A stretch of DNA of 64,000 nucleotides from Hyphomicrobium sp. GTDB lineage: Bacteria; Pseudomonadota; Alphaproteobacteria; Rhizobiales; Hyphomicrobiaceae. Position 1 is the first letter of the stretch; each line of letters opens with the position of its first letter. The notes under the pieces were generated by a model. That model saw only the letters and a program-made list of their open reading frames with translations, was not told the DNA's origin and ran no database searches. Where the stretch lies: assembly GCA_003987725.1 (NCBI GenBank), contig RXJH01000004.1, positions 62,001 through 126,000 on the forward strand, given 5' to 3'. A program made the translations under genes and the position numbers. Of this stretch, positions 1 through 64,000 are shown in pieces.

Positions 1-26
1 GAGCTACGTGACATCGCGTTCGACAA

Positions 27-84
27 TCACTTGCGTCGCGTCGGCTGACCAGCGGCGAGGATGATCGCGACGCGTTTTACTCCG
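27..84 (-). pseudogene. Possible remnant of a MobA-like nucleotidyltransferase start
   Basis: Directly downstream of xdhC, and overlapping its stop by a few bases, one minus-strand frame reads RVAIILAAGQPTRRK and then a stop. This resembles the nucleotide-binding signature (LAAGxSxRMG) that opens MobA/MocA-like NTP transferases, which often follow xdhC in molybdenum-hydroxylase maturation operons. Here the serine is proline, RMG is RRK, and the frame closes at once. No start codon lies in this frame after the xdhC stop. It could be a decayed gene or a chance match; only about 80 bases are visible. Confidence 0.3.
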
Positions 85-1105
85 GTGCTTTCCGGAATGC
101 CGAGATGATCTGCGCGAGGATCGATGTTGCGATTTCGCCGGGTGTCTCGGCCTTGATGTCGAGGCCGACAGGGGCGTTGATGCGGGCAATGGCGGCATCG
201 GTGAAGCCCGCGGTCTTCAGCCGTTCCACGCGCTTCGCATGCGTTCGCTTTGAGCCAAGAGAGCCGATGTAACGGCACGGCGAATTGAGCGCGATGGTTA
301 GGGCTTCGTCGTCGATTTGATCGACGTGGCTCAGCGTCACGACGGCCGTGAATGGATCGGCGGGCGTTTTCTCGAAGGCCTCTTTCGGAGATCCGGTGAC
401 GATCTGGGATGCATCGAAACGCGCCGGGTTGGCGAATGACGTTCTCGGATCAAGAATTTTTACGTCATATCCCGCCGCTGTCGCCATCGTTGCCAGATGC
501 TGGGCGATGTGGGTTGCGCCGACGATGATGATGCGCGGGGGCGGGGTCAGCGCATGCACAAACATCTCGCCGCTTTTATCGACGGCGCTGCGGGTGCGCC
601 GAACGGCTTCCGCTATCGCGGGGTCGGCCGTCGTCGCTCCGTCGTGGATTTCGCTGGCGCCGTCCGAGAGGCGCGTCGTGACGACCACGGGCGTGCGATT
701 GGCTGCGGCTTCGTCCAATCGCCTTATGAATTCGAGGCCGGTTTTAGGATCGAAGCGCGAGACGTAAATACGTATCTTGCCACCGCAGGCAAGGCCGGCA
801 CGTTGCGCGGTTTCATCGTCGATGCCGTAACTCAGCGTCTGCGGCTCGCCGGTTTTGATGACGTCGAGGGCTGCGGCAATCACATCCGCTTCGACAGGAC
901 CTCCCGAAACGGAGCCCTGGAATTCATCCATGCCGGCGATTGCCATTTGACCGCCTGCGCGGACGGCCGCCGAGCCCCAAGTTTCGATCACGGTCGCTAT
1001 GGCAACTGGCCGCCCGGCTTCGAGCCAAGCTCTAGCCGCGACCCTGGCGTCGGTGGGCGGCGCGCCTGTTTTGGAAGCAACTTGATCGGCTTGGAGGTCG
1101 GTCAC
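77..1105 (-). CDS. xdhC: XdhC/CoxI family molybdenum-hydroxylase maturation protein
   Basis: Protein of 342 residues with the two-domain layout of XdhC/CoxI proteins. The N-terminal domain carries [13 protein letters not shown] and the [12 protein letters not shown] segment (about residues 44-75). The C-terminal Rossmann domain starts at about residue 190 with [14 protein letters not shown] and contains the [14 protein letters not shown] motif. XdhC proteins bind molybdenum cofactor and insert its sulfurated form into xanthine-dehydrogenase-type enzymes; that role is inferred from the family. The start is GTG. The gene is divergent from rimO with almost no spacer, so the promoters must overlap the coding ends. 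The partner hydroxylase is not in this window. Confidence 0.85.
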
Positions 1106-1176
1106 GGGGTTATCCTTGGATAATGGCCATCGTGTCGCGATTGCGCTCGTCCGGCCCCAAGGCTAGAAGCCGGAAC

Positions 1177-2568
1177 ATGGCGAGACCCTCTGGAAAGATC
1201 AAGGCGAAGGCAAGTGCAAAGGTGCGGCGGCTGGCGCATGGCCCAAGCGTGCCGCAACCTCACACGCCCAAAGTCGGGTTCGTCTCGCTCGGATGCCCGA
1301 AGGCGCTCGTCGATAGCGAGCGCATCATTACCAAGCTGCGATCTGAAGGTTATTCGATCGCGCGCGACTATTCCGGCGCCGACGTCGTCGTCGTCAACAC
1401 GTGCGGCTTTCTCGATTCCGCCAAGAAGGAAAGCCTCGACGCCATCGGCGAGGCGATGAACGGCAACGGGCGGGTGATCGTCACCGGCTGCTTCGGCGTT
1501 GAAGAGGACCGGATTCGCGAGGCCCATCCGGGCGTTCTCGCCGTAACGGGTCCGCATCAATACGAACAGGTCGTCGAAGCCGTGCACGATGCGGTGCCGC
1601 CGTTGCACGATCCGTTTCTCGATCTCGTGCCGCCCGAAGGGCTGAGGCTCACGCCACGCCATTACGCCTATCTGAAGATTTCCGAAGGCTGCAACAACCG
1701 GTGCACGTTCTGCATCATTCCCTCGCTCCGGGGCGATCTCGCCAGCCGTCCCGCGAACCACGTCTTGACCGAGGCCGAACGGCTCGTCAGCGCGGGCGTC
1801 AAAGAGCTGCTCGTCATCAGCCAGGATACGAGCGCATACGGCCTTGATCTGAAGTACGCGGAAAGTCCGTGGAAGGGCGGATCGCTCAAGGCGCGGTTCC
1901 TCGATTTGTCACGGGCGCTGGGCGATCTCGGCGCGTGGGTGCGGATGCACTACGTTTACCCCTATCCGCATGTCGACGAGGTCATTCCGTTGATGGCCGA
2001 GGGCAAGATCCTTCCCTATCTCGACATTCCTTTTCAGCACGCCTCTCCGTCCGTCTTGAAGGCGATGCGCCGTCCGGCGTCGCAGGAGAAGACGGCAGAG
2101 CGCATCCGCCGCTGGCGTGGCGTCTGTCCGGACCTCGCCATTCGTTCGACATTCATCGTCGGGTTTCCGGGTGAGACGGAAGAAGATTTCGAGTTCCTGC
2201 TCGGCTGGCTGAAGGAAGCCAAGATCAACCGCGCCGGCTGCTTCAAATATGAAGCCGTCGATGGCGCGCGAGCCAACGCGATCGAGGGCGCGGTTCCGGA
2301 AGAGGTGAAGGAAGAGCGCTGGCATCGGTTCATGGCCGCGCAGAAAGACGTCAGCAGCGAGATGCTGCGTGGCCGCGTCGGAACGACGATCGACATCATC
2401 ATCGATGAGGTCGACGAAGACGGCGCCATCGGGCGCTCGAAGTGGGATGCGCCCGATATCGACGGCAACGTGTTCCTCAACGGTGACGACGAACTCAAGG
2501 CGGGCGACGTGATCCGCGGCAAGGTCATCGAAGCCGACGAATACGATCTCTGGGCCGTGCGCGCTTAA
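1177..2568 (+). CDS. rimO: Ribosomal protein S12 methylthiotransferase RimO
   Basis: Radical-SAM enzyme that methylthiolates an aspartate of ribosomal protein S12. The N-terminal UPF0004 domain begins with [16 protein letters not shown] and supplies cysteines of the auxiliary Fe-S cluster (also NTCGF and VTGCFG). The radical-SAM motif CNNRCTFC follows in [18 protein letters not shown], and a C-terminal TRAM-like region ends in DLWAVRA. From the chosen ATG the protein has 463 residues, slightly long because of a basic Lys/Ala-rich N-terminus; an in-frame ATG at 1123 would add 18 residues. Its stop overlaps the stop of the convergent cation exporter by 3-4 bases. Confidence 0.95.
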
Positions 2569-3482
2569 AGCGGCACGGCGCCCGATTCTTCGGGCTTCGC
2601 CTTGTATTCCGGTTCGACGTGGATCACGACCTCCGAGCCTTCGATGCTTCGTTCGATCGCATCCTCAAGCCGGTCGCAAATGACGTGCGCATCGTCGACG
2701 GTCATCGTGCCCGGCACGACGAGGTGAAATTCGATGAACAGAGCGCGCCCAGCCTGGCGGGTGCGAATATCGTGTGCTTCGAGCGCGCCGTGGCCGTTGG
2801 CCTCGATGACGCCCCTGATGCGGCCCTCGATGTCCGGACTCGCCGCCTGATCCATCAATCGCGACATGGACTCCGTCGCGATGTTGTAGCCCATGAAGAG
2901 GATGTGGGTCGCGACGACGCCGGCAATCAATGGGTCGAGGATGGTCCAGCCCGTCAGAATAGCTACGATCAAGGCGATGACGACACCGACCGACGTGATG
3001 ACGTCCGTAAACAGATGCTGCCCATCCGCCACGAGCGCCGGAGAGCGCCAACTCCTTCCCCGTTTGATCATCGTCCATGCCCAGCCGGCGTTGATCACCG
3101 TCGACAGCACGTTGATTGCGAGGCCGAGGCCCGGATGCTCGAATTCGACGCCGTTGACCAGGCCGGAGTAGGCCTTGATCAAAATAAGCACTGCGGCGAC
3201 GGCGATCATCGCGCCTTCGAACATGGCTGCAAGGAATTCGGCCTTGTAGTGGCCGAAGGGATGATCGGCGTCAGCAGGCTTGGCGCTCAGGCGAATGGCG
3301 CTGTAGGCCGCGACCGCCGTCATCACGTTGACGATGCTTTCGAGAGCATCGGAGAACAGGGCCACCGATCCGGAAACAGCATAGGCAATATATTTCAATG
3401 TCACGACCATCAGCGCGACGCCGATATTGATCGCGGCGATGCGGGCGATTCTGTCGTCCTTTTTTTCAGTGGCAGTGAACAT
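2565..3482 (-). CDS. Cation diffusion facilitator (CDF) family transporter
   Basis: Inner-membrane divalent-metal/proton antiporter of 305 residues, the usual CDF size. The N-terminal half has about six membrane segments with the family signature [15 protein letters not shown] in TM2 and HPFGHYKAE in the following loop. The second metal-site motif [12 protein letters not shown] lies in TM5. The C-terminal cytoplasmic domain (about residues 205-290) has the ferredoxin-like fold of CDF proteins, including the histidine-containing [10 protein letters not shown] and VVIHVEP. The TM2 and TM5 motifs with Asp and His suggest Zn/Fe/Co-type export, but the metal cannot be fixed from sequence. Convergent with rimO. 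Confidence 0.92.
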
Positions 3483-3723
3483 CAGGAGCGGTATTCCCTC
3501 GATGGGTGCACATTGGTCTCAAATTTCGAATCCCTGCTCCACATGGGAGCAGAGGTCTCTGCCGCCATCGCAGTCGCGCAGCCCGCCGGGCTTATCCACA
3601 TCCGCGCCGCGTCAAGCCCTCGCCGCGAGGGGGCGAATCTGATGCTCCATTAGCCCAAGAGAGGACCGCCAGCCAGTCCTCAAGTCTCGGCTTCCGAGCG
3701 GGCAAAAGCGGTTTGGGGCAATC

Positions 3724-4650
3724 ATGGCGAATTTCACCACTCACATCGCGATTGGTACCGTCGTAACGGGTGCGCTTGCAACCCTCACCCTCGCCGCGGA
3801 TGTCGTGGCCCCGCAGAATCTCGTCGCGGTAACTTTGGCGGGTGTGCTCGGTTCCGTGCTGCCCGATATCGATCTCAAGGACTCGCGGCCGAGCCGCGCG
3901 ATGTTTGCCGGGCTCGCGATCTTCTTTTCATTCGCGGTTCTATTCAACGCGGCGACCAAATTCTCGATAGCCGAGCTCTGGGTGCTGTGGCTTGGGACGC
4001 TGCTGCTCGTGCGATACGGACTGCACGCGATTTTCCATCGGATTTCGGTGCACAGAGGTATCTGGCATTCGATCCTCGCCGCGGTCTTCTCGTCCGTCGC
4101 GACAGCGATCGTGTTCCGGCATCTGCTCGACAGGCCGGAGGGCGTTTCCTGGCTTGCGGCCGCTTTTATGTTCGTCGGTTACATCACGCACCTGACGCTC
4201 GACGAGATCTATTCCGTCGACGTGATGGATACGCGCATCAAATCGTCATTCGGCACAGCGCTGAAACTTTTCGATCGCCGGCACATCGGTGCGTCGTTTG
4301 CAATGGCGGGAGCGACCGCCGCCGCGATCATGCTTGCGCCCCAGACGACGACCTTCGTCGACGGCCTCAGTTCGCGGAGCATGTGGACTGGTCTCAACCA
4401 GCGGCTTCTTCCGACTGACAAATGGTTCGGGATCGTCGAGGGGCCGCACTTCGCCAGCCGGAAGCCGGATGCCGCTAAAGACATAACGACAAGTTCGATC
4501 GGCGATCATGCGGGCGCGCCGCAGGCGAATAGCGCACAGCCGGAGGCAGCAAAGACCGCGCCGGAGGATGTGGCGCCCAAGCCCGCTGCGGAAGCGGTGC
4601 CTGAGGCCGCTCCGGTTACCGATGCGCCGCCTCGGAGCGCAAGCCCTTAA
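3724..4650 (+). CDS. YdjM-like membrane-bound metal-dependent hydrolase
   Basis: Integral membrane protein of 308 residues resembling the YdjM family (LexA-regulated, membrane-bound predicted metal-dependent hydrolase). Visible metal-ligand candidates are His7 in FTTHIAIG, the LPDIDLKDSRPSR segment near residue 48, HRGIWHS near residue 110 and HLTLDEIYSVD near residue 157. Four or five hydrophobic segments surround them. After about residue 250 the protein becomes an Ala/Pro/Glu-rich low-complexity tail not needed for the fold. The substrate is unknown even for the family. The tail overlaps the end of the convergent tetR gene by 35 bases. Confidence 0.8.
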   Translation: MANFTTHIAIGTVVTGALATLTLAADVVAPQNLVAVTLAGVLGSVLPDIDLKDSRPSRAMFAGLAIFFSFAVLFNAATKFSIAELWVLWLGTLLLVRYGLHAIFHRISVHRGIWHSILAAVFSSVATAIVFRHLLDRPEGVSWLAAAFMFVGYITHLTLDEIYSVDVMDTRIKSSFGTALKLFDRRHIGASFAMAGATAAAIMLAPQTTTFVDGLSSRSMWTGLNQRLLPTDKWFGIVEGPHFASRKPDAAKDITTSSIGDHAGAPQANSAQPEAAKTAPEDVAPKPAAEAVPEAAPVTDAPPRSASP

Positions 4651-5227
4651 GAAAGAGAGTCGTCAATTCCTTGGCGAAGGCTTGTGCCGTGGAGGGTGTC
4701 AGATAAACGCCCTTTTCGGTCGCGGCTATCGCCGTAATACCATTCAAGCCGGCCCATAAAGCACGGGCCATTACATCCAGAGATTCACGCGACGCATTGG
4801 GCGCAATTGGTTCAAGGGCGCCTCTGACAATATCAATAAGACTATTCGTATAATCGTGCAGTAATACCGGCACGCTCGTTCCAGGCGGCAAGCTGTGGGC
4901 CAAAAACAGGTTCCACATCCGGCGATTGACGAGTGCGAAATCGACGTATCCGTACGCCAATGCTTCGATATTTTTGTCGTTATCCGGTCCGAGCGGCACG
5001 CGCTTCATATGCTCGAGAGTACGGCCCATCAGCTGCACTTGGAACGTCAGCAGAACATCGTCCAGGTTCTCGAATATATTGTAGAGCGTGCCCGGTGAAT
5101 AACCGATCATGCGGGCGATTTCTCGAGCGGATAATCCCGTGATGCCATTGCGCTCGACGATCGTCTGCGAAGCATCAAGAATGAGCTGCCGCAATTCCTC
5201 CGGTGAATGTACGGATCTTCGTCCCAT
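4616..5227 (-). CDS. TetR/AcrR family transcriptional regulator
   Basis: 203-residue regulator. The N-terminal helix-turn-helix reads QTIVERNGITGLSAREIA then MIGYSPGTLYNIFENLDD, typical of TetR proteins, and a C-terminal ligand/dimer domain follows to about residue 200. I place the start at the MGRRSVHS methionine; an upstream in-frame ATG at 5314 would add 29 residues that do not look like the family. A perfect inverted repeat 17 bases upstream may be its own operator. No efflux pump or enzyme gene lies next to it on the same strand, so the regulated target is not obvious. Local GC is lower than in neighbouring genes. Confidence 0.9.
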   Translation of the reverse strand: MGRRSVHSPEELRQLILDASQTIVERNGITGLSAREIARMIGYSPGTLYNIFENLDDVLLTFQVQLMGRTLEHMKRVPLGPDNDKNIEALAYGYVDFALVNRRMWNLFLAHSLPPGTSVPVLLHDYTNSLIDIVRGALEPIAPNASRESLDVMARALWAGLNGITAIAATEKGVYLTPSTAQAFAKELTTLFLKGLRSEAAHR

Positions 5228-5527
5228 AAGGTGACAGTCCCTAAGCATTTTTAATGCTAACGAGCAAACTGTACCGGATGGTTGCGACAAGACAAGAGAG
5301 GGTCCGGCCTTCACTAGAACGGATTGCTCATTTCTTTGCTTATAGCGAAAAAATAATTCCTAATACTTGCTTCTCTGAGGCTTGTGCTGACAATGAAATA
5401 CTAACTGCCCCACCGTCCGAGGATTTATTTCCTCCGTAGTCGGATTAATTAAAAAAGTATGTAAATTTAATCAGGTATTGGTGCTCAGCTCACACACTGG
5501 CCGGGAAACATTATCGCGGGTGGCCGA
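5228..5527. other. 300-base intergenic stretch upstream of tetR
   Basis: AT-richer than its surroundings, especially 5330-5480. It holds the tetR promoter region and the tail end of the leftward tad genes. No convincing coding sequence is seen; the open frames here lack ribosome-binding sites and family resemblance. Apart from the inverted repeat annotated separately I see no strong terminator hairpin. Confidence 0.6.
5244..5258. promoter_or_regulatory. Inverted repeat, candidate TetR operator
   Basis: AGCATT-TTT-AATGCT is a perfect inverted repeat (6-base arms, 3-base spacer, extendable with mismatches) lying 17 bases upstream of the chosen tetR start. TetR-family genes are commonly autoregulated through such palindromes, so an operator role is inferred from position and symmetry alone. 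Confidence 0.45.
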
Positions 5528-6154
5528 TTAGGACGGGCAAACTGAATTTTGCGTGGCTTGGCCGTAGAAAACCGAGCCGAATCTCGGTGCAAACGTGATC
5601 GTGTCTGTCCAACTCATCTGCTTGATGACGTTCGGCAGGAGGTTCGTCAGTAGAGGTGAATACTGGTACCTGGCATCGATGATGATCGCGGCATCGCCTT
5701 TCGAGAGCAGGCCCGAGGGCACCAGCTTGTTCGACGTGTAAGTCAGAGAGCAGGGTTGAATGATCATGTTGTTGTACGCGTAAGACCATTCGATCCGCGA
5801 CTTGGTCGCGTCGGTGCTGTTCGCCCTGAATTGATAGACCCCCATCTGCAATGGCGTGTAGCTGTACGGCGCCATCGCTTGCTGCGCCGCCTTCATGATC
5901 GAGTTGAGCTGAGTCAGGGCGTCGGAACTGCTCGCTCCGAGTTGCTGCTCGCGGGCTACGAGATCGCCGATCATCGCCGTCGCCCGCTGAAAGCGCTGAT
6001 GGATCATCAGTGCGCGGGTAATTTCGAAAGTGCCGAATGTCATCAGCATCAGCAGTGGGGCTAGGAAGGCGAATTCGACTGCGGCGACGCCGTTGCCATC
6101 GCGTAAGAAACGGCGAAATTGGGATATCAATCGGAGATGGCCGATCTGATGCAT
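5528..6154 (-). CDS. TadE/TadG-like pilus assembly protein
   Basis: 208-residue TadE-like protein. Near the N-terminus is the GVAAVEFAFLAPLLMLMTFGTFE segment (about residues 25-45 of the chosen start), a glycine followed by a small-residue stretch, a conserved Glu and a hydrophobic helix. This is the pseudopilin-like signature of TadE proteins. The rest is periplasmic. TadE/F/G proteins are minor pilins or assembly factors of Flp pili. I start at MHQIGHL, 5 bases past the stop of the upstream tadE-like gene; a longer frame begins at 6235. Last gene of a leftward three-gene set that belongs functionally to the tad locus to its right. Confidence 0.82.
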   Translation of the reverse strand: MHQIGHLRLISQFRRFLRDGNGVAAVEFAFLAPLLMLMTFGTFEITRALMIHQRFQRATAMIGDLVAREQQLGASSSDALTQLNSIMKAAQQAMAPYSYTPLQMGVYQFRANSTDATKSRIEWSYAYNNMIIQPCSLTYTSNKLVPSGLLSKGDAAIIIDARYQYSPLLTNLLPNVIKQMSWTDTITFAPRFGSVFYGQATQNSVCPS

Positions 6155-6158
6155 GGGT

Positions 6159-6773
6159 TCAATTGCCCGGATATGGCTCGCTGCGAAATGCAGTTGCGGT
6201 TTGCAGCACGGTCGAGCCGTCTGGAGAATTTCCAAGCCTGATGAATGGCAGCTTGGCCGTAAAATCCCATTGGTAACAGGTCGTGACGATGACGACCTGG
6301 CTTGCCGTGCCAGTATAAATCGCGATCAGATCCGTGGGCTTCATGATCTGGTTTTGGTTCTTGGTGTTATCCAAGCATTGCGTAGGCTGCAGAGTATCGC
6401 TCCATGTATCGGCGGCCTGCGCGAAGACTTTCATCTTGTTGCAGTCAATCCAGCCACCTGCTGACGAGCAGATGGCTTTTCTGAATTGATCGACGGTCAT
6501 CTTCTGGGTAACGGCCTGGCCGGTGCGAACGAGCCGGGTGGCTTGGTCCATTCCCATTTCGATCGAGTTCATCGTGAAGAAATAAAATGAGCAGCCAATG
6601 AGCGCGAAGATGAACATCAAGAAGGGAGTCACGACGATCGCAAACTCGACCGCGGTCGCGCCGTTTTCGTCACGCTGAAGGCGACGAACGCTGCTGACCT
6701 GCAGAGGCAACCTGCGACAGGCCTTCTTTAAACCGGAGATAGGCATACGCAGACGCATCGCGCCCCTCATCAC
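6159..6773 (-). CDS. TadE-like pilus assembly protein
   Basis: 204-residue protein with the TadE signature GATAVEFAIVVTPFLMFIFA at about residues 38-57: Gly, then Glu six residues later, then a long hydrophobic helix. The N-terminal leader is basic, as in prepilin-like proteins. The mature part is soluble with four cysteines (CSSAGGWIDC, QCLD, TTCYQW) that could form disulfides in the periplasm. The downstream tadG-like gene starts about 5 bases past its stop, indicating co-translation. The upstream neighbour on the same strand, 120 bases away, is a stand-alone secretin N-domain protein, so all three look like one leftward transcription unit. Confidence 0.85.
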   Translation of the reverse strand: MMRGAMRLRMPISGLKKACRRLPLQVSSVRRLQRDENGATAVEFAIVVTPFLMFIFALIGCSFYFFTMNSIEMGMDQATRLVRTGQAVTQKMTVDQFRKAICSSAGGWIDCNKMKVFAQAADTWSDTLQPTQCLDNTKNQNQIMKPTDLIAIYTGTASQVVIVTTCYQWDFTAKLPFIRLGNSPDGSTVLQTATAFRSEPYPGN

Positions 6774-6894
6774 TCGTTATGCTGAGAGGTAGTCCTGGAA
6801 CATTAAAAGCGTATTTATCGAAAGGTCTTTCCTTCGGCGCGGTTCACAAAGCGTTAAGCGAAAGAAATACGTCCGAGCTGACCCGGCCTTCCCA

Positions 6895-7386
6895 TTATTG
6901 CTGATTGTTTGCGTTGGTGCCCTGATCCGATGCGCCTTCCGAGAATTTCGTCTTGCTCGCGTTGGCGGATTTGACGTTCTCGAAGAAATCCTTCTCGTCG
7001 CCGATCGTCAGCGTCGGTTCGCAGTTCGGCGTGCAGGCGAATGTGAAGCGCTGGCTTCCCTTATGCACATTGACAACCCTGCGGTCGTCGCGCTCCACCA
7101 TCACCCGCTGGTCCTGGATGACGTTGTGGTCGGTGTCGAGCGCGATGATGTTCGTGATCCCGAAGGTCTTGCCGGTCACGACGAGCAGGTTGCCGTCTTG
7201 AAGCGTAACGTCCGCGATCGAGGGATTGCCGACGATGATTTCGGACGCTGGCCTTGGAAGCCGCAGCAATTGCGATTGATCGTAGCGCACGATCAGATCG
7301 CCGGCGGTGACCGGTGTCGCAAGCAATCCAATGAGGGTGGCGTACCCGGCGCGACGAATAAAGCCAGTTTTGAATCTTGCTTGCAT
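6895..7386 (-). CDS. Stand-alone pilus-assembly N-domain protein (CpaC-like N-terminus)
   Basis: 163-residue exported protein with a signal peptide (GYATLIGLLATPVTAG). The core (about residues 30-105) has the T2SS/T3SS pilus N-domain pattern: LRLPRPASEIIVGNPSIADV, then LLVVTGKTFGITNIIALD. The same arrangement opens CpaC encoded further right (FPRDVRDVMVSNPAVVDAV), but this protein lacks the secretin domain. A C-terminal low-complexity stretch with a CTPNC pair and Asn/Gln ends it. Proteins of this kind accompany tad loci in Rhizobiales; the exact role is not known, and an accessory contact with the secretin or minor pilins is an inference. Confidence 0.75.
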   Translation of the reverse strand: MQARFKTGFIRRAGYATLIGLLATPVTAGDLIVRYDQSQLLRLPRPASEIIVGNPSIADVTLQDGNLLVVTGKTFGITNIIALDTDHNVIQDQRVMVERDDRRVVNVHKGSQRFTFACTPNCEPTLTIGDEKDFFENVKSANASKTKFSEGASDQGTNANNQQ

Positions 7387-7948
7387 GCGGCATCCGTTGT
7401 CTCGACGATGAGATAATTACCGCACGAATTGGTGAATGAACTGGTAACGGCCGTTTCAAAGGCGCGCGGCGGCGCGTCGGAGCGATCGTACAGGTTGCGG
7501 CGCGTCATTCGTCAGAATTGAAAAAGTTACTTGAGTTGAATGTGCGCCCGTGAATGCAGCCTGTGATCATCCAAGGTCACGCGCCGTTGCGACTGAGACC
7601 TTAGGGCAGAAGAGGGCGGAATTTACACTCTATCTGCGCCGCTGATCCTTGCTAAAAATCAAATAATTAAACAGTATTAACTTATAAATACTCTGAGTTT
7701 TTGCGTATTCATGCAACTGTTTGTGATTTGGTAATGAGATATATCTAGTTTTTTCTTCGTATATACTTTGAATATCTGCGAAATAACCCGCGTTCATTTT
7801 GGCTTTAGTCGGGTTATCCGCTCAACCTCTGCGGTTTTACCTGACTTTAATTTTTGAAGATTATTGTCGCTAAAGTTCAGCGGAGAGGACGGATACCCCC
7901 GATGGACCAGGATCGGACACTACTTGCGACCAGTTTGGGAGAGTACAA
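7387..7948. other. 562-base divergent promoter region of the tad locus
   Basis: No coding sequence is supported here. The part from about 7640 to 7870 is markedly AT-rich compared with the genes and contains an inverted repeat annotated separately. Promoters for the leftward minor-pilin genes and for the rightward flp gene must both lie in it. No clear sigma-54 element or CtrA box pair was identified by eye. Confidence 0.6.
7783..7817 (+). promoter_or_regulatory. Inverted repeat in the flp leader
   Basis: ATAACCCG at 7783-7790 is perfectly repeated in inverse at 7810-7817 (CGGGTTAT) around a 19-base spacer, about 130 bases upstream of the flp start. It may be an operator or a hairpin in the 5' leader of a strongly expressed pilin transcript. 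It lacks a T-run directly after it, so a terminator is unlikely. Function is inferred from position only. Confidence 0.35.
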
Positions 7949-8143
7949 ATGAACATGTTTTCGCGTTTCATGAACGACGAGTCGGGCGCTACGGCCATCG
8001 AATATGGCCTGATCGCTGCTATCATCTCTGTGGGCATCATCGGCGCGCTCGGCGCCGTCAAGGACTCGCTGAATTCGACCTTCACGAGCGTCTCGACCTC
8101 GCTCACCGGTACCGGCAGCAGCGGCAGCGGCAGCGGCGGCTGA
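7949..8143 (+). CDS. flp: Flp/Fap-type major pilin
   Basis: 64-residue prepilin. The Flp cleavage and processing motif is visible as G|ATAIEYGLIAAI (Gly14, Glu-Tyr at +5/+6), preceded by a short hydrophilic leader and followed by one hydrophobic helix. The C-terminus is a Gly/Ser/Thr-rich tail (TGTGSSGSGSGG) typical of surface-exposed Flp ends. A good ribosome-binding site (gggaga) precedes the ATG. It is the first gene of the rightward tad operon; the prepilin peptidase CpaA encoded downstream is expected to process it. Confidence 0.95.
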   Translation: MNMFSRFMNDESGATAIEYGLIAAIISVGIIGALGAVKDSLNSTFTSVSTSLTGTGSSGSGSGG

Positions 8144-8361
8144 TAGTTTGGTTGCGCTACGAATTGCAAATAGTGCGCTCGGGGGACGACTCCGGGCGCA
8201 TTTGTTTATCAGCGCCTTCCCTCCGCGGTTGGATCGTTGCGATCGAATTGTTCCGCGAATCCTGCGGCCACCGGAGATTAATATCTCTGCGTTAGACTTG
8301 TTCAGAGCAGTTCCCCGGACGGCGAATGCGCCCAATCAGACAGCAGTAAGGATTTTACGCC

Positions 8362-8538
8362 ATGTACCAGGATCTTCTGCGAAGCTTTCTGCGTGACGAA
8401 GACGGTGCAACGTCCATCGAATATGCGTTGATAGCCGGAATCGTGAGTATCACCATTGTGGCCGCTTTGAGCCAGGTTTCGACAACCTTGCAGGGCACTT
8501 TCAGCTCCGCCGCCTCGCATCTCGCTCCGGGCGGCTAG
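8362..8538 (+). CDS. Second, shorter Flp-type pilin
   Basis: 58-codon frame MYQDLLRSFLRDEDGATSIE... ending in APGG. It carries the Flp signature G|ATSIEYALIAGIVSITIV with the Glu-Tyr pair and a hydrophobic helix, matching the neighbouring flp in layout but with a different, shorter C-terminus lacking the Gly/Ser tail. A usable ribosome-binding site (taagga) lies about 10 bases upstream. It lies between flp and the prepilin peptidase gene on the same strand. Two Flp paralogues in one tad locus are common; this one may be a minor or alternative subunit. Confidence 0.88.
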   Translation: MYQDLLRSFLRDEDGATSIEYALIAGIVSITIVAALSQVSTTLQGTFSSAASHLAPGG

Positions 8539-8631
8539 CAGACCCAAACAGCCAGGGTTCTTTCGCCGTTAGGTTCGCTTTTACTCAATTGCTGCATTCT
8601 CGTGGCTTGGCATTCATCTGGGCTTCTGCAT

Positions 8632-9141
8632 ATGGCATCGCTCGCCTCGCTTTTTCTCATGACGTTTCCCGTTGCGATGGCCTTCGCCGCTGCCAACGAT
8701 CTCTTCACGATGAAAATTCCGAATAAGATCTCGCTGGCTCTGGTCGGCGGCTTTGTTGCCGTGGCGGTTCTTACGCGTATGCCGCTCGAGACATTCGGAA
8801 CGAACCTCGCGATCGGGTTCGCGATCCTCGGCGTGACCTTCGTTCTCTTTTCGCTCAATTTTCTCGGCGGCGGCGATGCCAAGCTGATTGCCGCCGGAAG
8901 CATTTGGATCGGCGCCAACGATATTATCGAATACCTCGTGTTTGTTGCGGTTTTCGGCGGCGTCCTGTCGCTCGCAATTCTCGGCTATCGCAACTGGTTT
9001 CCGGCCCAATCGTTTGCCCTTCCGGGATGGGCACAGCGCCTACACGTGCATAGCGGGCCTATTCCCTACGGCATCGCAATCGCAGCCGGCGCGCTCGCGG
9101 TCTTCCCGATGACGGACATCTTCCTTTCGCTCCTCGCATAG
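8632..9141 (+). CDS. cpaA: CpaA/TadV prepilin peptidase
   Basis: 169-residue polytopic aspartyl protease of the type IV prepilin peptidase family, which cleaves Flp leader peptides at the inner membrane. The two catalytic Asp positions are visible: ANDLFTMKIPNKIS near residue 23 and FLGGGDAKLIAAG near residue 83. It has about five membrane segments and lacks the N-terminal methylase domain, as usual for CpaA/TadV. I use the ATG at 8632; a GTG at 8602 would add 10 residues. It sits between the pilin genes and cpaB. Confidence 0.92.
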   Translation: MASLASLFLMTFPVAMAFAAANDLFTMKIPNKISLALVGGFVAVAVLTRMPLETFGTNLAIGFAILGVTFVLFSLNFLGGGDAKLIAAGSIWIGANDIIEYLVFVAVFGGVLSLAILGYRNWFPAQSFALPGWAQRLHVHSGPIPYGIAIAAGALAVFPMTDIFLSLLA

Positions 9142-9314
9142 TTTCCGCGCTGTTGGGTGAGCCGGCAGAGGGCGAGCGTTAACGCATCCATAACTGTCAA
9201 TACAACGTTTCTCGGTCTTAGCCTCGCTTCGAGACAGAGATTAACCTCAAATTGACAATTGGGCGTCATCGTCCTGAGCAGATCGATTTCTGATCTCGAG
9301 GGACTGCGGGGCGG

Positions 9315-10121
9315 ATGAAACGGGCTCAGCTCATTGGATTTTCGGTGGCTTTGGGTGCCGCTGTACTCGCCTATTACGTGGCGAGTTCTTTCGTGCGGCC
9401 GCCGCCGGCTCCCGTCACAGTCGAAAAAACAGTCAACAGCACCGAGGTTCTGGTCGCCGCATCCGATATCCCGGTTGGGCAGATCGTCAACGAGGGAAGC
9501 TTTCGCTGGATAGCTTGGCCATCCGAAGCCGTTTCGGCGAGCTACGTCACGAAGCAGGGTGGCGGCGTCGCGATGATGCACAATCTCTCGGGCTCGGTGG
9601 CGCGTTCGCCGATGCTCGCGGGTGAGCCGATCACGACGCAGAAACTGATCAAGGCGGGACAGGGCGGCGTTCTTGCGGCGATCCTGCCGCAGGGCATGCG
9701 CGCCATTTCGACGAAGATCAAAGCCGAGACGGCGGCAGGCAGCCTGATCCTTCCGAACGATCATGTCGACGTCATCCTGATCCGTCAGGTGCGCAACCGC
9801 AGCAATCAGGAAGAGAGCGTCGCCGATACGCTGTTTCGCAATGTGCGTGTGATGGCCATTGGGCAGCAGATCGAGACGAAGGAAGGCAAGAAGGCAGCAG
9901 ACGGGTCGGCAACGACGGCGACGCTGGAGCTGACGCCGCGGCAAGCCGAGATGATGGCGCTCGCGAACGCGATGGGCGAAATCACTTTGTCGCTTCGCAG
10001 CGTCGCCGATTTGAGCACCGATCCGGCACGGGCCGGGAGTCTCAATCTCGATAAGCCTAAAAACAATTCCGTGCGCATTGTTCGCTACGGAGCCAAGTCG
10101 CGTGTGTATGGCGTGAACTGA
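9315..10121 (+). CDS. cpaB: Flp pilus assembly protein CpaB/RcpC
   Basis: 268-residue periplasmic protein with one N-terminal membrane anchor (about residues 5-25). A SAF domain follows (VLVAASDIPVGQIVNEGSFRWIAWP, about residues 50-75), then the RcpC/CpaB domain with ILPQGMRAISTKI and LPNDHVDVILIRQ. CpaB is thought to support the secretin and pilus periplasmic channel. It is the first of a tight run cpaB-cpaC-cpaD-cpaE-cpaF-tadB-tadC on the same strand. The 173-base gap upstream leaves room for an internal promoter. Confidence 0.95.
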   Translation: MKRAQLIGFSVALGAAVLAYYVASSFVRPPPAPVTVEKTVNSTEVLVAASDIPVGQIVNEGSFRWIAWPSEAVSASYVTKQGGGVAMMHNLSGSVARSPMLAGEPITTQKLIKAGQGGVLAAILPQGMRAISTKIKAETAAGSLILPNDHVDVILIRQVRNRSNQEESVADTLFRNVRVMAIGQQIETKEGKKAADGSATTATLELTPRQAEMMALANAMGEITLSLRSVADLSTDPARAGSLNLDKPKNNSVRIVRYGAKSRVYGVN

Positions 10122-10162
10122 GTAAATTGTTAGTCAGTGGTCGTCATAGGGTATAGGGCCTC

Positions 10163-11779
10163 ATGCGCAGTAATTTCGGATTTTTGTGGCGCGCACAGTT
10201 GCGCGCCATTGTGATGCTTGTCGGCGCGACGCTCGCCCTTCCGGGGGCTTCGGCGCAGCCACAAGACTTGGACGAGTCCTATCGCGACGTCTCCGGCGCG
10301 GGCCAGCATCAGTCCTTCATCCGGATCCAAGATACCGGTGGACCGATCAGGAAAAGCCTCAAGATCGGCATGGGAAAATCGGTCCTCATCGAGTTTCCGC
10401 GCGATGTCCGCGACGTGATGGTTTCGAACCCTGCCGTCGTCGATGCGGTGGTGCTGAGCTCCAACCGCGTCTTTCTGCTCGCCAAAGGGAGCGGCGAAGC
10501 GAACGCCTTCTTCTTCGATACGTCGGGCGCGCAATTCGCGAGCATGGAGCTTTACATCGAAAGAGAGACGGCGGGGCTGCAAGCGCTTCTCAACCGGATC
10601 ATTACCGGCGCTTCGATCAAGGTCGAGATGCTCAATCAGACGGTCATTCTGACTGGCAGCGTCAAGAGCCCGATCGACTCGACCCGTGCCGGCAACATCG
10701 CCGGGCAGTTCATCTCGCAGCAGCTCGTGAGCACGTCTATCAACGTCAAAGAGGGCGTTTCGACTGCCGAAACCAAGTCCAATGATGAAAAGCAGCCCGT
10801 CATCAACATGCTGACGGTCGAGGCCGAAGAGCAGGTGATGCTCAAGGTGACTGTTGCCGAAGTGCAGCGTACGCTTCTGAAGCAGTTGGGCGTCAACCTC
10901 GGCGGCGTGCTGCAATCGGGAAGCTTCTCGACGACGCTTCTGACGGAGAATTCTTTTCCGATAACGACTGCCGCGGGCCTCGGGTCACTTCCGACGTTCG
11001 GAGTTCCTGCGGCTGCCGGCGCGGCCTGCGCCGTCGGCGCGCCGATCTGCCCGTTCAACTCCGGTCCCGGTAACGGCGCCATCGGCAACAGCGGCCTGCT
11101 TTCGGGTTGGGGATCGGGATCCAACCGGATCCAGTCGGCCATTCGGGCGCTGGAACGCGACGGGTTGATCCGCACGCTCGCCGAGCCGAACCTCACCGCC
11201 ATCTCCGGCGAGTCCGCGGAATTCCTCGCGGGCGGCGAAGTGCCTTACGTCACCGGCATTGACACGCAAACGGGTGCGAGTTCCGTCGCGTTCAAGAAAT
11301 TCGGCGTGCAGCTCGCCTTTACGCCTGTCGTTCTGTCGGAAGGCCGCATCAGCCTGAAGATCGATACCAGCGTCAGCGATATCTCCCGGTTCATCGGCAA
11401 TAATCCGGTGCTCGATACGCGGCAGGCGAAAACCGTCGTCGAGTTGCCGTCGGGCGGATCACTGGCGCTTGCGGGTCTCATCAATACCAAGACGCAACAA
11501 AACATCGACGGCTTGCCGGGTGCGAAGGACATTCCGATTCTCGGCACTCTCTTCCGCAGCCGCGATTTCCAGAACCAGGAGACGGAGCTCGTCGTCATCG
11601 TGACGCCGTATCTCGTGCAGCCGACGTCGCGTCAGCAGCTTGCGGCGCCGACGGATGGTTTGGCGCCTGCGACCGATCTCAAGGCGGACTTTCTCGGTCA
11701 TCTCAACCGGATCTACGGCAAGGGCGAAGTCATGCCCTCCGGCGGTCTCAAGGGTGACTACGGTTTCATCGTCGAATAG
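10163..11779 (+). CDS. cpaC: Flp pilus outer-membrane secretin CpaC/RcpA
   Basis: 538-residue secretin. A signal peptide (VGATLALPGASAQ) opens it. Next come the pilus N-domain (about residues 70-140: IEFPRDVRDVMVSNPAVVDAV), a BON-like segment (ASIKVEMLNQTVILTGSV) and the C-terminal secretin domain from about residue 215. The latter holds the VPYVTGIDTQTGAS and LPSGGSLALAGLINTKTQQN blocks and the LPGAKDIPILGTLFRSRDF...ELVVIVTPYLV end typical of secretins. It forms the outer-membrane pore for the Flp pilus. A Gly/Pro-rich insertion with two cysteines lies near residues 275-305. The lipoprotein CpaD encoded next is the expected pilotin-like partner. Confidence 0.96.
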   Translation: MRSNFGFLWRAQLRAIVMLVGATLALPGASAQPQDLDESYRDVSGAGQHQSFIRIQDTGGPIRKSLKIGMGKSVLIEFPRDVRDVMVSNPAVVDAVVLSSNRVFLLAKGSGEANAFFFDTSGAQFASMELYIERETAGLQALLNRIITGASIKVEMLNQTVILTGSVKSPIDSTRAGNIAGQFISQQLVSTSINVKEGVSTAETKSNDEKQPVINMLTVEAEEQVMLKVTVAEVQRTLLKQLGVNLGGVLQSGSFSTTLLTENSFPITTAAGLGSLPTFGVPAAAGAACAVGAPICPFNSGPGNGAIGNSGLLSGWGSGSNRIQSAIRALERDGLIRTLAEPNLTAISGESAEFLAGGEVPYVTGIDTQTGASSVAFKKFGVQLAFTPVVLSEGRISLKIDTSVSDISRFIGNNPVLDTRQAKTVVELPSGGSLALAGLINTKTQQNIDGLPGAKDIPILGTLFRSRDFQNQETELVVIVTPYLVQPTSRQQLAAPTDGLAPATDLKADFLGHLNRIYGKGEVMPSGGLKGDYGFIVE

Positions 11780-11797
11780 CTGGGGCGTAGACGCATC

Positions 11798-12538
11798 ATG
11801 CCGAGCAAGTGCACGACCGACCGCCTTCCGCAAAATGTGCGCTCGGGAATAGCGAAGGTTCTCATCGCCGCGTTGCTTCCGGTAATCGTCGCCGGTTGCC
11901 GGCACGATGCGCCCGGTCCTCAGGTTGCGGGTTGGCAGCTCGTCGACCCCGAGCAGCGCCATCCGATCCTCGTGTCTCAACAGCCTGCAACGCTCAACCT
12001 CAGAGTCGCGACGAGTGCCGACGGTTTGACGCCGATGCAGCGGGCGCGCGTCCTTGAGTTCGCCAGCAAAAGCAAGGCCTCGGATGCCGGTAACAGCCGC
12101 ATCGTCATTTCGGCTCCCGGCGGATCGCCCAACGAAAGCGCCGCGATGCAAGCGGCCGACGAAGCGCGTCACCTGATGATCGAGGGCGGCTATTCGGAAA
12201 CATCGATCGCGGTCGAGGCCTATCACGCGGACGGCCGGGATGCGCCGCTGCGGTTGTCATACATGCGCTATGTCGCCGAAGCGCCCGACTGCGGCAAGGA
12301 CTGGTCGGAAAATCTCGCGCGGACTTATCAGAACACGCCCTACCCGAACATGGGCTGCGCGGGGCAACGTAATCTCGCCGCCATGGTGGCAAACCCGGCC
12401 GATCTTCTCGGTCCGCGTACGATGACAAGCCGCGATTCGAACCGTCGTGACGATATGTACGCAAAATACGTGAAGGGCGCACCGCTCGCCGCGAAGGACG
12501 AAGCCGCTACAGTCGCGAAGCCCGGCCTCAGCAACTGA
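11798..12538 (+). CDS. cpaD: CpaD family pilus lipoprotein
   Basis: 246-residue protein whose N-terminus ends in a lipobox (LLPVIVAGC, Cys34), so an outer-membrane lipoprotein. The CpaD family pattern is visible in the C-terminal half: CGKDWSENLARTYQNTPYPNMGCAGQ region, then NLAAMVANPADLLGPRTM and a DSNRR segment. CpaD proteins are tad-locus lipoproteins thought to assist secretin assembly. The gene lies 18 bases after cpaC and 15 before cpaE, consistent with one transcript. Confidence 0.93.
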   Translation: MPSKCTTDRLPQNVRSGIAKVLIAALLPVIVAGCRHDAPGPQVAGWQLVDPEQRHPILVSQQPATLNLRVATSADGLTPMQRARVLEFASKSKASDAGNSRIVISAPGGSPNESAAMQAADEARHLMIEGGYSETSIAVEAYHADGRDAPLRLSYMRYVAEAPDCGKDWSENLARTYQNTPYPNMGCAGQRNLAAMVANPADLLGPRTMTSRDSNRRDDMYAKYVKGAPLAAKDEAATVAKPGLSN

Positions 12539-12553
12539 TCTTTCGGAGACGAC

Positions 12554-13855
12554 ATGTCCAAGAACGCTTCAGCCATTCCAAGCGACGAGCCGTTTCTCGA
12601 GGATGCCGCGCCGCAGGATCTTCATCCGGCCGATCGCGCCCGGCCCATTCCGCGCATTTCGATCCAGGCGTTTTGCGACGACGCTCATGTCGCGGAAGCG
12701 CTTGAGCATGCCGCCAGCGATCGCCGGTTGTCGAAGACACACGTCAGCGTTCATATGGGCGGCATTGGTGCCGCCGTTGCGCATTACGTCGATAGCCCGA
12801 CGCCAAATCTGATCATTCTCGACAGCGCGCTCAAAGCAGGCCAGCTGCTCGCCGATCTCGACCGTCTCGCGGAAAGCTGCGATCCGGGGACCAAGGTCAT
12901 CGTCGTCGGACGCCACAACGATGTCGTGCTCTATCGCGAACTTCTAAAGCGCGGCGTCGCGGAGTATCTCGTCGCGCCTGTCGATCCGATGGCGTTGATG
13001 GAGAGCATCTCAAATCTCTACAACAATCCCGAGACCGACCCCGTCGGCCATGTGTTCGCGTTCATCGGTGCGAAGGGCGGCGTCGGATCGTCGACCATTT
13101 GTCACAACGTCGCGTGGACGATGTCGGAGGTTTTGAAATCCGACGTTACGATTGCCGATCTCGATCTGGCATTCGGAACCACGGGGCTCGATTTCAATCA
13201 GGACCCGGTGCAGGGAATTGCTGAAGCGCTGGCGACGCCTGAACGTCTCGACGATCAGCTGCTCGACCGCCTGCTTACCAAATGCTCGGAGCATCTCTCG
13301 ATTTTCGCGGCGCCTGTGGTTCTTGATCGCGATTACGAAATTTCGCCGGAAGCCTGCTCGATCGTCATCGACGTGGCGCGCCAGAATGTGCCGTTCGTTG
13401 CCGTCGATCTTCCGCACGGATGGTCGGCGTGGTCGAAGCGCGTTCTGCTGCAGGCCGACGAGGTCGTCATTACGGCCGTGCCGGATCTCGCGAACCTCAG
13501 GAATGCCAAGAACATCGTCGATCTTCTGAAGACGGCGCGAAAAAACGACGAGAAGCCGCATCTCGTTCTGAACATGGCAAACGTGCCGAAGCGGCAGGAA
13601 ATCAGCGTTAAGGAATTCGAGCAGGCTCTGGGGCTAAAGGTGATCTCGGTCATCGATTATGACTCCGAAACCTTCAGTCAGGCCGCCAATAACGGCCAGA
13701 TGCTCGGCGAGTTCAACTCGAAAGCCAAAGCCATCGAGAAGTTTAACGAACTGGCGTTCAGGCTAACGCGCCGTAAAGACACTAAAGCAGAAAAGCAGAG
13801 TTCGCCGCTGTCGGCCATCGCGCCGATCCTGGAGAAGTTGAAGCTCAAGCGTTGA
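12554..13855 (+). CDS. cpaE: CpaE/TadZ pilus-localisation ATPase-like protein
   Basis: 433-residue protein of the MinD/ParA-like CpaE family. The first about 150 residues form a degenerate receiver-like domain. The ATPase domain starts near residue 165 with FIGAKGGVGSSTICHNVAW. This deviant Walker A keeps the signature lysine of KGGVG but has Ser-Ser instead of Gly-Lys-Ser/Thr, as is usual in CpaE proteins. Switch-like motifs follow (DLDLAFGTTGLDF; VDLPHGWSAW). CpaE/TadZ positions the Tad apparatus at the cell pole. The 13-base gap to cpaF supports co-transcription. Confidence 0.93.
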   Translation: MSKNASAIPSDEPFLEDAAPQDLHPADRARPIPRISIQAFCDDAHVAEALEHAASDRRLSKTHVSVHMGGIGAAVAHYVDSPTPNLIILDSALKAGQLLADLDRLAESCDPGTKVIVVGRHNDVVLYRELLKRGVAEYLVAPVDPMALMESISNLYNNPETDPVGHVFAFIGAKGGVGSSTICHNVAWTMSEVLKSDVTIADLDLAFGTTGLDFNQDPVQGIAEALATPERLDDQLLDRLLTKCSEHLSIFAAPVVLDRDYEISPEACSIVIDVARQNVPFVAVDLPHGWSAWSKRVLLQADEVVITAVPDLANLRNAKNIVDLLKTARKNDEKPHLVLNMANVPKRQEISVKEFEQALGLKVISVIDYDSETFSQAANNGQMLGEFNSKAKAIEKFNELAFRLTRRKDTKAEKQSSPLSAIAPILEKLKLKR

Positions 13856-13868
13856 GGATCTAGATCGC

Positions 13869-15365
13869 ATGTTCGGTAGGCGCTCGAACGATTCATCGTC
13901 AGAGAGGCGCGTCGCGCCGCAGTCACCTGAACCGCAGGGGGCTGTTGCGACTATCGAAACGCGTGCAGCGGCGCCGGGGCGGACGACCATGCCTGCGAGC
14001 CCTCCCGTGCAGCGGTCGGCGGAGCCGGTCGCCGAATCGCAGCGGCGACACTCGGAAGAGTACTACGACGTCAAAACGACGGTCTTCAACGCGCTGATCG
14101 ATACGATCGATCTCACGCAGCTGTCGAAGCTCGATGGCATTGCGGCGCGCGAAGAGATCCGCGACATCGTCAGCGAAATCATTCAAATCAAAAACGTCGT
14201 GATGTCGATTGCCGAGCAGGAAGAGCTGCTCGAAGACATCTGCAACGACGTTCTGGGCTATGGTCCGCTCGAGCCGCTTCTCGCGCGCGACGACATTGCC
14301 GACATCATGGTGAACGGCGCCGGCACGACCTTTATCGAGGTCGCGGGCAAGGTGCAAAAGACCAATGTCCGCTTCGCCGACAATCAGCAGCTGATGAATA
14401 TCTGTCAGCGCATCGTCAGCCAGGTCGGCCGGCGTGTCGATGAATCGAGCCCGATTTGCGACGCGCGACTTCCGGATGGATCGCGCGTCAACGTCATCGC
14501 GCCACCGCTCGCGATCGACGGCCCGGCGCTCACGATCCGAAAGTTCAAGAAGGATCGTCTGCGGCTCGAGCAGCTGGTGAAGTTCGGCTCGATCACGCCG
14601 GATGCGAAGACGGTCCTCGAGATCATCGGCCGCGTTCGCTGCAACGTCCTGATTTCCGGCGGCACGGGCTCCGGCAAGACGACGCTGCTCAACTGTCTCA
14701 CGGGTTCGATCGACGACGACGAGCGCATCATCACGTGCGAAGACTCGGCCGAACTCCAGCTGCAGCAGCCGCACGTCGTACGACTTGAAACGCGCCCGCC
14801 CAACCTCGAGGGCGAGGGCGAGATCAAAATGCGCGATCTCATCAAGAACTGCCTGCGAATGCGGCCTGAGCGGATCATCGTCGGCGAGGTCCGCGGACCT
14901 GAGGCCTTCGACCTGCTGCAGGCGATGAACACAGGCCACGACGGCTCGATGGGCACCTTGCATGCCAACAGTCCGCGCGAGGCCTTGAGCCGTCTTGAAT
15001 CGATGATCATGCAGGGCGGCTACGCACTGCCGATCAAAACCATTCGCGAGATGATTTGCGGCTCGGTCGACGTGATCGTCCAGGCGTCGCGACTTCGAGA
15101 CGGATCGCGCAAGATCACGCACATCACCGAAGTGCTCGGGATGGAAGAAGAGACGATCACGCTCCAGAATCTGGTCGTCTACGAAATTACCGGCGAGGAT
15201 GCGCACGGCAAGCTGATCGGCAGGCACCGGTCCACGGGCATCACGCGGCCGCGTTTCATGGAGCGCGCGGAATATTACGGAGAGGCCGAGCGGCTGATGA
15301 CGGCGCTCGTCGCTTCCGAAATTGCAGACAAGCACGGCAGTCCGCTGGGAGATCGCAATGATTGA
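13869..15365 (+). CDS. cpaF: Tad secretion ATPase CpaF/TadA
   Basis: 498-residue hexameric secretion ATPase that powers Flp pilus assembly. After a disordered Pro/Arg-rich N-terminus the T2SSE-type core shows Walker A ([14 protein letters not shown]), the Asp box ([18 protein letters not shown]), Walker B ([23 protein letters not shown]) and the His box ([20 protein letters not shown]). Size and motif order fit the TadA/CpaF subfamily. Its stop overlaps the start of tadB by 8 bases (ATGATTGA), suggesting translational coupling. Confidence 0.97.
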
Positions 15366-16347
15366 TGTCGATCTTCATTCCCTATTGGTTCCCCTGCTAG
15401 CGGCGCTGGCGTTCGCGGGCGGGGTATTCGCACTCGCCTACCCATATTTTGCGGACGACCGGCAGGCGAAGCGATTGGAGAGCGTTTCCGGCGTGCGCGG
15501 CGCGCGCCTCGCGAATGCCGCCGGTGACGTGCAGAGCAGCCGCCGGAAATCGGTTGCGGACACCCTGAAGGAACTTGAAAATCGGGAGAACGCCAGCAAG
15601 AAGGTTTCGCTCAGCCTGAAGCTCGTACGGGCGGGCACGAAAATGAAGCCGCGCGAATTCTATGTCGCGAGCGCTCTGCTCGGCGCTTTATTGGCGTCGA
15701 TCTCGGTCTTCATCATCGGCCTTTCGATGGCGGGCACCTTCGTCGTCGCGTTCGTCGGCGGCCTCGGGTTGCCGCGCTGGATCCTGAACAAAATGATCAA
15801 TCGGCGCCAACAGAAATTCGTCGGGCAAATGGCGAATGCGCTCGACGTCGTGGTTCGCGGCATCAAGTCGGGCTTGCCGTTGAACGAATGCATTCAGGTC
15901 ATTTCGCGCGAAAGTCCGGAGCCGCTCGCGAGCGAATTCCGCGAAGTCGTCGATCAGCAAAGATTGGGGCTTTCCGTCGGGGATGGCCTTGAACGTATGT
16001 GCGAGCGCATGCCGCTGCCTGAGATGCGCTTTTTGACGATCGTCATCAGCATCCAGCAGCAATCGGGCGGGAACCTGTCCGAAGCGCTCTCGAACCTTTC
16101 GAATGTGCTTAGGGACCGGCAAATGCTGGCGCTCAAGGTGAAGGCGCTTTCCGCCGAAGCGAAGGCATCGGCGATGGTCCTTGCCTCGTTGCCGCCGGGC
16201 GTCATGTCGATGGTCTATCTTTCTTCGCCTGGTTACATGATGCCGCTTTTCACGACGACGATCGGACACTTCATGGTTGTCCTCGGTGCGGTGTGGATGG
16301 GGATGGGCGTCCTCATCATGAGGAAGATGATCAATTTCAAGTTCTAG
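15358..16347 (+). CDS. tadB: Tad inner-membrane platform protein TadB
   Basis: 329-residue polytopic protein with a GspF-type domain in the second half: GIKSGLPLNECIQVISRESPEPL, then LPEMRFLTIVISIQQQSGGNLSEALSNLSNVLRDRQ. Membrane helices sit near the N-terminus, around residues 100-130 and at the C-terminus. TadB and TadC form the inner-membrane platform for the pilus ATPase. I start at the ATG that overlaps the cpaF stop; the longer frame from 15322 lies inside cpaF. Confidence 0.95.
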   Translation: MIDVDLHSLLVPLLAALAFAGGVFALAYPYFADDRQAKRLESVSGVRGARLANAAGDVQSSRRKSVADTLKELENRENASKKVSLSLKLVRAGTKMKPREFYVASALLGALLASISVFIIGLSMAGTFVVAFVGGLGLPRWILNKMINRRQQKFVGQMANALDVVVRGIKSGLPLNECIQVISRESPEPLASEFREVVDQQRLGLSVGDGLERMCERMPLPEMRFLTIVISIQQQSGGNLSEALSNLSNVLRDRQMLALKVKALSAEAKASAMVLASLPPGVMSMVYLSSPGYMMPLFTTTIGHFMVVLGAVWMGMGVLIMRKMINFKF

Positions 16348-16386
16348 ATTGCTTTTCGCGCAAATGGACATGGTGGCAGTACTTCG

Positions 16387-17370
16387 ATGACGTCATTCGT
16401 CGACACGGTAATGGACCCGCAATTCATCGCTACGATGCTGGCGGCGTTCTGCGTTTTCGCAACCGTTCTGACGGTGGCACTGCCGATGCTGCAGCGTGAC
16501 CAGATGAACCGGCGCATGAAAGAGATGGCCATCGAGCGCAGCAAATTGCGTTCGGCACGTCTTGCCGAAATGTCGACGAGGGACCGCCCACAAGCCGGAC
16601 GCCTCAGGGCGACGCCAAAGGGCTTCATGCAGCAGGTCGTCGATCAGCTGAAGCTGCGCGAGCGTTTCGACAACGAGGAACTTCGCGAAAACCTGAAGCG
16701 CGCCGGCCTGCGCGGACAAGCGAACATCGTGTCGTTCATGTTCTTCCGCGTTGCTGCGCCGGTGGTGCTTTTCTTTTTCGCGCTCTTCTATCTCTTCGTT
16801 CTCTACGACACCGGCTACTCCGCCGGGGTCAATGTCCTGATTGCCTTCGCGGTGGGATTTCTCGGTTTTTACGTGCCGAATATGTTCATCTCCAACCGCG
16901 TTCAGAAGCGGCAGATGGCGATCAAGCAGGCGTGGCCGGATGCGCTCGACATGCTGTTGATCTGCGTGCAATCGGGCATGTCGGTCGAGGCGGGGTTCGC
17001 GAAGGTTGGCAAAGAAATCGTCGGCCAGTCGGTCGAGCTTGCCGAAGAAATGATGCTGACGACGGCCGAGCTTTCCTACTTGCAGGAACGCCGCCAGGCT
17101 TATGAAAATCTCGCGAAGCGCACGGGACTTCCCGGCGTCAAGGCGGTGATGACGGCGCTCGTCCAAGCCGAGCGCTACGGCACGCCGGTCGGACAGGCGC
17201 TTCGGACGATGGCGAAGGAGAACCGCGAGATCCGTCAGTCGGAAGCCGAACGGAAGGCTGCCGCCTTGCCGCCGAAGCTAACGGTTCCGATGATCGTGTT
17301 CTTCCTGCCGGTGCTTTTCATCGTCATTCTCGGGCCGGCTGGCATCTCCTACATGCAGATGGGGAAGTAG
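16387..17370 (+). CDS. tadC: Tad inner-membrane platform protein TadC
   Basis: 327-residue polytopic protein, paralogous in fold to TadB, with a GspF-like domain: WPDALDMLLICVQSGMSVEAGFAKV, then ELSYLQERRQAYENLAKRTGLPGVKAVMTALVQAERYGTPVG. Membrane segments occur at the N-terminus, about residues 115-165 and at the extreme C-terminus. It follows tadB by 39 bases and is the last gene of the rightward tad run; a strong hairpin terminator stands 41 bases past its stop. Confidence 0.95.
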   Translation: MTSFVDTVMDPQFIATMLAAFCVFATVLTVALPMLQRDQMNRRMKEMAIERSKLRSARLAEMSTRDRPQAGRLRATPKGFMQQVVDQLKLRERFDNEELRENLKRAGLRGQANIVSFMFFRVAAPVVLFFFALFYLFVLYDTGYSAGVNVLIAFAVGFLGFYVPNMFISNRVQKRQMAIKQAWPDALDMLLICVQSGMSVEAGFAKVGKEIVGQSVELAEEMMLTTAELSYLQERRQAYENLAKRTGLPGVKAVMTALVQAERYGTPVGQALRTMAKENREIRQSEAERKAAALPPKLTVPMIVFFLPVLFIVILGPAGISYMQMGK

Positions 17371-17411
17371 GGATCGCTTAGCGCTCGCAAAAAACCAGTT
17401 TGTGTCGCGTT

Positions 17412-17452
17412 AGCCCCGATCGCCAATCCGGTGATCGGGGCTATTTCTTTTT
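17412..17452 (+). terminator. Rho-independent terminator of the tad operon
   Basis: AGCCCCGATC (17412-17421) pairs perfectly with GATCGGGGCT (17433-17442) around an 11-base loop and runs into a T-rich tract (atttcttttt). It lies just past tadC on the same strand, so it ends the rightward tad transcript. Confidence 0.88.
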
Positions 17453-17475
17453 GAGCGAAGCGGTTCGCGCGACGC

Positions 17476-17510
17476 AAAACAGCCCGGCGATTTTCAATTC
17501 GCCGGGCTGT
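17476..17510 (-). terminator. Hairpin terminator of the convergent tadD gene
   Basis: ACAGCCCGGCGA (17479-17490) and TCGCCGGGCTGT (17499-17510) form a perfect 12-base stem with an 8-base loop. On the minus strand it stands about 33 bases past the tadD stop and is followed by a short T-run. It is distinct from the tad-operon hairpin 37 bases to its left. Confidence 0.65.
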
Positions 17511-17543
17511 TCTCGAATTCCGGAAAGTGAGCGGAGCGCTTTC

Positions 17544-18509
17544 TTATCGCGCGATCGGCAGCGCTTCGTCGGTGCTCGTCTGCCAGACGCCTTGTGTGAC
17601 GGGCAACGGCGCACCGGTTGCCGTGGCGCTCTGGTATGCCTTCTCCGCCGGCGGGGACGGGCTGACCGACGTATTGACGGCGAAGCTTTGCGCATCAGGC
17701 ATCGCGGTTGTCGGCTCGAGCTTCACCATCTGCTTCAGATAAGCCGCGTTGGCGGATGCCGAATCGGTGTTGAGCACGCTCGTGGCGACGGATTTCGATT
17801 CGTCGTAGCGTCCCTGAAGGCCCAAGACGAGGGCGAGGTTTTCGCGGACCTTCGGTGTCGCGCCCGGCGCCGACACGGCCTGGCGGAGCAGGTCCTCCGC
17901 CTTCTTGGCGTCGCCGTTCATCGCGTAAGCCATCGCGAGGTTGTTCGTGACGGTCGGGTTGTTGGGCGAGAGCGTCAGCGCGCGCTCATAGAAGGGGATT
18001 GCCTCGGTATACTTGCCCTGCTTTGCCATGACCGTGCCGCGCGCCGAGACGATGCGCCAATCGGGCTTCGTCGGGTCGTCGGCCATCGTCAGCATCTGAT
18101 TGGCGACGCCGACCTGATCCAATTCCAGCGCCAGGCGGCCGTACTCGCCGGCGACTTCCTGGTCGCTGCCGTGGAGGAGGCTGACTTGTTGCAGGACGGC
18201 GAGGGCTTTCTGCTTTTCGCCGAGCGCCTTCAGGTTTTTGGCATAGTTGAGAGCCGGGCGAATCTCGGTCGGCTTTTTCGTGTATTCGTAGCCCCAGTAG
18301 TTGGTTGCCTTCTGCAACTCGTTTTGCGGCGACGAAGGCGTGGCGTCGGCTGTCTTGGTCGCGCTGTCCGGTTTCATGGCGATGCTCGGCAGGAGATCGG
18401 TCGACGCGGAGCACGCTCCGAGGAGCAAACTCGCGGAAAGTGCCGCGATGGTGCCCAGGCGGGCGGGCCGCAGCACTCGAAGCGAGAGGTGGCGCTCAAC
18501 ACGCGTCAT
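17544..18509 (-). CDS. tadD: TPR lipoprotein, TadD-like
   Basis: 321-residue lipoprotein: the signal peptide ends in LLLGAC (lipobox Cys33). From about residue 85 onward it consists of TPR-type helical repeats, for example KYTEAIPFYERALTLSPNNP and TVTNNLAMAYAMNGDAKKAE. This is the architecture of TadD/pilotin-like TPR lipoproteins of Flp systems, needed for secretin assembly. It faces tadC tail-to-tail with paired terminators, so it is transcribed separately from the rest of the locus. The C-terminal 60 residues are low-complexity Ser/Pro/Ala. Confidence 0.85.
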   Translation of the reverse strand: MTRVERHLSLRVLRPARLGTIAALSASLLLGACSASTDLLPSIAMKPDSATKTADATPSSPQNELQKATNYWGYEYTKKPTEIRPALNYAKNLKALGEKQKALAVLQQVSLLHGSDQEVAGEYGRLALELDQVGVANQMLTMADDPTKPDWRIVSARGTVMAKQGKYTEAIPFYERALTLSPNNPTVTNNLAMAYAMNGDAKKAEDLLRQAVSAPGATPKVRENLALVLGLQGRYDESKSVATSVLNTDSASANAAYLKQMVKLEPTTAMPDAQSFAVNTSVSPSPPAEKAYQSATATGAPLPVTQGVWQTSTDEALPIAR

Positions 18510-18720
18510 GAAAGTCTCCGTCGGGGAATGATTCGCTGGGTTACGCGCGAATCTGCGAGGCCGTCAGTTTCTGAGGCAGGCGTCAACAAACGCTTAAGTT
18601 TTGCCGGAGACCCGTATAAGCAGATGCATCTCTGGAAAACTGTGCTTCGGCCGCCGCGACAGTTGCAGCCGGCGCGCGATTTCAGCCAATAATTACAACG
18701 TGCAGCGGAGAGTGAGACGG

Positions 18721-20142
18721 ATGGTCGAGACGGCAGCCTGGGCAGCGGCGGAAACATTTGCACTTGGCGCTCAAGCCGCGGACGACATTCCCATTCATTT
18801 CGTCCCTGCCGACGGCGTCGACGCGATCGGCTCGCTTGACGATGTTCAGCGCGCCTGGCTCAAGGCGCAGAAGTTTACCGGCAACGCGAAACGCACGGTT
18901 CTTATTCCCGCCGCGGATGGAAAGATTGCTTCCGTCGCCTTCGGAATCGGCAACGGCCAACAGGGCGAGCCGAGCGGTCCCTCTGAACTGTTGGCCGGGC
19001 TTCTCAGTCCGGCGTTGCCTGCAGGCACCTACCGGTTCGCCTCGGAACTGGCCCATGATGAGCTTGCGGCTTTGGCCTGGTCTCTCGGCGCCTACTCGTT
19101 CTCGCGGTACAAGAACAAAGACAAGAACGGCGATCGCGCCAAGCTTCGGCTCGCGGGATCGGGCGCGGATCGCATCATCAACACGGCCGAAGCGGTTTGG
19201 CTCGGGCGGGATCTCATCAACACGCCAGCTTCCGACTTGGCGCCTGCCGACATCGAAGCTATCGCGCGCGTGCTCGCAGAACGTCACGGCGCCGAAATTT
19301 CGGTGACGACGGGGGACGATTTGCTGACGGCGAACTTTCCATTGATCCATGCCGTCGGGCGAGCCAGCCCGCGTCAGCCGCGTCTCATCGACATGAGCTG
19401 GGGACCGGCGGGCGCGCCGAAGATCACACTGGTCGGCAAGGGCATCACCTTCGATACCGGAGGTCTCGACATCAAGCCTGCGAGCGCCATGCTGCTGATG
19501 AAGAAGGACATGGGCGGCGCGGCGACGGCGCTGGCGCTCGCGCACATGATCATGGGGCAGGGGCTCAAATGCCGCCTGCGCGTGCTGATCCCGACGGCGG
19601 AAAATTCGGTTGGCGGCGATGCTTTCCGGCCGGGCGATGTGATCGCAAGCCGTCTCGGTCTCAGTGTCGAGATCGGCAACACGGATGCCGAAGGCCGCCT
19701 CGTGCTCGCGGACGCGCTGGCGCTCGCAGACGCCGACGAGCCTGACAGCATCTTCGTATTTGCAACACTGACCGGCGCGGCGCGCACGGCGCTCGGTCCC
19801 GATTTGCCCGCCTTCTTTACGAACGACGATGATCTCGCGCGGAGCCTGCCTCCGCTCGCGGCCTCGATAGGCGACCCGCTCTGGCATTTGCCGCTTTGGG
19901 AAGGTTACCGCCGCCACCTCGACAGTGACGTCGCCGATATTAACAACGTCTGGGAATCGCCGTTTGCAGGCGCCATCACCGCGGCGTTATTCTTGAAGCG
20001 CTTCGTGAGCAAGGCTCGCCGTTTCGCCCACTTCGACTTATATGGCTGGCGACCGGCGCCACGGCCCCTCGGTCCGAAAGGCGGGGAGCCGCACACGGCC
20101 CGCGCGGTGATGGAACAACTGAGGCGAGAGTTGACCTCGTGA
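18721..20142 (+). CDS. Leucyl aminopeptidase family (M17) protein
   Basis: 473-residue M17 metallopeptidase. The catalytic C-terminal domain shows VGKGITFDTGGLDIKPAS, MKKDMGGAATALALAH and the hallmark NTDAEGRLVLADALALAD, providing the Lys, Asp and Glu ligands of the two-zinc site. The N-terminal domain is shorter than in classical PepA. Such proteins release N-terminal residues from peptides in the cytoplasm. I start at the ATG following gagagtgagacgg; a longer frame upstream is not needed. The downstream NlpC/P60 gene overlaps it by 4 bases (GTGA), an arrangement suggesting coupled expression. Confidence 0.92.
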   Translation: MVETAAWAAAETFALGAQAADDIPIHFVPADGVDAIGSLDDVQRAWLKAQKFTGNAKRTVLIPAADGKIASVAFGIGNGQQGEPSGPSELLAGLLSPALPAGTYRFASELAHDELAALAWSLGAYSFSRYKNKDKNGDRAKLRLAGSGADRIINTAEAVWLGRDLINTPASDLAPADIEAIARVLAERHGAEISVTTGDDLLTANFPLIHAVGRASPRQPRLIDMSWGPAGAPKITLVGKGITFDTGGLDIKPASAMLLMKKDMGGAATALALAHMIMGQGLKCRLRVLIPTAENSVGGDAFRPGDVIASRLGLSVEIGNTDAEGRLVLADALALADADEPDSIFVFATLTGAARTALGPDLPAFFTNDDDLARSLPPLAASIGDPLWHLPLWEGYRRHLDSDVADINNVWESPFAGAITAALFLKRFVSKARRFAHFDLYGWRPAPRPLGPKGGEPHTARAVMEQLRRELTS

Positions 20143-21035
20143 ATACCGGAGTTTCGCAACGCCCCGCTGGCGCGCTCGATCCGCGCCGCAACGCTTTCCG
20201 TCCGGACCTCGCGGCGAAGTCGCTCGAAGGTGTGGTCCGCGCGGAGCGTTACGTTGCGGGCGAGGCAGCCTTCATCGTTCGCGCGACGGTGCCGCTCCGC
20301 AAACAGCCGGATCCCGCTCGCGGCTTCGAGACCGAAGCTCTGTTCGGCGAAAGCCTTACGGTTTTCGAGGAAAACAATGGCTGGGCCTGGGTTCAGCTCG
20401 CGCGCGACGGATACGTCGGGTATCTGCGCTCCGACACGATTGCGCGCGGGGTGACAAATCCCACGCATCGCGTCCAGACGCTCGGCACATTTCTTTACGG
20501 CGCGCCGGACATCAAGTCGGCGCCGATCATGCATCTGCCGATGAATGCTCCGATCGCCGCACGCAGTGGCGACGAGCGGTTTCTCGAACTCGAGGGCGGC
20601 GGATTCATCTACGCGCGGCATGCGGCTCCGAGAGACCGCTTCGCGCGCGACTATGCGGAAATCGCCGAGCGCTTCATCGGCACGCCTTACCTTTGGGGAG
20701 GCCGCACGCGCGTTGGGATCGATTGCTCGGGCCTCGTGCAGACGGCGCTTCACGCGGGGGGCATTCCGGCGCCGCGCGACAGCGACATGCAGCAGGCCGA
20801 GCTTGGCGGCAACGTGCTCGTCTCAGAGGATCTCGAGGGTTTGGCGCGCGGCGATCTCATCTTCTGGAAAGGGCATGTCGGCATCATGCTCGACGGTGTA
20901 ATGATGGTTCATGCCAACGCCTATCACATGCTGGTTGCGGTCGAGCCGTTGTCGGAGGCGGCGCGGAGAATTGCCAAAACGGGCAGCCATATTTCCGCGA
21001 TCAAGCGTCTCTCTGGGCACGCACCGGCTTACTAG
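20139..21035 (+). CDS. NlpC/P60 family hydrolase with SH3-like domain
   Basis: 298-residue protein. The first part (about residues 45-150) is SH3-like: LRKQPDPARGFETEALFGE, then ENNGWAWVQLARDGYVGYL. The C-terminal NlpC/P60 domain carries the cysteine motif RVGIDCSGLVQTALHAGG (Cys near residue 201) and the histidine motif WKGHVGIMLDG with a following HANAYHM. The family cleaves gamma-D-glutamyl-meso-diaminopimelate bonds in peptidoglycan peptides. No signal peptide is visible, so it probably works in the cytoplasm on recycled muropeptides, which fits coupling with an aminopeptidase. The start is GTG inside the aminopeptidase end. Confidence 0.92.
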   Translation: MNTGVSQRPAGALDPRRNAFRPDLAAKSLEGVVRAERYVAGEAAFIVRATVPLRKQPDPARGFETEALFGESLTVFEENNGWAWVQLARDGYVGYLRSDTIARGVTNPTHRVQTLGTFLYGAPDIKSAPIMHLPMNAPIAARSGDERFLELEGGGFIYARHAAPRDRFARDYAEIAERFIGTPYLWGGRTRVGIDCSGLVQTALHAGGIPAPRDSDMQQAELGGNVLVSEDLEGLARGDLIFWKGHVGIMLDGVMMVHANAYHMLVAVEPLSEAARRIAKTGSHISAIKRLSGHAPAY

Positions 21036-21047
21036 TCATCGGGACCG

Positions 21048-21497
21048 TCAGCGGCGATACGGCAGGAAGCGCCGCGTGCGCCACTCTTCGGCCGCGGTCG
21101 CTCGGGCGACCCGGCGGTCGCCGATCCAGTCCCAGCCAGGGGCGAGCTCGACACGCGTCGCGATACCGACGAGCGCATCCGTCATGGTGTTGTACATTTC
21201 GATCTTGTCGACGCGCCCGGCCTCGATCGCCCGCACGAGCGCGGGAAAGATGTCAAAGCGTTCAATCGGGCGATCATCGTAGGTTTCCGCTGCGAGCTTC
21301 AGACCGAATTTCTGATCGGACCTGATCATCAGCTCGAAGGCACAGGCGAGATCCTCGTTCGGAACGACGGCGATCCGCCAATAGCGATCGGAGGCTGCGA
21401 TGCCGACGTCGGCACAGTCGCGGATCGTGGCTGCCCATCTCTCGATATCGACAAGCGTCGCTTCGAGGCGGTCTCGGAATACGTCATCGGAAAGCAT
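21048..21497 (-). CDS. Conserved hypothetical protein, unknown function
   Basis: 149-residue soluble protein that I do not recognise. It is mixed alpha/beta in appearance, with a central segment KFGLKLAAETYDDRPIERFD and a tail rich in Arg and Trp (WDWIGDRR, EEWRTRRFLPYRR). No signal peptide or membrane segment is seen. Codon use matches its neighbours. It ends 12 bases from the convergent NlpC/P60 gene and lies 85 bases downstream of the glutathione transferase gene on the same strand, so it may be the last gene of the long leftward yej unit. Confidence 0.6.
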   Translation of the reverse strand: MLSDDVFRDRLEATLVDIERWAATIRDCADVGIAASDRYWRIAVVPNEDLACAFELMIRSDQKFGLKLAAETYDDRPIERFDIFPALVRAIEAGRVDKIEMYNTMTDALVGIATRVELAPGWDWIGDRRVARATAAEEWRTRRFLPYRR

Positions 21498-21582
21498 CGA
21501 GGAATCCCGCGATCAGCGATTCGGAGGCTGCAGGATAGCTTATCCATCAGTCTCCGAAACCGGCTGCGCGAGGCGATCCTGT

Positions 21583-22215
21583 TCAGGATGCGAGCGCCTT
21601 GACGAGTTCTTCGTCCTTCGCCAGAGCGCTTTTGAACGCCGGGCGGCTCGTCAGACGCTCGATATAGCTCGAGAATTCGGGCTTTTCGGGCAGCAGCTTG
21701 AACAGCGTCATCCAGCGGACGGCTGAGCCGATTACGACGTCTGCGGCAGAGAATCGATCACCAAGAATGAAGGGACCCTTGCCGACCGCCCCGAGTAGCG
21801 CGTTGACCGTGTCGTCGTAGGTTCCGTAGCTCAGCGACGATGCCATCGACGGCTCGATCTTGCGCCAATGGTCCGTAATCGCGGGTTCGATGGCACCGTG
21901 ATTGAAAACGATCCATCGGAGATAGGTTCCTCGCGCGGTATCGCCGATGGGCGGCGCGAGCTTCGCTTCCGGGAAGAGATCTGCGAGATAAATCGCAATG
22001 GCGCCAACTTCCGTGACCGGAATTCCGCCGTGTGTGATGGCGGGGACTTTTCCCATCGGGTTGATAGCGAGATATTCCGGCGTCTTATGCTCGCCCTTCT
22101 TCATGTTGAGCACTTTGAGCTCGTGGGGCGGCGAGCCGAGCTCTTCGAGAAGCCAGCGGATAGCGAAGGATCGCGTTTGGGGTGCGTGATAGTGAACGAG
22201 CTTGGGCGTTGACAT
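21583..22215 (-). CDS. Glutathione S-transferase family protein
   Basis: 210-residue GST. The N-terminal thioredoxin-like domain (residues 1-80) includes KLVHYHAPQTRSFAIRWLLEE, MGKVPAITHGG with the cis-proline, and ITEVGAI-type TEVGAIAIYLAD glutathione-contact region. An all-helical C-terminal domain follows, with FILGDRFSAADVVIGSAVRW, the conserved N-capping Asp motif. The start has a strong ribosome-binding site (aggagg) that sits at the yejF stop, so it is coupled to the transporter operon. Substrate is not predictable. Confidence 0.92.
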   Translation of the reverse strand: MSTPKLVHYHAPQTRSFAIRWLLEELGSPPHELKVLNMKKGEHKTPEYLAINPMGKVPAITHGGIPVTEVGAIAIYLADLFPEAKLAPPIGDTARGTYLRWIVFNHGAIEPAITDHWRKIEPSMASSLSYGTYDDTVNALLGAVGKGPFILGDRFSAADVVIGSAVRWMTLFKLLPEKPEFSSYIERLTSRPAFKSALAKDEELVKALAS

Positions 22216-22229
22216 CGTCGGCCTCCTTT

Positions 22230-23860
<1,631 letters not shown>

Positions 23861-23861
<1 letters not shown>

Positions 23862-25081
23862 CAACTCTTGCCTCTGAATGTCTTGCGCGGATCGAGCGCG
23901 TCGCGCACGGCTTCGCCCATGAAGATCGCGAGCGACAGGATGATGGAGACGGCAATGAAGCCCGAGATGCCGAGCCAAGGCGCTTCGAGGTGCTTCTTAC
24001 CCTGGAGAAGCAGCTCGCCGAGCGACGGCGAGCCGGGCGGCATGCCGAGCCCCAGGAAGTCGAGCGCGGTCAGCGCCGCGATCCCGCCCGAAAGCTTGAA
24101 AGGGAGGAAGGTCAGCGTCGCCACGGCGGCGTTCGGCAGCAGGTGCTTGAACATGATCTGCCAGTCGGAAAGCCCGAGCGCGCGCGCGGCGCGAACGTAT
24201 TCCAGGTTCCGGCCACGCAGAAACTCGGCGCGGACGAGGCCGACGAGAGAGGTCCAGCTGAAGATCATCAGGATGCCGAGCAGCGTCCAGAATCCCGGAA
24301 TGAAGAGGGACGAAATGATCAGCAACACGAACAGCTCGGGGATCGAATTCCAGATTTCGAGGAGGCGCTGGAAGATGAGGTCGACGCGGCCGCCAAAATA
24401 GCCCTGCACGGCGCCCGCGAGAATGCCGACGGCTGAGGAGACGACAGTCAGGATAAGGCCGAACAGCACCGATATGCGGAAGCCGTAGATCACACGCGCA
24501 AGCACATCGCGGCCTTGGTCATCGAGGCCGAGCCAATTGGTGTTTCCAAATTCTTCGTAGCGCGGCACCTGATCGGCGGGGGCATCGCAGAGCTTGAGCT
24601 TTGTCGCCCACGGTGGCGGCGCGGGATAGCCGAGGCAGACGCCGTTGTCGCCGATGCGGCCCGGATAATCCTTGTTGATCGTCGAATAGGAATAGCGGAT
24701 CGGCGGCCAGAGCATCCAGCCGTTGGCGTTGATCTCGTTGGCGATGTCGGGTGTCCGGTAGTCGGTCACGGCGAGGAAGCCGCCGAACTTCTCTTCCGGA
24801 TAATCGACGAGAACCGGGAACAGGATTTCGCCCTTGTAGCTGGCGATCAGCGGACGGTCGTTGGCGATGAACTCAGCGAACAGCGAGCCGACGAACAGGG
24901 CCGTGAAAATGATGAACGAGCGGTAGCCGATCTTGTGGGCTTTGAAGCGTTCCCAGCGGCGGCGATTGACCGGTGAGAGGTGGAAGCGCCGACGCAACCT
25001 TGCCAAGAGCGATGTTGTGGGCTTCGCGGCCGGAGCAACGGTGGCGTCTGACGCGCGTTCGGTTCGCTGGTCCATCGTCAT
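23861..25081 (-). CDS. yejE: Peptide ABC transporter permease YejE
   Basis: 406-residue inner-membrane permease. After a basic N-terminus (RLRRRFHLSPVNRRRWERFK) comes TM1 and a large periplasmic loop with the YejE features (FGGFLAVTDYRTPD, MLWPPIRYSYSTI, GNTNWLGLDDQGRDVLARV). The BPD-type permease core follows with the EAA-loop segment (AARALGLSDWQIMFKHLLPNA). It has about six membrane helices. It overlaps yejB by 4 bases upstream and yejF by one base downstream. Confidence 0.95.
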
Positions 25082-26199
25082 ACCTCGCGCGTCTCGAAGT
25101 CGATGCGCGGATCGACAAGGGTGTACACGAAGTCCGACAGGATGCCGACGAAGAGGCCGACGAGCGAGAAGATATAAAGCGATGCGAAGACGACGGGATA
25201 GTCGCGCTTCTCGATGCTTTCGAACGAAAGGAGCCCGAGCCCATCAAGCGAGAATATCGTCTCGATCAGCAAGGCGCCTGAGAAGAACGCGCTGATGAAG
25301 GCTGACGGGAAGCCCGAGATGACGAGCAGCATGGCGTTCCGGAAGACGTGTCCGTACAGAACCTGGTTCTCGGTCAGGCCCTTGGCGCGCGCCGCGACGA
25401 CATATTGTTTGCGGATCTCGTCGAGGAACGAGTTCTTCGTCAGGAACGTCATCGCGGTGAAGGAGCCGACGGCCATCGCGATCATCGGCAGCACGAGGTG
25501 CCAGAGATAGTCGGTGATTTTTCCGAACCACGACAGCTGATCCCAGTGGTCGGAGAACAAGCCCCGCGACGGGAACCACTGGAAGAACGACGAGCCCGCG
25601 AAAAGAATGAGCAGCAGAACGGCAAATAGAAAGCCCGGGATCGCGTAGCCGATGACGAGCACGGCGCTCGACCAGGTATCGAACTGCTCGCCGTCCTTCA
25701 CGGCCTTGCGAATGCCGAGCGGGATCGAGATCAGATACGTCAGCAGCGTCATCCATATGCCGAGCGAGATCGAGACCGGCAGCTTCTCCTTGATGAGGTC
25801 CAAGACCGAGACGTCGCGGAAATAGCTCTTGCCGAAATCGAACGTCAGGAAGTTCTTCATCATGATGTAGAAGCGTTCGTAGGCGGGCTTATCGAAGCCG
25901 AACTGCTTCTCGAGACTCTTGATGAAAGCCGGGTCGAGGCCTTGGGCGCCGCGATACTTCGATGTGATGGAGTCGCCACCGCCGACACCGAGTTGGTTGC
26001 TCATGGCGCCGCCGCCAAGCGTGTCGCCGCCACCGCCGCCCATGCGGCTGACGATCGACGACGATTGCCCCGTCAACTCGGCGATCATGCGCTCGACGGG
26101 TCCGCCCGGGGCGAACTGAATGATGATGAACGAGAACAGCATGATCCCGAAGAGCGTCGGGATCACCAGCAGCAATCGCTTTAAAAGATAAACAGCCAT
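25078..26199 (-). CDS. yejB: Peptide ABC transporter permease YejB
   Basis: 373-residue permease beginning MAVYLLKRLLLVIPTLFGI, the classic DppB-like start. The EAA loop reads VVAARAKGLTENQVLYGHVF and the protein ends in the family motif LVDPRIDFE. A Gly-rich insert of about 30 residues follows TM1 (MGGGGGDTLGGGAMSNQLG), a position where YejB proteins have variable Gly-rich sequence. Adjacent genes overlap on both sides, so the operon is tightly coupled. Confidence 0.95.
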   Translation of the reverse strand: MAVYLLKRLLLVIPTLFGIMLFSFIIIQFAPGGPVERMIAELTGQSSSIVSRMGGGGGDTLGGGAMSNQLGVGGGDSITSKYRGAQGLDPAFIKSLEKQFGFDKPAYERFYIMMKNFLTFDFGKSYFRDVSVLDLIKEKLPVSISLGIWMTLLTYLISIPLGIRKAVKDGEQFDTWSSAVLVIGYAIPGFLFAVLLLILFAGSSFFQWFPSRGLFSDHWDQLSWFGKITDYLWHLVLPMIAMAVGSFTAMTFLTKNSFLDEIRKQYVVAARAKGLTENQVLYGHVFRNAMLLVISGFPSAFISAFFSGALLIETIFSLDGLGLLSFESIEKRDYPVVFASLYIFSLVGLFVGILSDFVYTLVDPRIDFETREV

Positions 26200-28103
26200 C
26201 AGGGCGTTGCCGGTTGTTCCTGAGATTGTGCCGCCGGCTTGCCGGAGCTTAGCGCCGCGGCCTTTGCCGGATCATACCACCACGTGTCCAGAATGCCCGC
26301 ATCATACTTGGGCTGAACAGCGGGGCGCGAATACTTATTCCAATACGCAACCGCGTACGACGCCTTATACCAGTGGGGTACCCAATAATGACCTGCACGG
26401 AGCACACGATCAATGGCGCGCGTCGCTGTGACCAGTTCGGCGCGTGATTTCGCTGCGACAACCTTGTCGATAAGCGCATCGATAACGGGATCGGAAATGC
26501 CGGCGAGGTTGAATGAGCCGTCCGTTTTGGCCGCTTCCGAGCCCCAATAGCTGCGCATTTCGATACCGGGCGTCAGGCGCAACGAGTAGCGCTGGGTCGT
26601 TGCATCGAAATCGAAGGCCTTCACGCGCCGCTCGTATTGAGACGGATCAACGAGACGCCACGTGGCTTCGACGCCGATCTTGCGTAGATTTTCAGTGTAG
26701 GGAACGGTTATGCGCTCGAACATCGCCTCGTAGTCGAGGAATTCGATGGTTAGCCGCTCGCCTTTGTCGTTATGCAGGTAGCTATCGGGGCCCGGTTTCC
26801 AGCCGGCGGCGATCAGAAGGTCGCGGGCCTTTTTCAAATTGTCGCGGTTGTTACCGCTCCCGTCCGTCACGGGCGGCAGATAGGGCTCGCCGAAGACTTC
26901 AGGCGACAGCTTATCCTTGTAGGGTTCGAGCAGCGCCAGCTCTTCAGGGCTCGGCTTCCCGGTCGCCTTCATGTCGGTGTTGTCGAAGTAGCTCGTCGTG
27001 CGCGTGTAGAGCCCGTAGAACAGCTTCTTGTTCGACCATTCGAAATCGAACACGAGATCGAGCGCTTGGCGGACGCGCGGATCCTTGAACTTATCGCGGC
27101 GGGTGTTGAGGAAGTAGCCCTGCGCTCCCGACGGGCGATCGTCCGGCAGCGACACCTTCAGCAGGCGGCCTTCGGCGACGGCGGGGATGTTGTAGCCAGT
27201 TGCCCAGGAGACGCTGGAGAATTCCTCGCGGAGGTCGATGTTGCCGGATTTCACGGCTTCGAGCTCGACGTTCCTATCGCGATAATAGTCATAGCGGATC
27301 TCGTCGAGGTTATAGCGGCCCTTGTTTACGGGCAGATCCTTCGCCCAATAATCCTCGCGCCGCGTATAGGTGATGTCGGTGCCGGGATTGAAGTTCTTGA
27401 TCTTGTAGGGGCCCGATCCGAGCGGCGGCTTCAGCGACGTCTCTTCGAACAGCTGCGTCGTGTAATAGGCTTTCGAGAGCACCGGCAGTTGCGCGACGAT
27501 GATCGGCAGATCACGCACCAATGTGCCTTTGAACGTGTAGCGCACCGTTTCGGGATCGAGCGCTTCCGCTGACACGACATCGTGTAAGGTCATCGCAATT
27601 GCCGGATGACCTTTTTCCTTCAGGAGGCCGAAGGTGAAGGCCACGTCCTCGGCGGTCAGCTGCGAGCCGTCGGAGAATTTCGCCTCGGGGCGCAGCTTGA
27701 ACGTTACCGACATGCCGTCCGGCGCGACATCGGCCGATTTGGCGATGAGACCGTAGACGGCGTCTGGCTCGTCCTGCGCACGCACCATCAAGGCATCGAA
27801 CAGGAGATCGAGTCCCTGCGCGGCGTCGCCCTTCAGGATGAATTGATTCAACGTGTCGAACGTGTTGGCGCCGCCGGTTCCCATCGTCACCATGCGGCCG
27901 CCTTTCGGCGCGTCGGCGTTGACGTAGTCGAAGTGCTTAAAGTCCGCGGGATACTTCAATTCCCCGAAGACGGAGAGGCCGTGGCGTGGCTCCGCCGACG
28001 CGATTGCTCCGTGTGCGGCGGAGAACAGCAGCGCCAACGCGGCGGCAAGCGTCACTTTGGTGGTCGTCGTCTTTGATATGGACCGAGAGCCGAGCACGGT
28101 CAT
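26199..28103 (-). CDS. yejA: Extracellular solute-binding protein, YejA-like (second copy)
   Basis: 634-residue family 5 (DppA/OppA-type) periplasmic binding protein. An export signal (LAAALALLFSAAHGAIASA) is followed by HGLSVFGELKYPADFKHFDY, typical of the YejA branch. Later come GPYKIKNFNPGTDITYTRREDYWAKDLP and the Asn/Arg-rich C-terminal lobe. It binds peptides for YejBEF. Its stop abuts the yejB start (shared base), and its own start overlaps the stop of another family 5 binding protein by 4 bases. The two are clearly paralogous. Confidence 0.93.
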   Translation of the reverse strand: MTVLGSRSISKTTTTKVTLAAALALLFSAAHGAIASAEPRHGLSVFGELKYPADFKHFDYVNADAPKGGRMVTMGTGGANTFDTLNQFILKGDAAQGLDLLFDALMVRAQDEPDAVYGLIAKSADVAPDGMSVTFKLRPEAKFSDGSQLTAEDVAFTFGLLKEKGHPAIAMTLHDVVSAEALDPETVRYTFKGTLVRDLPIIVAQLPVLSKAYYTTQLFEETSLKPPLGSGPYKIKNFNPGTDITYTRREDYWAKDLPVNKGRYNLDEIRYDYYRDRNVELEAVKSGNIDLREEFSSVSWATGYNIPAVAEGRLLKVSLPDDRPSGAQGYFLNTRRDKFKDPRVRQALDLVFDFEWSNKKLFYGLYTRTTSYFDNTDMKATGKPSPEELALLEPYKDKLSPEVFGEPYLPPVTDGSGNNRDNLKKARDLLIAAGWKPGPDSYLHNDKGERLTIEFLDYEAMFERITVPYTENLRKIGVEATWRLVDPSQYERRVKAFDFDATTQRYSLRLTPGIEMRSYWGSEAAKTDGSFNLAGISDPVIDALIDKVVAAKSRAELVTATRAIDRVLRAGHYWVPHWYKASYAVAYWNKYSRPAVQPKYDAGILDTWWYDPAKAAALSSGKPAAQSQEQPATP

Positions 28104-30037
28104 TTTCCTTTTGCCGCGTCGAGGGCTTTCGCCTTGTCAGCATCGTACCACCAGACCTGCGAGAAGCCTGACGTTTGCGACGGCAACTTCTCTGGCCGGC
28201 TGAACTTGTCCCAGTAGGCGACACGATCGAACGGGTAATACCAGTTGGGCACGACGTAATAATTCCACAGCAATACTCGATCGAGCGCGTGCGTCGCGGC
28301 CACAAGCTCGGCGCGGTCCTTGGCGAAGATGATCTTGTCGACGATCTTGTCGATCGCAGGGTTCTTGATGCCTATCGTATTGCGGCTGCCGGGTCTGTCG
28401 GCCGATGCCGAACTCCAGAAATCGCGCTGCTCGTTGCCAGGTGAATTCGATTGAGAGAAGTTATCGACGATCATATCGAAATCGCGACTGTCCTCACGCT
28501 GCTTATACTGGGCGTCGTCCACTTCGCGAACGGTGGCGTTGATGCCCATCGATTGAAGGTCTTTCGCGTATGGCAACATGATCGGTTCGAAGGTGTCGCC
28601 TGCGAGCAGAATTTCGACTTTCATTTGCTCGCCCTTGGCGTTGCGAAGCACGCGCGCCGTAGAGCCCGATGAGAGGCCGATCGTCTTTTTGATCTTGCAC
28701 CAAGTGCCGCACGACGGATCGTCGACGCTCTCGCTCTTAATTTTCCAGCCGGCGGCTTCGAGAAGCTTCAGCGCTTCCTGCTGATGTTTGCGGTAATCGC
28801 CTTCCTCGGTATTGACCGGGTTCTTCCACTCGGTCGTGAATACTTCCGGGGGAACGTCCGACTTGACTTCATTCAGGATCTCGAGTTCGCGCCCCTGAGG
28901 CAGACCCTTTGATGCCAATTCGGAATTGTCAAAATAGCTGCCGACGCGTTTGTAGCTACCGAAGAAGGTTCTCTTGTTTGCCTCTTCAAAATTGAACAAG
29001 AGGTTGAAGGCTTGCCGTACTCGGACATCCTGAAACTGCTCGCGCCTCGTATTGAATGCGAAGGCCTGCATGGGAGCAAGCCGTTCCACTGGGATGTCCT
29101 CTTTCTTGACGAGGCCCTTCTTTAAAGATTCGAAGTTGTATTTCGTGGCCCAATCAGAGGCCTTGTTCTCCGCCCAATAGTCCAGCTTCCCGATTTTGAA
29201 ATCTTCGAACGCGGGTGTTTTGTCTCGATAGTAGGTGAATTCCAGCGTGTCGAAATTCTGTTGGCCGCGCATAACGGGCAAGTCTTTCGCCCAATAGTCG
29301 GGCACGCGCTCGTAGACGATCTTGCGGCTCGTATCGACTGACTTGATTTTGTACGGGCCGTTGCCGAGAGGGGGCTCGACTGTGGTCTTGCCGATGTCGC
29401 GTTGGTTGCCGCTCGAGTCTTTGCCTTCCCAATAGTGCTTCGGCACGATGTTGAGCTCGCCGACGATCATCGGCAACTCGCGATTGCCTGCCTTGTCGAA
29501 CGTGAATTTCACCTCGTGGTCGCCGGTCTTTTCCGCTTTCTCGACGTTCTTGTAGTAGAACGCGTAAAATGGATTGACCTTCTTGGCCTCGTCGAACGAG
29601 AAGATCACGTCTTCAGGGGTGATCGGCTGGCCGTCCTGGAATTTCGCTTCGGGGCGCAGCTTGAACGTCACGGACGAGAAGTCATCCGGGTGAGACGCGC
29701 ACTCGGCGATGAGTCCGTACTGTGTCGAGGGCTCGTCGAGGCTCGGCGTGAAGAGGCTGTCATAGATCAGCCCGAGGCCCGCGGCCTTGACCCCTTTGTC
29801 GGAGAGTGGGTTCAGCGTGTCGAATGTGCCGAGCGACCATTGGCGCACGGTTCCGCCTTTCGGCGCATTGGGATTGACCCAATCGAAATTCTTGAAGTCC
29901 GGTCCGTATTTCGGTTCGCCGACAAGCGACATCGCGTGATGGCACTGGGCGTCGTCCGCTTTTGCCGGGTTCGGGATCGGAGAGAAACTCAAGAACGCCA
30001 GCGCGGCAGCAATCAACGGCGTCAGGCGCATCTGCAT
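28100..30037 (-). CDS. Extracellular solute-binding protein, YejA-like (first copy)
   Basis: 645-residue family 5 binding protein with a signal peptide (MRLTPLIAAALAFLSFSPIP). It shares with its neighbour the blocks FNWVNPNAPKGG-type start (FDWVNPNAPKGG), GNGPYKIKSVDTSRKIVYERV and PDYWAKDLPV. A pair of cysteines (DPSCGTWCK) in the middle is absent from the second copy and may form a disulfide. It heads the leftward yej operon, so two binding proteins serve one importer. I start at the MQMRLTP methionine; the frame extends nine residues further. Confidence 0.92.
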   Translation of the reverse strand: MQMRLTPLIAAALAFLSFSPIPNPAKADDAQCHHAMSLVGEPKYGPDFKNFDWVNPNAPKGGTVRQWSLGTFDTLNPLSDKGVKAAGLGLIYDSLFTPSLDEPSTQYGLIAECASHPDDFSSVTFKLRPEAKFQDGQPITPEDVIFSFDEAKKVNPFYAFYYKNVEKAEKTGDHEVKFTFDKAGNRELPMIVGELNIVPKHYWEGKDSSGNQRDIGKTTVEPPLGNGPYKIKSVDTSRKIVYERVPDYWAKDLPVMRGQQNFDTLEFTYYRDKTPAFEDFKIGKLDYWAENKASDWATKYNFESLKKGLVKKEDIPVERLAPMQAFAFNTRREQFQDVRVRQAFNLLFNFEEANKRTFFGSYKRVGSYFDNSELASKGLPQGRELEILNEVKSDVPPEVFTTEWKNPVNTEEGDYRKHQQEALKLLEAAGWKIKSESVDDPSCGTWCKIKKTIGLSSGSTARVLRNAKGEQMKVEILLAGDTFEPIMLPYAKDLQSMGINATVREVDDAQYKQREDSRDFDMIVDNFSQSNSPGNEQRDFWSSASADRPGSRNTIGIKNPAIDKIVDKIIFAKDRAELVAATHALDRVLLWNYYVVPNWYYPFDRVAYWDKFSRPEKLPSQTSGFSQVWWYDADKAKALDAAKGK

Positions 30038-30127
30038 ATTCGGTTTCGTCCTTCCAAGTCGCAACTACGGTGGCAGCTTAACATGGGGTCTGTGACCGGG
30101 GATAAAGCCGGCCGGCCGGACGTGAAA

Positions 30128-30156
30128 CGACCCTGCCAAGTGTCCCGGCAGGGTCG
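30128..30156 (-). terminator. Hairpin downstream of the cytochrome c gene
   Basis: CGACCCTGCC (30128-30137) and GGCAGGGTCG (30147-30156) form a perfect 10-base stem with a 9-base loop, about 35 bases past the cycM stop on the minus strand. Only a very short T-run follows on that strand, so it may be a weak terminator. It also separates cycM from the yej operon. Confidence 0.5.
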
Positions 30157-30190
30157 CAAAGTTTTCCACCCTTAGCGAGTTAAAACGCCG

Positions 30191-30760
30191 TCATTTTGGC
30201 AGTGGAACGGGGGTATCTGCAAGGGTTGCCAAATAGGCGATTACATCCGCTTCATCAGATGCAGACGGCAGCCCGTTGAAGACCATTTTGGTGCCTGGAA
30301 TGAAGGTCTTGGGGCCGTGCAGGAAATGTGCGAGTTCGGCGAAGGACCAGTCGCCACCCTTTTTCTTCATCGCGTCGGAATAATTGAACCCGGGATAGCT
30401 CGCTTTGGGACGATTGACGACGTCCCAGAGGTTCGGACCGACGGTCGGCGCTTTACCTTTTTCCGATACGTGGCAGGCTTGGCACTTCTTGAAGATGGCC
30501 TTGCCGTTTTCCGCGTTTGCCTTCGCCAGCAGTGCGACAACTTCCTCGCCACCCCCTGCGGCGGCGGGCGCGTTTGCCGCAGCGCCTTCGGCGGATTTGG
30601 CGCCTTCGGCAGGGGCCGCGGCCGGCAGCACGAAGCCCGGCTTTTCCGGCGTGTGGCCGACATTCATTTCGATGATGGTCTTCGTTCCGAAAATCAAAAG
30701 CAGGGCCGACAGCACGGCGCCCGCAATCTTCGTGAATTCAAAACTATCCATTCCTTGCAT
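30191..30760 (-). CDS. cycM: Membrane-anchored cytochrome c (CycM type)
   Basis: 189-residue protein with an uncleaved N-terminal membrane helix (IAGAVLSALLLIFGTKTIIE) and an Ala/Pro/Gly-rich linker (about residues 40-75). A class I cytochrome c domain follows, with heme motif CQACH and a distal methionine in PGTKMVFNGL. This is the design of CycM, which passes electrons from the bc1 complex to aa3-type oxidase in Rhizobiales. The start is the ATG at 30760, preceded by an AGGGAG site; the longer frame to 30847 looks unlikely. Divergent from kdsB. Confidence 0.9.
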   Translation of the reverse strand: MQGMDSFEFTKIAGAVLSALLLIFGTKTIIEMNVGHTPEKPGFVLPAAAPAEGAKSAEGAAANAPAAAGGGEEVVALLAKANAENGKAIFKKCQACHVSEKGKAPTVGPNLWDVVNRPKASYPGFNYSDAMKKKGGDWSFAELAHFLHGPKTFIPGTKMVFNGLPSASDEADVIAYLATLADTPVPLPK

Positions 30761-30918
30761 TCCTTGGCTCCCTCTTGGTCTTCCCCAGGACGCGCAATTC
30801 AGGGTGACGAGATCGATTTGCCGTATATAAGCTGGCCCGCCTCGCAAGCGCGTTGATGCTTTTTCCGATGTCGATAGCGATATCGAGGCAATTTGTCACC
30901 GAGCAAAAGAACGCGATC

Positions 30919-31656
30919 GTGGTGCCCCAAGAAACTCTCATCCTCATACCGGCCCGGATGCAGGCGACGCGGCTTCCCGGAAAGCCGCTCGCGGACATCC
31001 ACGGCAAGCCGATGATCGTCCACGTTTGGCAGCGTGCGACCGAAGCCAAGGCCGGGCGCGTCGTCGTCGCGACCGACAGCGCGGAGATTTTGCAAGCGGT
31101 GAAGGCGGCCGGCGGCGAAGCGGTGATGACGCGCGCCGATCATGCGTCGGGTTCCGATCGCATTCACGAGGCGCTAACGGCGATCGATCCGGGCCGGAAG
31201 GCCGGCATTATCGTCAATCTGCAAGGCGATCTGCCGACGCTCGATCCGGCTCTTGTCACGGACTGCATCGCGCCGCTCGCGGCGGGCGAAACGGACATCG
31301 CGACGCTTGCCGCCGTCATTTCGGACGAAGAAGAGCGCGGCAATCCGAATGTCGTGAAGGTCGTCGGAACGCCGATCGGCGAGAACCGGCTGCGGGCCCT
31401 TTATTTCACGCGGGCGACAGCGCCCCATGGCGAAGGGCCGCTCTTTCATCACATCGGCATCTACGCCTACCGCCGCGACAGTCTCGAGCGCTTCGTGTCG
31501 TTGCCGCCGGGTACGCTCGAGAGGCGGGAAAAACTTGAGCAATTACGGGCACTTGAGGCACAAATGCGCATCGACGTCGCGATCGTTGACACAGTTCCCC
31601 TCGGTGTCGATACTCCCGCCGACCTTGAGCGCGCCCGCCGCCTCATCGCGCCATAG
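30919..31656 (+). CDS. kdsB: 3-deoxy-manno-octulosonate cytidylyltransferase
   Basis: Activates KDO with CTP to CMP-KDO for lipopolysaccharide inner-core synthesis. Family signatures: [21 protein letters not shown] with the nucleotide-binding Arg/Lys, [43 protein letters not shown] and [16 protein letters not shown]. From the GTG at 30919 the protein has 245 residues, the normal size. An in-frame ATG at 30868 would add 17 residues, and more distant starts lie at 30853-30856; none has a clear ribosome-binding site, so the start is uncertain. Confidence 0.93.
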
Positions 31657-31686
31657 TATTCCTTCCTCCCGGACAATCGAACGGCA

Positions 31687-32598
31687 ATGACAAAACAACC
31701 AGGTTCCGGCACCGGAGCCGCAAAAATCTCGTATCAGGGCGAGCCGGGGGCAAATTCGCATCTCGCGGCGCGCGAGGCCTATCCGGGCTTCGAGAGCATC
31801 GCGTATCCGACGTTCGAGGATGCGCTCGCGGCGGTCAGCAGCGGAGAGGCGCAGTATGCGATGATCCCGGTCGAGAATTCGGTTGCGGGCCGTGTCGCCG
31901 ACATCCACCACCTCATGCCGGATTCCGGTCTTTACATTGTCGGCGAACATTTTCTTCGCGTTCGTCATCAGTTGATGGCGAAGCCCGATGCCAGCATGGC
32001 CACGATCAAGCGGGTCATGAGCCATACGCAGGCGCTCGGCCAATGCCGGAACACGCTGCGGCAACTTGGCCTGAAGCCGGTTCCCGAGGCGGACACCGCG
32101 GGTTCGGCGCGGCTCGTGGCGGAAAGCGATGATCTCACAACCGCGGCGATCGCGTCGCGGCTGGCCGCCGAGATCTACGGTTTGAAGATCCTGAAGAGCG
32201 ACGTCGAGGATCAGGAGCACAACACGACGCGCTTCGTCATCTTCGCGAAGGAGCCCGACGATGCGGAGCCGGGCAACGGCCCCGTCATGACCACCTTCCT
32301 CTTCCGCGTGCGCAACGTGCCGGCGGCACTTTACAAGGCGCTCGGCGGCTTCGCGACGAACGGCGTCAATATGACGAAGCTCGAGAGCTACCAGGAAGAG
32401 GGCACTTTCAACGCCACGATGTTTATCGCCGACATCGAAGGTCATCCCGTCGACCGGCCGGTGCAACTGGCGCTCGAAGAGCTGTCCTTTTTCTCGACGC
32501 AGACGAAGATTTTCGGCACCTACCCGGCGAGCCCATTCCGGCAAGAAGCGCGAGAACTTGCCGCAAGCGGACTCGTGCCGATCAAGCGTCCCGGCTGA
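31687..32598 (+). CDS. pheA: Prephenate dehydratase
   Basis: 303-residue stand-alone prephenate dehydratase of the phenylalanine pathway (prephenate to phenylpyruvate). The catalytic domain starts with ISYQGEPGANSHLAAREAYP and contains ALIPVENSVAGRV-type AMIPVENSVAGRVADIHHLM and the threonine motif NTTRFVIFAKEP. The C-terminal ACT domain (about residues 195-280) has GALYK-like AALYKALGGFATNGVNMTKLES, with the ESYQEEGTFNATMFIADIEG stretch for feedback binding of Phe. No chorismate mutase domain is fused. It follows kdsB by 30 bases. Confidence 0.95.
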   Translation: MTKQPGSGTGAAKISYQGEPGANSHLAAREAYPGFESIAYPTFEDALAAVSSGEAQYAMIPVENSVAGRVADIHHLMPDSGLYIVGEHFLRVRHQLMAKPDASMATIKRVMSHTQALGQCRNTLRQLGLKPVPEADTAGSARLVAESDDLTTAAIASRLAAEIYGLKILKSDVEDQEHNTTRFVIFAKEPDDAEPGNGPVMTTFLFRVRNVPAALYKALGGFATNGVNMTKLESYQEEGTFNATMFIADIEGHPVDRPVQLALEELSFFSTQTKIFGTYPASPFRQEARELAASGLVPIKRPG

Positions 32599-32611
32599 CA
32601 TCCTCGCCGTT

Positions 32612-32629
32612 GGGCCGCTTTGGCGGCCC
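32612..32629 (+). terminator. Short GC hairpin after pheA
   Basis: GGGCCGC-TTTG-GCGGCCC forms a 7-base perfect stem 13 bases past the pheA stop. No T-run follows, so it is a weak or factor-dependent terminator candidate separating pheA from the SRP RNA gene. Confidence 0.35.
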
Positions 32630-32730
32630 CTCCACGGAAGATATCAGGGTGTCCCAGATTTTCGAGGATGAGCTAAATCCTTGATCTTCCGCGGGGTTGT
32701 ACTTTTCGGCCGTCCGGCCCATTATAGGTA

Positions 32731-32822
32731 CGGGCTGGCGACGGACGAATTCGTCGCCAACCGGGTCAGGTCCGGAAGGAAGCAGCCCTAACGATCAGAA
32801 GTCGGGTCGTTCGCCAGCCTTT
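32731..32822 (+). ncRNA. ffs: Small signal recognition particle RNA (4.5S RNA)
   Basis: The invariant SRP domain IV core GTCAGGTCCGGAAGGAAGCA lies at 32765-32784. The ends pair: GGCTGGCGA at 32733-32741 with TCGCCAGCC at 32811-32819, giving a hairpin RNA of about 90 bases. It forms the RNA part of the signal recognition particle with Ffh for co-translational membrane targeting. Its position just before dnaX is the usual alphaproteobacterial arrangement. A short T-rich tract (tttatattt) follows the 3' end. Exact ends are estimates. Confidence 0.93.
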
Positions 32823-32924
32823 ATATTTGCGCTCACGGGCCGATGGCCCTCCGCGAGGGCGCGACTCATCGCGGGTCGCCTTGCTCCCTCGCCCCTTCCG
32901 GGCGAAAGGTTCGATCCAGGGATC

Positions 32925-34739
32925 ATGGCAAAGAAAAAATCAGATGCGTCGGACGGCGTTGAGGCTTCTGGCGGGGCGGAGCCCGCGAAGCCTTATGTCG
33001 TCCTTGCGCGTAAGTATCGGCCTGCAACGTTTGACGATCTGATCGGCCAGTCGGCCATGGTGACGACGCTCCGGAACGCCTTTGCGTCGGGCCGTATCGC
33101 GCAAGGCTACATGCTGACCGGCGTGCGCGGCGTCGGCAAAACGACGACGGCGCGCATTCTGGCACGCGCGCTCAACTACGAGGCGCCGGGCTACGACAAA
33201 CCGACGATCGACATGCCGGGTCTCGGCGTTCACTGCAAAGACATCATGGAGGGCCGTCATCCGGACGTGCTCGAAATGGACGCCGCATCCAATACCGGCG
33301 TCGATAACATCCGCGAGATCATCGAGAGCTCGCAGTACACGCCGCTCGTCGCGCGCACCAAAGTCTTCCTCATCGACGAGGTTCACATGCTGTCGAAGGG
33401 CGCGTTCAACGCGCTTCTGAAGACGCTCGAAGAACCTCCCGCGCATGTCCGCTTCATTTTCGCGACGACCGAAATCCGAAAAGTTCCAGTGACGGTGCTG
33501 TCACGTTGCCAGCGTTTCGATCTTCGTCGCGTCGAGCAGCCGGTTCTCGCCGAGCACTTTCAGAAAATCGTCGGCGCGGAAGGCGCGAGTGCCGATGGCG
33601 ATGCGCTGCAGCTCATTGCGCGCGCGGCCGAGGGTTCGGTTCGCGACGGTCTCTCCATTCTCGATCAAGCGATTGCGATGGGCGAGGGGCATGTCACCGC
33701 TTCCAAGGTGCGCGACATGCTCGGGCTCGCCGATCGTGCGCGCATTTTCGATCTCGCCGAATGTCTCTTCCGTGGCGATGTCGCGGGCGCGCTTGCTGGG
33801 CTCACGTCGCTGCATCGTGACGGCGCGGAAGCGGCCGAGATCGTGTCCGATCTTGCCGAGGCGGTGCATGCAATCGCGCGCGTCAAAGCGGTTGGCGAAG
33901 AACCTGCAGGCGAAGGTCTGACGGCGGAAGAAAAAGCGCGTTTGAAGGATCTCGCTGGGCGGCTATCGATGCCGTACCTGTCGCGTGCCTGGCAAATGCT
34001 GATCAAAGGTTTCGAGGAGACGGCGCGAGCGCCTAATCCGCGTGTCGCGGCCGAGATGCTGTTGATCCGCCTCGCCTATACGTCGGATCTTCCGACGCCG
34101 GATGAATTGATCCGGGCGCTGGGTGGCGGTGCAGTACCGGCGCGGCGTCCGGCTTTGCCTCAAGGCGATGGCGGGACTGCCGATCAGCGTGGCCCTCTCA
34201 ATTCGCGCGCCAGCGCTCCGGTCGCTGAAAGCTTCGACGACGAGGCTGGGGACGCATTCGAATTCGACGACGGCGAGCCTATCGGCGGCGACGACGACGA
34301 TGGAGAAAGTGCCAATCCGCTTCTCGTCGCCAATCCGCGGTCGTTCTCCGAAGTCGTCGCGCTTGCGAGCGCAAAGCGCGATGTGAAGCTCACGATCCAT
34401 CTCGAGGATCATGTCAGCCTCGTCAAATTCGATGCGGCTGCCGGATCGATCGATCTTTTTCTTTTGCCCGAGGCACCTCAGGAACTTCCCAACGACCTGC
34501 GCGAGAAACTCAACGCCTGGACGAACCGGCGCTGGGTCGTTCTTGTGTCGAAGGAACCTGGCAGTGCTCTGCCAATCGGTGTCGTTCGACGGCAGCGCGA
34601 AGCGGCCGAGCTCGAGTCACTCAAAGCTCATCCGGCGGTGCGCGCCGTGCTCGAAGCATTTCCCGATGCGAAGATTGCCGAGGTGCGGCGAATCGCTGGG
34701 CGTGAGACAGATACGGACAGCGAGAGCGAAGCGGTCTAA
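32925..34739 (+). CDS. dnaX: DNA polymerase III subunit gamma/tau
   Basis: 604-residue clamp-loader ATPase. Walker A GVRGVGKTTTA (residues 66-76), Walker B FLIDEVHMLS, sensor 1 FIFATTEIRKVPVTVLSRCQRFD, and further AAA+ and collar domains to about residue 375. An acidic linker (about 430-460) precedes a tau-like C-terminal domain. The zinc module of other DnaX proteins has lost its cysteines: only GVHCKDIMEGRH remains, as in other Rhizobiales. I start at MAKKKSD; the upstream frame runs into the SRP RNA. It is followed by ybaB and recR in the common replication-repair cluster. Confidence 0.96.
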   Translation: MAKKKSDASDGVEASGGAEPAKPYVVLARKYRPATFDDLIGQSAMVTTLRNAFASGRIAQGYMLTGVRGVGKTTTARILARALNYEAPGYDKPTIDMPGLGVHCKDIMEGRHPDVLEMDAASNTGVDNIREIIESSQYTPLVARTKVFLIDEVHMLSKGAFNALLKTLEEPPAHVRFIFATTEIRKVPVTVLSRCQRFDLRRVEQPVLAEHFQKIVGAEGASADGDALQLIARAAEGSVRDGLSILDQAIAMGEGHVTASKVRDMLGLADRARIFDLAECLFRGDVAGALAGLTSLHRDGAEAAEIVSDLAEAVHAIARVKAVGEEPAGEGLTAEEKARLKDLAGRLSMPYLSRAWQMLIKGFEETARAPNPRVAAEMLLIRLAYTSDLPTPDELIRALGGGAVPARRPALPQGDGGTADQRGPLNSRASAPVAESFDDEAGDAFEFDDGEPIGGDDDDGESANPLLVANPRSFSEVVALASAKRDVKLTIHLEDHVSLVKFDAAAGSIDLFLLPEAPQELPNDLREKLNAWTNRRWVVLVSKEPGSALPIGVVRRQREAAELESLKAHPAVRAVLEAFPDAKIAEVRRIAGRETDTDSESEAV

Positions 34740-34786
34740 AGCTCGCCAGATTTTGTAGATTTCGGCATGTCGCCGCGAGGAAGACT

Positions 34787-35107
34787 ATGAAAGACCTGAT
34801 GGGAATGATGAAGCAGGTGGGCCAGATGCAGGCTCGCCTCAAAGAGATGCAGGACGATCTCGCCAAGTCCGAAATCGAAGGCCAGTCGGGTGGCGGGCTC
34901 GTACATCTGACCGTCGACGGCAGAGGCGAAGTCAAGCGCGTGCGCATCGATCCGAGCCTGATGAAGCCGGACGAGGTCGAGATTCTCGAAGATCTCATCG
35001 TGGCAGCGGCGGCCGACGCGCGCGCCAAGGTCGATAGCGTCATGCAGACCAAAATGTCCGAGATCACCGGCGGGATTCCGTTGCCGCCGGGGATGAAGCT
35101 TTTTTAA
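34787..35107 (+). CDS. YbaB/EbfC family nucleoid-associated protein
   Basis: 106-residue DNA-binding protein of the YbaB/EbfC family, acting as a dimer on the nucleoid. It begins MKDLMGMMKQVGQMQARLKE, has the conserved core GGLVHLTVDGRGEVKRVRID with LEDLIVAAAADARAK, and ends in the usual GGIPLPPGMKLF. Its length equals the family norm. A good ribosome-binding site (gaggaag) precedes the ATG. It lies between dnaX and recR, as in most proteobacteria. Confidence 0.95.
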   Translation: MKDLMGMMKQVGQMQARLKEMQDDLAKSEIEGQSGGGLVHLTVDGRGEVKRVRIDPSLMKPDEVEILEDLIVAAAADARAKVDSVMQTKMSEITGGIPLPPGMKLF

Positions 35108-35175
35108 AAAAAATCCGAACGATGTGAAACCCGCGCGGTTTCTTCCAAGCATCGCCTTCTCCGGCATCGCATTGA

Positions 35176-35781
35176 ATGTCACGCAAAACGGCAGGTCCCG
35201 AAATCGAGCGTCTGGTGCAGCTCTTGGCGCGATTGCCGGGGCTCGGTCCGCGTTCGTCGCGCAAAGCCGTGCTGTCGTTGCTGAAGCGGCGTAATGAGCT
35301 GCTCGTTCCGTTGTCGGAAGCGTTGCAGCAGGCCATCGCGAAGATCGCCGAATGCCCCGTGTGCGGCAATCTCGATACGGTTTCCCCATGCAGCATCTGC
35401 GCCGATCAGCGCCGCGATCAGAGTTTGATCGTGGTCGTCGAAGAGGTCGGCGATCTCTGGGCGCTCGAGCGTGCGGGTGTCGTATCGGCGCAATATCATG
35501 TGCTCGGCGGACACCTGTCGCCGCTCGATGGAGTCGGGCCGGACAAGCTCAATATCGCGAGTCTCGTCAGCCGGGCGCGTTCGCCGGACGTGAAGGAAAT
35601 CTTGCTGGCGCTCAACGCCACCGTCGAGGGGCAGTCGACGGCGCATTTTATCTCGGATCAACTCGCCTCAGCCGATGTTACGGTATCGCGGCTGGCGCAA
35701 GGCGTTCCGATCGGCGGCGAACTCGACTATCTCGACGACGGCACGCTCGCGGCCGCATTCAAAGCGCGGCGGAAATTATAA
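35176..35781 (+). CDS. recR: Recombination mediator RecR
   Basis: 201-residue RecR of the RecFOR pathway, which loads RecA on gapped DNA. Visible are the N-terminal helix-hairpin-helix [17 protein letters not shown], the four-cysteine zinc finger [16 protein letters not shown] (from about residue 57), the Toprim domain with [17 protein letters not shown] and [17 protein letters not shown], and the Walker-B-like end [19 protein letters not shown]. Length and motifs are complete. The MATE gene follows within 50 bases. Confidence 0.97.
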
Positions 35782-35828
35782 AAAAATTGAAGGCCGCCGC
35801 CGTGGCGCGCCGCAGGGGCCCAAGAGCG

Positions 35829-37193
35829 ATGGCAGAAGTCGAGACCGCTCGCCGGCGAAACGAAGGTCCGCGGTTCGTCACCGGGTCGCTGCTCGGGCAC
35901 ATCCTGTCGATGACGGCGGCGGGTGCCGTCGGGCTGATGGCGATTTTCATCGGCGATCTCGCAAACATTTATTTTCTGTCGCGCCTCGGTGACGAGGCGA
36001 TCGTCGCGGCGCTCGGTTATGCGAGTTCGGTTCTCTTCTTTTCGACGTCGATTGGGATCGGTTTGTCGATCGCGGCGACGTCGCTGGTTGCGCCGGCGCT
36101 TGGGGCGAGGCGACGCGTTCGCGCCCGCCGGTTGTCCGCGAATGCGCATGTGCTTTCGTTTCTATTCTCGGCCATTGCGAGCGTGGCGATCTGGCTCGCG
36201 ATTGGGCCGTTGCTCGAGCTTCTGGGGGCGAGCGGCAGGACCTTCGAACTCGCGCGGTTCTATCTTCTCGTGCTCGTGCCAACGCTGCCTCTCCTGTCGC
36301 TCGGCATGACGTCGGCGGCCGTTCTGCGTTCGGTTGGTGACGCGCGGCGTGCAATGTTCGTCACGCTGTCCGGCGCCATCGTCAACACGGTCCTCGATCT
36401 TATTTTCATCGTGCATTTCGGCATGGGGCTTGAGGGCGCGGTGCTCTCGTCGCTGCTGGCTCGCATCGCGATCATGTGCGTCGGCCTCTATGGTGTCGTC
36501 GCCGTGCACGACTTGATGGGCCGGCCGAAGCTTGCGACGCTCAAGAGCGATATGCCGCCCTACTGCCGCATTGCGGGTCCGGCCGTGCTGACGAACATCG
36601 CGCCGGCCGTCGGCAACGGTTACATCACGCTGGCGATGTCGAGGTACGGAGATGCGGCGGTTGCGGCGTGGGCCATCATCGGGCGCATTACGCCAGTCGC
36701 ATTTGGCGCCATCTACGCGCTTTCGGGTACGGTCGGACCGATCCTCGGGCAGAATTTCGGGGCGCGGTCGCCGTCGCGGATGCGGGACGTCTTTACGCTG
36801 TCGCTTTTGACGATGGCGGCCTTTACGGGGCTCGCATGGCTCATTCTCGCGGCCGTGGCGCATCCGCTCGCGGATCTTTTCCGGGCTGGGCCCGAGACGC
36901 GTAAGCTGATCGTATTCTTCTGCCGCTGGCTGTCGCCGCTTTTCGTATTTCTCGGCACGGTATTCATCACGAGCGCCGTGTTCAACACGCTCGGGCGGGC
37001 TCACTACTCGACGCTACTGAACTGGGGCCGCGCGACGCTCGGAACCGTGCCGTTCGTGGTGATCGGCGGGCATCTCGACGGAGCCGAGGGTGCGCTCGCG
37101 GGGAATATGATCGGCGGCGTCGCGTTCGGTCTTATTGCCATAATGGCGGGATATCGGTTGATCGCGCGAGTCGGGAAAATGCTGGCGCTTTAG
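35829..37193 (+). CDS. MATE family efflux transporter
   Basis: 454-residue protein with about twelve hydrophobic helices in two homologous halves, typical of NorM/MATE drug or metabolite antiporters. Recognisable blocks are FIGDLANIYFLSRLGDEAIVAALG near the first helices, LGMTSAAVLRSVGDARRAMF at the end of the first bundle, and GPILGQNFGARSPSRMRDVF in the second half. The start is taken at MAEVETA; a longer frame reaches into recR and is rejected. The substrate is unknown. Confidence 0.92.
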   Translation: MAEVETARRRNEGPRFVTGSLLGHILSMTAAGAVGLMAIFIGDLANIYFLSRLGDEAIVAALGYASSVLFFSTSIGIGLSIAATSLVAPALGARRRVRARRLSANAHVLSFLFSAIASVAIWLAIGPLLELLGASGRTFELARFYLLVLVPTLPLLSLGMTSAAVLRSVGDARRAMFVTLSGAIVNTVLDLIFIVHFGMGLEGAVLSSLLARIAIMCVGLYGVVAVHDLMGRPKLATLKSDMPPYCRIAGPAVLTNIAPAVGNGYITLAMSRYGDAAVAAWAIIGRITPVAFGAIYALSGTVGPILGQNFGARSPSRMRDVFTLSLLTMAAFTGLAWLILAAVAHPLADLFRAGPETRKLIVFFCRWLSPLFVFLGTVFITSAVFNTLGRAHYSTLLNWGRATLGTVPFVVIGGHLDGAEGALAGNMIGGVAFGLIAIMAGYRLIARVGKMLAL

Positions 37194-37296
37194 GTTCACT
37201 GGGCGTTGCACTTTTCGGCGACGCAGTTCTAGATCGTCCGGGGACGTCCTTTTTGCGCCGGTTGGTTTGCTGACCGGCATATTCGAGGGAAACGGC

Positions 37297-38283
37297 TTGG
37301 CCATTGCGCAGCGCATTCTCGTGACCGGCGCGTCGGGCTTCATTGGCCAGCATGTCGTCAGGACGCTTGCGGATCGGGGATACACCGTCCGGGCGGCTTC
37401 GCGTCAGCCAATCGTGTTCGACAGTCCGCGCGTCGAGGGTGTGGCTGTCGGCGACATGTCGCGATCGTTCGCGGCTGAGTTTCTGGTGCGCGGCGTCGAT
37501 GCGGTCGTGCATGCCGCCGGTCTGTCTCATGCGCGCGCGAATTTGCCTGAGGCGGCGTACACGGCGATCAATGTCGGTGCAACTCGTCAGCTCGCCCGGG
37601 CGGCGCGGGCGGCACGCGTGAAGCGCTTCGTGCTCATGTCCTCGATCCGTGCGCAAGTCGGCGTCACCTATCCGGGCATCGTCACCGAGGCGACTGTCGC
37701 TGCGCCGACGGATGCCTATGGCCGGTCGAAGCTCGCGGCCGAGTCGATCCTGGCGCAGACGCTCGAGGGATCGTCGACGCATTGGACGGTGCTTCGCCCC
37801 GTGCTCGTCTACGGCGGCGGCGTCCGAGGCAACATGGGCGCCTTGATGCGCCTCGCCGCGTTGCCCGTGCCGTTGCCTTTTGGGGCGCTTAAGGCGCGCC
37901 GGTCGCTGCTCAGCATTGGCAACCTGCTCAGCGCCATTCAATACGTGCTGCAGACCCAGACCGCCGAAAACACGATCTTTGATGTGGCCGACCCGGATCC
38001 GTTAACAATAGCGGATGTCATTCGGGCGCTGCGCCGCGGTTTAGGACGGCCGGAGCTGCTGCTTCCGGTTCCAGAGGCCTCCCTCGCGGCCTTGCTCCGG
38101 ATGGCCGGGAAGCCGCATTTCGCCGACCGGTTGACGGGTGATCTTATCGTGGATCCCGTGCTGTTGCGGCGAATCGGATGGGCTCCGCCGGAGGCCACCT
38201 TGGATGCGCTGGTGGCATCGGCGCAGTCTGGACCTAGTGCCGACCGTCCAAAACCTGAACGGTATAGAGCCGCACGCCATTGA
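37297..38283 (+). CDS. NAD-dependent epimerase/dehydratase family protein
   Basis: 328-residue extended short-chain dehydrogenase with the Rossmann motif GASGFIGQHVV, the catalytic tyrosine-lysine pair in YGRSKLAAES (about residue 145), and the following PVLVYGGG. It resembles UDP-glucose 4-epimerase-like proteins, often in sugar nucleotide or lipid metabolism, but the substrate cannot be named. I choose the TTG at 37297, preceded by gaggga; a TTG at 37267 would add ten residues. It stands between the MATE gene and def, facing right. Confidence 0.85.
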   Translation: MAIAQRILVTGASGFIGQHVVRTLADRGYTVRAASRQPIVFDSPRVEGVAVGDMSRSFAAEFLVRGVDAVVHAAGLSHARANLPEAAYTAINVGATRQLARAARAARVKRFVLMSSIRAQVGVTYPGIVTEATVAAPTDAYGRSKLAAESILAQTLEGSSTHWTVLRPVLVYGGGVRGNMGALMRLAALPVPLPFGALKARRSLLSIGNLLSAIQYVLQTQTAENTIFDVADPDPLTIADVIRALRRGLGRPELLLPVPEASLAALLRMAGKPHFADRLTGDLIVDPVLLRRIGWAPPEATLDALVASAQSGPSADRPKPERYRAARH

Positions 38284-38314
38284 CCGTAGCGCAAGGCTTT
38301 CATATGTCACCGCT

Positions 38315-38830
38315 ATGACCGTTCTTCCGATCATCACCATCCCTGATCCCGTCCTGCGCAAGATCTCCGATCCGGTCGAGCGCGTGGATGATGCCGTCGT
38401 CAAACTCATGGACGACATGCTCGAGACCATGTACGCCGCGCCCGGCGTCGGACTAGCCGCCGTCCAGGTTGGCATTCTGAAACGGGTCGTCGTCATCGAC
38501 GCGGCGGAGGACGGCGAGCCTCCGAGGCCGATCGCCATGGCGAACCCGGAGCTGATCGGCGTCGGCTCGACGACGCGCGTGCACGAAGAGGGCTGCCTTT
38601 CCATTCCGGACGTGCGCGTCGAGATCGAACGGCCGTCGACGGTGACTGTGCGTTACGTCGATCGAAACGGGAAAGAGCAGGAGCTGGAGGCGGACGGTCT
38701 GCTCGCAACTGCAATTCAGCACGAGATCGATCATCTCGACGGGCAGCTGATCATCGATTTCCTTTCGCGCCTCAAGCGCGACATCATCATCCGCAAGTTC
38801 AAGAAGCAGGTCCGGACGGGCGGGGACTGA
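38315..38830 (+). CDS. def: Peptide deformylase
   Basis: 171-residue metallo-enzyme that removes the N-formyl group from nascent proteins. All three catalytic motifs are intact: [10 protein letters not shown] (motif 1), EEGCLSIPD (motif 2, Cys metal ligand) and [11 protein letters not shown] (motif 3, two His ligands and the catalytic Glu). The start ATG ([16 protein letters not shown]) fits the family; an upstream in-frame extension overlaps the SDR gene and is rejected. fmt follows, completing the usual def-fmt pair. Confidence 0.96.
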
Positions 38831-38889
38831 ATTCCGCGCGCGCCCTCCCGATCGAGGGGCTGTCGTGCGCGCCAACACAGACGGGCGAC

Positions 38890-39837
38890 ATGCCGCTCAA
38901 TATCATCTTCATGGGTACGCCGGATTTCTCCGTGCCGGTGCTCGACGGGATCGCGGCGGCCGGGTATCGCGTTGTTGCCGTCTACAGCCAGCCGCCAAGG
39001 CCGGCGGGGCGGGGCATGGCGGAAGTCAAATCGCCGGTTCAACGCCGTGCGGAAGACCTTGGGCTGGATGTCCGGACGCCGGTGAACTTCAAAAGCGCCG
39101 CCGATCGAGACGCGTTCGCGGCGCTGAGGGCCGATGCGGCCGTGGTCGTCGCCTACGGGCTTTTGCTGCCGCAAGCCGTGCTCGATGCGACGCGGCTCGG
39201 TTGTTTCAATGTCCACGCCTCGAAGCTGCCGCGTTGGCGCGGGGCCGCTCCCATCCAGCGTGCGATCATGGCGGGCGATACGGTGACGGCCGTCAACATC
39301 ATGCGCATGGAGCAGGGGCTGGATACGGGGCCAGTCTGTCTCGGCCACGATGTTCCCATTCCTCCTGAGATGACGGCCGGAGAGCTGCACGATGAGCTGT
39401 CTCAGCTCGGCGCCAAGCTCATGGTTGAAGCGCTCGCCGAGATCGAAGCGGGAAAGATCGTCTGCGTGCCGCAGTCCGGCGACGGCGCGACCTATGCCGC
39501 GAAGATCGGCAAGGGCGAGACGCGCATCGATTTCTCGCGACCCGCGCACGAGGTCATCAATCACATCCGCGGGCTTTCGCCCTATCCGGGCGCGTGGTTC
39601 GAGATTTCGATCGGCAACAAGCCCGAGCGGATCAGGGTTCTGGCGGCGTCGGAAACCGACGGCCATGCGGAGCCTCGGACGGTCCCTGGCACGCTCATCG
39701 ACGATCAGTTGACGATCGCCTGCGGCGCGGGGGCAATTCGCGTCGAGAGATTGCAGCGGGCAGGAAAGCAACCGATGGCTGCGGCAGACTTCCTTCGCGG
39801 CACGCGACTTCCCGCCGGAACGCGTCTTGGCTGTTAA
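38890..39837 (+). CDS. fmt: Methionyl-tRNA formyltransferase
   Basis: 315-residue enzyme that formylates initiator Met-tRNA with 10-formyl-THF. The N-terminal catalytic domain shows [29 protein letters not shown], and the signature [18 protein letters not shown] with the catalytic His and the following Asp in [10 protein letters not shown]. The C-terminal OB-like tRNA-binding domain spans about residues 205-310. Length is normal. It follows def by 59 bases. Confidence 0.96.
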
Positions 39838-39915
39838 TCATAGACGTGAAAGGCACTGAGACTTTCGCGAGGTGCGGTTAATGTCGGAGCGATTCATCGG
39901 TCCGGAGAACCAGCC

Positions 39916-40353
39916 GTGCTTCGAAAGTTTGCGCTTCTTCTGTCCATCGGCGGTTCGGCCATCTCTCTGCTCGCGGCGTCCGCGAATGCGGATCGCTTCA
40001 CGACCAGGATCGAGACGCGCCCCTACTACGGTGCCGTTGTCACGCTCGAGCATGGCGTTCGCGTTTATCGGCCTTTGCCGCCGGATCGCTACGTGATCAT
40101 CAATCCCGACCGGGTGCCGTTGTCGCTCAGCATCAGCGATACGAACATCTACGGGTGGAACTCATCCGCCAGCGCCAGCGGCTATGGCGGCGATGCTTAT
40201 GCGGGCGATGGGCTCTATCACGCACCGGCATCGGGTCTGGCTTATCAGTGGCGGCCGGGTTTCTACCATATCGGCGGACCTCGCGATGAAACGCATCTCC
40301 GGCACCGTCGGCCGCCGAACGACCCGCCGCACGCAATTCAGCCCGCGCCTTAG
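39916..40353 (+). CDS. Small secreted hypothetical protein
   Basis: 145-residue protein with a cleavable signal peptide (FALLLSIGGSAISLLAASANA). The mature part has a Tyr/Gly/Ser/Ala-rich middle and a His/Arg/Pro-rich tail (HLRHRRPPNDPPHA). No family is recognised. The start is GTG (LRKFALL), and the next in-frame ATG would remove the signal peptide. It sits alone between fmt and truA. A periplasmic or surface location is inferred from the signal peptide; function is unknown. Confidence 0.6.
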   Translation: MLRKFALLLSIGGSAISLLAASANADRFTTRIETRPYYGAVVTLEHGVRVYRPLPPDRYVIINPDRVPLSLSISDTNIYGWNSSASASGYGGDAYAGDGLYHAPASGLAYQWRPGFYHIGGPRDETHLRHRRPPNDPPHAIQPAP

Positions 40354-40452
40354 CGCCTCGACTTGACGCGACACTTGACGTGTCGATGGGCCGTTGAGCC
40401 GCGGCCCGGCAAAGGCTAGGGATGGCGGAAACCGCTTTTCAACCTGAGCCAG

Positions 40453-41253
40453 ATGCCCCGCTACCGCATTACCATTGAATACGACGGCACGCCTTTCGTC
40501 GGCTGGCAGCGGCAGGCCGAAGGTCTATCGATCCAAGGCCTGCTCGAAGAGGCGATCCGGAAATTCACCGGTGAAACGGCCGGAGTGCGTGGCGCTGGGC
40601 GGACCGATGCGGGGGTGCATGCGCTGGGGCAAGTTGCGCATTTCGATTTGACGAAAGAGTGGGCGGCAACGCGCGTTCGCGATGCGATGAATTTTCATCT
40701 GCGTCCGCATCCGATCGGCATCGTCGCGTCGGAAGTCGTTGACGCCACGTTCGACGCGCGCTTCAGCGCGGTGAAGCGTCATTACCGGTACCGCCTGCTG
40801 ACACGTCGCGCGCCGCCGATCCTCGATAAGAACCGCGTCTGGTGGACGATGCGCGATCTCGATGCCGAGGCGATGGGCGACGCGGCGAAGGCGCTCGTCG
40901 GGAAGCATGATTTTACGACGTTCCGCGCGGCGCAATGCCAGGCGCAGTCGCCGGTGAAAACACTCGACGTTTTCGAGATCAGGCGTTTCGGAGACGAGAT
41001 CGTGTGCGAGGTTTCGGCGCGATCGTTCCTGCACCATCAGGTCAGGTCGATGGTCGGGAGCCTGAAGCTCGTCGGCGAAGGAAAGTGGTCACGCGAGGAT
41101 CTCGCGGCGGCGCTTGCTGCGTGCGATCGTGAGGCATGCGGGCCTGTATCGCCCGCATCCGGTCTTTATCTCGTTGGCGTCGATTATCCGGAAGACGCCG
41201 TTACGACGTCTTCGAGTCCTCGGTCACAATCGCCAGAAATTCCTGACGCGTGA
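40453..41253 (+). CDS. truA: tRNA pseudouridine synthase A
   Basis: 266-residue TruA, which makes pseudouridine at positions 38-40 of the tRNA anticodon arm. The catalytic aspartate lies in [19 protein letters not shown]. Further family blocks are [16 protein letters not shown] at the N-terminus, YRYRLL and [11 protein letters not shown]. The last about 17 residues are a non-conserved tail that overlaps the end of the convergent folE gene by 53 bases. Confidence 0.96.
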
Positions 41254-41794
41254 GCGGATTGTCACGGAAGGCACCGAGCATGCGGCTCGTCACCATGTCG
41301 GTTCCAGGCTTGTGGACGCCGCGCGTCGTCATGCAGTGATGCTCGGCCTTGATCACGACGGCGACGCCTTGCGGCTTCAGCACGTCCTGGATCGTGTTGG
41401 CGATCTGCGCGGTCATCTTCTCCTGGATCTGAAGACGCTTGGCGTAAGCATCGACGACGCGGGCAAGCTTCGAGATGCCGACGACGCGACCGTCGGGAAT
41501 ATAGCCGACCCAGGCGCGGCCGATGATCGGCGCCATGTGATGCTCGCAGTGGCTTTCAAAGCGGATGCCGCGGAGGACGATGATCTCGTCGTAGCCTTCG
41601 ATCTCTTCGAAGGTCTTCTGGAGAATGGCTTCCGGGTCCTGGTCGTAGCCGCGGAAATATTCCTCAAGCGCCTTCGCGACACGGGACGGTGTTTCCTGCA
41701 GGCCGTCGCGTGTGGGGTCATCACCCGTCCAGCGGATGATCGTCTTGACGGCCGCTTCGACATCGGCGCGCGTCGGCTTCTTTTCTGAATTCAT
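41201..41794 (-). CDS. folE: GTP cyclohydrolase I
   Basis: 197-residue FolE, the first enzyme of tetrahydrofolate synthesis (GTP to dihydroneopterin triphosphate). The zinc-binding Cys and His residues are visible in [12 protein letters not shown] and [16 protein letters not shown]-type ending (C. HCMTTRG), and catalytic residues lie in [25 protein letters not shown]. It is the FolE1, zinc-dependent form. The end is close to the family C-terminus and overlaps truA convergently. An inverted repeat lies about 90 bases upstream of its start. Confidence 0.96.
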
Positions 41795-41880
41795 TTGAGG
41801 ACACTGGTTGTTATTGGATGGAGCGGATACGGCAACAGGCGCCGATGACTGTTCTTATAGACCTATCGGATTCACCACCG

Positions 41881-41926
41881 CAAACGTCACCTTGCCGCCG
41901 CTAGATGGGGGCGGGGGTGACGTTTG
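41881..41926. repeat. Long inverted repeat between mgtE and folE
   Basis: CAAACGTCACC (41881-41891) is perfectly repeated in inverse as GGTGACGTTTG (41916-41926) around 24 bases that can pair further (CCGCC with GGCGG). It sits between the mgtE stop and the folE start, both on the minus strand. A hairpin ending the mgtE transcript or an operator/leader element of folE is possible; no T-run follows, so the role is open. Confidence 0.55.
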
Positions 41927-42015
41927 TCGATATTGGAGACTTGTCGCAGTTAATTTGGGCATGCCGGGAGAACGCCGGAGATCGGCATCCGGGTCCTCCA
42001 TCGGCATTTTTTCAA

Positions 42016-43386
42016 TCAAAGCAGCGTGCCGCGTAGAACGAGAAGCGCCACGCTGAAATAGATCATCAGGCCGGTCACGTCGACCAGAGTCGCAACGAAT
42101 GGGGCCGAGGCGCTGGCCGGGTCGAAGTTCAGACGTTTCAGCACGAACGGCAGCATCGAGCCTGCCAGCGAGCCGAAGGTCACGATGCCGACGAGCCCCA
42201 ATCCGACCGTCAACGCCACCAATTGCCAGTGCTCGCCATAATCGAAGATGCCGAGCTTCTGCCAAAGCGTAATACGGGCCATGCCGATGACGCCGAGGAT
42301 GGCTCCGAGCGTCACGCCTGTCGGGATCTCTCTCACGGCCACGCGCCACCAGTCGCGCAGCCGCAGCTGGCCGAGCGCCAGAGCGCGAATGAGCAGCGAG
42401 GTCGCCTGCGAACCGGAATTGCCGCCGGAACTCATGATGAGCGGAATGAATAGAGTGAGCACAACCGCTTTTTCCAGCTCGTCCGAGTAGTGCTGCATGG
42501 CGCTTGCCGTCAGCATTTCGCCGAGAAAGAGCGCACACAGCCAGCCGGCGCGTTTGCGGATCATCTCGAGGAAGCCGATTTGCAGATAGGGCTCGGCGAT
42601 GCCTTCGACGCCGCCGAACTTCTGGACGTCTTCGGTGCTTTCCGCGAGGATCGTGTCGATGACGTCGTCAACGGTCACGATGCCGAGCACCCGATGCCGG
42701 GCGTTAAGGACGGGCACGGCGAGAAGGTCGTGGATCGAGATGAGGCGCGCCACTTCCTCGCGGTCGGTGTCGGGTCCGACCCATAGGGGTTCGCGGTCAG
42801 GCGCAACTTCGAGGATCGGCTGATCCGGCTGCCCCATGATCAACTGGCGCAGCGTCACCGTCTGTACCAGCGCCCGCGATTGCGGATCGAGCACGTAGAT
42901 CGCATAGACCGTCTCGCGCGTGTGCTCGACCTCGCGGATAAGTTTCAGCGTTTCGGCCACGGTGAAGGTCGAAGGAACGCTGACGAACTCCGTCGTCATC
43001 ATGCTACCGGCCGTGCCCTCGGGGTAGGCAAGCAGCAGTTTCAGAGAGGCGGCGGTCTCGAAATCGATCAGGCTCAGGAGCTTGGTGCGGTCGGGCGGGT
43101 CAAGCTGGCGCAGCGTGTCGGCCGCACGGTCCGCCGACATGCCCTTCAGGACTTGGGCTGCGAATTCGTCGGGGAGTTCGAGGATCAGGTCGCCGGCGCG
43201 CGTCAGCTCGGGACGGTCGAAGATTTCAACAACGCGATCGAGGGGCAATTCGGCGAGTATTGAGCCTGCCGTCTCGAGGTCCACCTCGTTGAGCTGGGCG
43301 ACGATATCGGCGTCGTGCTCTTCGAGCAGCTCGACCAGGACAATCGGGTCGACGTTTTCACCCGAGGCGGTGCGGATGTTTTCCAT
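42016..43386 (-). CDS. mgtE: Magnesium transporter MgtE
   Basis: 456-residue MgtE-type Mg2+ channel. An N-terminal superhelical domain (about residues 20-125, with LPDEFAAQVLKGMSADRAADTLRQLDP) is followed by a pair of CBS domains (about 135-255: STFTVAETLKLIREVEHTRETVYAIYV and HDLLAVPVLNARHRVLGIVTVDDVID). A membrane domain with about five helices (285-450) ends with VTGLMIYFSVALLVLRG, near the pore aspartate of the family. The cytosolic domains sense Mg2+ and gate the channel. The start has the ribosome-binding site aaaggtg. Confidence 0.95.
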   Translation of the reverse strand: MENIRTASGENVDPIVLVELLEEHDADIVAQLNEVDLETAGSILAELPLDRVVEIFDRPELTRAGDLILELPDEFAAQVLKGMSADRAADTLRQLDPPDRTKLLSLIDFETAASLKLLLAYPEGTAGSMMTTEFVSVPSTFTVAETLKLIREVEHTRETVYAIYVLDPQSRALVQTVTLRQLIMGQPDQPILEVAPDREPLWVGPDTDREEVARLISIHDLLAVPVLNARHRVLGIVTVDDVIDTILAESTEDVQKFGGVEGIAEPYLQIGFLEMIRKRAGWLCALFLGEMLTASAMQHYSDELEKAVVLTLFIPLIMSSGGNSGSQATSLLIRALALGQLRLRDWWRVAVREIPTGVTLGAILGVIGMARITLWQKLGIFDYGEHWQLVALTVGLGLVGIVTFGSLAGSMLPFVLKRLNFDPASASAPFVATLVDVTGLMIYFSVALLVLRGTLL

Positions 43387-43698
43387 GGCTCACCTTTCGA
43401 TCCGCCGTTGCAACGGATCGTGGCGAGCCGACCCAAGGTCAGGCCACGGGCCGCAACGGCCGAAGCATTCGACTACTGTCGCCAGACAAGGGTTTGGGTT
43501 CCTTCGAAATCGCGGCGCCAGAAATAACGGCGACCACCCAGCCAGATGATCCGATTGCTAATAATAGTCAAGTGCAAGTCCAGCCGTTTTTTCGGGCCCG
43601 TGGCGCGGCACGGTGCGCACAACGGTCAGCGTGCAGCGACGATAGGAGTGGCGCGTGCATGCCAAGTCGGCAAAATAATCCGCATGAGTGCTGATCAC
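43387..43698. other. 312-base intergenic stretch upstream of mgtE
   Basis: It contains the mgtE promoter region and the palindrome noted separately, and a short inverted repeat TGAGTG/CACTCA (43685-43701) that overlaps the stop of the alpha/beta hydrolase gene. No supported coding sequence, RNA gene or recognisable riboswitch is seen. Confidence 0.55.
43405..43416. promoter_or_regulatory. Perfect 12-base palindrome upstream of mgtE
   Basis: CCGTTGCAACGG is a perfect palindrome ending 19 bases before the mgtE start, and flanking bases (gatccg/cggatc) extend the symmetry imperfectly. It lies where an operator or a leader hairpin near the ribosome-binding site would act. Function is not known. 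Confidence 0.35.
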
Positions 43699-44637
43699 TC
43701 AGTTCAGCTTGGCCAGGAACGCGCGCGCCAGATCCGCGATCTCGTCGACAGACTCGTCGAGCGCGAAGTGGCCGGCGTCAAGCATGTGGATCTCGGCGTT
43801 AGGGACGTCGCGCGCATAGGCGCCTGCGCCAGCAACTGCGAACGAAGGGTCATATTTGCCCCACACCACGAGCATGGGCGGCTGATGTTCGCGTAGCCAA
43901 GCCTGCCACTTCGGGTATGACGCGACGTTATTGCGGTAGTCGTAGAAGAGGTCCGCCTGAATTTTATACTGGCCGGGCCGCGACAGCGAAATGAACTCGT
44001 CGGTCCAGGTATCGGGATTATATCGTTCGGGGTTCGGGCTCGTTCCTACGTGGCGTTGCCTGCATGCTTCGAGCGATGTGAAGCCCGCCATGAAGGTTGC
44101 CTCGTTCGGCGCGCGATCCTTCCAATAGGGTTTGCGGGCTTCCCACGCTGGGCCGAGCCCCTCGATGTGAGCGACCGCGTTTTGAATGATCAAACCTCGA
44201 ACGCGTTCGGGATGGGCAAGCGCGAGGCGAAATCCGATGGGGCCTCCGTAATCCTGCATAAACAATACGTAGCTCTCGAGTCCGAGCTTCTCTGTGAAAT
44301 CGCCGATCACGGCTGCCAGATGGTCGAAGGTATAAGAGAAGGTTTCCGCTGATGGAGCATCGCTATGGCCGAAGCCCGGATAATCCGGCGCAACGAGATG
44401 ATAGCGCCCGGCCAGCAGCGGGATCAGTGTGTCGAACATCCGTGATGACGTTGGAAAGCCATGCAGAAGCAGCACGGTCGGAGCGTTGCGCGGTCCAGCT
44501 TCGCGATAGAAGATTTTCAGGCCATCGACCATGACGTTGTTATAGGTCGTTGTCCGCGATGTCGAAGCCATCGGCTGCGCTTGCGCCGCGTTGCCGAAGA
44601 GTGCCAATCCGGCCATGAGAAAAGCTCGCTTGAGCAT
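43699..44637 (-). CDS. Secreted alpha/beta hydrolase, epoxide-hydrolase/dehalogenase-like
   Basis: 312-residue alpha/beta hydrolase with a signal peptide (LKRAFLMAGLALFGNAAQAQ). Core motifs: LLLHGFPTSSRMFD (oxyanion HGFP), MQDYGGPIGF with Asp as nucleophile (typical of epoxide hydrolases and haloalkane dehalogenases, G-x-D-x-G-G), a cap region with many Trp/Tyr, and the terminal HFALDE with the catalytic His. The start at MLKRAF has a strong site (ggaggcgc); a longer frame upstream is rejected. It is divergent from the type III PKS gene and shares its 405-base upstream region. Substrate unknown. Confidence 0.88.
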   Translation of the reverse strand: MLKRAFLMAGLALFGNAAQAQPMASTSRTTTYNNVMVDGLKIFYREAGPRNAPTVLLLHGFPTSSRMFDTLIPLLAGRYHLVAPDYPGFGHSDAPSAETFSYTFDHLAAVIGDFTEKLGLESYVLFMQDYGGPIGFRLALAHPERVRGLIIQNAVAHIEGLGPAWEARKPYWKDRAPNEATFMAGFTSLEACRQRHVGTSPNPERYNPDTWTDEFISLSRPGQYKIQADLFYDYRNNVASYPKWQAWLREHQPPMLVVWGKYDPSFAVAGAGAYARDVPNAEIHMLDAGHFALDESVDEIADLARAFLAKLN

Positions 44638-45042
44638 CGCGCCTCCTTTCATAAGGGTCGTCATGATTTGCGGATGACCCATTCGCGGTCTCCCTCGTGG
44701 CATTCGGTGCGAAGACCATCAAGGCGTCTCCGCCTTCCGTATGACCTCGCCGCTTGCTAGAATATTCCTGCAATTGCTCTTGAGCTGCAAAATGGCGGAT
44801 AAATAACACTTCGTTCACAGCCGATCGATTCGGTTTTTCAAGAAATTCATGAGGTACTCTAAAGGGCCGACTACCTCAAATTTTGAGGATTGCGATGTTG
44901 CGAATTCTGGCAATCCTCAAACTGAACAATAGAAGCATTTCGTAAGCATGCTGATAAAGCCGATTTGCCGGTGAATCCCAAATTGCCCTAACTGTCATTC
45001 AGGCGAAGGTGGCGTTCAGGCACATCGCAACGGGAACGATTC
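44638..45042. other. 405-base divergent region between hydrolase and polyketide synthase genes
   Basis: AT-richer than the flanking genes, without supported coding sequence. It holds the promoters of the leftward alpha/beta hydrolase and the rightward polyketide synthase and contains a striking cluster of CCTCAAA half-sites at 44874-44921, annotated separately. Confidence 0.6.
44874..44921. promoter_or_regulatory. Cluster of three CCTCAAA half-sites forming nested inverted repeats
   Basis: CCTCAAA at 44874-44880 and its inverse TTTGAGG at 44882-44888 form a palindrome centred on one base. The inverse arm extends to TTTGAGGATTGC (44882-44893), which is repeated perfectly in inverse as GCAATCCTCAAA (44910-44921), 16 bases away. 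So one heptamer occurs three times in 48 bases, about 120-170 bases upstream of the polyketide synthase start. Such alternative pairings suggest a regulator-binding array or a switchable hairpin; no regulator gene lies next to it. Confidence 0.6.
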
Positions 45043-46149
45043 ATGACAGTGTTGCCGGTTGACTTCGCAAAGCACGTGCGCAAACCGGACCTTGGACTGC
45101 CGGTTGAAATCCTTTCCATTGCGTCCGCCAATCCGCCCCTCAAGGTCAGCCAGAGCGATGCGCTTGCCAACGCGGCACTGATCTATCCGCAGTTCGCGAG
45201 CATGCATGGGCTTTTTTCGAATACGGGTATCGAGCATCGCTATACCTGCCAGCCGATGAGCTGGTACCGGCAAACGCATACGTGGGAAGAGCGCACGGAT
45301 GTCTTCCAAAAGCATGCGTTGGATCTGCTCGAGCAGGTTGCGCTGGAAGCAACGGCCCGTGCGGGACTGGCGCTCGGCGATATCGATGCCTTCGTCACCA
45401 ATACGATCACGGGGCTCGCTATTCCCAGTCTCGACGCGCTTCTTATGAACCGCCTACCGTTTTCGCCGAACGTCGAGCGGCTGCCGATTTTCGGTCTTGG
45501 GTGCGGCGGCGGCGTCGCGGGGCTCGCGCGCGCAGCGCGTTTTGCGCAGGGGCGGCCCGGCCGGAATGTGCTCTTCATCACCGTCGATCTCTGCAGCCTT
45601 TGCGCGCGTCCGAACGATCCAAGCATGGCAATGTTCGTTGCTGCGGCTTTGTTCGGGGATGGCGCGGCGGGAGTCGTGCTGCGGACGGCTGCCAACGGTG
45701 CGAGTGAAGGCGGCAATTGCAATAGGCCGGTCGTGCGCGCGTTCGGCGAGCACACGTGGCGAAACACGCGGCATATCATGGGATGGGATGTCAAAGGCGA
45801 CGGCTTTGGCGTCGTGCTCAGCCCCGAGCTTCCCACGTTGATGCGCAACAATCTCGGTCCCGTGGTGAAAGACTTCATCGGCAGAAGCGGGATGACGCTC
45901 GGCGACTTCAAAGGATTTCTCCTTCATCCGGGGGGACGCAAGGTGCTGGAGACGGCGGAAGAAGTGCTCGGCATCGACAGGACGCTGCTGGCGCATTCGT
46001 GGGGCGTGTTGCGCGACTTCGGCAACATGTCTTCGGCGACGGCGCTCTTCATCTTGCAGAGGGCGATGGCGGCTGGTGACAAGGGGCGGCACCTTTTGGC
46101 GGCGTTCGGTCCTGGCTTCTCGGCTTATTTGGTCGCGCTTGATCTTTAG
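45043..46149 (+). CDS. Type III polyketide synthase (chalcone/stilbene synthase-like)
   Basis: 368-residue homodimeric-type ketosynthase. The catalytic triad is visible: Cys154 in GLGCGGGVAG, His295 in LLHPGGRK and Asn328 in FGNMSSAT. Other family features are GDGAAGVVL and GFGVVLSPELP. It extends acyl-CoA starters with malonyl-CoA without an acyl carrier protein, giving pyrones, resorcinols or phloroglucinols. The bacterial relatives with long fatty starters make alkylresorcinols or alkylpyrones. It faces an FAD oxidoreductase gene tail-to-tail with stop codons overlapping; the gene beyond is an ICMT-like methyltransferase. Product type is inferred. Confidence 0.93.
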   Translation: MTVLPVDFAKHVRKPDLGLPVEILSIASANPPLKVSQSDALANAALIYPQFASMHGLFSNTGIEHRYTCQPMSWYRQTHTWEERTDVFQKHALDLLEQVALEATARAGLALGDIDAFVTNTITGLAIPSLDALLMNRLPFSPNVERLPIFGLGCGGGVAGLARAARFAQGRPGRNVLFITVDLCSLCARPNDPSMAMFVAAALFGDGAAGVVLRTAANGASEGGNCNRPVVRAFGEHTWRNTRHIMGWDVKGDGFGVVLSPELPTLMRNNLGPVVKDFIGRSGMTLGDFKGFLLHPGGRKVLETAEEVLGIDRTLLAHSWGVLRDFGNMSSATALFILQRAMAAGDKGRHLLAAFGPGFSAYLVALDL

Positions 46150-47285
46150 GTTCGCGCGTCCGCCGACGTTATCAGGCGGTCGAGACCGCTGAGGCGCGTT
46201 GCGGAGACGAGCATCGTCACTATGCTCGGAAACAGGCGGGCTCCCACAATTCCGGCACGGCGGAGCCGTGCGTCTGCGATGACCCGGTCGAGAATCAATG
46301 CACGGCGAAACTGCGGCTTGTAGTTTGCGAGCATGCGGCGTTGAAAGCTAGAAGCGCTTTCGCCGTTGAGAACGGCTTGAGCGGCGGCAATTCCCGATGC
46401 CAAAGCGAGGGCCGTGCCGTCGCCCGAGAACGAGGGGATTACCGCCAATTGGTCGCCGACCGGGTAGATCGTCTCCGCGATCGTTGCCGACCGCATGAAA
46501 CCGTAAGGCAGTCCCGCGACGGCGAGCGGCTTTTCCCAGGCGGGCGTCGCGCCGGTTGTGAGTTCTTCGAAGAAAGGGGATTGGCGCGCGAAATACGCCG
46601 ATTGCGCGGCCCAACTCGTTCCGATGGATGTGAGAACGGCCGCACTGACGATCCATGCAATCGAGAGCGTTCCGTTCTCGATTAGGCATAGCCCGAGGTA
46701 GCCGCCAGTAAATGCGATCAGATGCACCATACGCATCAGCGAGGCGCGCGCTGCTTTGGCTGTGTGGAGATGCATCTTGAAGCCGACCATCGGCGCGTCG
46801 GGCCTCGGAAGGCCGCGTATGTTGTGCTTGCCGCTCGCGAGGGCCGCGGCACGGCATTCGAAAGACGCACCTGCCGTCTGAACACGTACGCGCTGCACAC
46901 GAGCTTCAAGCCGTTCGACCGATGTCGCGCGATAGATCTTTGCGCCGGCGCGTTCCGCTGCTTGCAGGAGCGTTTCATCAAGCAGGAGCCGCGAAATGCC
47001 GACGGCCTCGAAGGGAAGTCGCGCGCTGGCACGTGTCGCGCCACTTGAAAGGCATAGCGTTTCGACGGGACTGCCGCCGAGAGCCGCGACGTCGACGCCA
47101 AGATAATGCAGCAGTGCTTGTGCGCGGTCGCTTAGGAATTCACCACAAACCTTGTGATGCGGGCCGCGCATGCGCTCGAATACCATCGTGCTTACGCCAT
47201 GGCGTGCGAGCTCGAGGGCAAATGCGGAACCTGCCAAGCCGCCGCCGACGGCTATGGCGTCCGCCGTCGCGCCGCCGATGGGCAC
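46146..47285 (-). CDS. FAD-dependent oxidoreductase (geranylgeranyl-reductase/SrsC-like)
   Basis: 379-residue flavoprotein with the dinucleotide fold VGGGLAGSAFALELARHG, the segment HHKVCGEFLSDRAQALLHYLG typical of geranylgeranyl reductase-like monooxygenases, a second FAD contact around LIENGTLSIAWIV, and FSGDGTALALASGIAAAQAV (GD motif) near residue 300. In alkylresorcinol clusters such a protein hydroxylates the ring. I take the GTG start just after the ICMT-like stop; a TTG at 47315 would add ten residues and overlap that gene. Its stop overlaps the stop of the convergent polyketide synthase gene. Confidence 0.85.
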   Translation of the reverse strand: MPIGGATADAIAVGGGLAGSAFALELARHGVSTMVFERMRGPHHKVCGEFLSDRAQALLHYLGVDVAALGGSPVETLCLSSGATRASARLPFEAVGISRLLLDETLLQAAERAGAKIYRATSVERLEARVQRVRVQTAGASFECRAAALASGKHNIRGLPRPDAPMVGFKMHLHTAKAARASLMRMVHLIAFTGGYLGLCLIENGTLSIAWIVSAAVLTSIGTSWAAQSAYFARQSPFFEELTTGATPAWEKPLAVAGLPYGFMRSATIAETIYPVGDQLAVIPSFSGDGTALALASGIAAAQAVLNGESASSFQRRMLANYKPQFRRALILDRVIADARLRRAGIVGARLFPSIVTMLVSATRLSGLDRLITSADART

Positions 47286-47289
47286 ATCA

Positions 47290-47841
47290 TCAGATCTCGG
47301 TTCGCTGTGTCGCAACGGCTTGCTCGGAATGCGCGCGCCGAACCGAAAGAGCTTCGTCCTCGAGTTCGATCTTGTACGCCAGAACTGCGGTCCAGACCGC
47401 GCCCATGATCACGCCGACGGCCAAAGCACCGAAGACGGCCGGCAGCAGAAACGTCTCGGCAATCGTAACCGCGTAATTCGGATGGCGAAGATATCGATAG
47501 GGGCCGCGCAGCGTGACCGGCGCGCCTTCGAGCGTGAAGATGCGGTGCGTCCAAAAACGTCCGAGCGTGCTGATGACCCAGTAGCGGACGCCCTGGAGGG
47601 CGATATAGATCGCCGCCAGAAGATAGGATGCGCTCGCGCTCGCAGGTATCAGGAAAAAGATGCTTGCGATCCAGGCGAGATGCGTCGTCGCGACGACGGG
47701 GTAATACGATCGGCCAGCTTCTTTGGCGCCTGCCGCGATCAGCGCCCGTGTGTTGCGCGCCGAGTAAAGCTCCTCGGCGCCTCTTTGCAGGAGAACGAGC
47801 AGCGCGATTATCTGCGGCAGGCCGATAAGATCTGAGAGCAT
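47290..47841 (-). CDS. Isoprenylcysteine carboxyl methyltransferase (ICMT)-family membrane protein
   Basis: 183-residue integral membrane protein with about five helices and the ICMT SAM-binding region YRYLRHPNYAVTIAE plus the C-terminal ELEDEAL acidic motif. Bacterial members adjacent to type III PKS genes (for example BpsB/SrsB types) O-methylate alkylresorcinols or pyrones; that role is an inference from context. It lies just upstream of the FAD oxidoreductase gene on the same strand with minimal spacing, so the two are co-translated. Confidence 0.88.
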   Translation of the reverse strand: MLSDLIGLPQIIALLVLLQRGAEELYSARNTRALIAAGAKEAGRSYYPVVATTHLAWIASIFFLIPASASASYLLAAIYIALQGVRYWVISTLGRFWTHRIFTLEGAPVTLRGPYRYLRHPNYAVTIAETFLLPAVFGALAVGVIMGAVWTAVLAYKIELEDEALSVRRAHSEQAVATQRTEI

Positions 47842-47898
47842 ATATTAGCCGCTCACGAATGAATTCGGCGCCACTCTACAATCGGACTGCCGCCATTC

Positions 47899-48873
47899 CT
47901 ATCGATCGCGATCCAATTGGTTGATCAGCCATTGCTGAACGGCATTTGGGACGCCCTGTTCGCAGGACGGAAAAGCGAACGAAAAGCCAGTAGCTTTCAG
48001 CCGATGGTTTGAAAGCCGGTTTTCATAGGCCACGCTGTCGGCGATGACATGGCCGGACAAAAGCTGCAGCAGAACGAATGGCAACTTGCGGCCGCGCCCC
48101 GTGACGCCCAATGCCTTCGCCGCAATCTCGGCCAATCGCTCGCCCGGAACGGGGGCGTCATCGACGATGAAATAGCGGCTTCCTATTTCTCCGCTGTCAG
48201 TCAAATGAAGAATGGCGCGGGCACAGTCCTCGACGTGTATCGGAGAGGTATAGCGGGCGGGACCTCTGAGGCCGTAGACAGGTCTGCCTTCTCGGAGCGG
48301 TTCGAGCACGTACTGCGCGAACCAGGAGCCGGGGCCATACACCCAGCCCGGAAAGGCGGCCACGATAGGCAGTCCGCGTGCGACGTATTCCGGCAAGGAT
48401 TCGATAGCCGGAGCGAGATAGGGTCCCCATCCCCTCGGATGAGGGACCGCAGTCTCGTTGCAGATCTCCGGCCCGCAGTCCCCATAATAGCTGGTGCCGG
48501 CGACGTAGACGATCCGTCGGGTCTTCGCGGGGTCGATGGCTTCGAACAGCGCGCGATCCATCTCGAGCCGGCGGAGGCAATACTGTCTCGCGCGCTCCTT
48601 TGTGACGCGGCGGCCGAATGTCTGCGGCTGTGCGAGATGGATGACGGCGTCGGCCTTACGCATGGTTTCCCGCCATCTCGCGTCTTTGGCGGACAGGTCG
48701 CCGGTGATCACTTTCACGCGCTCCGAGGCGAGCACGCCGGCGTTGCTTTTCGATCGGGTCAACGCATCGACGTCGTGGCCGGCGGCAATTGCCGCGCGGA
48801 GGACATAGGCGCCAATGAAGCCGGTGGCGCCTGTGAGGAATAGTCTTTGACCCTTCTCGGAAGCCAAGGTCAT
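47899..48873 (-). CDS. NAD-dependent epimerase/dehydratase-like protein lacking the usual lysine
   Basis: 324-residue extended SDR-fold protein. The Rossmann motif is TGATGFIGAYVLRAAIAAGHDV, and substrate-region blocks are VYVAGTSYYGDCG, FPGWVYGPGSWF and YTSPIHVEDCARAILHL. The catalytic YxxxK of the family is not evident: the expected place reads GPYLAPAIES, with alanine where lysine belongs, so it may have a changed mechanism or be a binding protein. Same strand as the ICMT/FAD pair and 57 bases upstream of it, so probably part of that transcript. Confidence 0.75.
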   Translation of the reverse strand: MTLASEKGQRLFLTGATGFIGAYVLRAAIAAGHDVDALTRSKSNAGVLASERVKVITGDLSAKDARWRETMRKADAVIHLAQPQTFGRRVTKERARQYCLRRLEMDRALFEAIDPAKTRRIVYVAGTSYYGDCGPEICNETAVPHPRGWGPYLAPAIESLPEYVARGLPIVAAFPGWVYGPGSWFAQYVLEPLREGRPVYGLRGPARYTSPIHVEDCARAILHLTDSGEIGSRYFIVDDAPVPGERLAEIAAKALGVTGRGRKLPFVLLQLLSGHVIADSVAYENRLSNHRLKATGFSFAFPSCEQGVPNAVQQWLINQLDRDR

Positions 48874-48950
48874 GGTCTCTATTCAACTTGCGATAAGCAT
48901 TCATTCTAAAAGGCGACGAAGTGAGCTCGTCTCGGTCGGTAGAGGGGGCG

Positions 48951-49652
48951 CTATCTGCCGACAACGAAGCTCGCGAAGATCACCGACAGGATGCCTGTCA
49001 GAAAAATGCCGTCGAACGTTCCGGCACCTCCAATTGACACGACAGGCGCTCCCATCGCTTGCAGATTGGTGAGATTGAGAAGGTCGGCGCCGATGAGCGT
49101 GCCCAGGCTGCCGCTGATATAGGCGACGGCCGCGACGTTCCGATCGGCAATCATCAGTGCGATGATCGTCGTGATGATCGGCGGAACAAATGCGGGAATG
49201 GAAATTCCGAAGCCTTCCACTGGCGTCGCGATCATGTAGCAGACGGCTGCGACGAGAGCAGTCGCGATGCTCGCCCGAATCCAAAGGTTGTTCTTGATCA
49301 GCAGATATAGTGATAGGAGGCAGGGCACGAGGGCGCCTCCGACGTTCACTGCTATGATGGTTCCTGGCCAATCGGCGACTTCTGGCACGACATAGCGCAT
49401 CCCGAAGAAATCGATCTCCTGGGGGGTCACGACCTGCTCTTCCGGCAGATGCGCGACCGGGATGTTGATATAGCTGCCGACGAGTGAGACGAGCAGCAGC
49501 AGCAACGCCGCGCGAGAGCTGATACCGAGCCGTACATACGCAAAGCGGAGCAGTTGCAATTGAAGTAAAATAATGAGGGCGACAAAGACCCCAACGAGGA
49601 AAATGAAAAAGGGCAGGGTCAGAGGCAGGTAGTTCATTTGGTTGGAATACAT
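48951..49652 (-). CDS. DUF1614 family membrane protein
   Basis: 233-residue polytopic membrane protein (about seven helices) recognisable as DUF1614 by its ending TFDGIFLTGILSVIFASFVVGR and the central block NVGGALVPCLLSLYLL with GISIPAFVPPIITTIIALM. The function is unknown. A fair ribosome-binding site (aggga) precedes the ATG. It is separated from the SDR-like gene by 77 bases and divergent from a small DUF2905 protein gene. Confidence 0.82.
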   Translation of the reverse strand: MYSNQMNYLPLTLPFFIFLVGVFVALIILLQLQLLRFAYVRLGISSRAALLLLLVSLVGSYINIPVAHLPEEQVVTPQEIDFFGMRYVVPEVADWPGTIIAVNVGGALVPCLLSLYLLIKNNLWIRASIATALVAAVCYMIATPVEGFGISIPAFVPPIITTIIALMIADRNVAAVAYISGSLGTLIGADLLNLTNLQAMGAPVVSIGGAGTFDGIFLTGILSVIFASFVVGR

Positions 49653-49751
49653 GTCGCGCGTCCCTGGCCGCCGGACCCGGAGGGAATTTGCGGGATGAAC
49701 TCACTCCTACCGTTCTAAGTTCAATATCCGTTTGAGAGTGGTGAACTCTAG

Positions 49752-49952
49752 ATGTCTCGGGTTCTGATCATTGTCGGGATACTGCTCGTCGTCCTCGGGC
49801 TGCTTTGGCCGTTGATCGAGAAGGTCGGGTTTGGGCGGTTGCCTGGTGACATCGTCATCGAGCGGGGCAACTTCCACTTTTACTTGCCCCTGGGGACGTG
49901 TGTGCTCGTGAGCGTAATCCTGAGCCTTGTCCTCTGGATCCTAAACCGCTGA
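49752..49952 (+). CDS. DUF2905 small membrane protein
   Basis: 66-residue protein with two hydrophobic helices around the signature GRLPGDIVIERGNFHFYLPL, which defines DUF2905. It is widely conserved and of unknown function. The start ATG (MSRVLIIVGILLVVLG) agrees with family length. It stands divergent from the DUF1614 gene; the two share a 99-base promoter interval. Confidence 0.88.
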   Translation: MSRVLIIVGILLVVLGLLWPLIEKVGFGRLPGDIVIERGNFHFYLPLGTCVLVSVILSLVLWILNR

Positions 49953-50003
49953 GCGCCGGCTTGATAAAGGCCGAACCCTGGTTTGTGCCTTGCGGAAAGG
50001 GCC

Positions 50004-50078
<75 letters not shown>

Positions 50079-50264
50079 TGAAGGCGGATGCCTCGAAGAA
50101 TCGGACATTGCAGGGGCGTCGCGTGAGTACGCTCCTGCTTCGGGCGGGCGGACACTGCCACAAGGCTTGACGGCGAGCAAGACGGAAAGCCAAGCTCCCA
50201 ATAGTCGGCGGTGGCATTCAAAAATTGGAGCCGTCGACCCATTCTGAAGGGCGAAATACAGGTC

Positions 50265-50447
50265 ATGACGGGCAATTTCCAGCCAAAGCGCCCAGGAAAC
50301 GCGGGTACGGGGAAAGGCGGCGGGAAGCTCACGCGTCAGGATCGGCTCGCGGAAGAGCTCAGAGCAAACTTGAAGCGGCGCAAGGCCGCGGCCCGGCGTC
50401 AGGGCGGGGAGGGCGGCGATCCTCCTCCGGACAAGAACGAGCCCTAG
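50265..50447 (+). CDS. Small basic hypothetical protein upstream of murA
   Basis: 60-residue highly basic protein, MTGNFQPKRPGNAGTGKG onward, with a predicted helix LTRQDRLAEELRANLKRRKAA and a Gly/Asp/Pro tail. A ribosome-binding-like aggtc precedes the ATG. Its charge suggests nucleic-acid binding, but that is a guess. Position upstream of murA on the same strand is compatible with a conserved small gene in this neighbourhood. An in-frame start further left (50211) is possible. Confidence 0.5.
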   Translation: MTGNFQPKRPGNAGTGKGGGKLTRQDRLAEELRANLKRRKAAARRQGGEGGDPPPDKNEP

Positions 50448-50563
50448 TCTCCCCTGTCGTAAAAGCCGCTTGCCGATGACGGCGGGCAGCCTTTAATCAC
50501 CCTCTGCTTAAAGCGGGAACGAGATTCGCTCCCGTTTTCATCATCCGGAGACAATAGGCTTAC

Positions 50564-51856
50564 ATGGATCGGATCAAAATCGTCGGCGGCAAACCGCTAC
50601 GCGGTACAATTCCGATTTCAGGGGCCAAGAACGCGGCATTGCCGCTGCTGATCGCGAGCCTTCTGACCGAAGACCGCCTGACGCTCAAGAACGTCCCCAA
50701 TCTGGCGGACGTCAATCTTTTGGTGCGCATTCTGCGCAATCACGGCGTCGACCTCGCGGTTGACGGGAAGCGGCCAGGCCCCACCAGCCATCTCGGCGAT
50801 ACCATTCATCTTACGGCGCGCGATATCGTCGATACGACGGCGCCCTACGAGATGGTTTCGAGGATGCGGGCGAGCTTCTGGGTGCTCGGACCGCTCGTTG
50901 CGCGCATGCACGAAGCGAAGGTGTCATTGCCGGGCGGTTGCGCGATCGGTACGCGACCCGTCGATCTGCATCTGATGGGATTGAAGGCGCTCGGCGCGGA
51001 AATCGACATCGATGCCGGCTATGTCATCGCGCGGGCGCCGAAGGGACTGCACGGGGCACGTATCGTGTTTCCGAAAGTTTCGGTCGGGGCCACGCACAAT
51101 GTTTTGCTGGCCGCGGCGCTGGCAAAGGGCGAGACCGTTATCGAGAACGCGGCGCGCGAGCCCGAAATCGGCGATGTCGCGCTCTGCCTCAGCAAGATGG
51201 GCGCGACGGTTGAAGGGATCGGCACGTCGACGCTCCGGATTCAGGGGCGCGACCGCCTCGAAGGTACCGTGCACACGGTGCTGCCGGATCGTATCGAGAC
51301 GGGAACCTTCGCGATGGCGGTTGCCGCGACGGGCGGTGACGTGACGCTCGAGGGTGCGCGCCTTCGCGATCTCAAGACGGCGCTCGAAATTCTCGCGAAC
51401 ACCGGAACCTCGATCCAAGAGACGGAAACGGGTGTCAGGGTTCTCAGGAACGGCGGCGGCATTGCTCCGGTATCGGTCGAGACCGAGCCTTTCCCCGGTT
51501 TTCCGACAGACCTGCAGGCACAACTCATGGCGCTTCTGACGCGCGCGTCGGGTACCAGCGTCATTCGCGAGACGATTTTCGAAAACCGCTTCATGCATGT
51601 GCAAGAGTTGGCTCGTCTCGGCGCCGACATCCAGCTTCATGGCGATACGGCGACGATCAAGGGCGTAAAGACGTTGAAGGGGGCGCCGGTTATGGCGACC
51701 GATCTCAGGGCGTCGGTTTCGCTGGTTATTGCCGGTCTTGCCGGAGAGGGCGAGACGACAATAAACCGGGTTTACCATCTCGACAGAGGTTTCGAGCAGC
51801 TCGAGCGGAAGCTCGGCGCCTGCGGGGCGGAGATCGAGCGCATCGGCAGCGGCTGA
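50564..51856 (+). CDS. murA: UDP-N-acetylglucosamine 1-carboxyvinyltransferase
   Basis: 430-residue MurA, the first committed enzyme of peptidoglycan synthesis, adding enolpyruvate to UDP-GlcNAc. The N-terminus shows [28 protein letters not shown], and the catalytic cysteine is in [16 protein letters not shown] (about residue 125), as in the fosfomycin-sensitive form. The later block [18 protein letters not shown] and [20 protein letters not shown] complete the family pattern. It leads the run DUF2948 - hisD - UPF0262. Confidence 0.97.
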
Positions 51857-51948
51857 TGCGCCGACTCTAAGTTGCAGCTTTCGGGATGTATTTGTAACAC
51901 TCTGCGGTAAAAGCCTCTCAGGCTGCCCAGCGGAGACATTCGACACTG

Positions 51949-52413
51949 ATGCCGGACCTCAAGCTCATTGCCTTCGATACGGAAGATCTCGGCGTCATCT
52001 CGGCTCAACTGCAAGACGCAGTTTTGCGCGTCGGAGATATGAAATATCTCCCCAGGGAAAAACGTTTCGTTGGAATAGCCAACCGGTTCGATTGGCAGAA
52101 ATTGGCGGAGACCCCACACGCTGCGCAAACGGGAGACTTCGAGCGGCGCCGCTGCGGGGTTCGTTTCGAGCGCGTCAACAGCGTCCAAGTTCACGGATTT
52201 GATCTTAAGGATCAGCGGGCGTCGTTGGCGCTGCTCGCGGTAACCTATGAGCCAACTGCCGGCACAGGATCGCCCGAAGGCAATGTCACGTTGACATTTT
52301 CCGGCGGCGCGGCCATTCGGCTGGGCGTCGAGTGTATCGAGATCGAACTGAAGGACCTTGGGGCGGCGTGGGCGACCAAGCACTCGCCACAGCACCCCGA
52401 AGACGCAAGCTGA
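51949..52413 (+). CDS. DUF2948 family protein
   Basis: 154-residue soluble protein that begins MPDLKLIAFDTEDLGVISAQLQDAV and ends with FSGGAAIRLGVECIEIELKDLGAAWATK, the characteristic blocks of DUF2948. This family is nearly confined to Alphaproteobacteria and lies between murA and hisD. The function is unknown. It is 26 bases upstream of hisD, so co-transcription is likely. Confidence 0.88.
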   Translation: MPDLKLIAFDTEDLGVISAQLQDAVLRVGDMKYLPREKRFVGIANRFDWQKLAETPHAAQTGDFERRRCGVRFERVNSVQVHGFDLKDQRASLALLAVTYEPTAGTGSPEGNVTLTFSGGAAIRLGVECIEIELKDLGAAWATKHSPQHPEDAS

Positions 52414-52439
52414 TTTCGCTCGACCGCTTGCCTTAAGGA

Positions 52440-53747
52440 ATGATGCCGATGCCTGTGCGGCTCGATAGCAACGACAAGAATTTCGAGGCCGGCTTCGCGG
52501 AGCTGCTCGGGTTGAAGCGCGAAGTCTCGGCGGACGTCGACAACGCGGTGCGTGCCATCATCGACGAGGTCCGGGCGCGCGGGGACGCGGCTCTCGTGGA
52601 TCTTTCCCTCAAGTTCGACAGGGTCGATCTTCGCAAGGTGGGCTTGGCGGTAACGGCAGCAGAAATCGAAGAAGCCTATGCAGCGTGCTCGAAAGAGACG
52701 CTCGATGCGCTGACCTTCGCGCGCGACCGCATTGCTGACCATCACAAGCGCCAGTTGCCGTCCGACGATCGCTATACGGATGCCGCGGGCGTCGAACTCG
52801 GTCATCGCTGGACGGCTGTCGAATCCGTTGGGCTCTACGTTCCTGGCGGTCTCGCGTCCTATCCGAGTTCGGTGCTGATGAATGCCGTGCCGGCGCAGGT
52901 TGCGGGTGTGCCTCGCATCGTCATGGTCGTGCCGTGCCCGAGCGGCGAACTCAATCCGCTCGTTTTGGCGGCTGCAAAAATTGCGGGTGTGTCCGAGATC
53001 TATCGCATCGGCGGCGCGCAAGCGGTTGCAGCGCTCGCCTATGGCACGGAAACGATACGGCCGGTCGTCAAGATCGTCGGTCCGGGCAATGCGTACGTCG
53101 CGGCGGCGAAGCGGCAAGTGTTCGGTCAGGTCGGTATCGATTCCATTGCGGGTCCGTCCGAAGTTCTGGTCATCGCCGACAAGCACAACGATCCGGAGTG
53201 GATTGCGTCCGATCTTCTTGCTCAGGCGGAGCACGATACGGCGGCGCAATCGATTTTAATGACGGACGACGTGGCATTCGCCGAGGCCGTCGAGAAGGCG
53301 GTTCGCCGGCAACTCGAGACTCTGCCGCGCGGAAATATCGCGGGCGAAAGCTGGAACACCTTTGGCGCGACAATCATTCTAGGTTCGCTCGGAGAGGCCG
53401 TTGCATTGGCCGATCGCGTTGCTGCCGAGCATTTGGAAATTGCGACGGCGGATGCGGAAGATCTTGCGATGCGCATTCGCAACGCCGGGGCGATTTTCAT
53501 CGGCGGCATGACGCCCGAGGTCATTGGGGACTATGTTTCCGGTTCCAATCATGTTCTGCCGACGGCGCGCAGCGCGCGGTTCTCATCGGGTCTTGGAGTT
53601 CTCGACTTCATGAAGCGCACATCTCTCCTGAAGCTTGATCATGCGGCGCTCGAAAAGATCGGGCCTGCCGCAATGACGCTTGCGCGCGCCGAAGGCTTGG
53701 AAGGTCACCGCCGATCCGTCGAAATCCGGCTCAAAAAGGCAGGCTGA
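52440..53747 (+). CDS. hisD: Histidinol dehydrogenase
   Basis: 435-residue zinc enzyme that carries out the last two steps of histidine synthesis (histidinol to histidine, NAD-linked). Signatures are VGLYVPGGLASYPSSVLMNAVPA, RIGGAQAVAALAYGTETI, GPGNAYVAAAKRQVFG, AGPSEVLVIAD, LLAQAEHDTAA (Gln/His metal ligands) and AAEHLEIATADAE with the catalytic Glu-His pair. The C-terminal FLKRTSL-like FMKRTSLLKL is present. UPF0262 starts six bases after its stop. Confidence 0.97.
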   Translation: MMPMPVRLDSNDKNFEAGFAELLGLKREVSADVDNAVRAIIDEVRARGDAALVDLSLKFDRVDLRKVGLAVTAAEIEEAYAACSKETLDALTFARDRIADHHKRQLPSDDRYTDAAGVELGHRWTAVESVGLYVPGGLASYPSSVLMNAVPAQVAGVPRIVMVVPCPSGELNPLVLAAAKIAGVSEIYRIGGAQAVAALAYGTETIRPVVKIVGPGNAYVAAAKRQVFGQVGIDSIAGPSEVLVIADKHNDPEWIASDLLAQAEHDTAAQSILMTDDVAFAEAVEKAVRRQLETLPRGNIAGESWNTFGATIILGSLGEAVALADRVAAEHLEIATADAEDLAMRIRNAGAIFIGGMTPEVIGDYVSGSNHVLPTARSARFSSGLGVLDFMKRTSLLKLDHAALEKIGPAAMTLARAEGLEGHRRSVEIRLKKAG

Positions 53748-53752
53748 TCTTG

Positions 53753-54250
53753 ATGGATCAAACGGTCGCCGCTCAAGAGAAAAGCCGGGATCGCCTTATC
53801 GACATCACGCTCGATGTGAAATCGCTCGGGCGTGCCAATTCCAATATCGAGCATGAGCGCGAAGTCGCGATCTTCGATATTCTCGACGGCAATGCGTTCC
53901 GCGTCGAGGGTGCCGACGACGGCCCATATAAACTCAATCTCTCCCTCGCGGAGGACCGGTTGTTGTTTGCGATCAGTCCTTCGAACGGTGGAGACGCCGT
54001 CGAGCACACGATTGCGCTCACGCCGCTGAAGCGTATCGTCAAAGATTATTTCATGATCTGCGAGTCCTACTACGAGGCCGTGCGCACGGCGCCTCCCGCT
54101 CGCATTCAGGCGATCGATGTCAGCCGGCGCGGGCTGCACGACGAGGGCAGCGTGCTGCTCAAAGAAAAGCTGCTGCCGAAGATCATCGTCGACGACGATA
54201 CGGCGCGCCGTCTCTTTACGCTCGTGTGCTCGCTGCACTGGAAGGGCTGA
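53753..54250 (+). CDS. UPF0262 family protein
   Basis: 165-residue protein of the alphaproteobacterial UPF0262 family, with the blocks DRLIDITLDVKSLGRANSNIEHEREVAIFDI, PLKRIVKDYFMICESYYEAVR and DVSRRGLHDEGS. It follows hisD with almost no gap, as in most related genomes, and is probably translated from the same transcript. No function has been assigned to the family. Confidence 0.9.
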   Translation: MDQTVAAQEKSRDRLIDITLDVKSLGRANSNIEHEREVAIFDILDGNAFRVEGADDGPYKLNLSLAEDRLLFAISPSNGGDAVEHTIALTPLKRIVKDYFMICESYYEAVRTAPPARIQAIDVSRRGLHDEGSVLLKEKLLPKIIVDDDTARRLFTLVCSLHWKG

Positions 54251-54254
54251 CGGC

Positions 54255-55544
54255 TCAGCCGGCGGCCTTCGGGCCGATCAAGAACCAGGACTGCTGCGAT
54301 CCCACGCCCTTTATTTCGATCAGTCCGCGCGGTTCGATGGCGAACGCATCGCTAAGGGCTGCGTAACACGATGGGCAGATCGCAATGCGCCCGGGTGCGC
54401 TCGATTGCTCGAGGCGGCTCGCGAGATTCACCGGGTCACCCCAGACGTCGTAGCTGAATTTGTTTTTGCCAATGATGCCGGCCATCATCGGGCCGCTCGC
54501 CATGCCGACGCGGACATTCAGAGAAACGTTTTCGGCGTTGCTCACCGCTTTGACGGTGGCGACGAGATCGAGCGCCATCGCAGCCAAAGCGTGCGCGTGA
54601 TCCTTGCGTGGGACCGGTACGCCCGATGCCACCATGTAGGCGTCGCCGATGGTTTTGATTTTCTCGACGCCGTGGCGTTCGGCAAGCTCGTCGAAAGCGC
54701 TGACGAGCCTGTTCAAGAGCGCGACCGTTTTTTCGGGCCCAAGTCCGCGCGCCATGCTGACGAACCCAGTGATGTCCGCGAACAGGACCGAGGCTTCCGA
54801 AAAGCCATCGGCGATGGTTTCGCCCGGCGCTGCTTTCAGACGTTCGACCACGCTATCAGGCAGCACGTTGCGCAGGACAGATTCCGTTTCGGCCTTGGCG
54901 TGCTCGAAGAGACTGAAGGCGTAATACACGCAGGCTGCGATCAGGCCGAACGTGGTGACTGCGCCTTGGACGTAAAGCGAGCTTAGGATCTGTTCATCGG
55001 CGCTCAGCTGAGCGGCTTCCGTCGGAAACTGAAACCACGCGATCAGGTGCAGGATCAGCGCGGTGAAGACGATGGCGAGGACGAGCCTGAAGCGGCGCGC
55101 TTCGAAAATGACGAAGGGTGCCGCGGCTGCGACGACGTATTGCAATGGCGCGCCACCGAGCCGGCCGAAGAAGGAGGTGAAGCCGATCAGCGCGACGAAT
55201 TCCGCAAAAACGAGGAGGAGGCCGCCCGCAAGCTCGTTGATCCGATGCATGAAGGGAACGAGCGAGACGAGAAACGCGAGCCCGAGGTTGATGTAGACGA
55301 CGGGCATCATCTCCTTGTTGCCCGACGCCCAAAGCTGAATGGCGTAGATGAGGGTCGTCACCACGACGAGGGATGAGAAGACGTTGACGATCTTCAGGCG
55401 CCGCTGGATTTCCGGCGGATAGCCTTCGATGCCGAAGCTGGCGAGGCGACGGATGAATGAGCGGATCATACGCAATGCGCCGGCGACCGGGGCCGGGAGA
55501 ACCGACGGTTGCGCCTGACGTTTTTGCCGATCGATGATCGTCAT
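54255..55544 (-). CDS. Class III adenylate cyclase with membrane domain
   Basis: 429-residue protein. The N-terminal half (about residues 45-210) has six hydrophobic helices. The C-terminal cyclase domain shows VLFADITGFVSMARGL (first metal-binding Asp), KIKTIGDAYMVASGVPVP (Lys and second Asp) and FSYDVWGDPVNLASRLE (Asp contacting adenine, then the Asn-Arg pair). The Lys/Asp pair favours ATP, so cAMP is the expected product. The start is the MTIIDRQ methionine, 32 bases past the crp-like stop on the same strand, so the regulator and cyclase form one unit. Confidence 0.88.
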   Translation of the reverse strand: MTIIDRQKRQAQPSVLPAPVAGALRMIRSFIRRLASFGIEGYPPEIQRRLKIVNVFSSLVVVTTLIYAIQLWASGNKEMMPVVYINLGLAFLVSLVPFMHRINELAGGLLLVFAEFVALIGFTSFFGRLGGAPLQYVVAAAAPFVIFEARRFRLVLAIVFTALILHLIAWFQFPTEAAQLSADEQILSSLYVQGAVTTFGLIAACVYYAFSLFEHAKAETESVLRNVLPDSVVERLKAAPGETIADGFSEASVLFADITGFVSMARGLGPEKTVALLNRLVSAFDELAERHGVEKIKTIGDAYMVASGVPVPRKDHAHALAAMALDLVATVKAVSNAENVSLNVRVGMASGPMMAGIIGKNKFSYDVWGDPVNLASRLEQSSAPGRIAICPSCYAALSDAFAIEPRGLIEIKGVGSQQSWFLIGPKAAG

Positions 55545-55576
55545 TTGTGTCGCCCGGCGAATGCCTGCAAAGGCGG

Positions 55577-56290
55577 CTATTCCTTTTCGTCGAGACGGCC
55601 AATGCCGCTCAACGCCGCGATATCGCACACGACCTGCTGGCCGCGGCGCTCAATGGCGCCTTCCGATTCGAGCATTCCCAGAGCCGCGTTGACCTTGGGC
55701 CGGCTCGCACCGACGAGGAGTGCAAGCTCGCTCTGCGAAATCGGCAGGGGAAGAGAAATCTTCTCGGCCTTGCCGCTGGGATCCTTCTGGCGCACGGCGG
55801 CGAGGAAAAAGCGCGCCAATCTCGCCTCGATGGGATGCAAGGCGATGGCTTCGAGCTGTTCGTCGGCGTCGCGCAATCGGCCGGCGAGAAAGCGCACCGC
55901 TGCTTCGCCGACTGCTGCACGCGATCCGAGCAATCGGACAAAGGCCGCCTTCGAGAGCATCAGCGTCTCGACCTTGTTGACGGCCGTTGCGTCGGCCGAC
56001 CGGGGCCTGCCGTCAAAGACCGCCAGTTCTCCGAATATCGATGGCGCTTCGACATGGGCGAAGGACAGTTCTCGCCCGTCGGAGGTTAGCACCGACAGCC
56101 GGACACGGCCCTTTGTTACGATATGCAGCTCGGAACCCGCCTGGCCGCGTGAAAAAATGATCTGGCCCGGCTCAAAGGCGGCTTCCCGTAACTCGAGGGC
56201 GACGGCCTTGCGGCTCGGTTCATCGAGGGTGCCGAAAAGGGGCGTTCGAGCAAGAAGGTCCGCAGGGTCCGGTTTCAGAGCCATTGCCAC
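55577..56290 (-). CDS. Crp/Fnr family transcriptional regulator
   Basis: 237-residue regulator. The N-terminal cyclic-nucleotide-binding domain carries the phosphate-binding cassette FGELAVFDGRPRSADATAV, with the Arg and Glu typical of cAMP binders. A dimer helix and a C-terminal winged helix-turn-helix follow (LPISQSELALLVGASRPKVNAALGML). No Fnr-type cysteine cluster is present. It is encoded just upstream of an adenylate cyclase, making a local cAMP synthesis and sensing pair. Divergent from maf. Confidence 0.9.
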   Translation of the reverse strand: MAMALKPDPADLLARTPLFGTLDEPSRKAVALELREAAFEPGQIIFSRGQAGSELHIVTKGRVRLSVLTSDGRELSFAHVEAPSIFGELAVFDGRPRSADATAVNKVETLMLSKAAFVRLLGSRAAVGEAAVRFLAGRLRDADEQLEAIALHPIEARLARFFLAAVRQKDPSGKAEKISLPLPISQSELALLVGASRPKVNAALGMLESEGAIERRGQQVVCDIAALSGIGRLDEKE

Positions 56291-56450
56291 CGATCAATTT
56301 TGCTAAAGAATGCGATATTCATGCCCTGTTTCGGTTCCGGCCGCAACGCGGGCACTCTTGCTAAGGCGGCAGGCCTTCAGTCATTGTCCGCCGGCGTCTG
56401 GTTCGCCGGACGTTAGTGGTCTCCTAGTCACGATGATGATAATGGCAATT

Positions 56451-57185
56451 ATGAGCAATTTTCTCCCGTCCTTCGCGCGCTCCGAGGCTCCCGGCCGTGA
56501 AACGCTGCGGCGCACGCTGGCGCGGGAAGCGGCGCAGGCCAAGACCGAGACCGAGCGGCCGCAACTCGTACTGGCGAGTGCCAGCCCGCGGCGCGTCACG
56601 CTTCTCGCGCAAGTCGGCGTGACGCCCGACGCCTTGCGGCCGGCTTCCATCGACGAGACGCCGAAACGGGGAGAGATGCCGCGTGCGCTCGTTTCTAGGC
56701 TCGCCCGGGCCAAGGCGGAGGTTGCGCGGAACCAGATCGCGAACGACCGGGATCTCGCGGGGGCTTACGTTCTCGCGGCCGATACGGTCGTTGCGATGGG
56801 GCGGAAGGTGTTGATGAAGCCGACGCACATCGAGGAAGCGATGGCGTCTCTACAACTTCTGTCGGGCCGCACGCATAAGGTCCAGACCTGCATCTGCCTG
56901 ATCACCCCGGACGACCGGGTGCGTACGAAGATCGTCGATACGCGGGTGCGCTTCCGCTACATCAATAGGTCCGAGCTTGAATCCTATATCGCGTCGCGGG
57001 AATGGCGCGGGAAGGCCGGAGGCTATGCCATTCAGGGCCTGGCCGGATGTTTTGTGCAACGCCTCATCGGCTCCTACACGAATGTGGTCGGCCTGCCGCT
57101 GACCGAGGTCGTCAGCCTCCTCAATTCGGAAAAGTTTCCGATCCAGTACAATTGGCTGAAATACGCCGAGGTCGATCGCGATTGA
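56451..57185 (+). CDS. maf: Maf-like nucleotide pyrophosphatase
   Basis: 244-residue Maf/YhdE-type protein, a house-cleaning nucleoside triphosphate pyrophosphatase. Motifs: LVLASASPRRVTLLAQVGV, IDETP, LAADTVVAMGRKVLMKP, YIASREWRGKAGGYAIQGLAGCFV and GSYTNVVGLPLTEV. About 36 residues precede the canonical start, and no in-frame ATG/GTG/TTG lies within the first domain, so this extension appears genuine. Three start ATGs lie within 18 bases (56433-56451). yacG follows within ten bases. Confidence 0.93.
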   Translation: MSNFLPSFARSEAPGRETLRRTLAREAAQAKTETERPQLVLASASPRRVTLLAQVGVTPDALRPASIDETPKRGEMPRALVSRLARAKAEVARNQIANDRDLAGAYVLAADTVVAMGRKVLMKPTHIEEAMASLQLLSGRTHKVQTCICLITPDDRVRTKIVDTRVRFRYINRSELESYIASREWRGKAGGYAIQGLAGCFVQRLIGSYTNVVGLPLTEVVSLLNSEKFPIQYNWLKYAEVDRD

Positions 57186-57193
57186 GCGCGCCC

Positions 57194-57418
57194 ATGTCTG
57201 CGTCCCGTTCCGCCAGCAAGCCTTTGCGTTGTCCTATCTGCGGAAAGGAGGCCGTCGAGGCCTATCGCCCGTTCTGCTCGAAACGCTGCGCCGACATCGA
57301 CCTCGCGAAGTGGTTCAGCGGCAGTTATGCGATTGGCGGCCGGGAGGAAGACGAGGGCGACGATCCGCAGGCGAAAGGCCCGTCCCAGCGACCAAATGGC
57401 GAAGATGAAGAAGACTGA
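57194..57418 (+). CDS. yacG: DNA gyrase inhibitor YacG
   Basis: 74-residue zinc-finger protein of the YacG family, which binds GyrB and inhibits gyrase. The four zinc ligands are in CPICGKEAVEAYRPFCSKRC; the block DIDLAKWFSGSYAIGG follows. The C-terminal tail is unusually acidic (EEDEGDDPQ...NGEDEED). The start ATG is 9 bases after maf, typical of the maf-yacG pair. Confidence 0.93.
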   Translation: MSASRSASKPLRCPICGKEAVEAYRPFCSKRCADIDLAKWFSGSYAIGGREEDEGDDPQAKGPSQRPNGEDEED

Positions 57419-57508
57419 AATTCTGTTCTCTTGAGGCGCTTGCATCCTGCGGATCACGCCCCTATAAGACGCGTCTACTTCGCTCGGGGCTCAGCGCCGC
57501 GGAGGCAG

Positions 57509-57584
57509 GCCCAGGTAGCTCAGTTGGTAGAGCATGCGACTGAAAATCGCAGTGTCGCTGGTTCAATTCCGGCCCTGGGCACCA
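57509..57584 (+). tRNA. tRNA-Phe (anticodon GAA)
   Basis: Cloverleaf: acceptor GCCCAGG with CCTGGGC, D-arm TAGCTCAGTTGGTAGAGCA, anticodon stem TGCGA/TCGCA with loop CTGAAAA (anticodon GAA), T-arm CGCTGGTTCAATTCCGGC, and discriminator A with encoded CCA. It follows yacG by 90 bases. Confidence 0.96.
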
Positions 57585-57647
57585 TTGCCCAAAACCCGCA
57601 CTGATTTCTCATTATAAATTTCGCGACCGAGGCATCCCGATCGTCGA

Positions 57648-58157
57648 TCAGGGCGAGGCTCCCATTCGCTTCAAGCCATCAGACGCGGCAGCGAGCGTCG
57701 GCTCGAGCGTCAATGCGGCGCGGAAGTCGGCGATGCTCGCATCGCGTTCGCCAATCATTTCTTTGGCCAGCGCCCGGTTGAGGAGCGCGGGTGACATATC
57801 CGGCGCGAGTTCGAGCGCTTTAGTGTAGTCAGCTATCGCCTGTCGCGGTTTCCGCATGTCGAGGTAGACGTTGCCGCGATTGTAATACGCAAAGTTGTTG
57901 TTCGAGTCGGCGCGTATGGATGCGGTGAAGTCTGCGAGGGCTTTCGCATTCTCGCGGCGCTGCGCATAGGCGATGGCTCTATTCATGTAAGCGGTCGAGA
58001 GCGCGTCGGTCAGTATCGTATGCTGAATGACCTGGGTGCATCCCCGAATCTGCGTGGCCAGATCGGTTCCGTCGTTACAGTCTGCGACGGCGTCCGCGCG
58101 CGCGTTTCCCGATGCAAGAATGAAAATGGCCGTCGCTACTCGAATTACGCGGTTCAC
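57648..58157 (-). CDS. Secreted TPR-repeat protein
   Basis: 169-residue protein with a signal peptide (VIRVATAIFILASGNARA) followed by tetratricopeptide repeats: AYMNRAIAYAQRRENAKALADF, NFAYYNRGNVYLDMRKPRQAIADY and LLNRALAKEMIGERDASIADF. A cysteine pair near the start of the mature chain may be oxidised. It likely mediates protein contacts in the periplasm; the partner is unknown. It converges on the tRNA-Phe gene. Confidence 0.85.
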   Translation of the reverse strand: MNRVIRVATAIFILASGNARADAVADCNDGTDLATQIRGCTQVIQHTILTDALSTAYMNRAIAYAQRRENAKALADFTASIRADSNNNFAYYNRGNVYLDMRKPRQAIADYTKALELAPDMSPALLNRALAKEMIGERDASIADFRAALTLEPTLAAASDGLKRMGASP

Positions 58158-58567
58158 AATGTGAGAGCCTTGTCACTTGAGATCGGCCATCTGGAAAGCG
58201 ACCGACCATTTCTTCGTCGTCTATACTACTGCGCCACGGGCCAGACGGTTTCGCACCAACTCAGAAGCCAGTCTCTTCGGAGCGAGATTAAATTTTCATG
58301 ACCCAGATCGTGGTGCGTCTTTCTCGGACCGCCGGCCAGGAAGCGCACACCGTCATAGTGGGCGCGACGTCATCGATAGTCCAGCCAAGAGAGGAGCGCG
58401 GCGAAATTTTATTTTGCTGCAAAATTGGTGAACCGCAGGACACCGCGCGCTTCGGACAAAAATTGCGGGCGAGCTTCTAAGGGGCCCGGGGGAGGCAGCC
58501 ACAGGATGAGCGCAATCAGTTCGCAAATCTCCGCTCTCAATTTGCGATTCTCCGAGGGGAAAGATCG
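58158..58567. other. 410-base stretch without supported gene
   Basis: Between the TPR gene and a small protein gene. It has one plus-strand frame of 60 codons (58298-58480) with no convincing ribosome-binding site or family features; I treat it as non-coding. The promoter for the TPR gene should lie here. No repeat or RNA gene is recognised. Confidence 0.5.
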
Positions 58568-58753
58568 ATGGGTATTCTAGACTGGATGGGGAAGCGCCCG
58601 CCGCAGGCCGTTGACGAGGAAGCAAAGGCGACGCAGGCGAAGGGGCGGCCAAAGCTCGACAAGGCCGCTGCGGCGGAACGCGCACGCAAAAACAGCCCGT
58701 GGCGCTTCGATGACGGCCCGTCGCGGCGTCCTGTCAGTGAAAATAAAAAATAA
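58568..58753 (+). CDS. Small hydrophilic hypothetical protein
   Basis: 61-residue charged protein (MGILDWMGKRPPQAVDEEAK onward, ending RRPVSENKK). A good ribosome-binding site (gagggga) precedes the ATG, and the composition resembles small basic DNA- or membrane-associated proteins, but no family is recognised. It lies between the TPR gene and the ParA-like gene. Confidence 0.5.
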   Translation: MGILDWMGKRPPQAVDEEAKATQAKGRPKLDKAAAAERARKNSPWRFDDGPSRRPVSENKK

Positions 58754-58972
58754 GGCTTCGGGTGGTCCCGCGGAATTTGGACGCTAGCATTTGAGCGAGC
58801 TCCCACGTAGTGTCCGCGGGTCTGGGTGGGACCGTGTTCGCATGCTCGAATGTTATCTTTACGAGCCTGTTTTTGCATATCGTGTATGCGGTTACCCTGG
58901 CTGGCCGGTGCGGCTGCTAGGAGATGATTTTCATAGCGAGGCAAAAACGCTGGCCGCCGCGGATGCGCGTCG

Positions 58973-59848
58973 ATGAGCGTTATGATCGCGATCGCCAACC
59001 CGAAGGGTGGCGTGGGCAAGTCGCTGACCACCATGATGCTCGCGGATGGCCTGGCGCTTTCCTACGGAGCGCGGGTGCTGGTTGTTGACGCCGATCCGCA
59101 AGCCGGGGTTACGAAGGCGCTTCTGGGCATCGACGCCGAACAGCAATTGCGCCAGCGTCAGATCGGCTTGGCGGCCATGCTGCAAGCCTTCGCCCGTGGA
59201 CGGAGCATGCGGCTTGCGTCGCACCGGGTGGCGGCCGGTGATCTGATCGAGCTTCGCGATCGGCAAGAGGGCTTCATCGACATTTTACCGTCGAACCACG
59301 AGCTCCTCAAAGAGATGGCGGATTTCGAGCATGAGGCCCGGCGAAAGAAACGCAAGGACCGCCTCGATGTTCTGCTGTCCGATGCGCTTCGAGCCGAGCT
59401 TGCGAAAATCGCCGCGAATTACGACGCCATCCTGATCGATTGTCCGGCCGGTCCGGGCGTGCTCGGTCTTTCCGCCATGAGGCTCGCCGAGCACATCGTG
59501 GCGCCGACGAGCTTGGAGACGAATGCGTACTCGACGCTCACGGATTTCTTGAAATTCATTCTTGCCGACGATCTCGATCTCGCGTCGCAGGTGAAGGTTC
59601 ATCCGCTGATCACGCAGTATCAGTCGACGAACACGGTGCAGCGCGAGATGCTGCAACACATCAAGCAGGGGCTGCATCATCTCAACGCGATAGCCCGGCC
59701 CGTTCCGTATACGAGTGCTTTGCAGAATGCGGCCACGCATCCGGGGCTTGGCGTGTTTCGTTCGGCGCGTGAGAAATACGGAAGCGCGCTTCCCGAGGTC
59801 ATTGCGCTGACGAAAGCCGTGGTCGAGAGAATTAGTCCGGGCGGCTGA
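58973..59848 (+). CDS. ParA-family ATPase without visible ParB
   Basis: 291-residue P-loop ATPase with the deviant Walker A NPKGGVGKSLTTMML (residues 9-23), Walker A' VVDADPQAGVTKALLG, Walker B YDAILIDCPAGPGVLG and the SL-E-N region. This is a complete ParA/Soj-type protein rather than a MinD. No parB or centromere-like repeats are seen nearby, so it may serve a cell-positioning task other than chromosome segregation. The flanking genes are for surface polysaccharide. The start overlaps an upstream frame that I do not consider coding. Confidence 0.88.
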   Translation: MSVMIAIANPKGGVGKSLTTMMLADGLALSYGARVLVVDADPQAGVTKALLGIDAEQQLRQRQIGLAAMLQAFARGRSMRLASHRVAAGDLIELRDRQEGFIDILPSNHELLKEMADFEHEARRKKRKDRLDVLLSDALRAELAKIAANYDAILIDCPAGPGVLGLSAMRLAEHIVAPTSLETNAYSTLTDFLKFILADDLDLASQVKVHPLITQYQSTNTVQREMLQHIKQGLHHLNAIARPVPYTSALQNAATHPGLGVFRSAREKYGSALPEVIALTKAVVERISPGG

Positions 59849-59914
59849 TCGTGTGGTAGGGCCGATCAGCGCGGCAGGCATCGCCGCAGCACAGTGTGAT
59901 GCGGACGACGAGAC

Positions 59915-61075
59915 TCAGACGCGGCTGCTGGCGCTCGCCGAGCTTTGGGATTTCATCGGGTGCGGAGGGGCGATGCCGCTCGCGCGGTGGTCAACGGCGA
60001 AATCGTAGAAATCATCGGCTTCGCGAGCAACTTCGGAAAGCGCAAATTTTTTGGCGCAGTGCTCGTGCCCGCTGTGCGCCAAACGAATACGCAGGTCACG
60101 ATCAAGGATGAGCGTGCGCAGGTGTTCGGCAATATGGGCGAAGGTGAACTCCGGAGGGAGCATCAGCGTGTGCTCGGGAGCAATCTCGGATAATCCTCCG
60201 GTGCCTGAGCTGATGACCGCACATCCTGCTGCGTGCGCTTCCAGCGCCGTGCGGCCGAAGGGTTCTTGCCATTTGGACGGAATGATCGCGATGGCCGCAT
60301 CCTGGTAGCGTTCCTTCACTGCGGCGAAGGGCAGGCTGAACTCCACGCTGATCCGGTCTCCCAAGGGCCGGACGGCGGACAGCACTTCCTCCAGGTAGGC
60401 CGGAAAGCGGCCGGGCTCGCTCAGAATGAATCGTCCGCGCCAACCGGGCTGTTCTTTCAGGACGCTTGCGATTGCCTCCGCGGCTTCTTTGATGCCCTTT
60501 TCGGGAGCCGCCCGGCCGACACATATGATTTCGTCGAGCTTCGTCGCCGCTGGTCGCCACTGCGAAAAATCCAGCCCGTTATAGACGATGGCGGATGGCA
60601 GGCGCACCTCAGGCCAATCCTCCGCGAACATTTTCCGGCAGACGTCGCTCACGAAGATCATGCCGGCAAGCGACCGATACTGGTTCAGCTTGAACCGCCG
60701 CCGGATCGAACTCCACAAATTGCGGCCTGGAATAGCCTTGATCATGTTGTGCTTATGGAGAACCACCGGCACCCGGGTGCGCGATGCCAGCGCCGCAGCG
60801 GTCGGCAGATGTTGTTGCACCACGATCAAATCGGGCGACGTGCGCGAGACTTGATCCACGGCAAAGGCGACCTTGCGCCGCCGGGAGTCGTCGACCGCAC
60901 GCGAATAGGTCATCACGTCGACTTCGGAAAAAAGCGTTTCATTCTCGCAGCAGACAACCGTCGTCGTGTCGCGATAGCGGCTCGCCGCGACGAGATCGCG
61001 AACGCAGAGGTCGATCGACGATGCGTTGCTTGGGCCGAAACGCATGTGCCGCGGCAGAAACATCAATATGCGCAT
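59915..61075 (-). CDS. Glycosyltransferase family 4 protein
   Basis: 386-residue GT-B type glycosyltransferase. The N-terminal domain begins MRILMFLPRHMRFGPSNASS. The C-terminal GT4 domain has the donor-binding EICVGRAAPEKGIKEAAEAI-like start (IICVGRAAPEKGIKEAAEA) and the EPFGRTALEAHAAGCAVISS motif (EX7E). The acceptor and sugar donor are unknown. It is convergent with the ParA gene and 78 bases downstream of another glycosyltransferase gene on the same strand. Confidence 0.9.
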   Translation of the reverse strand: MRILMFLPRHMRFGPSNASSIDLCVRDLVAASRYRDTTTVVCCENETLFSEVDVMTYSRAVDDSRRRKVAFAVDQVSRTSPDLIVVQQHLPTAAALASRTRVPVVLHKHNMIKAIPGRNLWSSIRRRFKLNQYRSLAGMIFVSDVCRKMFAEDWPEVRLPSAIVYNGLDFSQWRPAATKLDEIICVGRAAPEKGIKEAAEAIASVLKEQPGWRGRFILSEPGRFPAYLEEVLSAVRPLGDRISVEFSLPFAAVKERYQDAAIAIIPSKWQEPFGRTALEAHAAGCAVISSGTGGLSEIAPEHTLMLPPEFTFAHIAEHLRTLILDRDLRIRLAHSGHEHCAKKFALSEVAREADDFYDFAVDHRASGIAPPHPMKSQSSASASSRV

Positions 61076-61153
61076 GATATCGATCTCAAGCCGAAGTCCT
61101 GCGTTCTATTGAGCGGAGTGTTTGTCCGAAAATGAGGTCAACGTTTCAGCGCA

Positions 61154-62089
61154 TCAATATACACGCCGGTCTGCCGGGATGTAGCCAGCATACGTTTCGG
61201 CTGCACTGTCAAGATAGTACTCCCACTGCGTGGGATTGGATACGAGCAACGTCGTGTAAAGATACAGAAGCCGTGCATACAGCTGCGGAGCCTTGGTGAT
61301 GAGTTTTTCTCGCCGCATCCATTTCAGAGCTCGCGAAACGATCTTTCTTGCGGCCATGTAGCGGTAATTCTCATCAAACTTAGAAGCGCCGAACTCCTTG
61401 ATAATCTGGATTGTCTGAAAGTAGGTGAGGGCTTCGTTGGCAGACAATCTCTTGTGGCTATGAACGAGTTGATGACAGACCGCGGCGTCGATACGTGCGA
61501 CGCGCGCCTGTTCGAAAACGGGGAGCGCGAGGGCGAGATCCTGACACGAGATCAGATCTTCGTTGAGACGAAGTGCTGACGGAACGCTGAGGCGCCGCAT
61601 CAACGCAGCGGTTGGAATGTGGTTATAGTCTCTGATGGCATATCGAAGCGGATCGGACACTATCGTCACGGCAGACGGATGCTGCTGACGGACTTGGCTC
61701 TGCTCGGCAGTGAGCGGCGCGGGGCCATACATCAAGGTTGTGCCGAAAATGTAATCGGCATCATTTTCTTCAGCCAGTTTCACCATCAACGCGGTCGATC
61801 CGCTGATAGGAGGATCATCGCAGTCGATGATGCGCAGCCACTTCTTGGTTGCAAAATCGATGAGCTGATTGGTGACGTTGAAAATGCCGCGATTTTCCTG
61901 GCGGCGGCAGCTGATGCGTCGATCGCTTTTGGAGAATTTTTGGATGATGGACCACGAGGAATCTTTCGACCCATCGTCGATAATGAATACTTCGCCACCA
62001 GTCGCAGCGAGCTCGGCGGCGACGCTCTCCAGGACCGCGGCGAGATATTCGGCCTTGTTATATGAGCTGATCAGATAGCTAACGGACAT
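61154..62089 (-). CDS. Glycosyltransferase family 2 protein
   Basis: 311-residue GT-A glycosyltransferase. It begins MSVSYLISSYNKAEYLAAVLESV, with the nucleotide-binding motif VFIIDDGSKDSSWSII and the metal-binding-type WLRIIDCDDPPISGS. The C-terminal part is helix-rich. GC is lower than in neighbouring housekeeping genes, which hints at acquisition with a polysaccharide cluster. It is divergent from rfbC. Confidence 0.88.
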   Translation of the reverse strand: MSVSYLISSYNKAEYLAAVLESVAAELAATGGEVFIIDDGSKDSSWSIIQKFSKSDRRISCRRQENRGIFNVTNQLIDFATKKWLRIIDCDDPPISGSTALMVKLAEENDADYIFGTTLMYGPAPLTAEQSQVRQQHPSAVTIVSDPLRYAIRDYNHIPTAALMRRLSVPSALRLNEDLISCQDLALALPVFEQARVARIDAAVCHQLVHSHKRLSANEALTYFQTIQIIKEFGASKFDENYRYMAARKIVSRALKWMRREKLITKAPQLYARLLYLYTTLLVSNPTQWEYYLDSAAETYAGYIPADRRVY

Positions 62090-62511
62090 TTATAAAATTG
62101 ATTTTCCCGTAGCTACTGAACCGGTAGTCGCCGCGCGCGCCCTTTGGTTGGCCGCCCGAAACATCGATGCATCACCTTCGCCGATACCTTTTGGCTAGCT
62201 TCGGCAGAAGACCAGAAATTTGCGACGTGAGCACACGAAGTCAAGTGCGTTATCCAATGTTCGATTTAATGCTGTGGAGATCATCTTCCGCGACGGAAAG
62301 TCGCCTGTGATTCGTTCGGCGGCGCGCACCTGATTTTGCCGAAGCCCATCTATGTATGGCCTGCATCAGCCCGTTGCGCGATGACAACACGTCGACGAAC
62401 GTTGCGGGTGGCTTCGGTCGGTCGGGGGTTGTCTCCGTAGCGTCTGCCATGCGAACGAAACTCTTTCTCGGCTCATCGGAATGGGCGCAGCGATTACTTG
62501 GAATTTTTGTA
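62090..62511. other. 422-base divergent region upstream of rfbC
   Basis: Between the leftward glycosyltransferase and rightward rfbC genes. It is AT-richer near 62090-62130. An ATG at 62356 is in frame with rfbC but the extra 52 residues do not match the family, so I consider the stretch non-coding promoter DNA. No repeats or RNA genes are recognised. Confidence 0.55.
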
Positions 62512-63063
62512 GTGCAAATTATTGAACTCGAACTACCGGGCGTTTTTCTCATCACGCCAAAGCGCTTCCACGACGATCGAGGGTTTTTCACCGAGCTTTA
62601 CAACGCGAAGGCGCTCGCCGACGCCGGGATCAGGGACGTGTTCGTCCAGGATAACTTTTCGCTCTCGTCGAAGGTTGGAACGGTTCGAGGTTTGCACTTT
62701 CAGGTTCCGCCCTATTCGCAGGTCAAGCTCGTACGCGTGAGCCGTGGCCGCATATTCGACGTCGCCGTCGACCTCCGGCCAACCTCGCCTACCTACAAAC
62801 GGTATGTTTCAGCGGAACTATCGGCAGAAAACGGTATCCAAATATATATACCCGACGGTTTTGCGCACGGATTCTGCACGCTGGAACCCGACACTGAGCT
62901 CGTTTACAAAGTGTCGAGTCACTATGCGCCGGGCGCCGAAGCTGGCGTCTTGTGGTCTGATCCCGAGCTTGGGATTGCGTGGCCGGTCAGCGAGAGGGAT
63001 GCGATCCTATCGGAAAAGGATGCGAAGCTTCCGCTGCTGAAAGACATCGCGGGGCTGGTCTGA
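62512..63063 (+). CDS. rfbC: dTDP-4-dehydrorhamnose 3,5-epimerase
   Basis: 183-residue cupin epimerase of the dTDP-L-rhamnose pathway. Family blocks: [40 protein letters not shown] with the catalytic His, [17 protein letters not shown] and [22 protein letters not shown] with a tyrosine used in catalysis. I start at the GTG ([10 protein letters not shown]); the preceding in-frame ATG at 62356 is not supported. rfbB follows within 30 bases on the same strand. Confidence 0.94.
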
Positions 63064-63091
63064 TCGTCATTTGAACGCGGGGGGCGGGAAG

Positions 63092-64000
63092 ATGAGAGTC
63101 GTCGTCACGGGAGGCGCCGGTTTTATCGGCTCGGCACTCGTGCGCCATCTCGTGCTGGATCGCGGCTGGGACGTGCTCAATGTCGACAAGCTCACGTATG
63201 CCGCCAACGTGCAGTCGCTTGCCTCGGTATCCGACAGGACGAATTACCGGTTTGTCCTGGCGGATATTTGCGACGCCGACGCGATGGCTCGCACATTCGC
63301 GGAATTCCAGCCTGATGCGGTGATGCACCTCGCCGCCGAGAGCCACGTGGACCGATCCATCACGTCTTCGGCTGAATTCATCAAAACGAACATTCTTGGA
63401 ACTCACGTTCTTCTCGAGGCGAGCCGCTATTACTGGGAAGGCTTGCCGGCTGAGCGCCGCAAGAGCTTCAGGTTTCTGCACGTTTCGACAGATGAAGTTT
63501 ACGGCAGCCTCGACGAGGGGGGCTTCTTCGTCGAAAGCACGGCCTACGATCCGAGGTCACCCTATTCGGCGAGCAAGGCTTCGTCGGACCATCTCGTGAG
63601 CGCGTGGCGTGAAACCTACGGACTGCCGGCGCTGATAACGAATTGTTCGAACAATTACGGTCCCTATCATTTTCCCGAGAAGCTCATCCCGCTCATTCTT
63701 CTGAACGCACTGGAGAGGCGGCCGCTGCCCGTTTACGGGGACGGACGGAATGTTCGGGATTGGCTCTACGTCGAGGACCACGTGAAGGCTTTGACGATGG
63801 TTCTCGAACGGGGCCGCGTCGGCGAGACATACAACATTGGTGGGCGGGCGCCGATGGAGAACATCTCGGTGGTCGAGCGCATTTGCGATGTTCTCGATGC
63901 TCTTAGGCCGACCGGCGAGCCGCGCCGAAAGCTCATTACATTCGTTCCCGATCGCCCTGGTCACGACCGCCGCTATGCGATCGATCCCGGCAAGGTCGAG
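63092..64000 (+). CDS. rfbB: dTDP-glucose 4,6-dehydratase (cut by window end)
   Basis: Open frame from ATG 63092 to the window end (303 codons, no stop). [20 protein letters not shown] is the NAD-binding start. [26 protein letters not shown] and the catalytic [12 protein letters not shown] (Tyr and Lys) follow, then [18 protein letters not shown] and [17 protein letters not shown]. It converts dTDP-glucose to the 4-keto-6-deoxy sugar, upstream of RfbC in the pathway. The C-terminal about 40-50 residues are beyond the window. Ribosome-binding site gggcgggaag precedes. Confidence 0.96.

Follow-up and report, generated by a model that had tools for sequence, protein, structure and literature searches.

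Gene content and relationships of a Hyphomicrobium type III polyketide synthase cluster with a possible role in phenolic-lipid synthesis

Operons combining a polyketide synthase (PKS), a methyltransferase and an oxidoreductase yield polyketide quinones in Actinobacteria, according to passages of two published accounts (PMC9927152, PMC5916927), and passages of two others describe alkylresorcinol/hierridin operons comprised of a class I methyltransferase, an oxidoreductase and a PKS (PMC10896814, PMC8086630). Sets of this kind include srsABC of Streptomyces griseus, pkqABC (polyketide quinone) of M. smegmatis and Streptomyces MNU77, and the hidABC-like cassette of a type III PKS, a class I methyltransferase and an FAD oxidoreductase, which is found in cyanobacteria, planctomycetes and Alphaproteobacteria (the last being a label given here). 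SrsB is reportedly ICMT-like, and the BpsA/BpsB arrangement of Bacillus is likewise a PKS-ICMT core. Among the loci surveyed here, many from Alphaproteobacteria carry type III PKS-ICMT pairs, yet our literature search found no paper on the Hyphomicrobium cluster described below, and we know of no product for any of its close relatives.

The window, which is the whole 64,000-nucleotide stretch of Hyphomicrobium sp. DNA that was analysed, contains the following genes, whose open reading frames were found where the original prediction had placed them:

43699-44703, minus strand: alpha/beta hydrolase (ORF; Pfam PF00561)
45043-46149, plus strand: type III PKS of 368 aa with Cys154-His295-Asn328 (ORF; PF00195 and PF02797, above cut-offs)
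46146-47315, minus strand: FAD oxidoreductase with a flavin monooxygenase/halogenase fold, probably a ring hydroxylase (PF01494 and PF01266)
47290-47841, minus strand: ICMT-like membrane methyltransferase of 183 aa with RHPNY and EDE motifs (PF04140, 1.5e-18)
47899-48873, minus strand: extended SDR (epimerase family) of 324 aa, without the YxxxK lysine (PF01370)

The reading frames and Pfam matches bear out a tail-to-tail PKS and flavoprotein, followed by the ICMT-like methyltransferase and the SDR. The ends of the PKS and flavoprotein genes have 4 nt in common (46146-46149), where a TAG on the plus strand overlaps a TAA on the minus strand, and inspection of the sequence points to GTG 47285 as a possible start of the flavoprotein in place of TTG 47315. 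The cluster genes contain no internal stops and are under purifying selection, with pN/pS values of 0.05-0.33 against up to four relatives. The alpha/beta hydrolase had been counted as an extra cluster gene; although homologues (E<=1e-40) occur in 12 of the 22 genus genomes, only this genome and the nearest relative (G000 and G054) have it beside the PKS, and it is therefore a neighbour and ruled out as a member.

The PKS is complete, as had been claimed: both of its Pfam domains are matched, and Cys154, His295 and Asn328 are unchanged in 18 of 18 aligned PKSs. Its nearest solved structure is M. tuberculosis Pks11, both by sequence (1.6e-51) and by fold (4jap_A, TMq 0.88), and no viral relatives were found in a scan of viral contigs. 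The PKS groups with the PKS-ICMT loci of B. velezensis, Lysinibacillus and Streptomyces, on the other side of the tree from the lineage associated with a class I methyltransferase and an FAD enzyme. This split was supported at 99 in a quick tree, built from 43 of the 102 counted loci, the window and 20 plasmid loci, and at 100/100 in a careful tree, from which seven short or long-branch rows were removed and to which three rows were added. The neighbour count covered 102 of 104 related loci (L050, a fragment, and L051, on the same contig as L030, were left out), and an ICMT gene lies downstream of the PKS in 98 of them, on the same strand in 87 and on the opposite strand in 11. The PKS and ICMT are the conserved core of the cluster, and the ICMT-like enzyme is the probable O-methyltransferase of the PKS product. 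The refuting case set at the outset, a chalcone-like PKS with unrelated neighbours in all relatives, did not arise. The split orientation that had been pointed out is real, with the PKS on the plus strand and the other genes on the minus strand, but relative to the usual PKS-ICMT pair, whose genes run in one direction, it is an inversion.

In contrast to the core, the flavoprotein is present in only 8 of the 102 loci, and three Hyphomicrobium genomes with a PKS of the same clade (G045, G052 and G059) have kept the PKS and ICMT and possess no flavoprotein. Its absence from most PKS-ICMT loci favours the main rival explanation, which we consider rather unlikely: an alkylpyrone pathway of the BpsA/BpsB type, in which the PKS would form long-chain alpha-pyrones, the ICMT would O-methylate them, and the flavoprotein would oxidise the pyrone or its chain. 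The same explanation draws on the PKS-ICMT core itself, on the B. velezensis PKS-ICMT locus lying on the same side of the tree, and on Pks11, which is titled an alkylpyrone enzyme. Against it, the flavoprotein family is otherwise found with PKSs of alkylresorcinol/hierridin-like gene content, and since these partner genes match the published alkylresorcinol/hierridin operons, a phenol substrate fits better. Trp248, which by alignment would correspond to the ArsB-281 place, was dropped as a pointer to resorcinol chemistry. It aligns with Leu266 of Pks18 and with a Trp of Pks11 that is given as conserved at place 281 in a passage of PMC9927152; because Trp also stands at this place in 57 of 60 PKS rows, including those of R. 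etli and B. velezensis, as well as in Pks11, the residue cannot decide between resorcinol and pyrone.

In 32 of 36 loci a member of the flavoprotein family adjoins a type III PKS, and 25 of these loci belong to the class I methyltransferase-type PKS lineage. The same neighbour was seen at all 8 of the plasmid loci that were inspected (29 records matched), whose flavoproteins are 34-39% identical to that of the window. A Streptomyces PKS-ICMT-flavoprotein locus encodes a full-length homologue (profile match E 7.2e-17 over 323 columns), against E 1.2e-6 over 40 columns for a control FAD enzyme. The FAD gene downstream of Rhizobium PKS-ICMT loci was rejected as the same flavoprotein: it is of the DAO family (PF01266) and aligns over 40 columns only, its weak match passing E 1e-4 in 5 of the 102 loci. 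The flavoprotein family seems to mark type III PKS pathways that form phenols. Together with the PKS clade and the ICMT linkage, the results on its partners and on the Streptomyces homologue uphold the central part of the original interpretation, the likening of the PKS, ICMT and flavin enzyme to Srs/Bps logic; the membership of the hydrolase is not supported.

Structure and fold searches gave the fold class of the flavoprotein but not its function. Halogenases are the best Foldseek matches, aromatic hydroxylases (3-hydroxybenzoate 6-hydroxylase and kynurenine 3-monooxygenase) are about equally near, and the geranylgeranyl-reductase-like protein 3oz2 is also among the nearest folds, for which reason the hydroxylase label is a putative one. 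The best NCBIfam match, under its cut-off, is GG-red-SF. From this match and these neighbours, the flavoprotein could be read as a member of the geranylgeranyl-reductase superfamily that reduces or desaturates the lipid chain, or as a halogenase-like enzyme, and the product as a tail-modified methylated polyketide instead of a quinone. We regard this as improbable, given the comparable nearness of the aromatic hydroxylases and the close linkage of the flavoprotein to type III PKSs. The halogenase variant was rejected, as WxWxIP, the flavin halogenase motif, is missing in 20 of 20 flavoproteins.

In the FAD tree, which excludes L030, L051, L173, L186, L192, L194 and L195, the flavoproteins found beside ICMT-type PKSs group in a single clade (100/100), and one transfer is therefore the simplest account. 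The 11 FAD-bearing ICMT-type PKSs of the PKS tree all fall within one 19-row clade (100/97), across which the presence of FAD requires 4 changes. The flavoprotein was probably taken up once by the PKS-ICMT pair and later lost in places, and its source would have been the family otherwise paired with the different type III PKS lineage.

The SDR is found in 5 of the 22 genus genomes, each time within this cluster, and is missing from the other 17; among 297 order genomes it occurs in one. It displays the nucleotide-binding motif TGATGFIG, and its description as atypical is correct because the catalytic YxxxK lysine is replaced by Ala (A156, with Y152 present), as in 5 of 5 aligned Hyphomicrobium copies. 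An Azospirillum SDR beside an ICMT (L157) shares only 23% identity and was not accepted as the same gene.

The reading that we favour, with moderate confidence, is a Hyphomicrobium phenolic-lipid cluster of Srs/Pkq-like logic. The PKS would load a long-chain acyl thioester on Cys154, extend it with malonyl-CoA and cyclise it, the likeliest outcome being an alkylresorcinol or an alkylresorcylic acid. Hydroxylation of the ring would fall to the flavoprotein and its O-methylation to the ICMT-like membrane enzyme, and the resulting methoxylated alkyl-hydroquinone or quinone would remain in the membrane. The SDR, seen only in Hyphomicrobium, may be a late addition that, at a guess, handles an intermediate non-canonically, by binding or reducing it. 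Counting against this reading are the three Hyphomicrobium genomes and the majority of PKS-ICMT loci that have the core and lack the flavoprotein, the halogenase and reductase folds near the flavoprotein, and the absence of the SDR from most genus genomes. The occurrence of the flavoprotein, a putative phenol-pathway marker, in one PKS-ICMT clade predicts resorcinol/quinone chemistry for it and not pyrone.

Hyphomicrobium is a methylotroph that uses ubiquinone. A more far-reaching proposal, speculative and of low probability, is that a polyketide methoxyquinone adds a second electron carrier to the membrane there or acts as a structural lipid, with the flavoprotein exchanged between two PKS lineages and the SDR working without its catalytic lysine. 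If the methoxyquinone reading were true, polyketide quinones would extend beyond Actinobacteria and a new tailoring step would be added. The genus offers natural contrasts: PKS and ICMT, these with the flavoprotein, and these with both flavoprotein and SDR.

Compared with the described systems, the cluster resembles Srs/Pkq in its set of PKS, methyltransferase and oxidoreductase and in the ICMT-family methyltransferase neighbouring the PKS. It may also share their flavoprotein family, judged by the full-length match to the Streptomyces locus that stands in for them. It differs in that the Srs/Pkq genes are co-directional, whereas here the methyltransferase and flavoprotein face the PKS, in the added SDR, and in a flavoprotein nearer to those of class I methyltransferase cassettes (Srs/Pkq being likened by gene content). 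BpsA/BpsB share the ICMT-family gene next to the PKS and, with B. velezensis and Lysinibacillus as stand-ins, the same side of the tree, but here the ICMT lies on the opposite strand and a flavoprotein and SDR are added. The hid-type cassette has the same flavoprotein family, with alphaproteobacterial copies as the comparison, whereas its PKS belongs to another clade (separate sides, as above) and its methyltransferase is of class I and not ICMT-like; the flavoprotein of a Deinococcus cassette (L164) is only distantly related to that of the window.

The type III polyketide synthase (PKS) cluster of the original prediction was confirmed, with all the genes claimed for it at their places in the window:

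43699-44703, minus strand: alpha/beta hydrolase, divergent from the PKS
45043-46149, plus strand: type III PKS, with both chalcone/stilbene synthase domains and Cys154-His295-Asn328
46146-47315, minus strand: FAD flavoprotein
47290-47841, minus strand: isoprenylcysteine carboxyl methyltransferase (ICMT)-like gene, PF04140 family
47899-48873, minus strand: SDR

As had been claimed, the PKS is complete in its domains and in the three residues, and it lies tail-to-tail with the flavoprotein gene, their stops overlapping on opposite strands with 4 nt in common. The ICMT-like gene is located upstream of the flavoprotein gene, which it overlaps or nearly abuts, and the SDR gene follows 57 nt beyond it. 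The SDR is indeed atypical: an alignment of five Hyphomicrobium copies displays a conserved TGATGFIG and an alanine in place of the YxxxK lysine. The gene set is real and under selection, with pN/pS values versus four relatives of 0.05-0.14 (PKS), 0.09-0.23 (ICMT), 0.24-0.27 (flavoprotein) and 0.24-0.33 (SDR), and of 0.20 versus one relative for the hydrolase.

Elsewhere in the window, positions 10163-15365 carry genes for a secretin (PF00263) and a secretion ATPase (PF00437), resembling a Tad-type pilus set. Positions 23861-30064 hold two successive SBP_bac_5 substrate-binding genes adjoining two permease genes, so that this ABC transporter has its binding protein in duplicate. Positions 4001-8000 have a G+C content of 0.541, below that of the adjoining blocks (0.617 and 0.596), and are overlapped by one ORF of at least 280 aa (3724-4650).

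The PKS, present as a single copy in the window's own genome, was matched (E≤1e-30) in 25/103 family genomes and 10/22 genus genomes. From 104 loci selected by PKS similarity (the best 80 of the scan plus the family loci), 102 were examined after omission of a fragment and a duplicate; using an ICMT profile made from matches within these same loci, 98 were found to have an ICMT-family gene downstream of the PKS at a distance of at most 1.6 kb, the four lacking one within this distance being L038, L039, L040 and L052. The ICMT gene is on the strand of the PKS in 87 of the 98 loci and on the opposite strand in 11. Ten of the 11 opposite-strand cases belong to a single clade of 19 rows in the PKS tree, which was built from 60 rows by the careful method; the eleventh, L030, which is outside the tree, has a PKS 87% identical to that of the window. 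The split orientation is therefore explained as an inversion within this clade; at locus L034 the two genes share a strand. Three loci of the window's PKS clade that have no ICMT neighbour (L038, L039 and L040) carry a Phe at the position of Trp248, possibly reflecting a change of product. Another Hyphomicrobium genome (G055, locus L044) possesses a co-directional PKS-ICMT pair whose PKS, with 41% identity to that of the window, belongs to a different clade, so that two PKS lineages exist within the genus.

The flavoprotein was detected in 9/103 family genomes (E≤1e-15), adjoining a PKS in eight; in genome G038 the contig stops at the flavoprotein gene, with an ICMT gene on its other side. At E≤1e-20, it was found in 13/385 class genomes and 23/397 order genomes, the window's own included in both. 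A type III PKS was located within approximately 1.5 kb in 32 of the 36 flavoprotein loci examined, and was not in view at L165, L167, L171 and L178, of which L165 and L171 are each situated at the end of a contig. Twenty-five of the 32 have a PKS of another lineage, always with a class I methyltransferase (25/25), and seven have a window-type PKS, with ICMT in view in five. All eight inspected plasmid loci, out of 29 plasmid records matching the flavoprotein, display an adjacent type III PKS, and five have an annotated class I-type methyltransferase gene in between. On a Mesorhizobium plasmid (L160), the PKS-class I methyltransferase-FAD locus adjoins transposase and integrase genes, a possible route of spread. 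At locus L195 (1209-2272), matches to the PKS-adjoining flavoprotein are spread over several frames, and this gene may be decaying or affected by sequencing errors. In Sphingobium (L145:1719-3151) and Novosphingobium (L146:2416-3848), genes for a phosphopantetheine-binding protein and a ketoacyl synthase are directly upstream of the type III PKS.

In the PKS tree, which we rooted on the lineage with class I methyltransferases, this lineage separates from the ICMT type (100/100). The 19-row clade (100/97) contains every one of the 11 ICMT-type PKSs that have an FAD partner; FAD presence within it requires four changes, e.g. a single gain with three losses. The FAD tree, built by the careful method from 46 rows, groups the 11 partners of ICMT-type PKSs and L178 in one clade (100/100), which is either nested within the remaining rows or sister to them. 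Together with the neighbour counts, these trees indicate one flavoprotein family common to two type III PKS lineages, for which a single transfer between the lineages would be the simplest account; its direction was presumably from the other lineage to the ICMT type, since the family is spread wider in the former.

The hydrolase, which the original prediction counted as a cluster member and whose N-terminus resembles a signal peptide on inspection by eye, has homologues (E≤1e-40) in 12/22 genus genomes, of which just two, G000 and G054, have it adjoining the PKS. The SDR is present in 5/22 genus genomes, always within this cluster, and its one match among 297 order genomes is the window's own; among the genomes searched, it was thus seen only in this genus.

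In fold searches, the predicted PKS model (mean pLDDT 86.2) was nearest to Pks11; the next matches included CylI, the PKS of M. marinum and Pks18. For the flavoprotein model (mean pLDDT 87.5), flavin halogenases and a flavoprotein of Cytophaga ranked first, and 3-hydroxybenzoate 6-hydroxylase, kynurenine 3-monooxygenase and a protein resembling geranylgeranyl reductase were slightly further away. WxWxIP, which we take to be the halogenase motif, is missing from 20/20 flavoproteins checked; GDQ is present in 20/20 and KVCG(E/D)F(L/I)S in 18/20.

A Streptomyces locus with consecutive PKS, ICMT and flavoprotein genes, presumably srs- or agq-like, encodes a full-length homologue of the flavoprotein (E 7.2e-17, 323 columns, 24% identity). 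Against the window's family, the flavoprotein of a Deinococcus cassette scored E 1.9e-9 (142 columns) and an unrelated DAO enzyme E 1.2e-6 (only 40 columns). In published work, polyketide quinones are described as arising from operons of PKS, methyltransferase and oxidoreductase genes (PMC9927152, PMC5916927), and methyltransferase-oxidoreductase-PKS operons are tied to alkylresorcinols and hierridins (PMC10896814, PMC8086630), with PMC10896814 leaving open the role of its FAD enzyme. Based on these operons and the flavoprotein comparisons, we favour a product in which the PKS would form an alkylresorcinol, whose ring would be hydroxylated and O-methylated. O-methylated pyrones remain a strong rival, because Trp248 of the PKS does not discriminate between the two, a single-residue change is reported to turn resorcinol into pyrone synthesis (PMC6274091), and three Hyphomicrobium genomes whose PKS is in the same clade lack the flavoprotein.

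Literature searches returned no report joining type III PKS, isoprenylcysteine carboxyl methyltransferase and alphaproteobacteria; the single match for type III PKS with Hyphomicrobium concerns Aneurinibacillus, none of the matches listed for Hyphomicrobium, polyketide synthase and alkylresorcinol names Hyphomicrobium, and one match was obtained for type III PKS with isoprenylcysteine carboxylmethyltransferase. These outcomes are weak evidence of absence, since most subscription journals are outside the search coverage. The gene set combines a PKS-ICMT core with a flavoprotein common to another PKS lineage and an SDR seen only in this genus.
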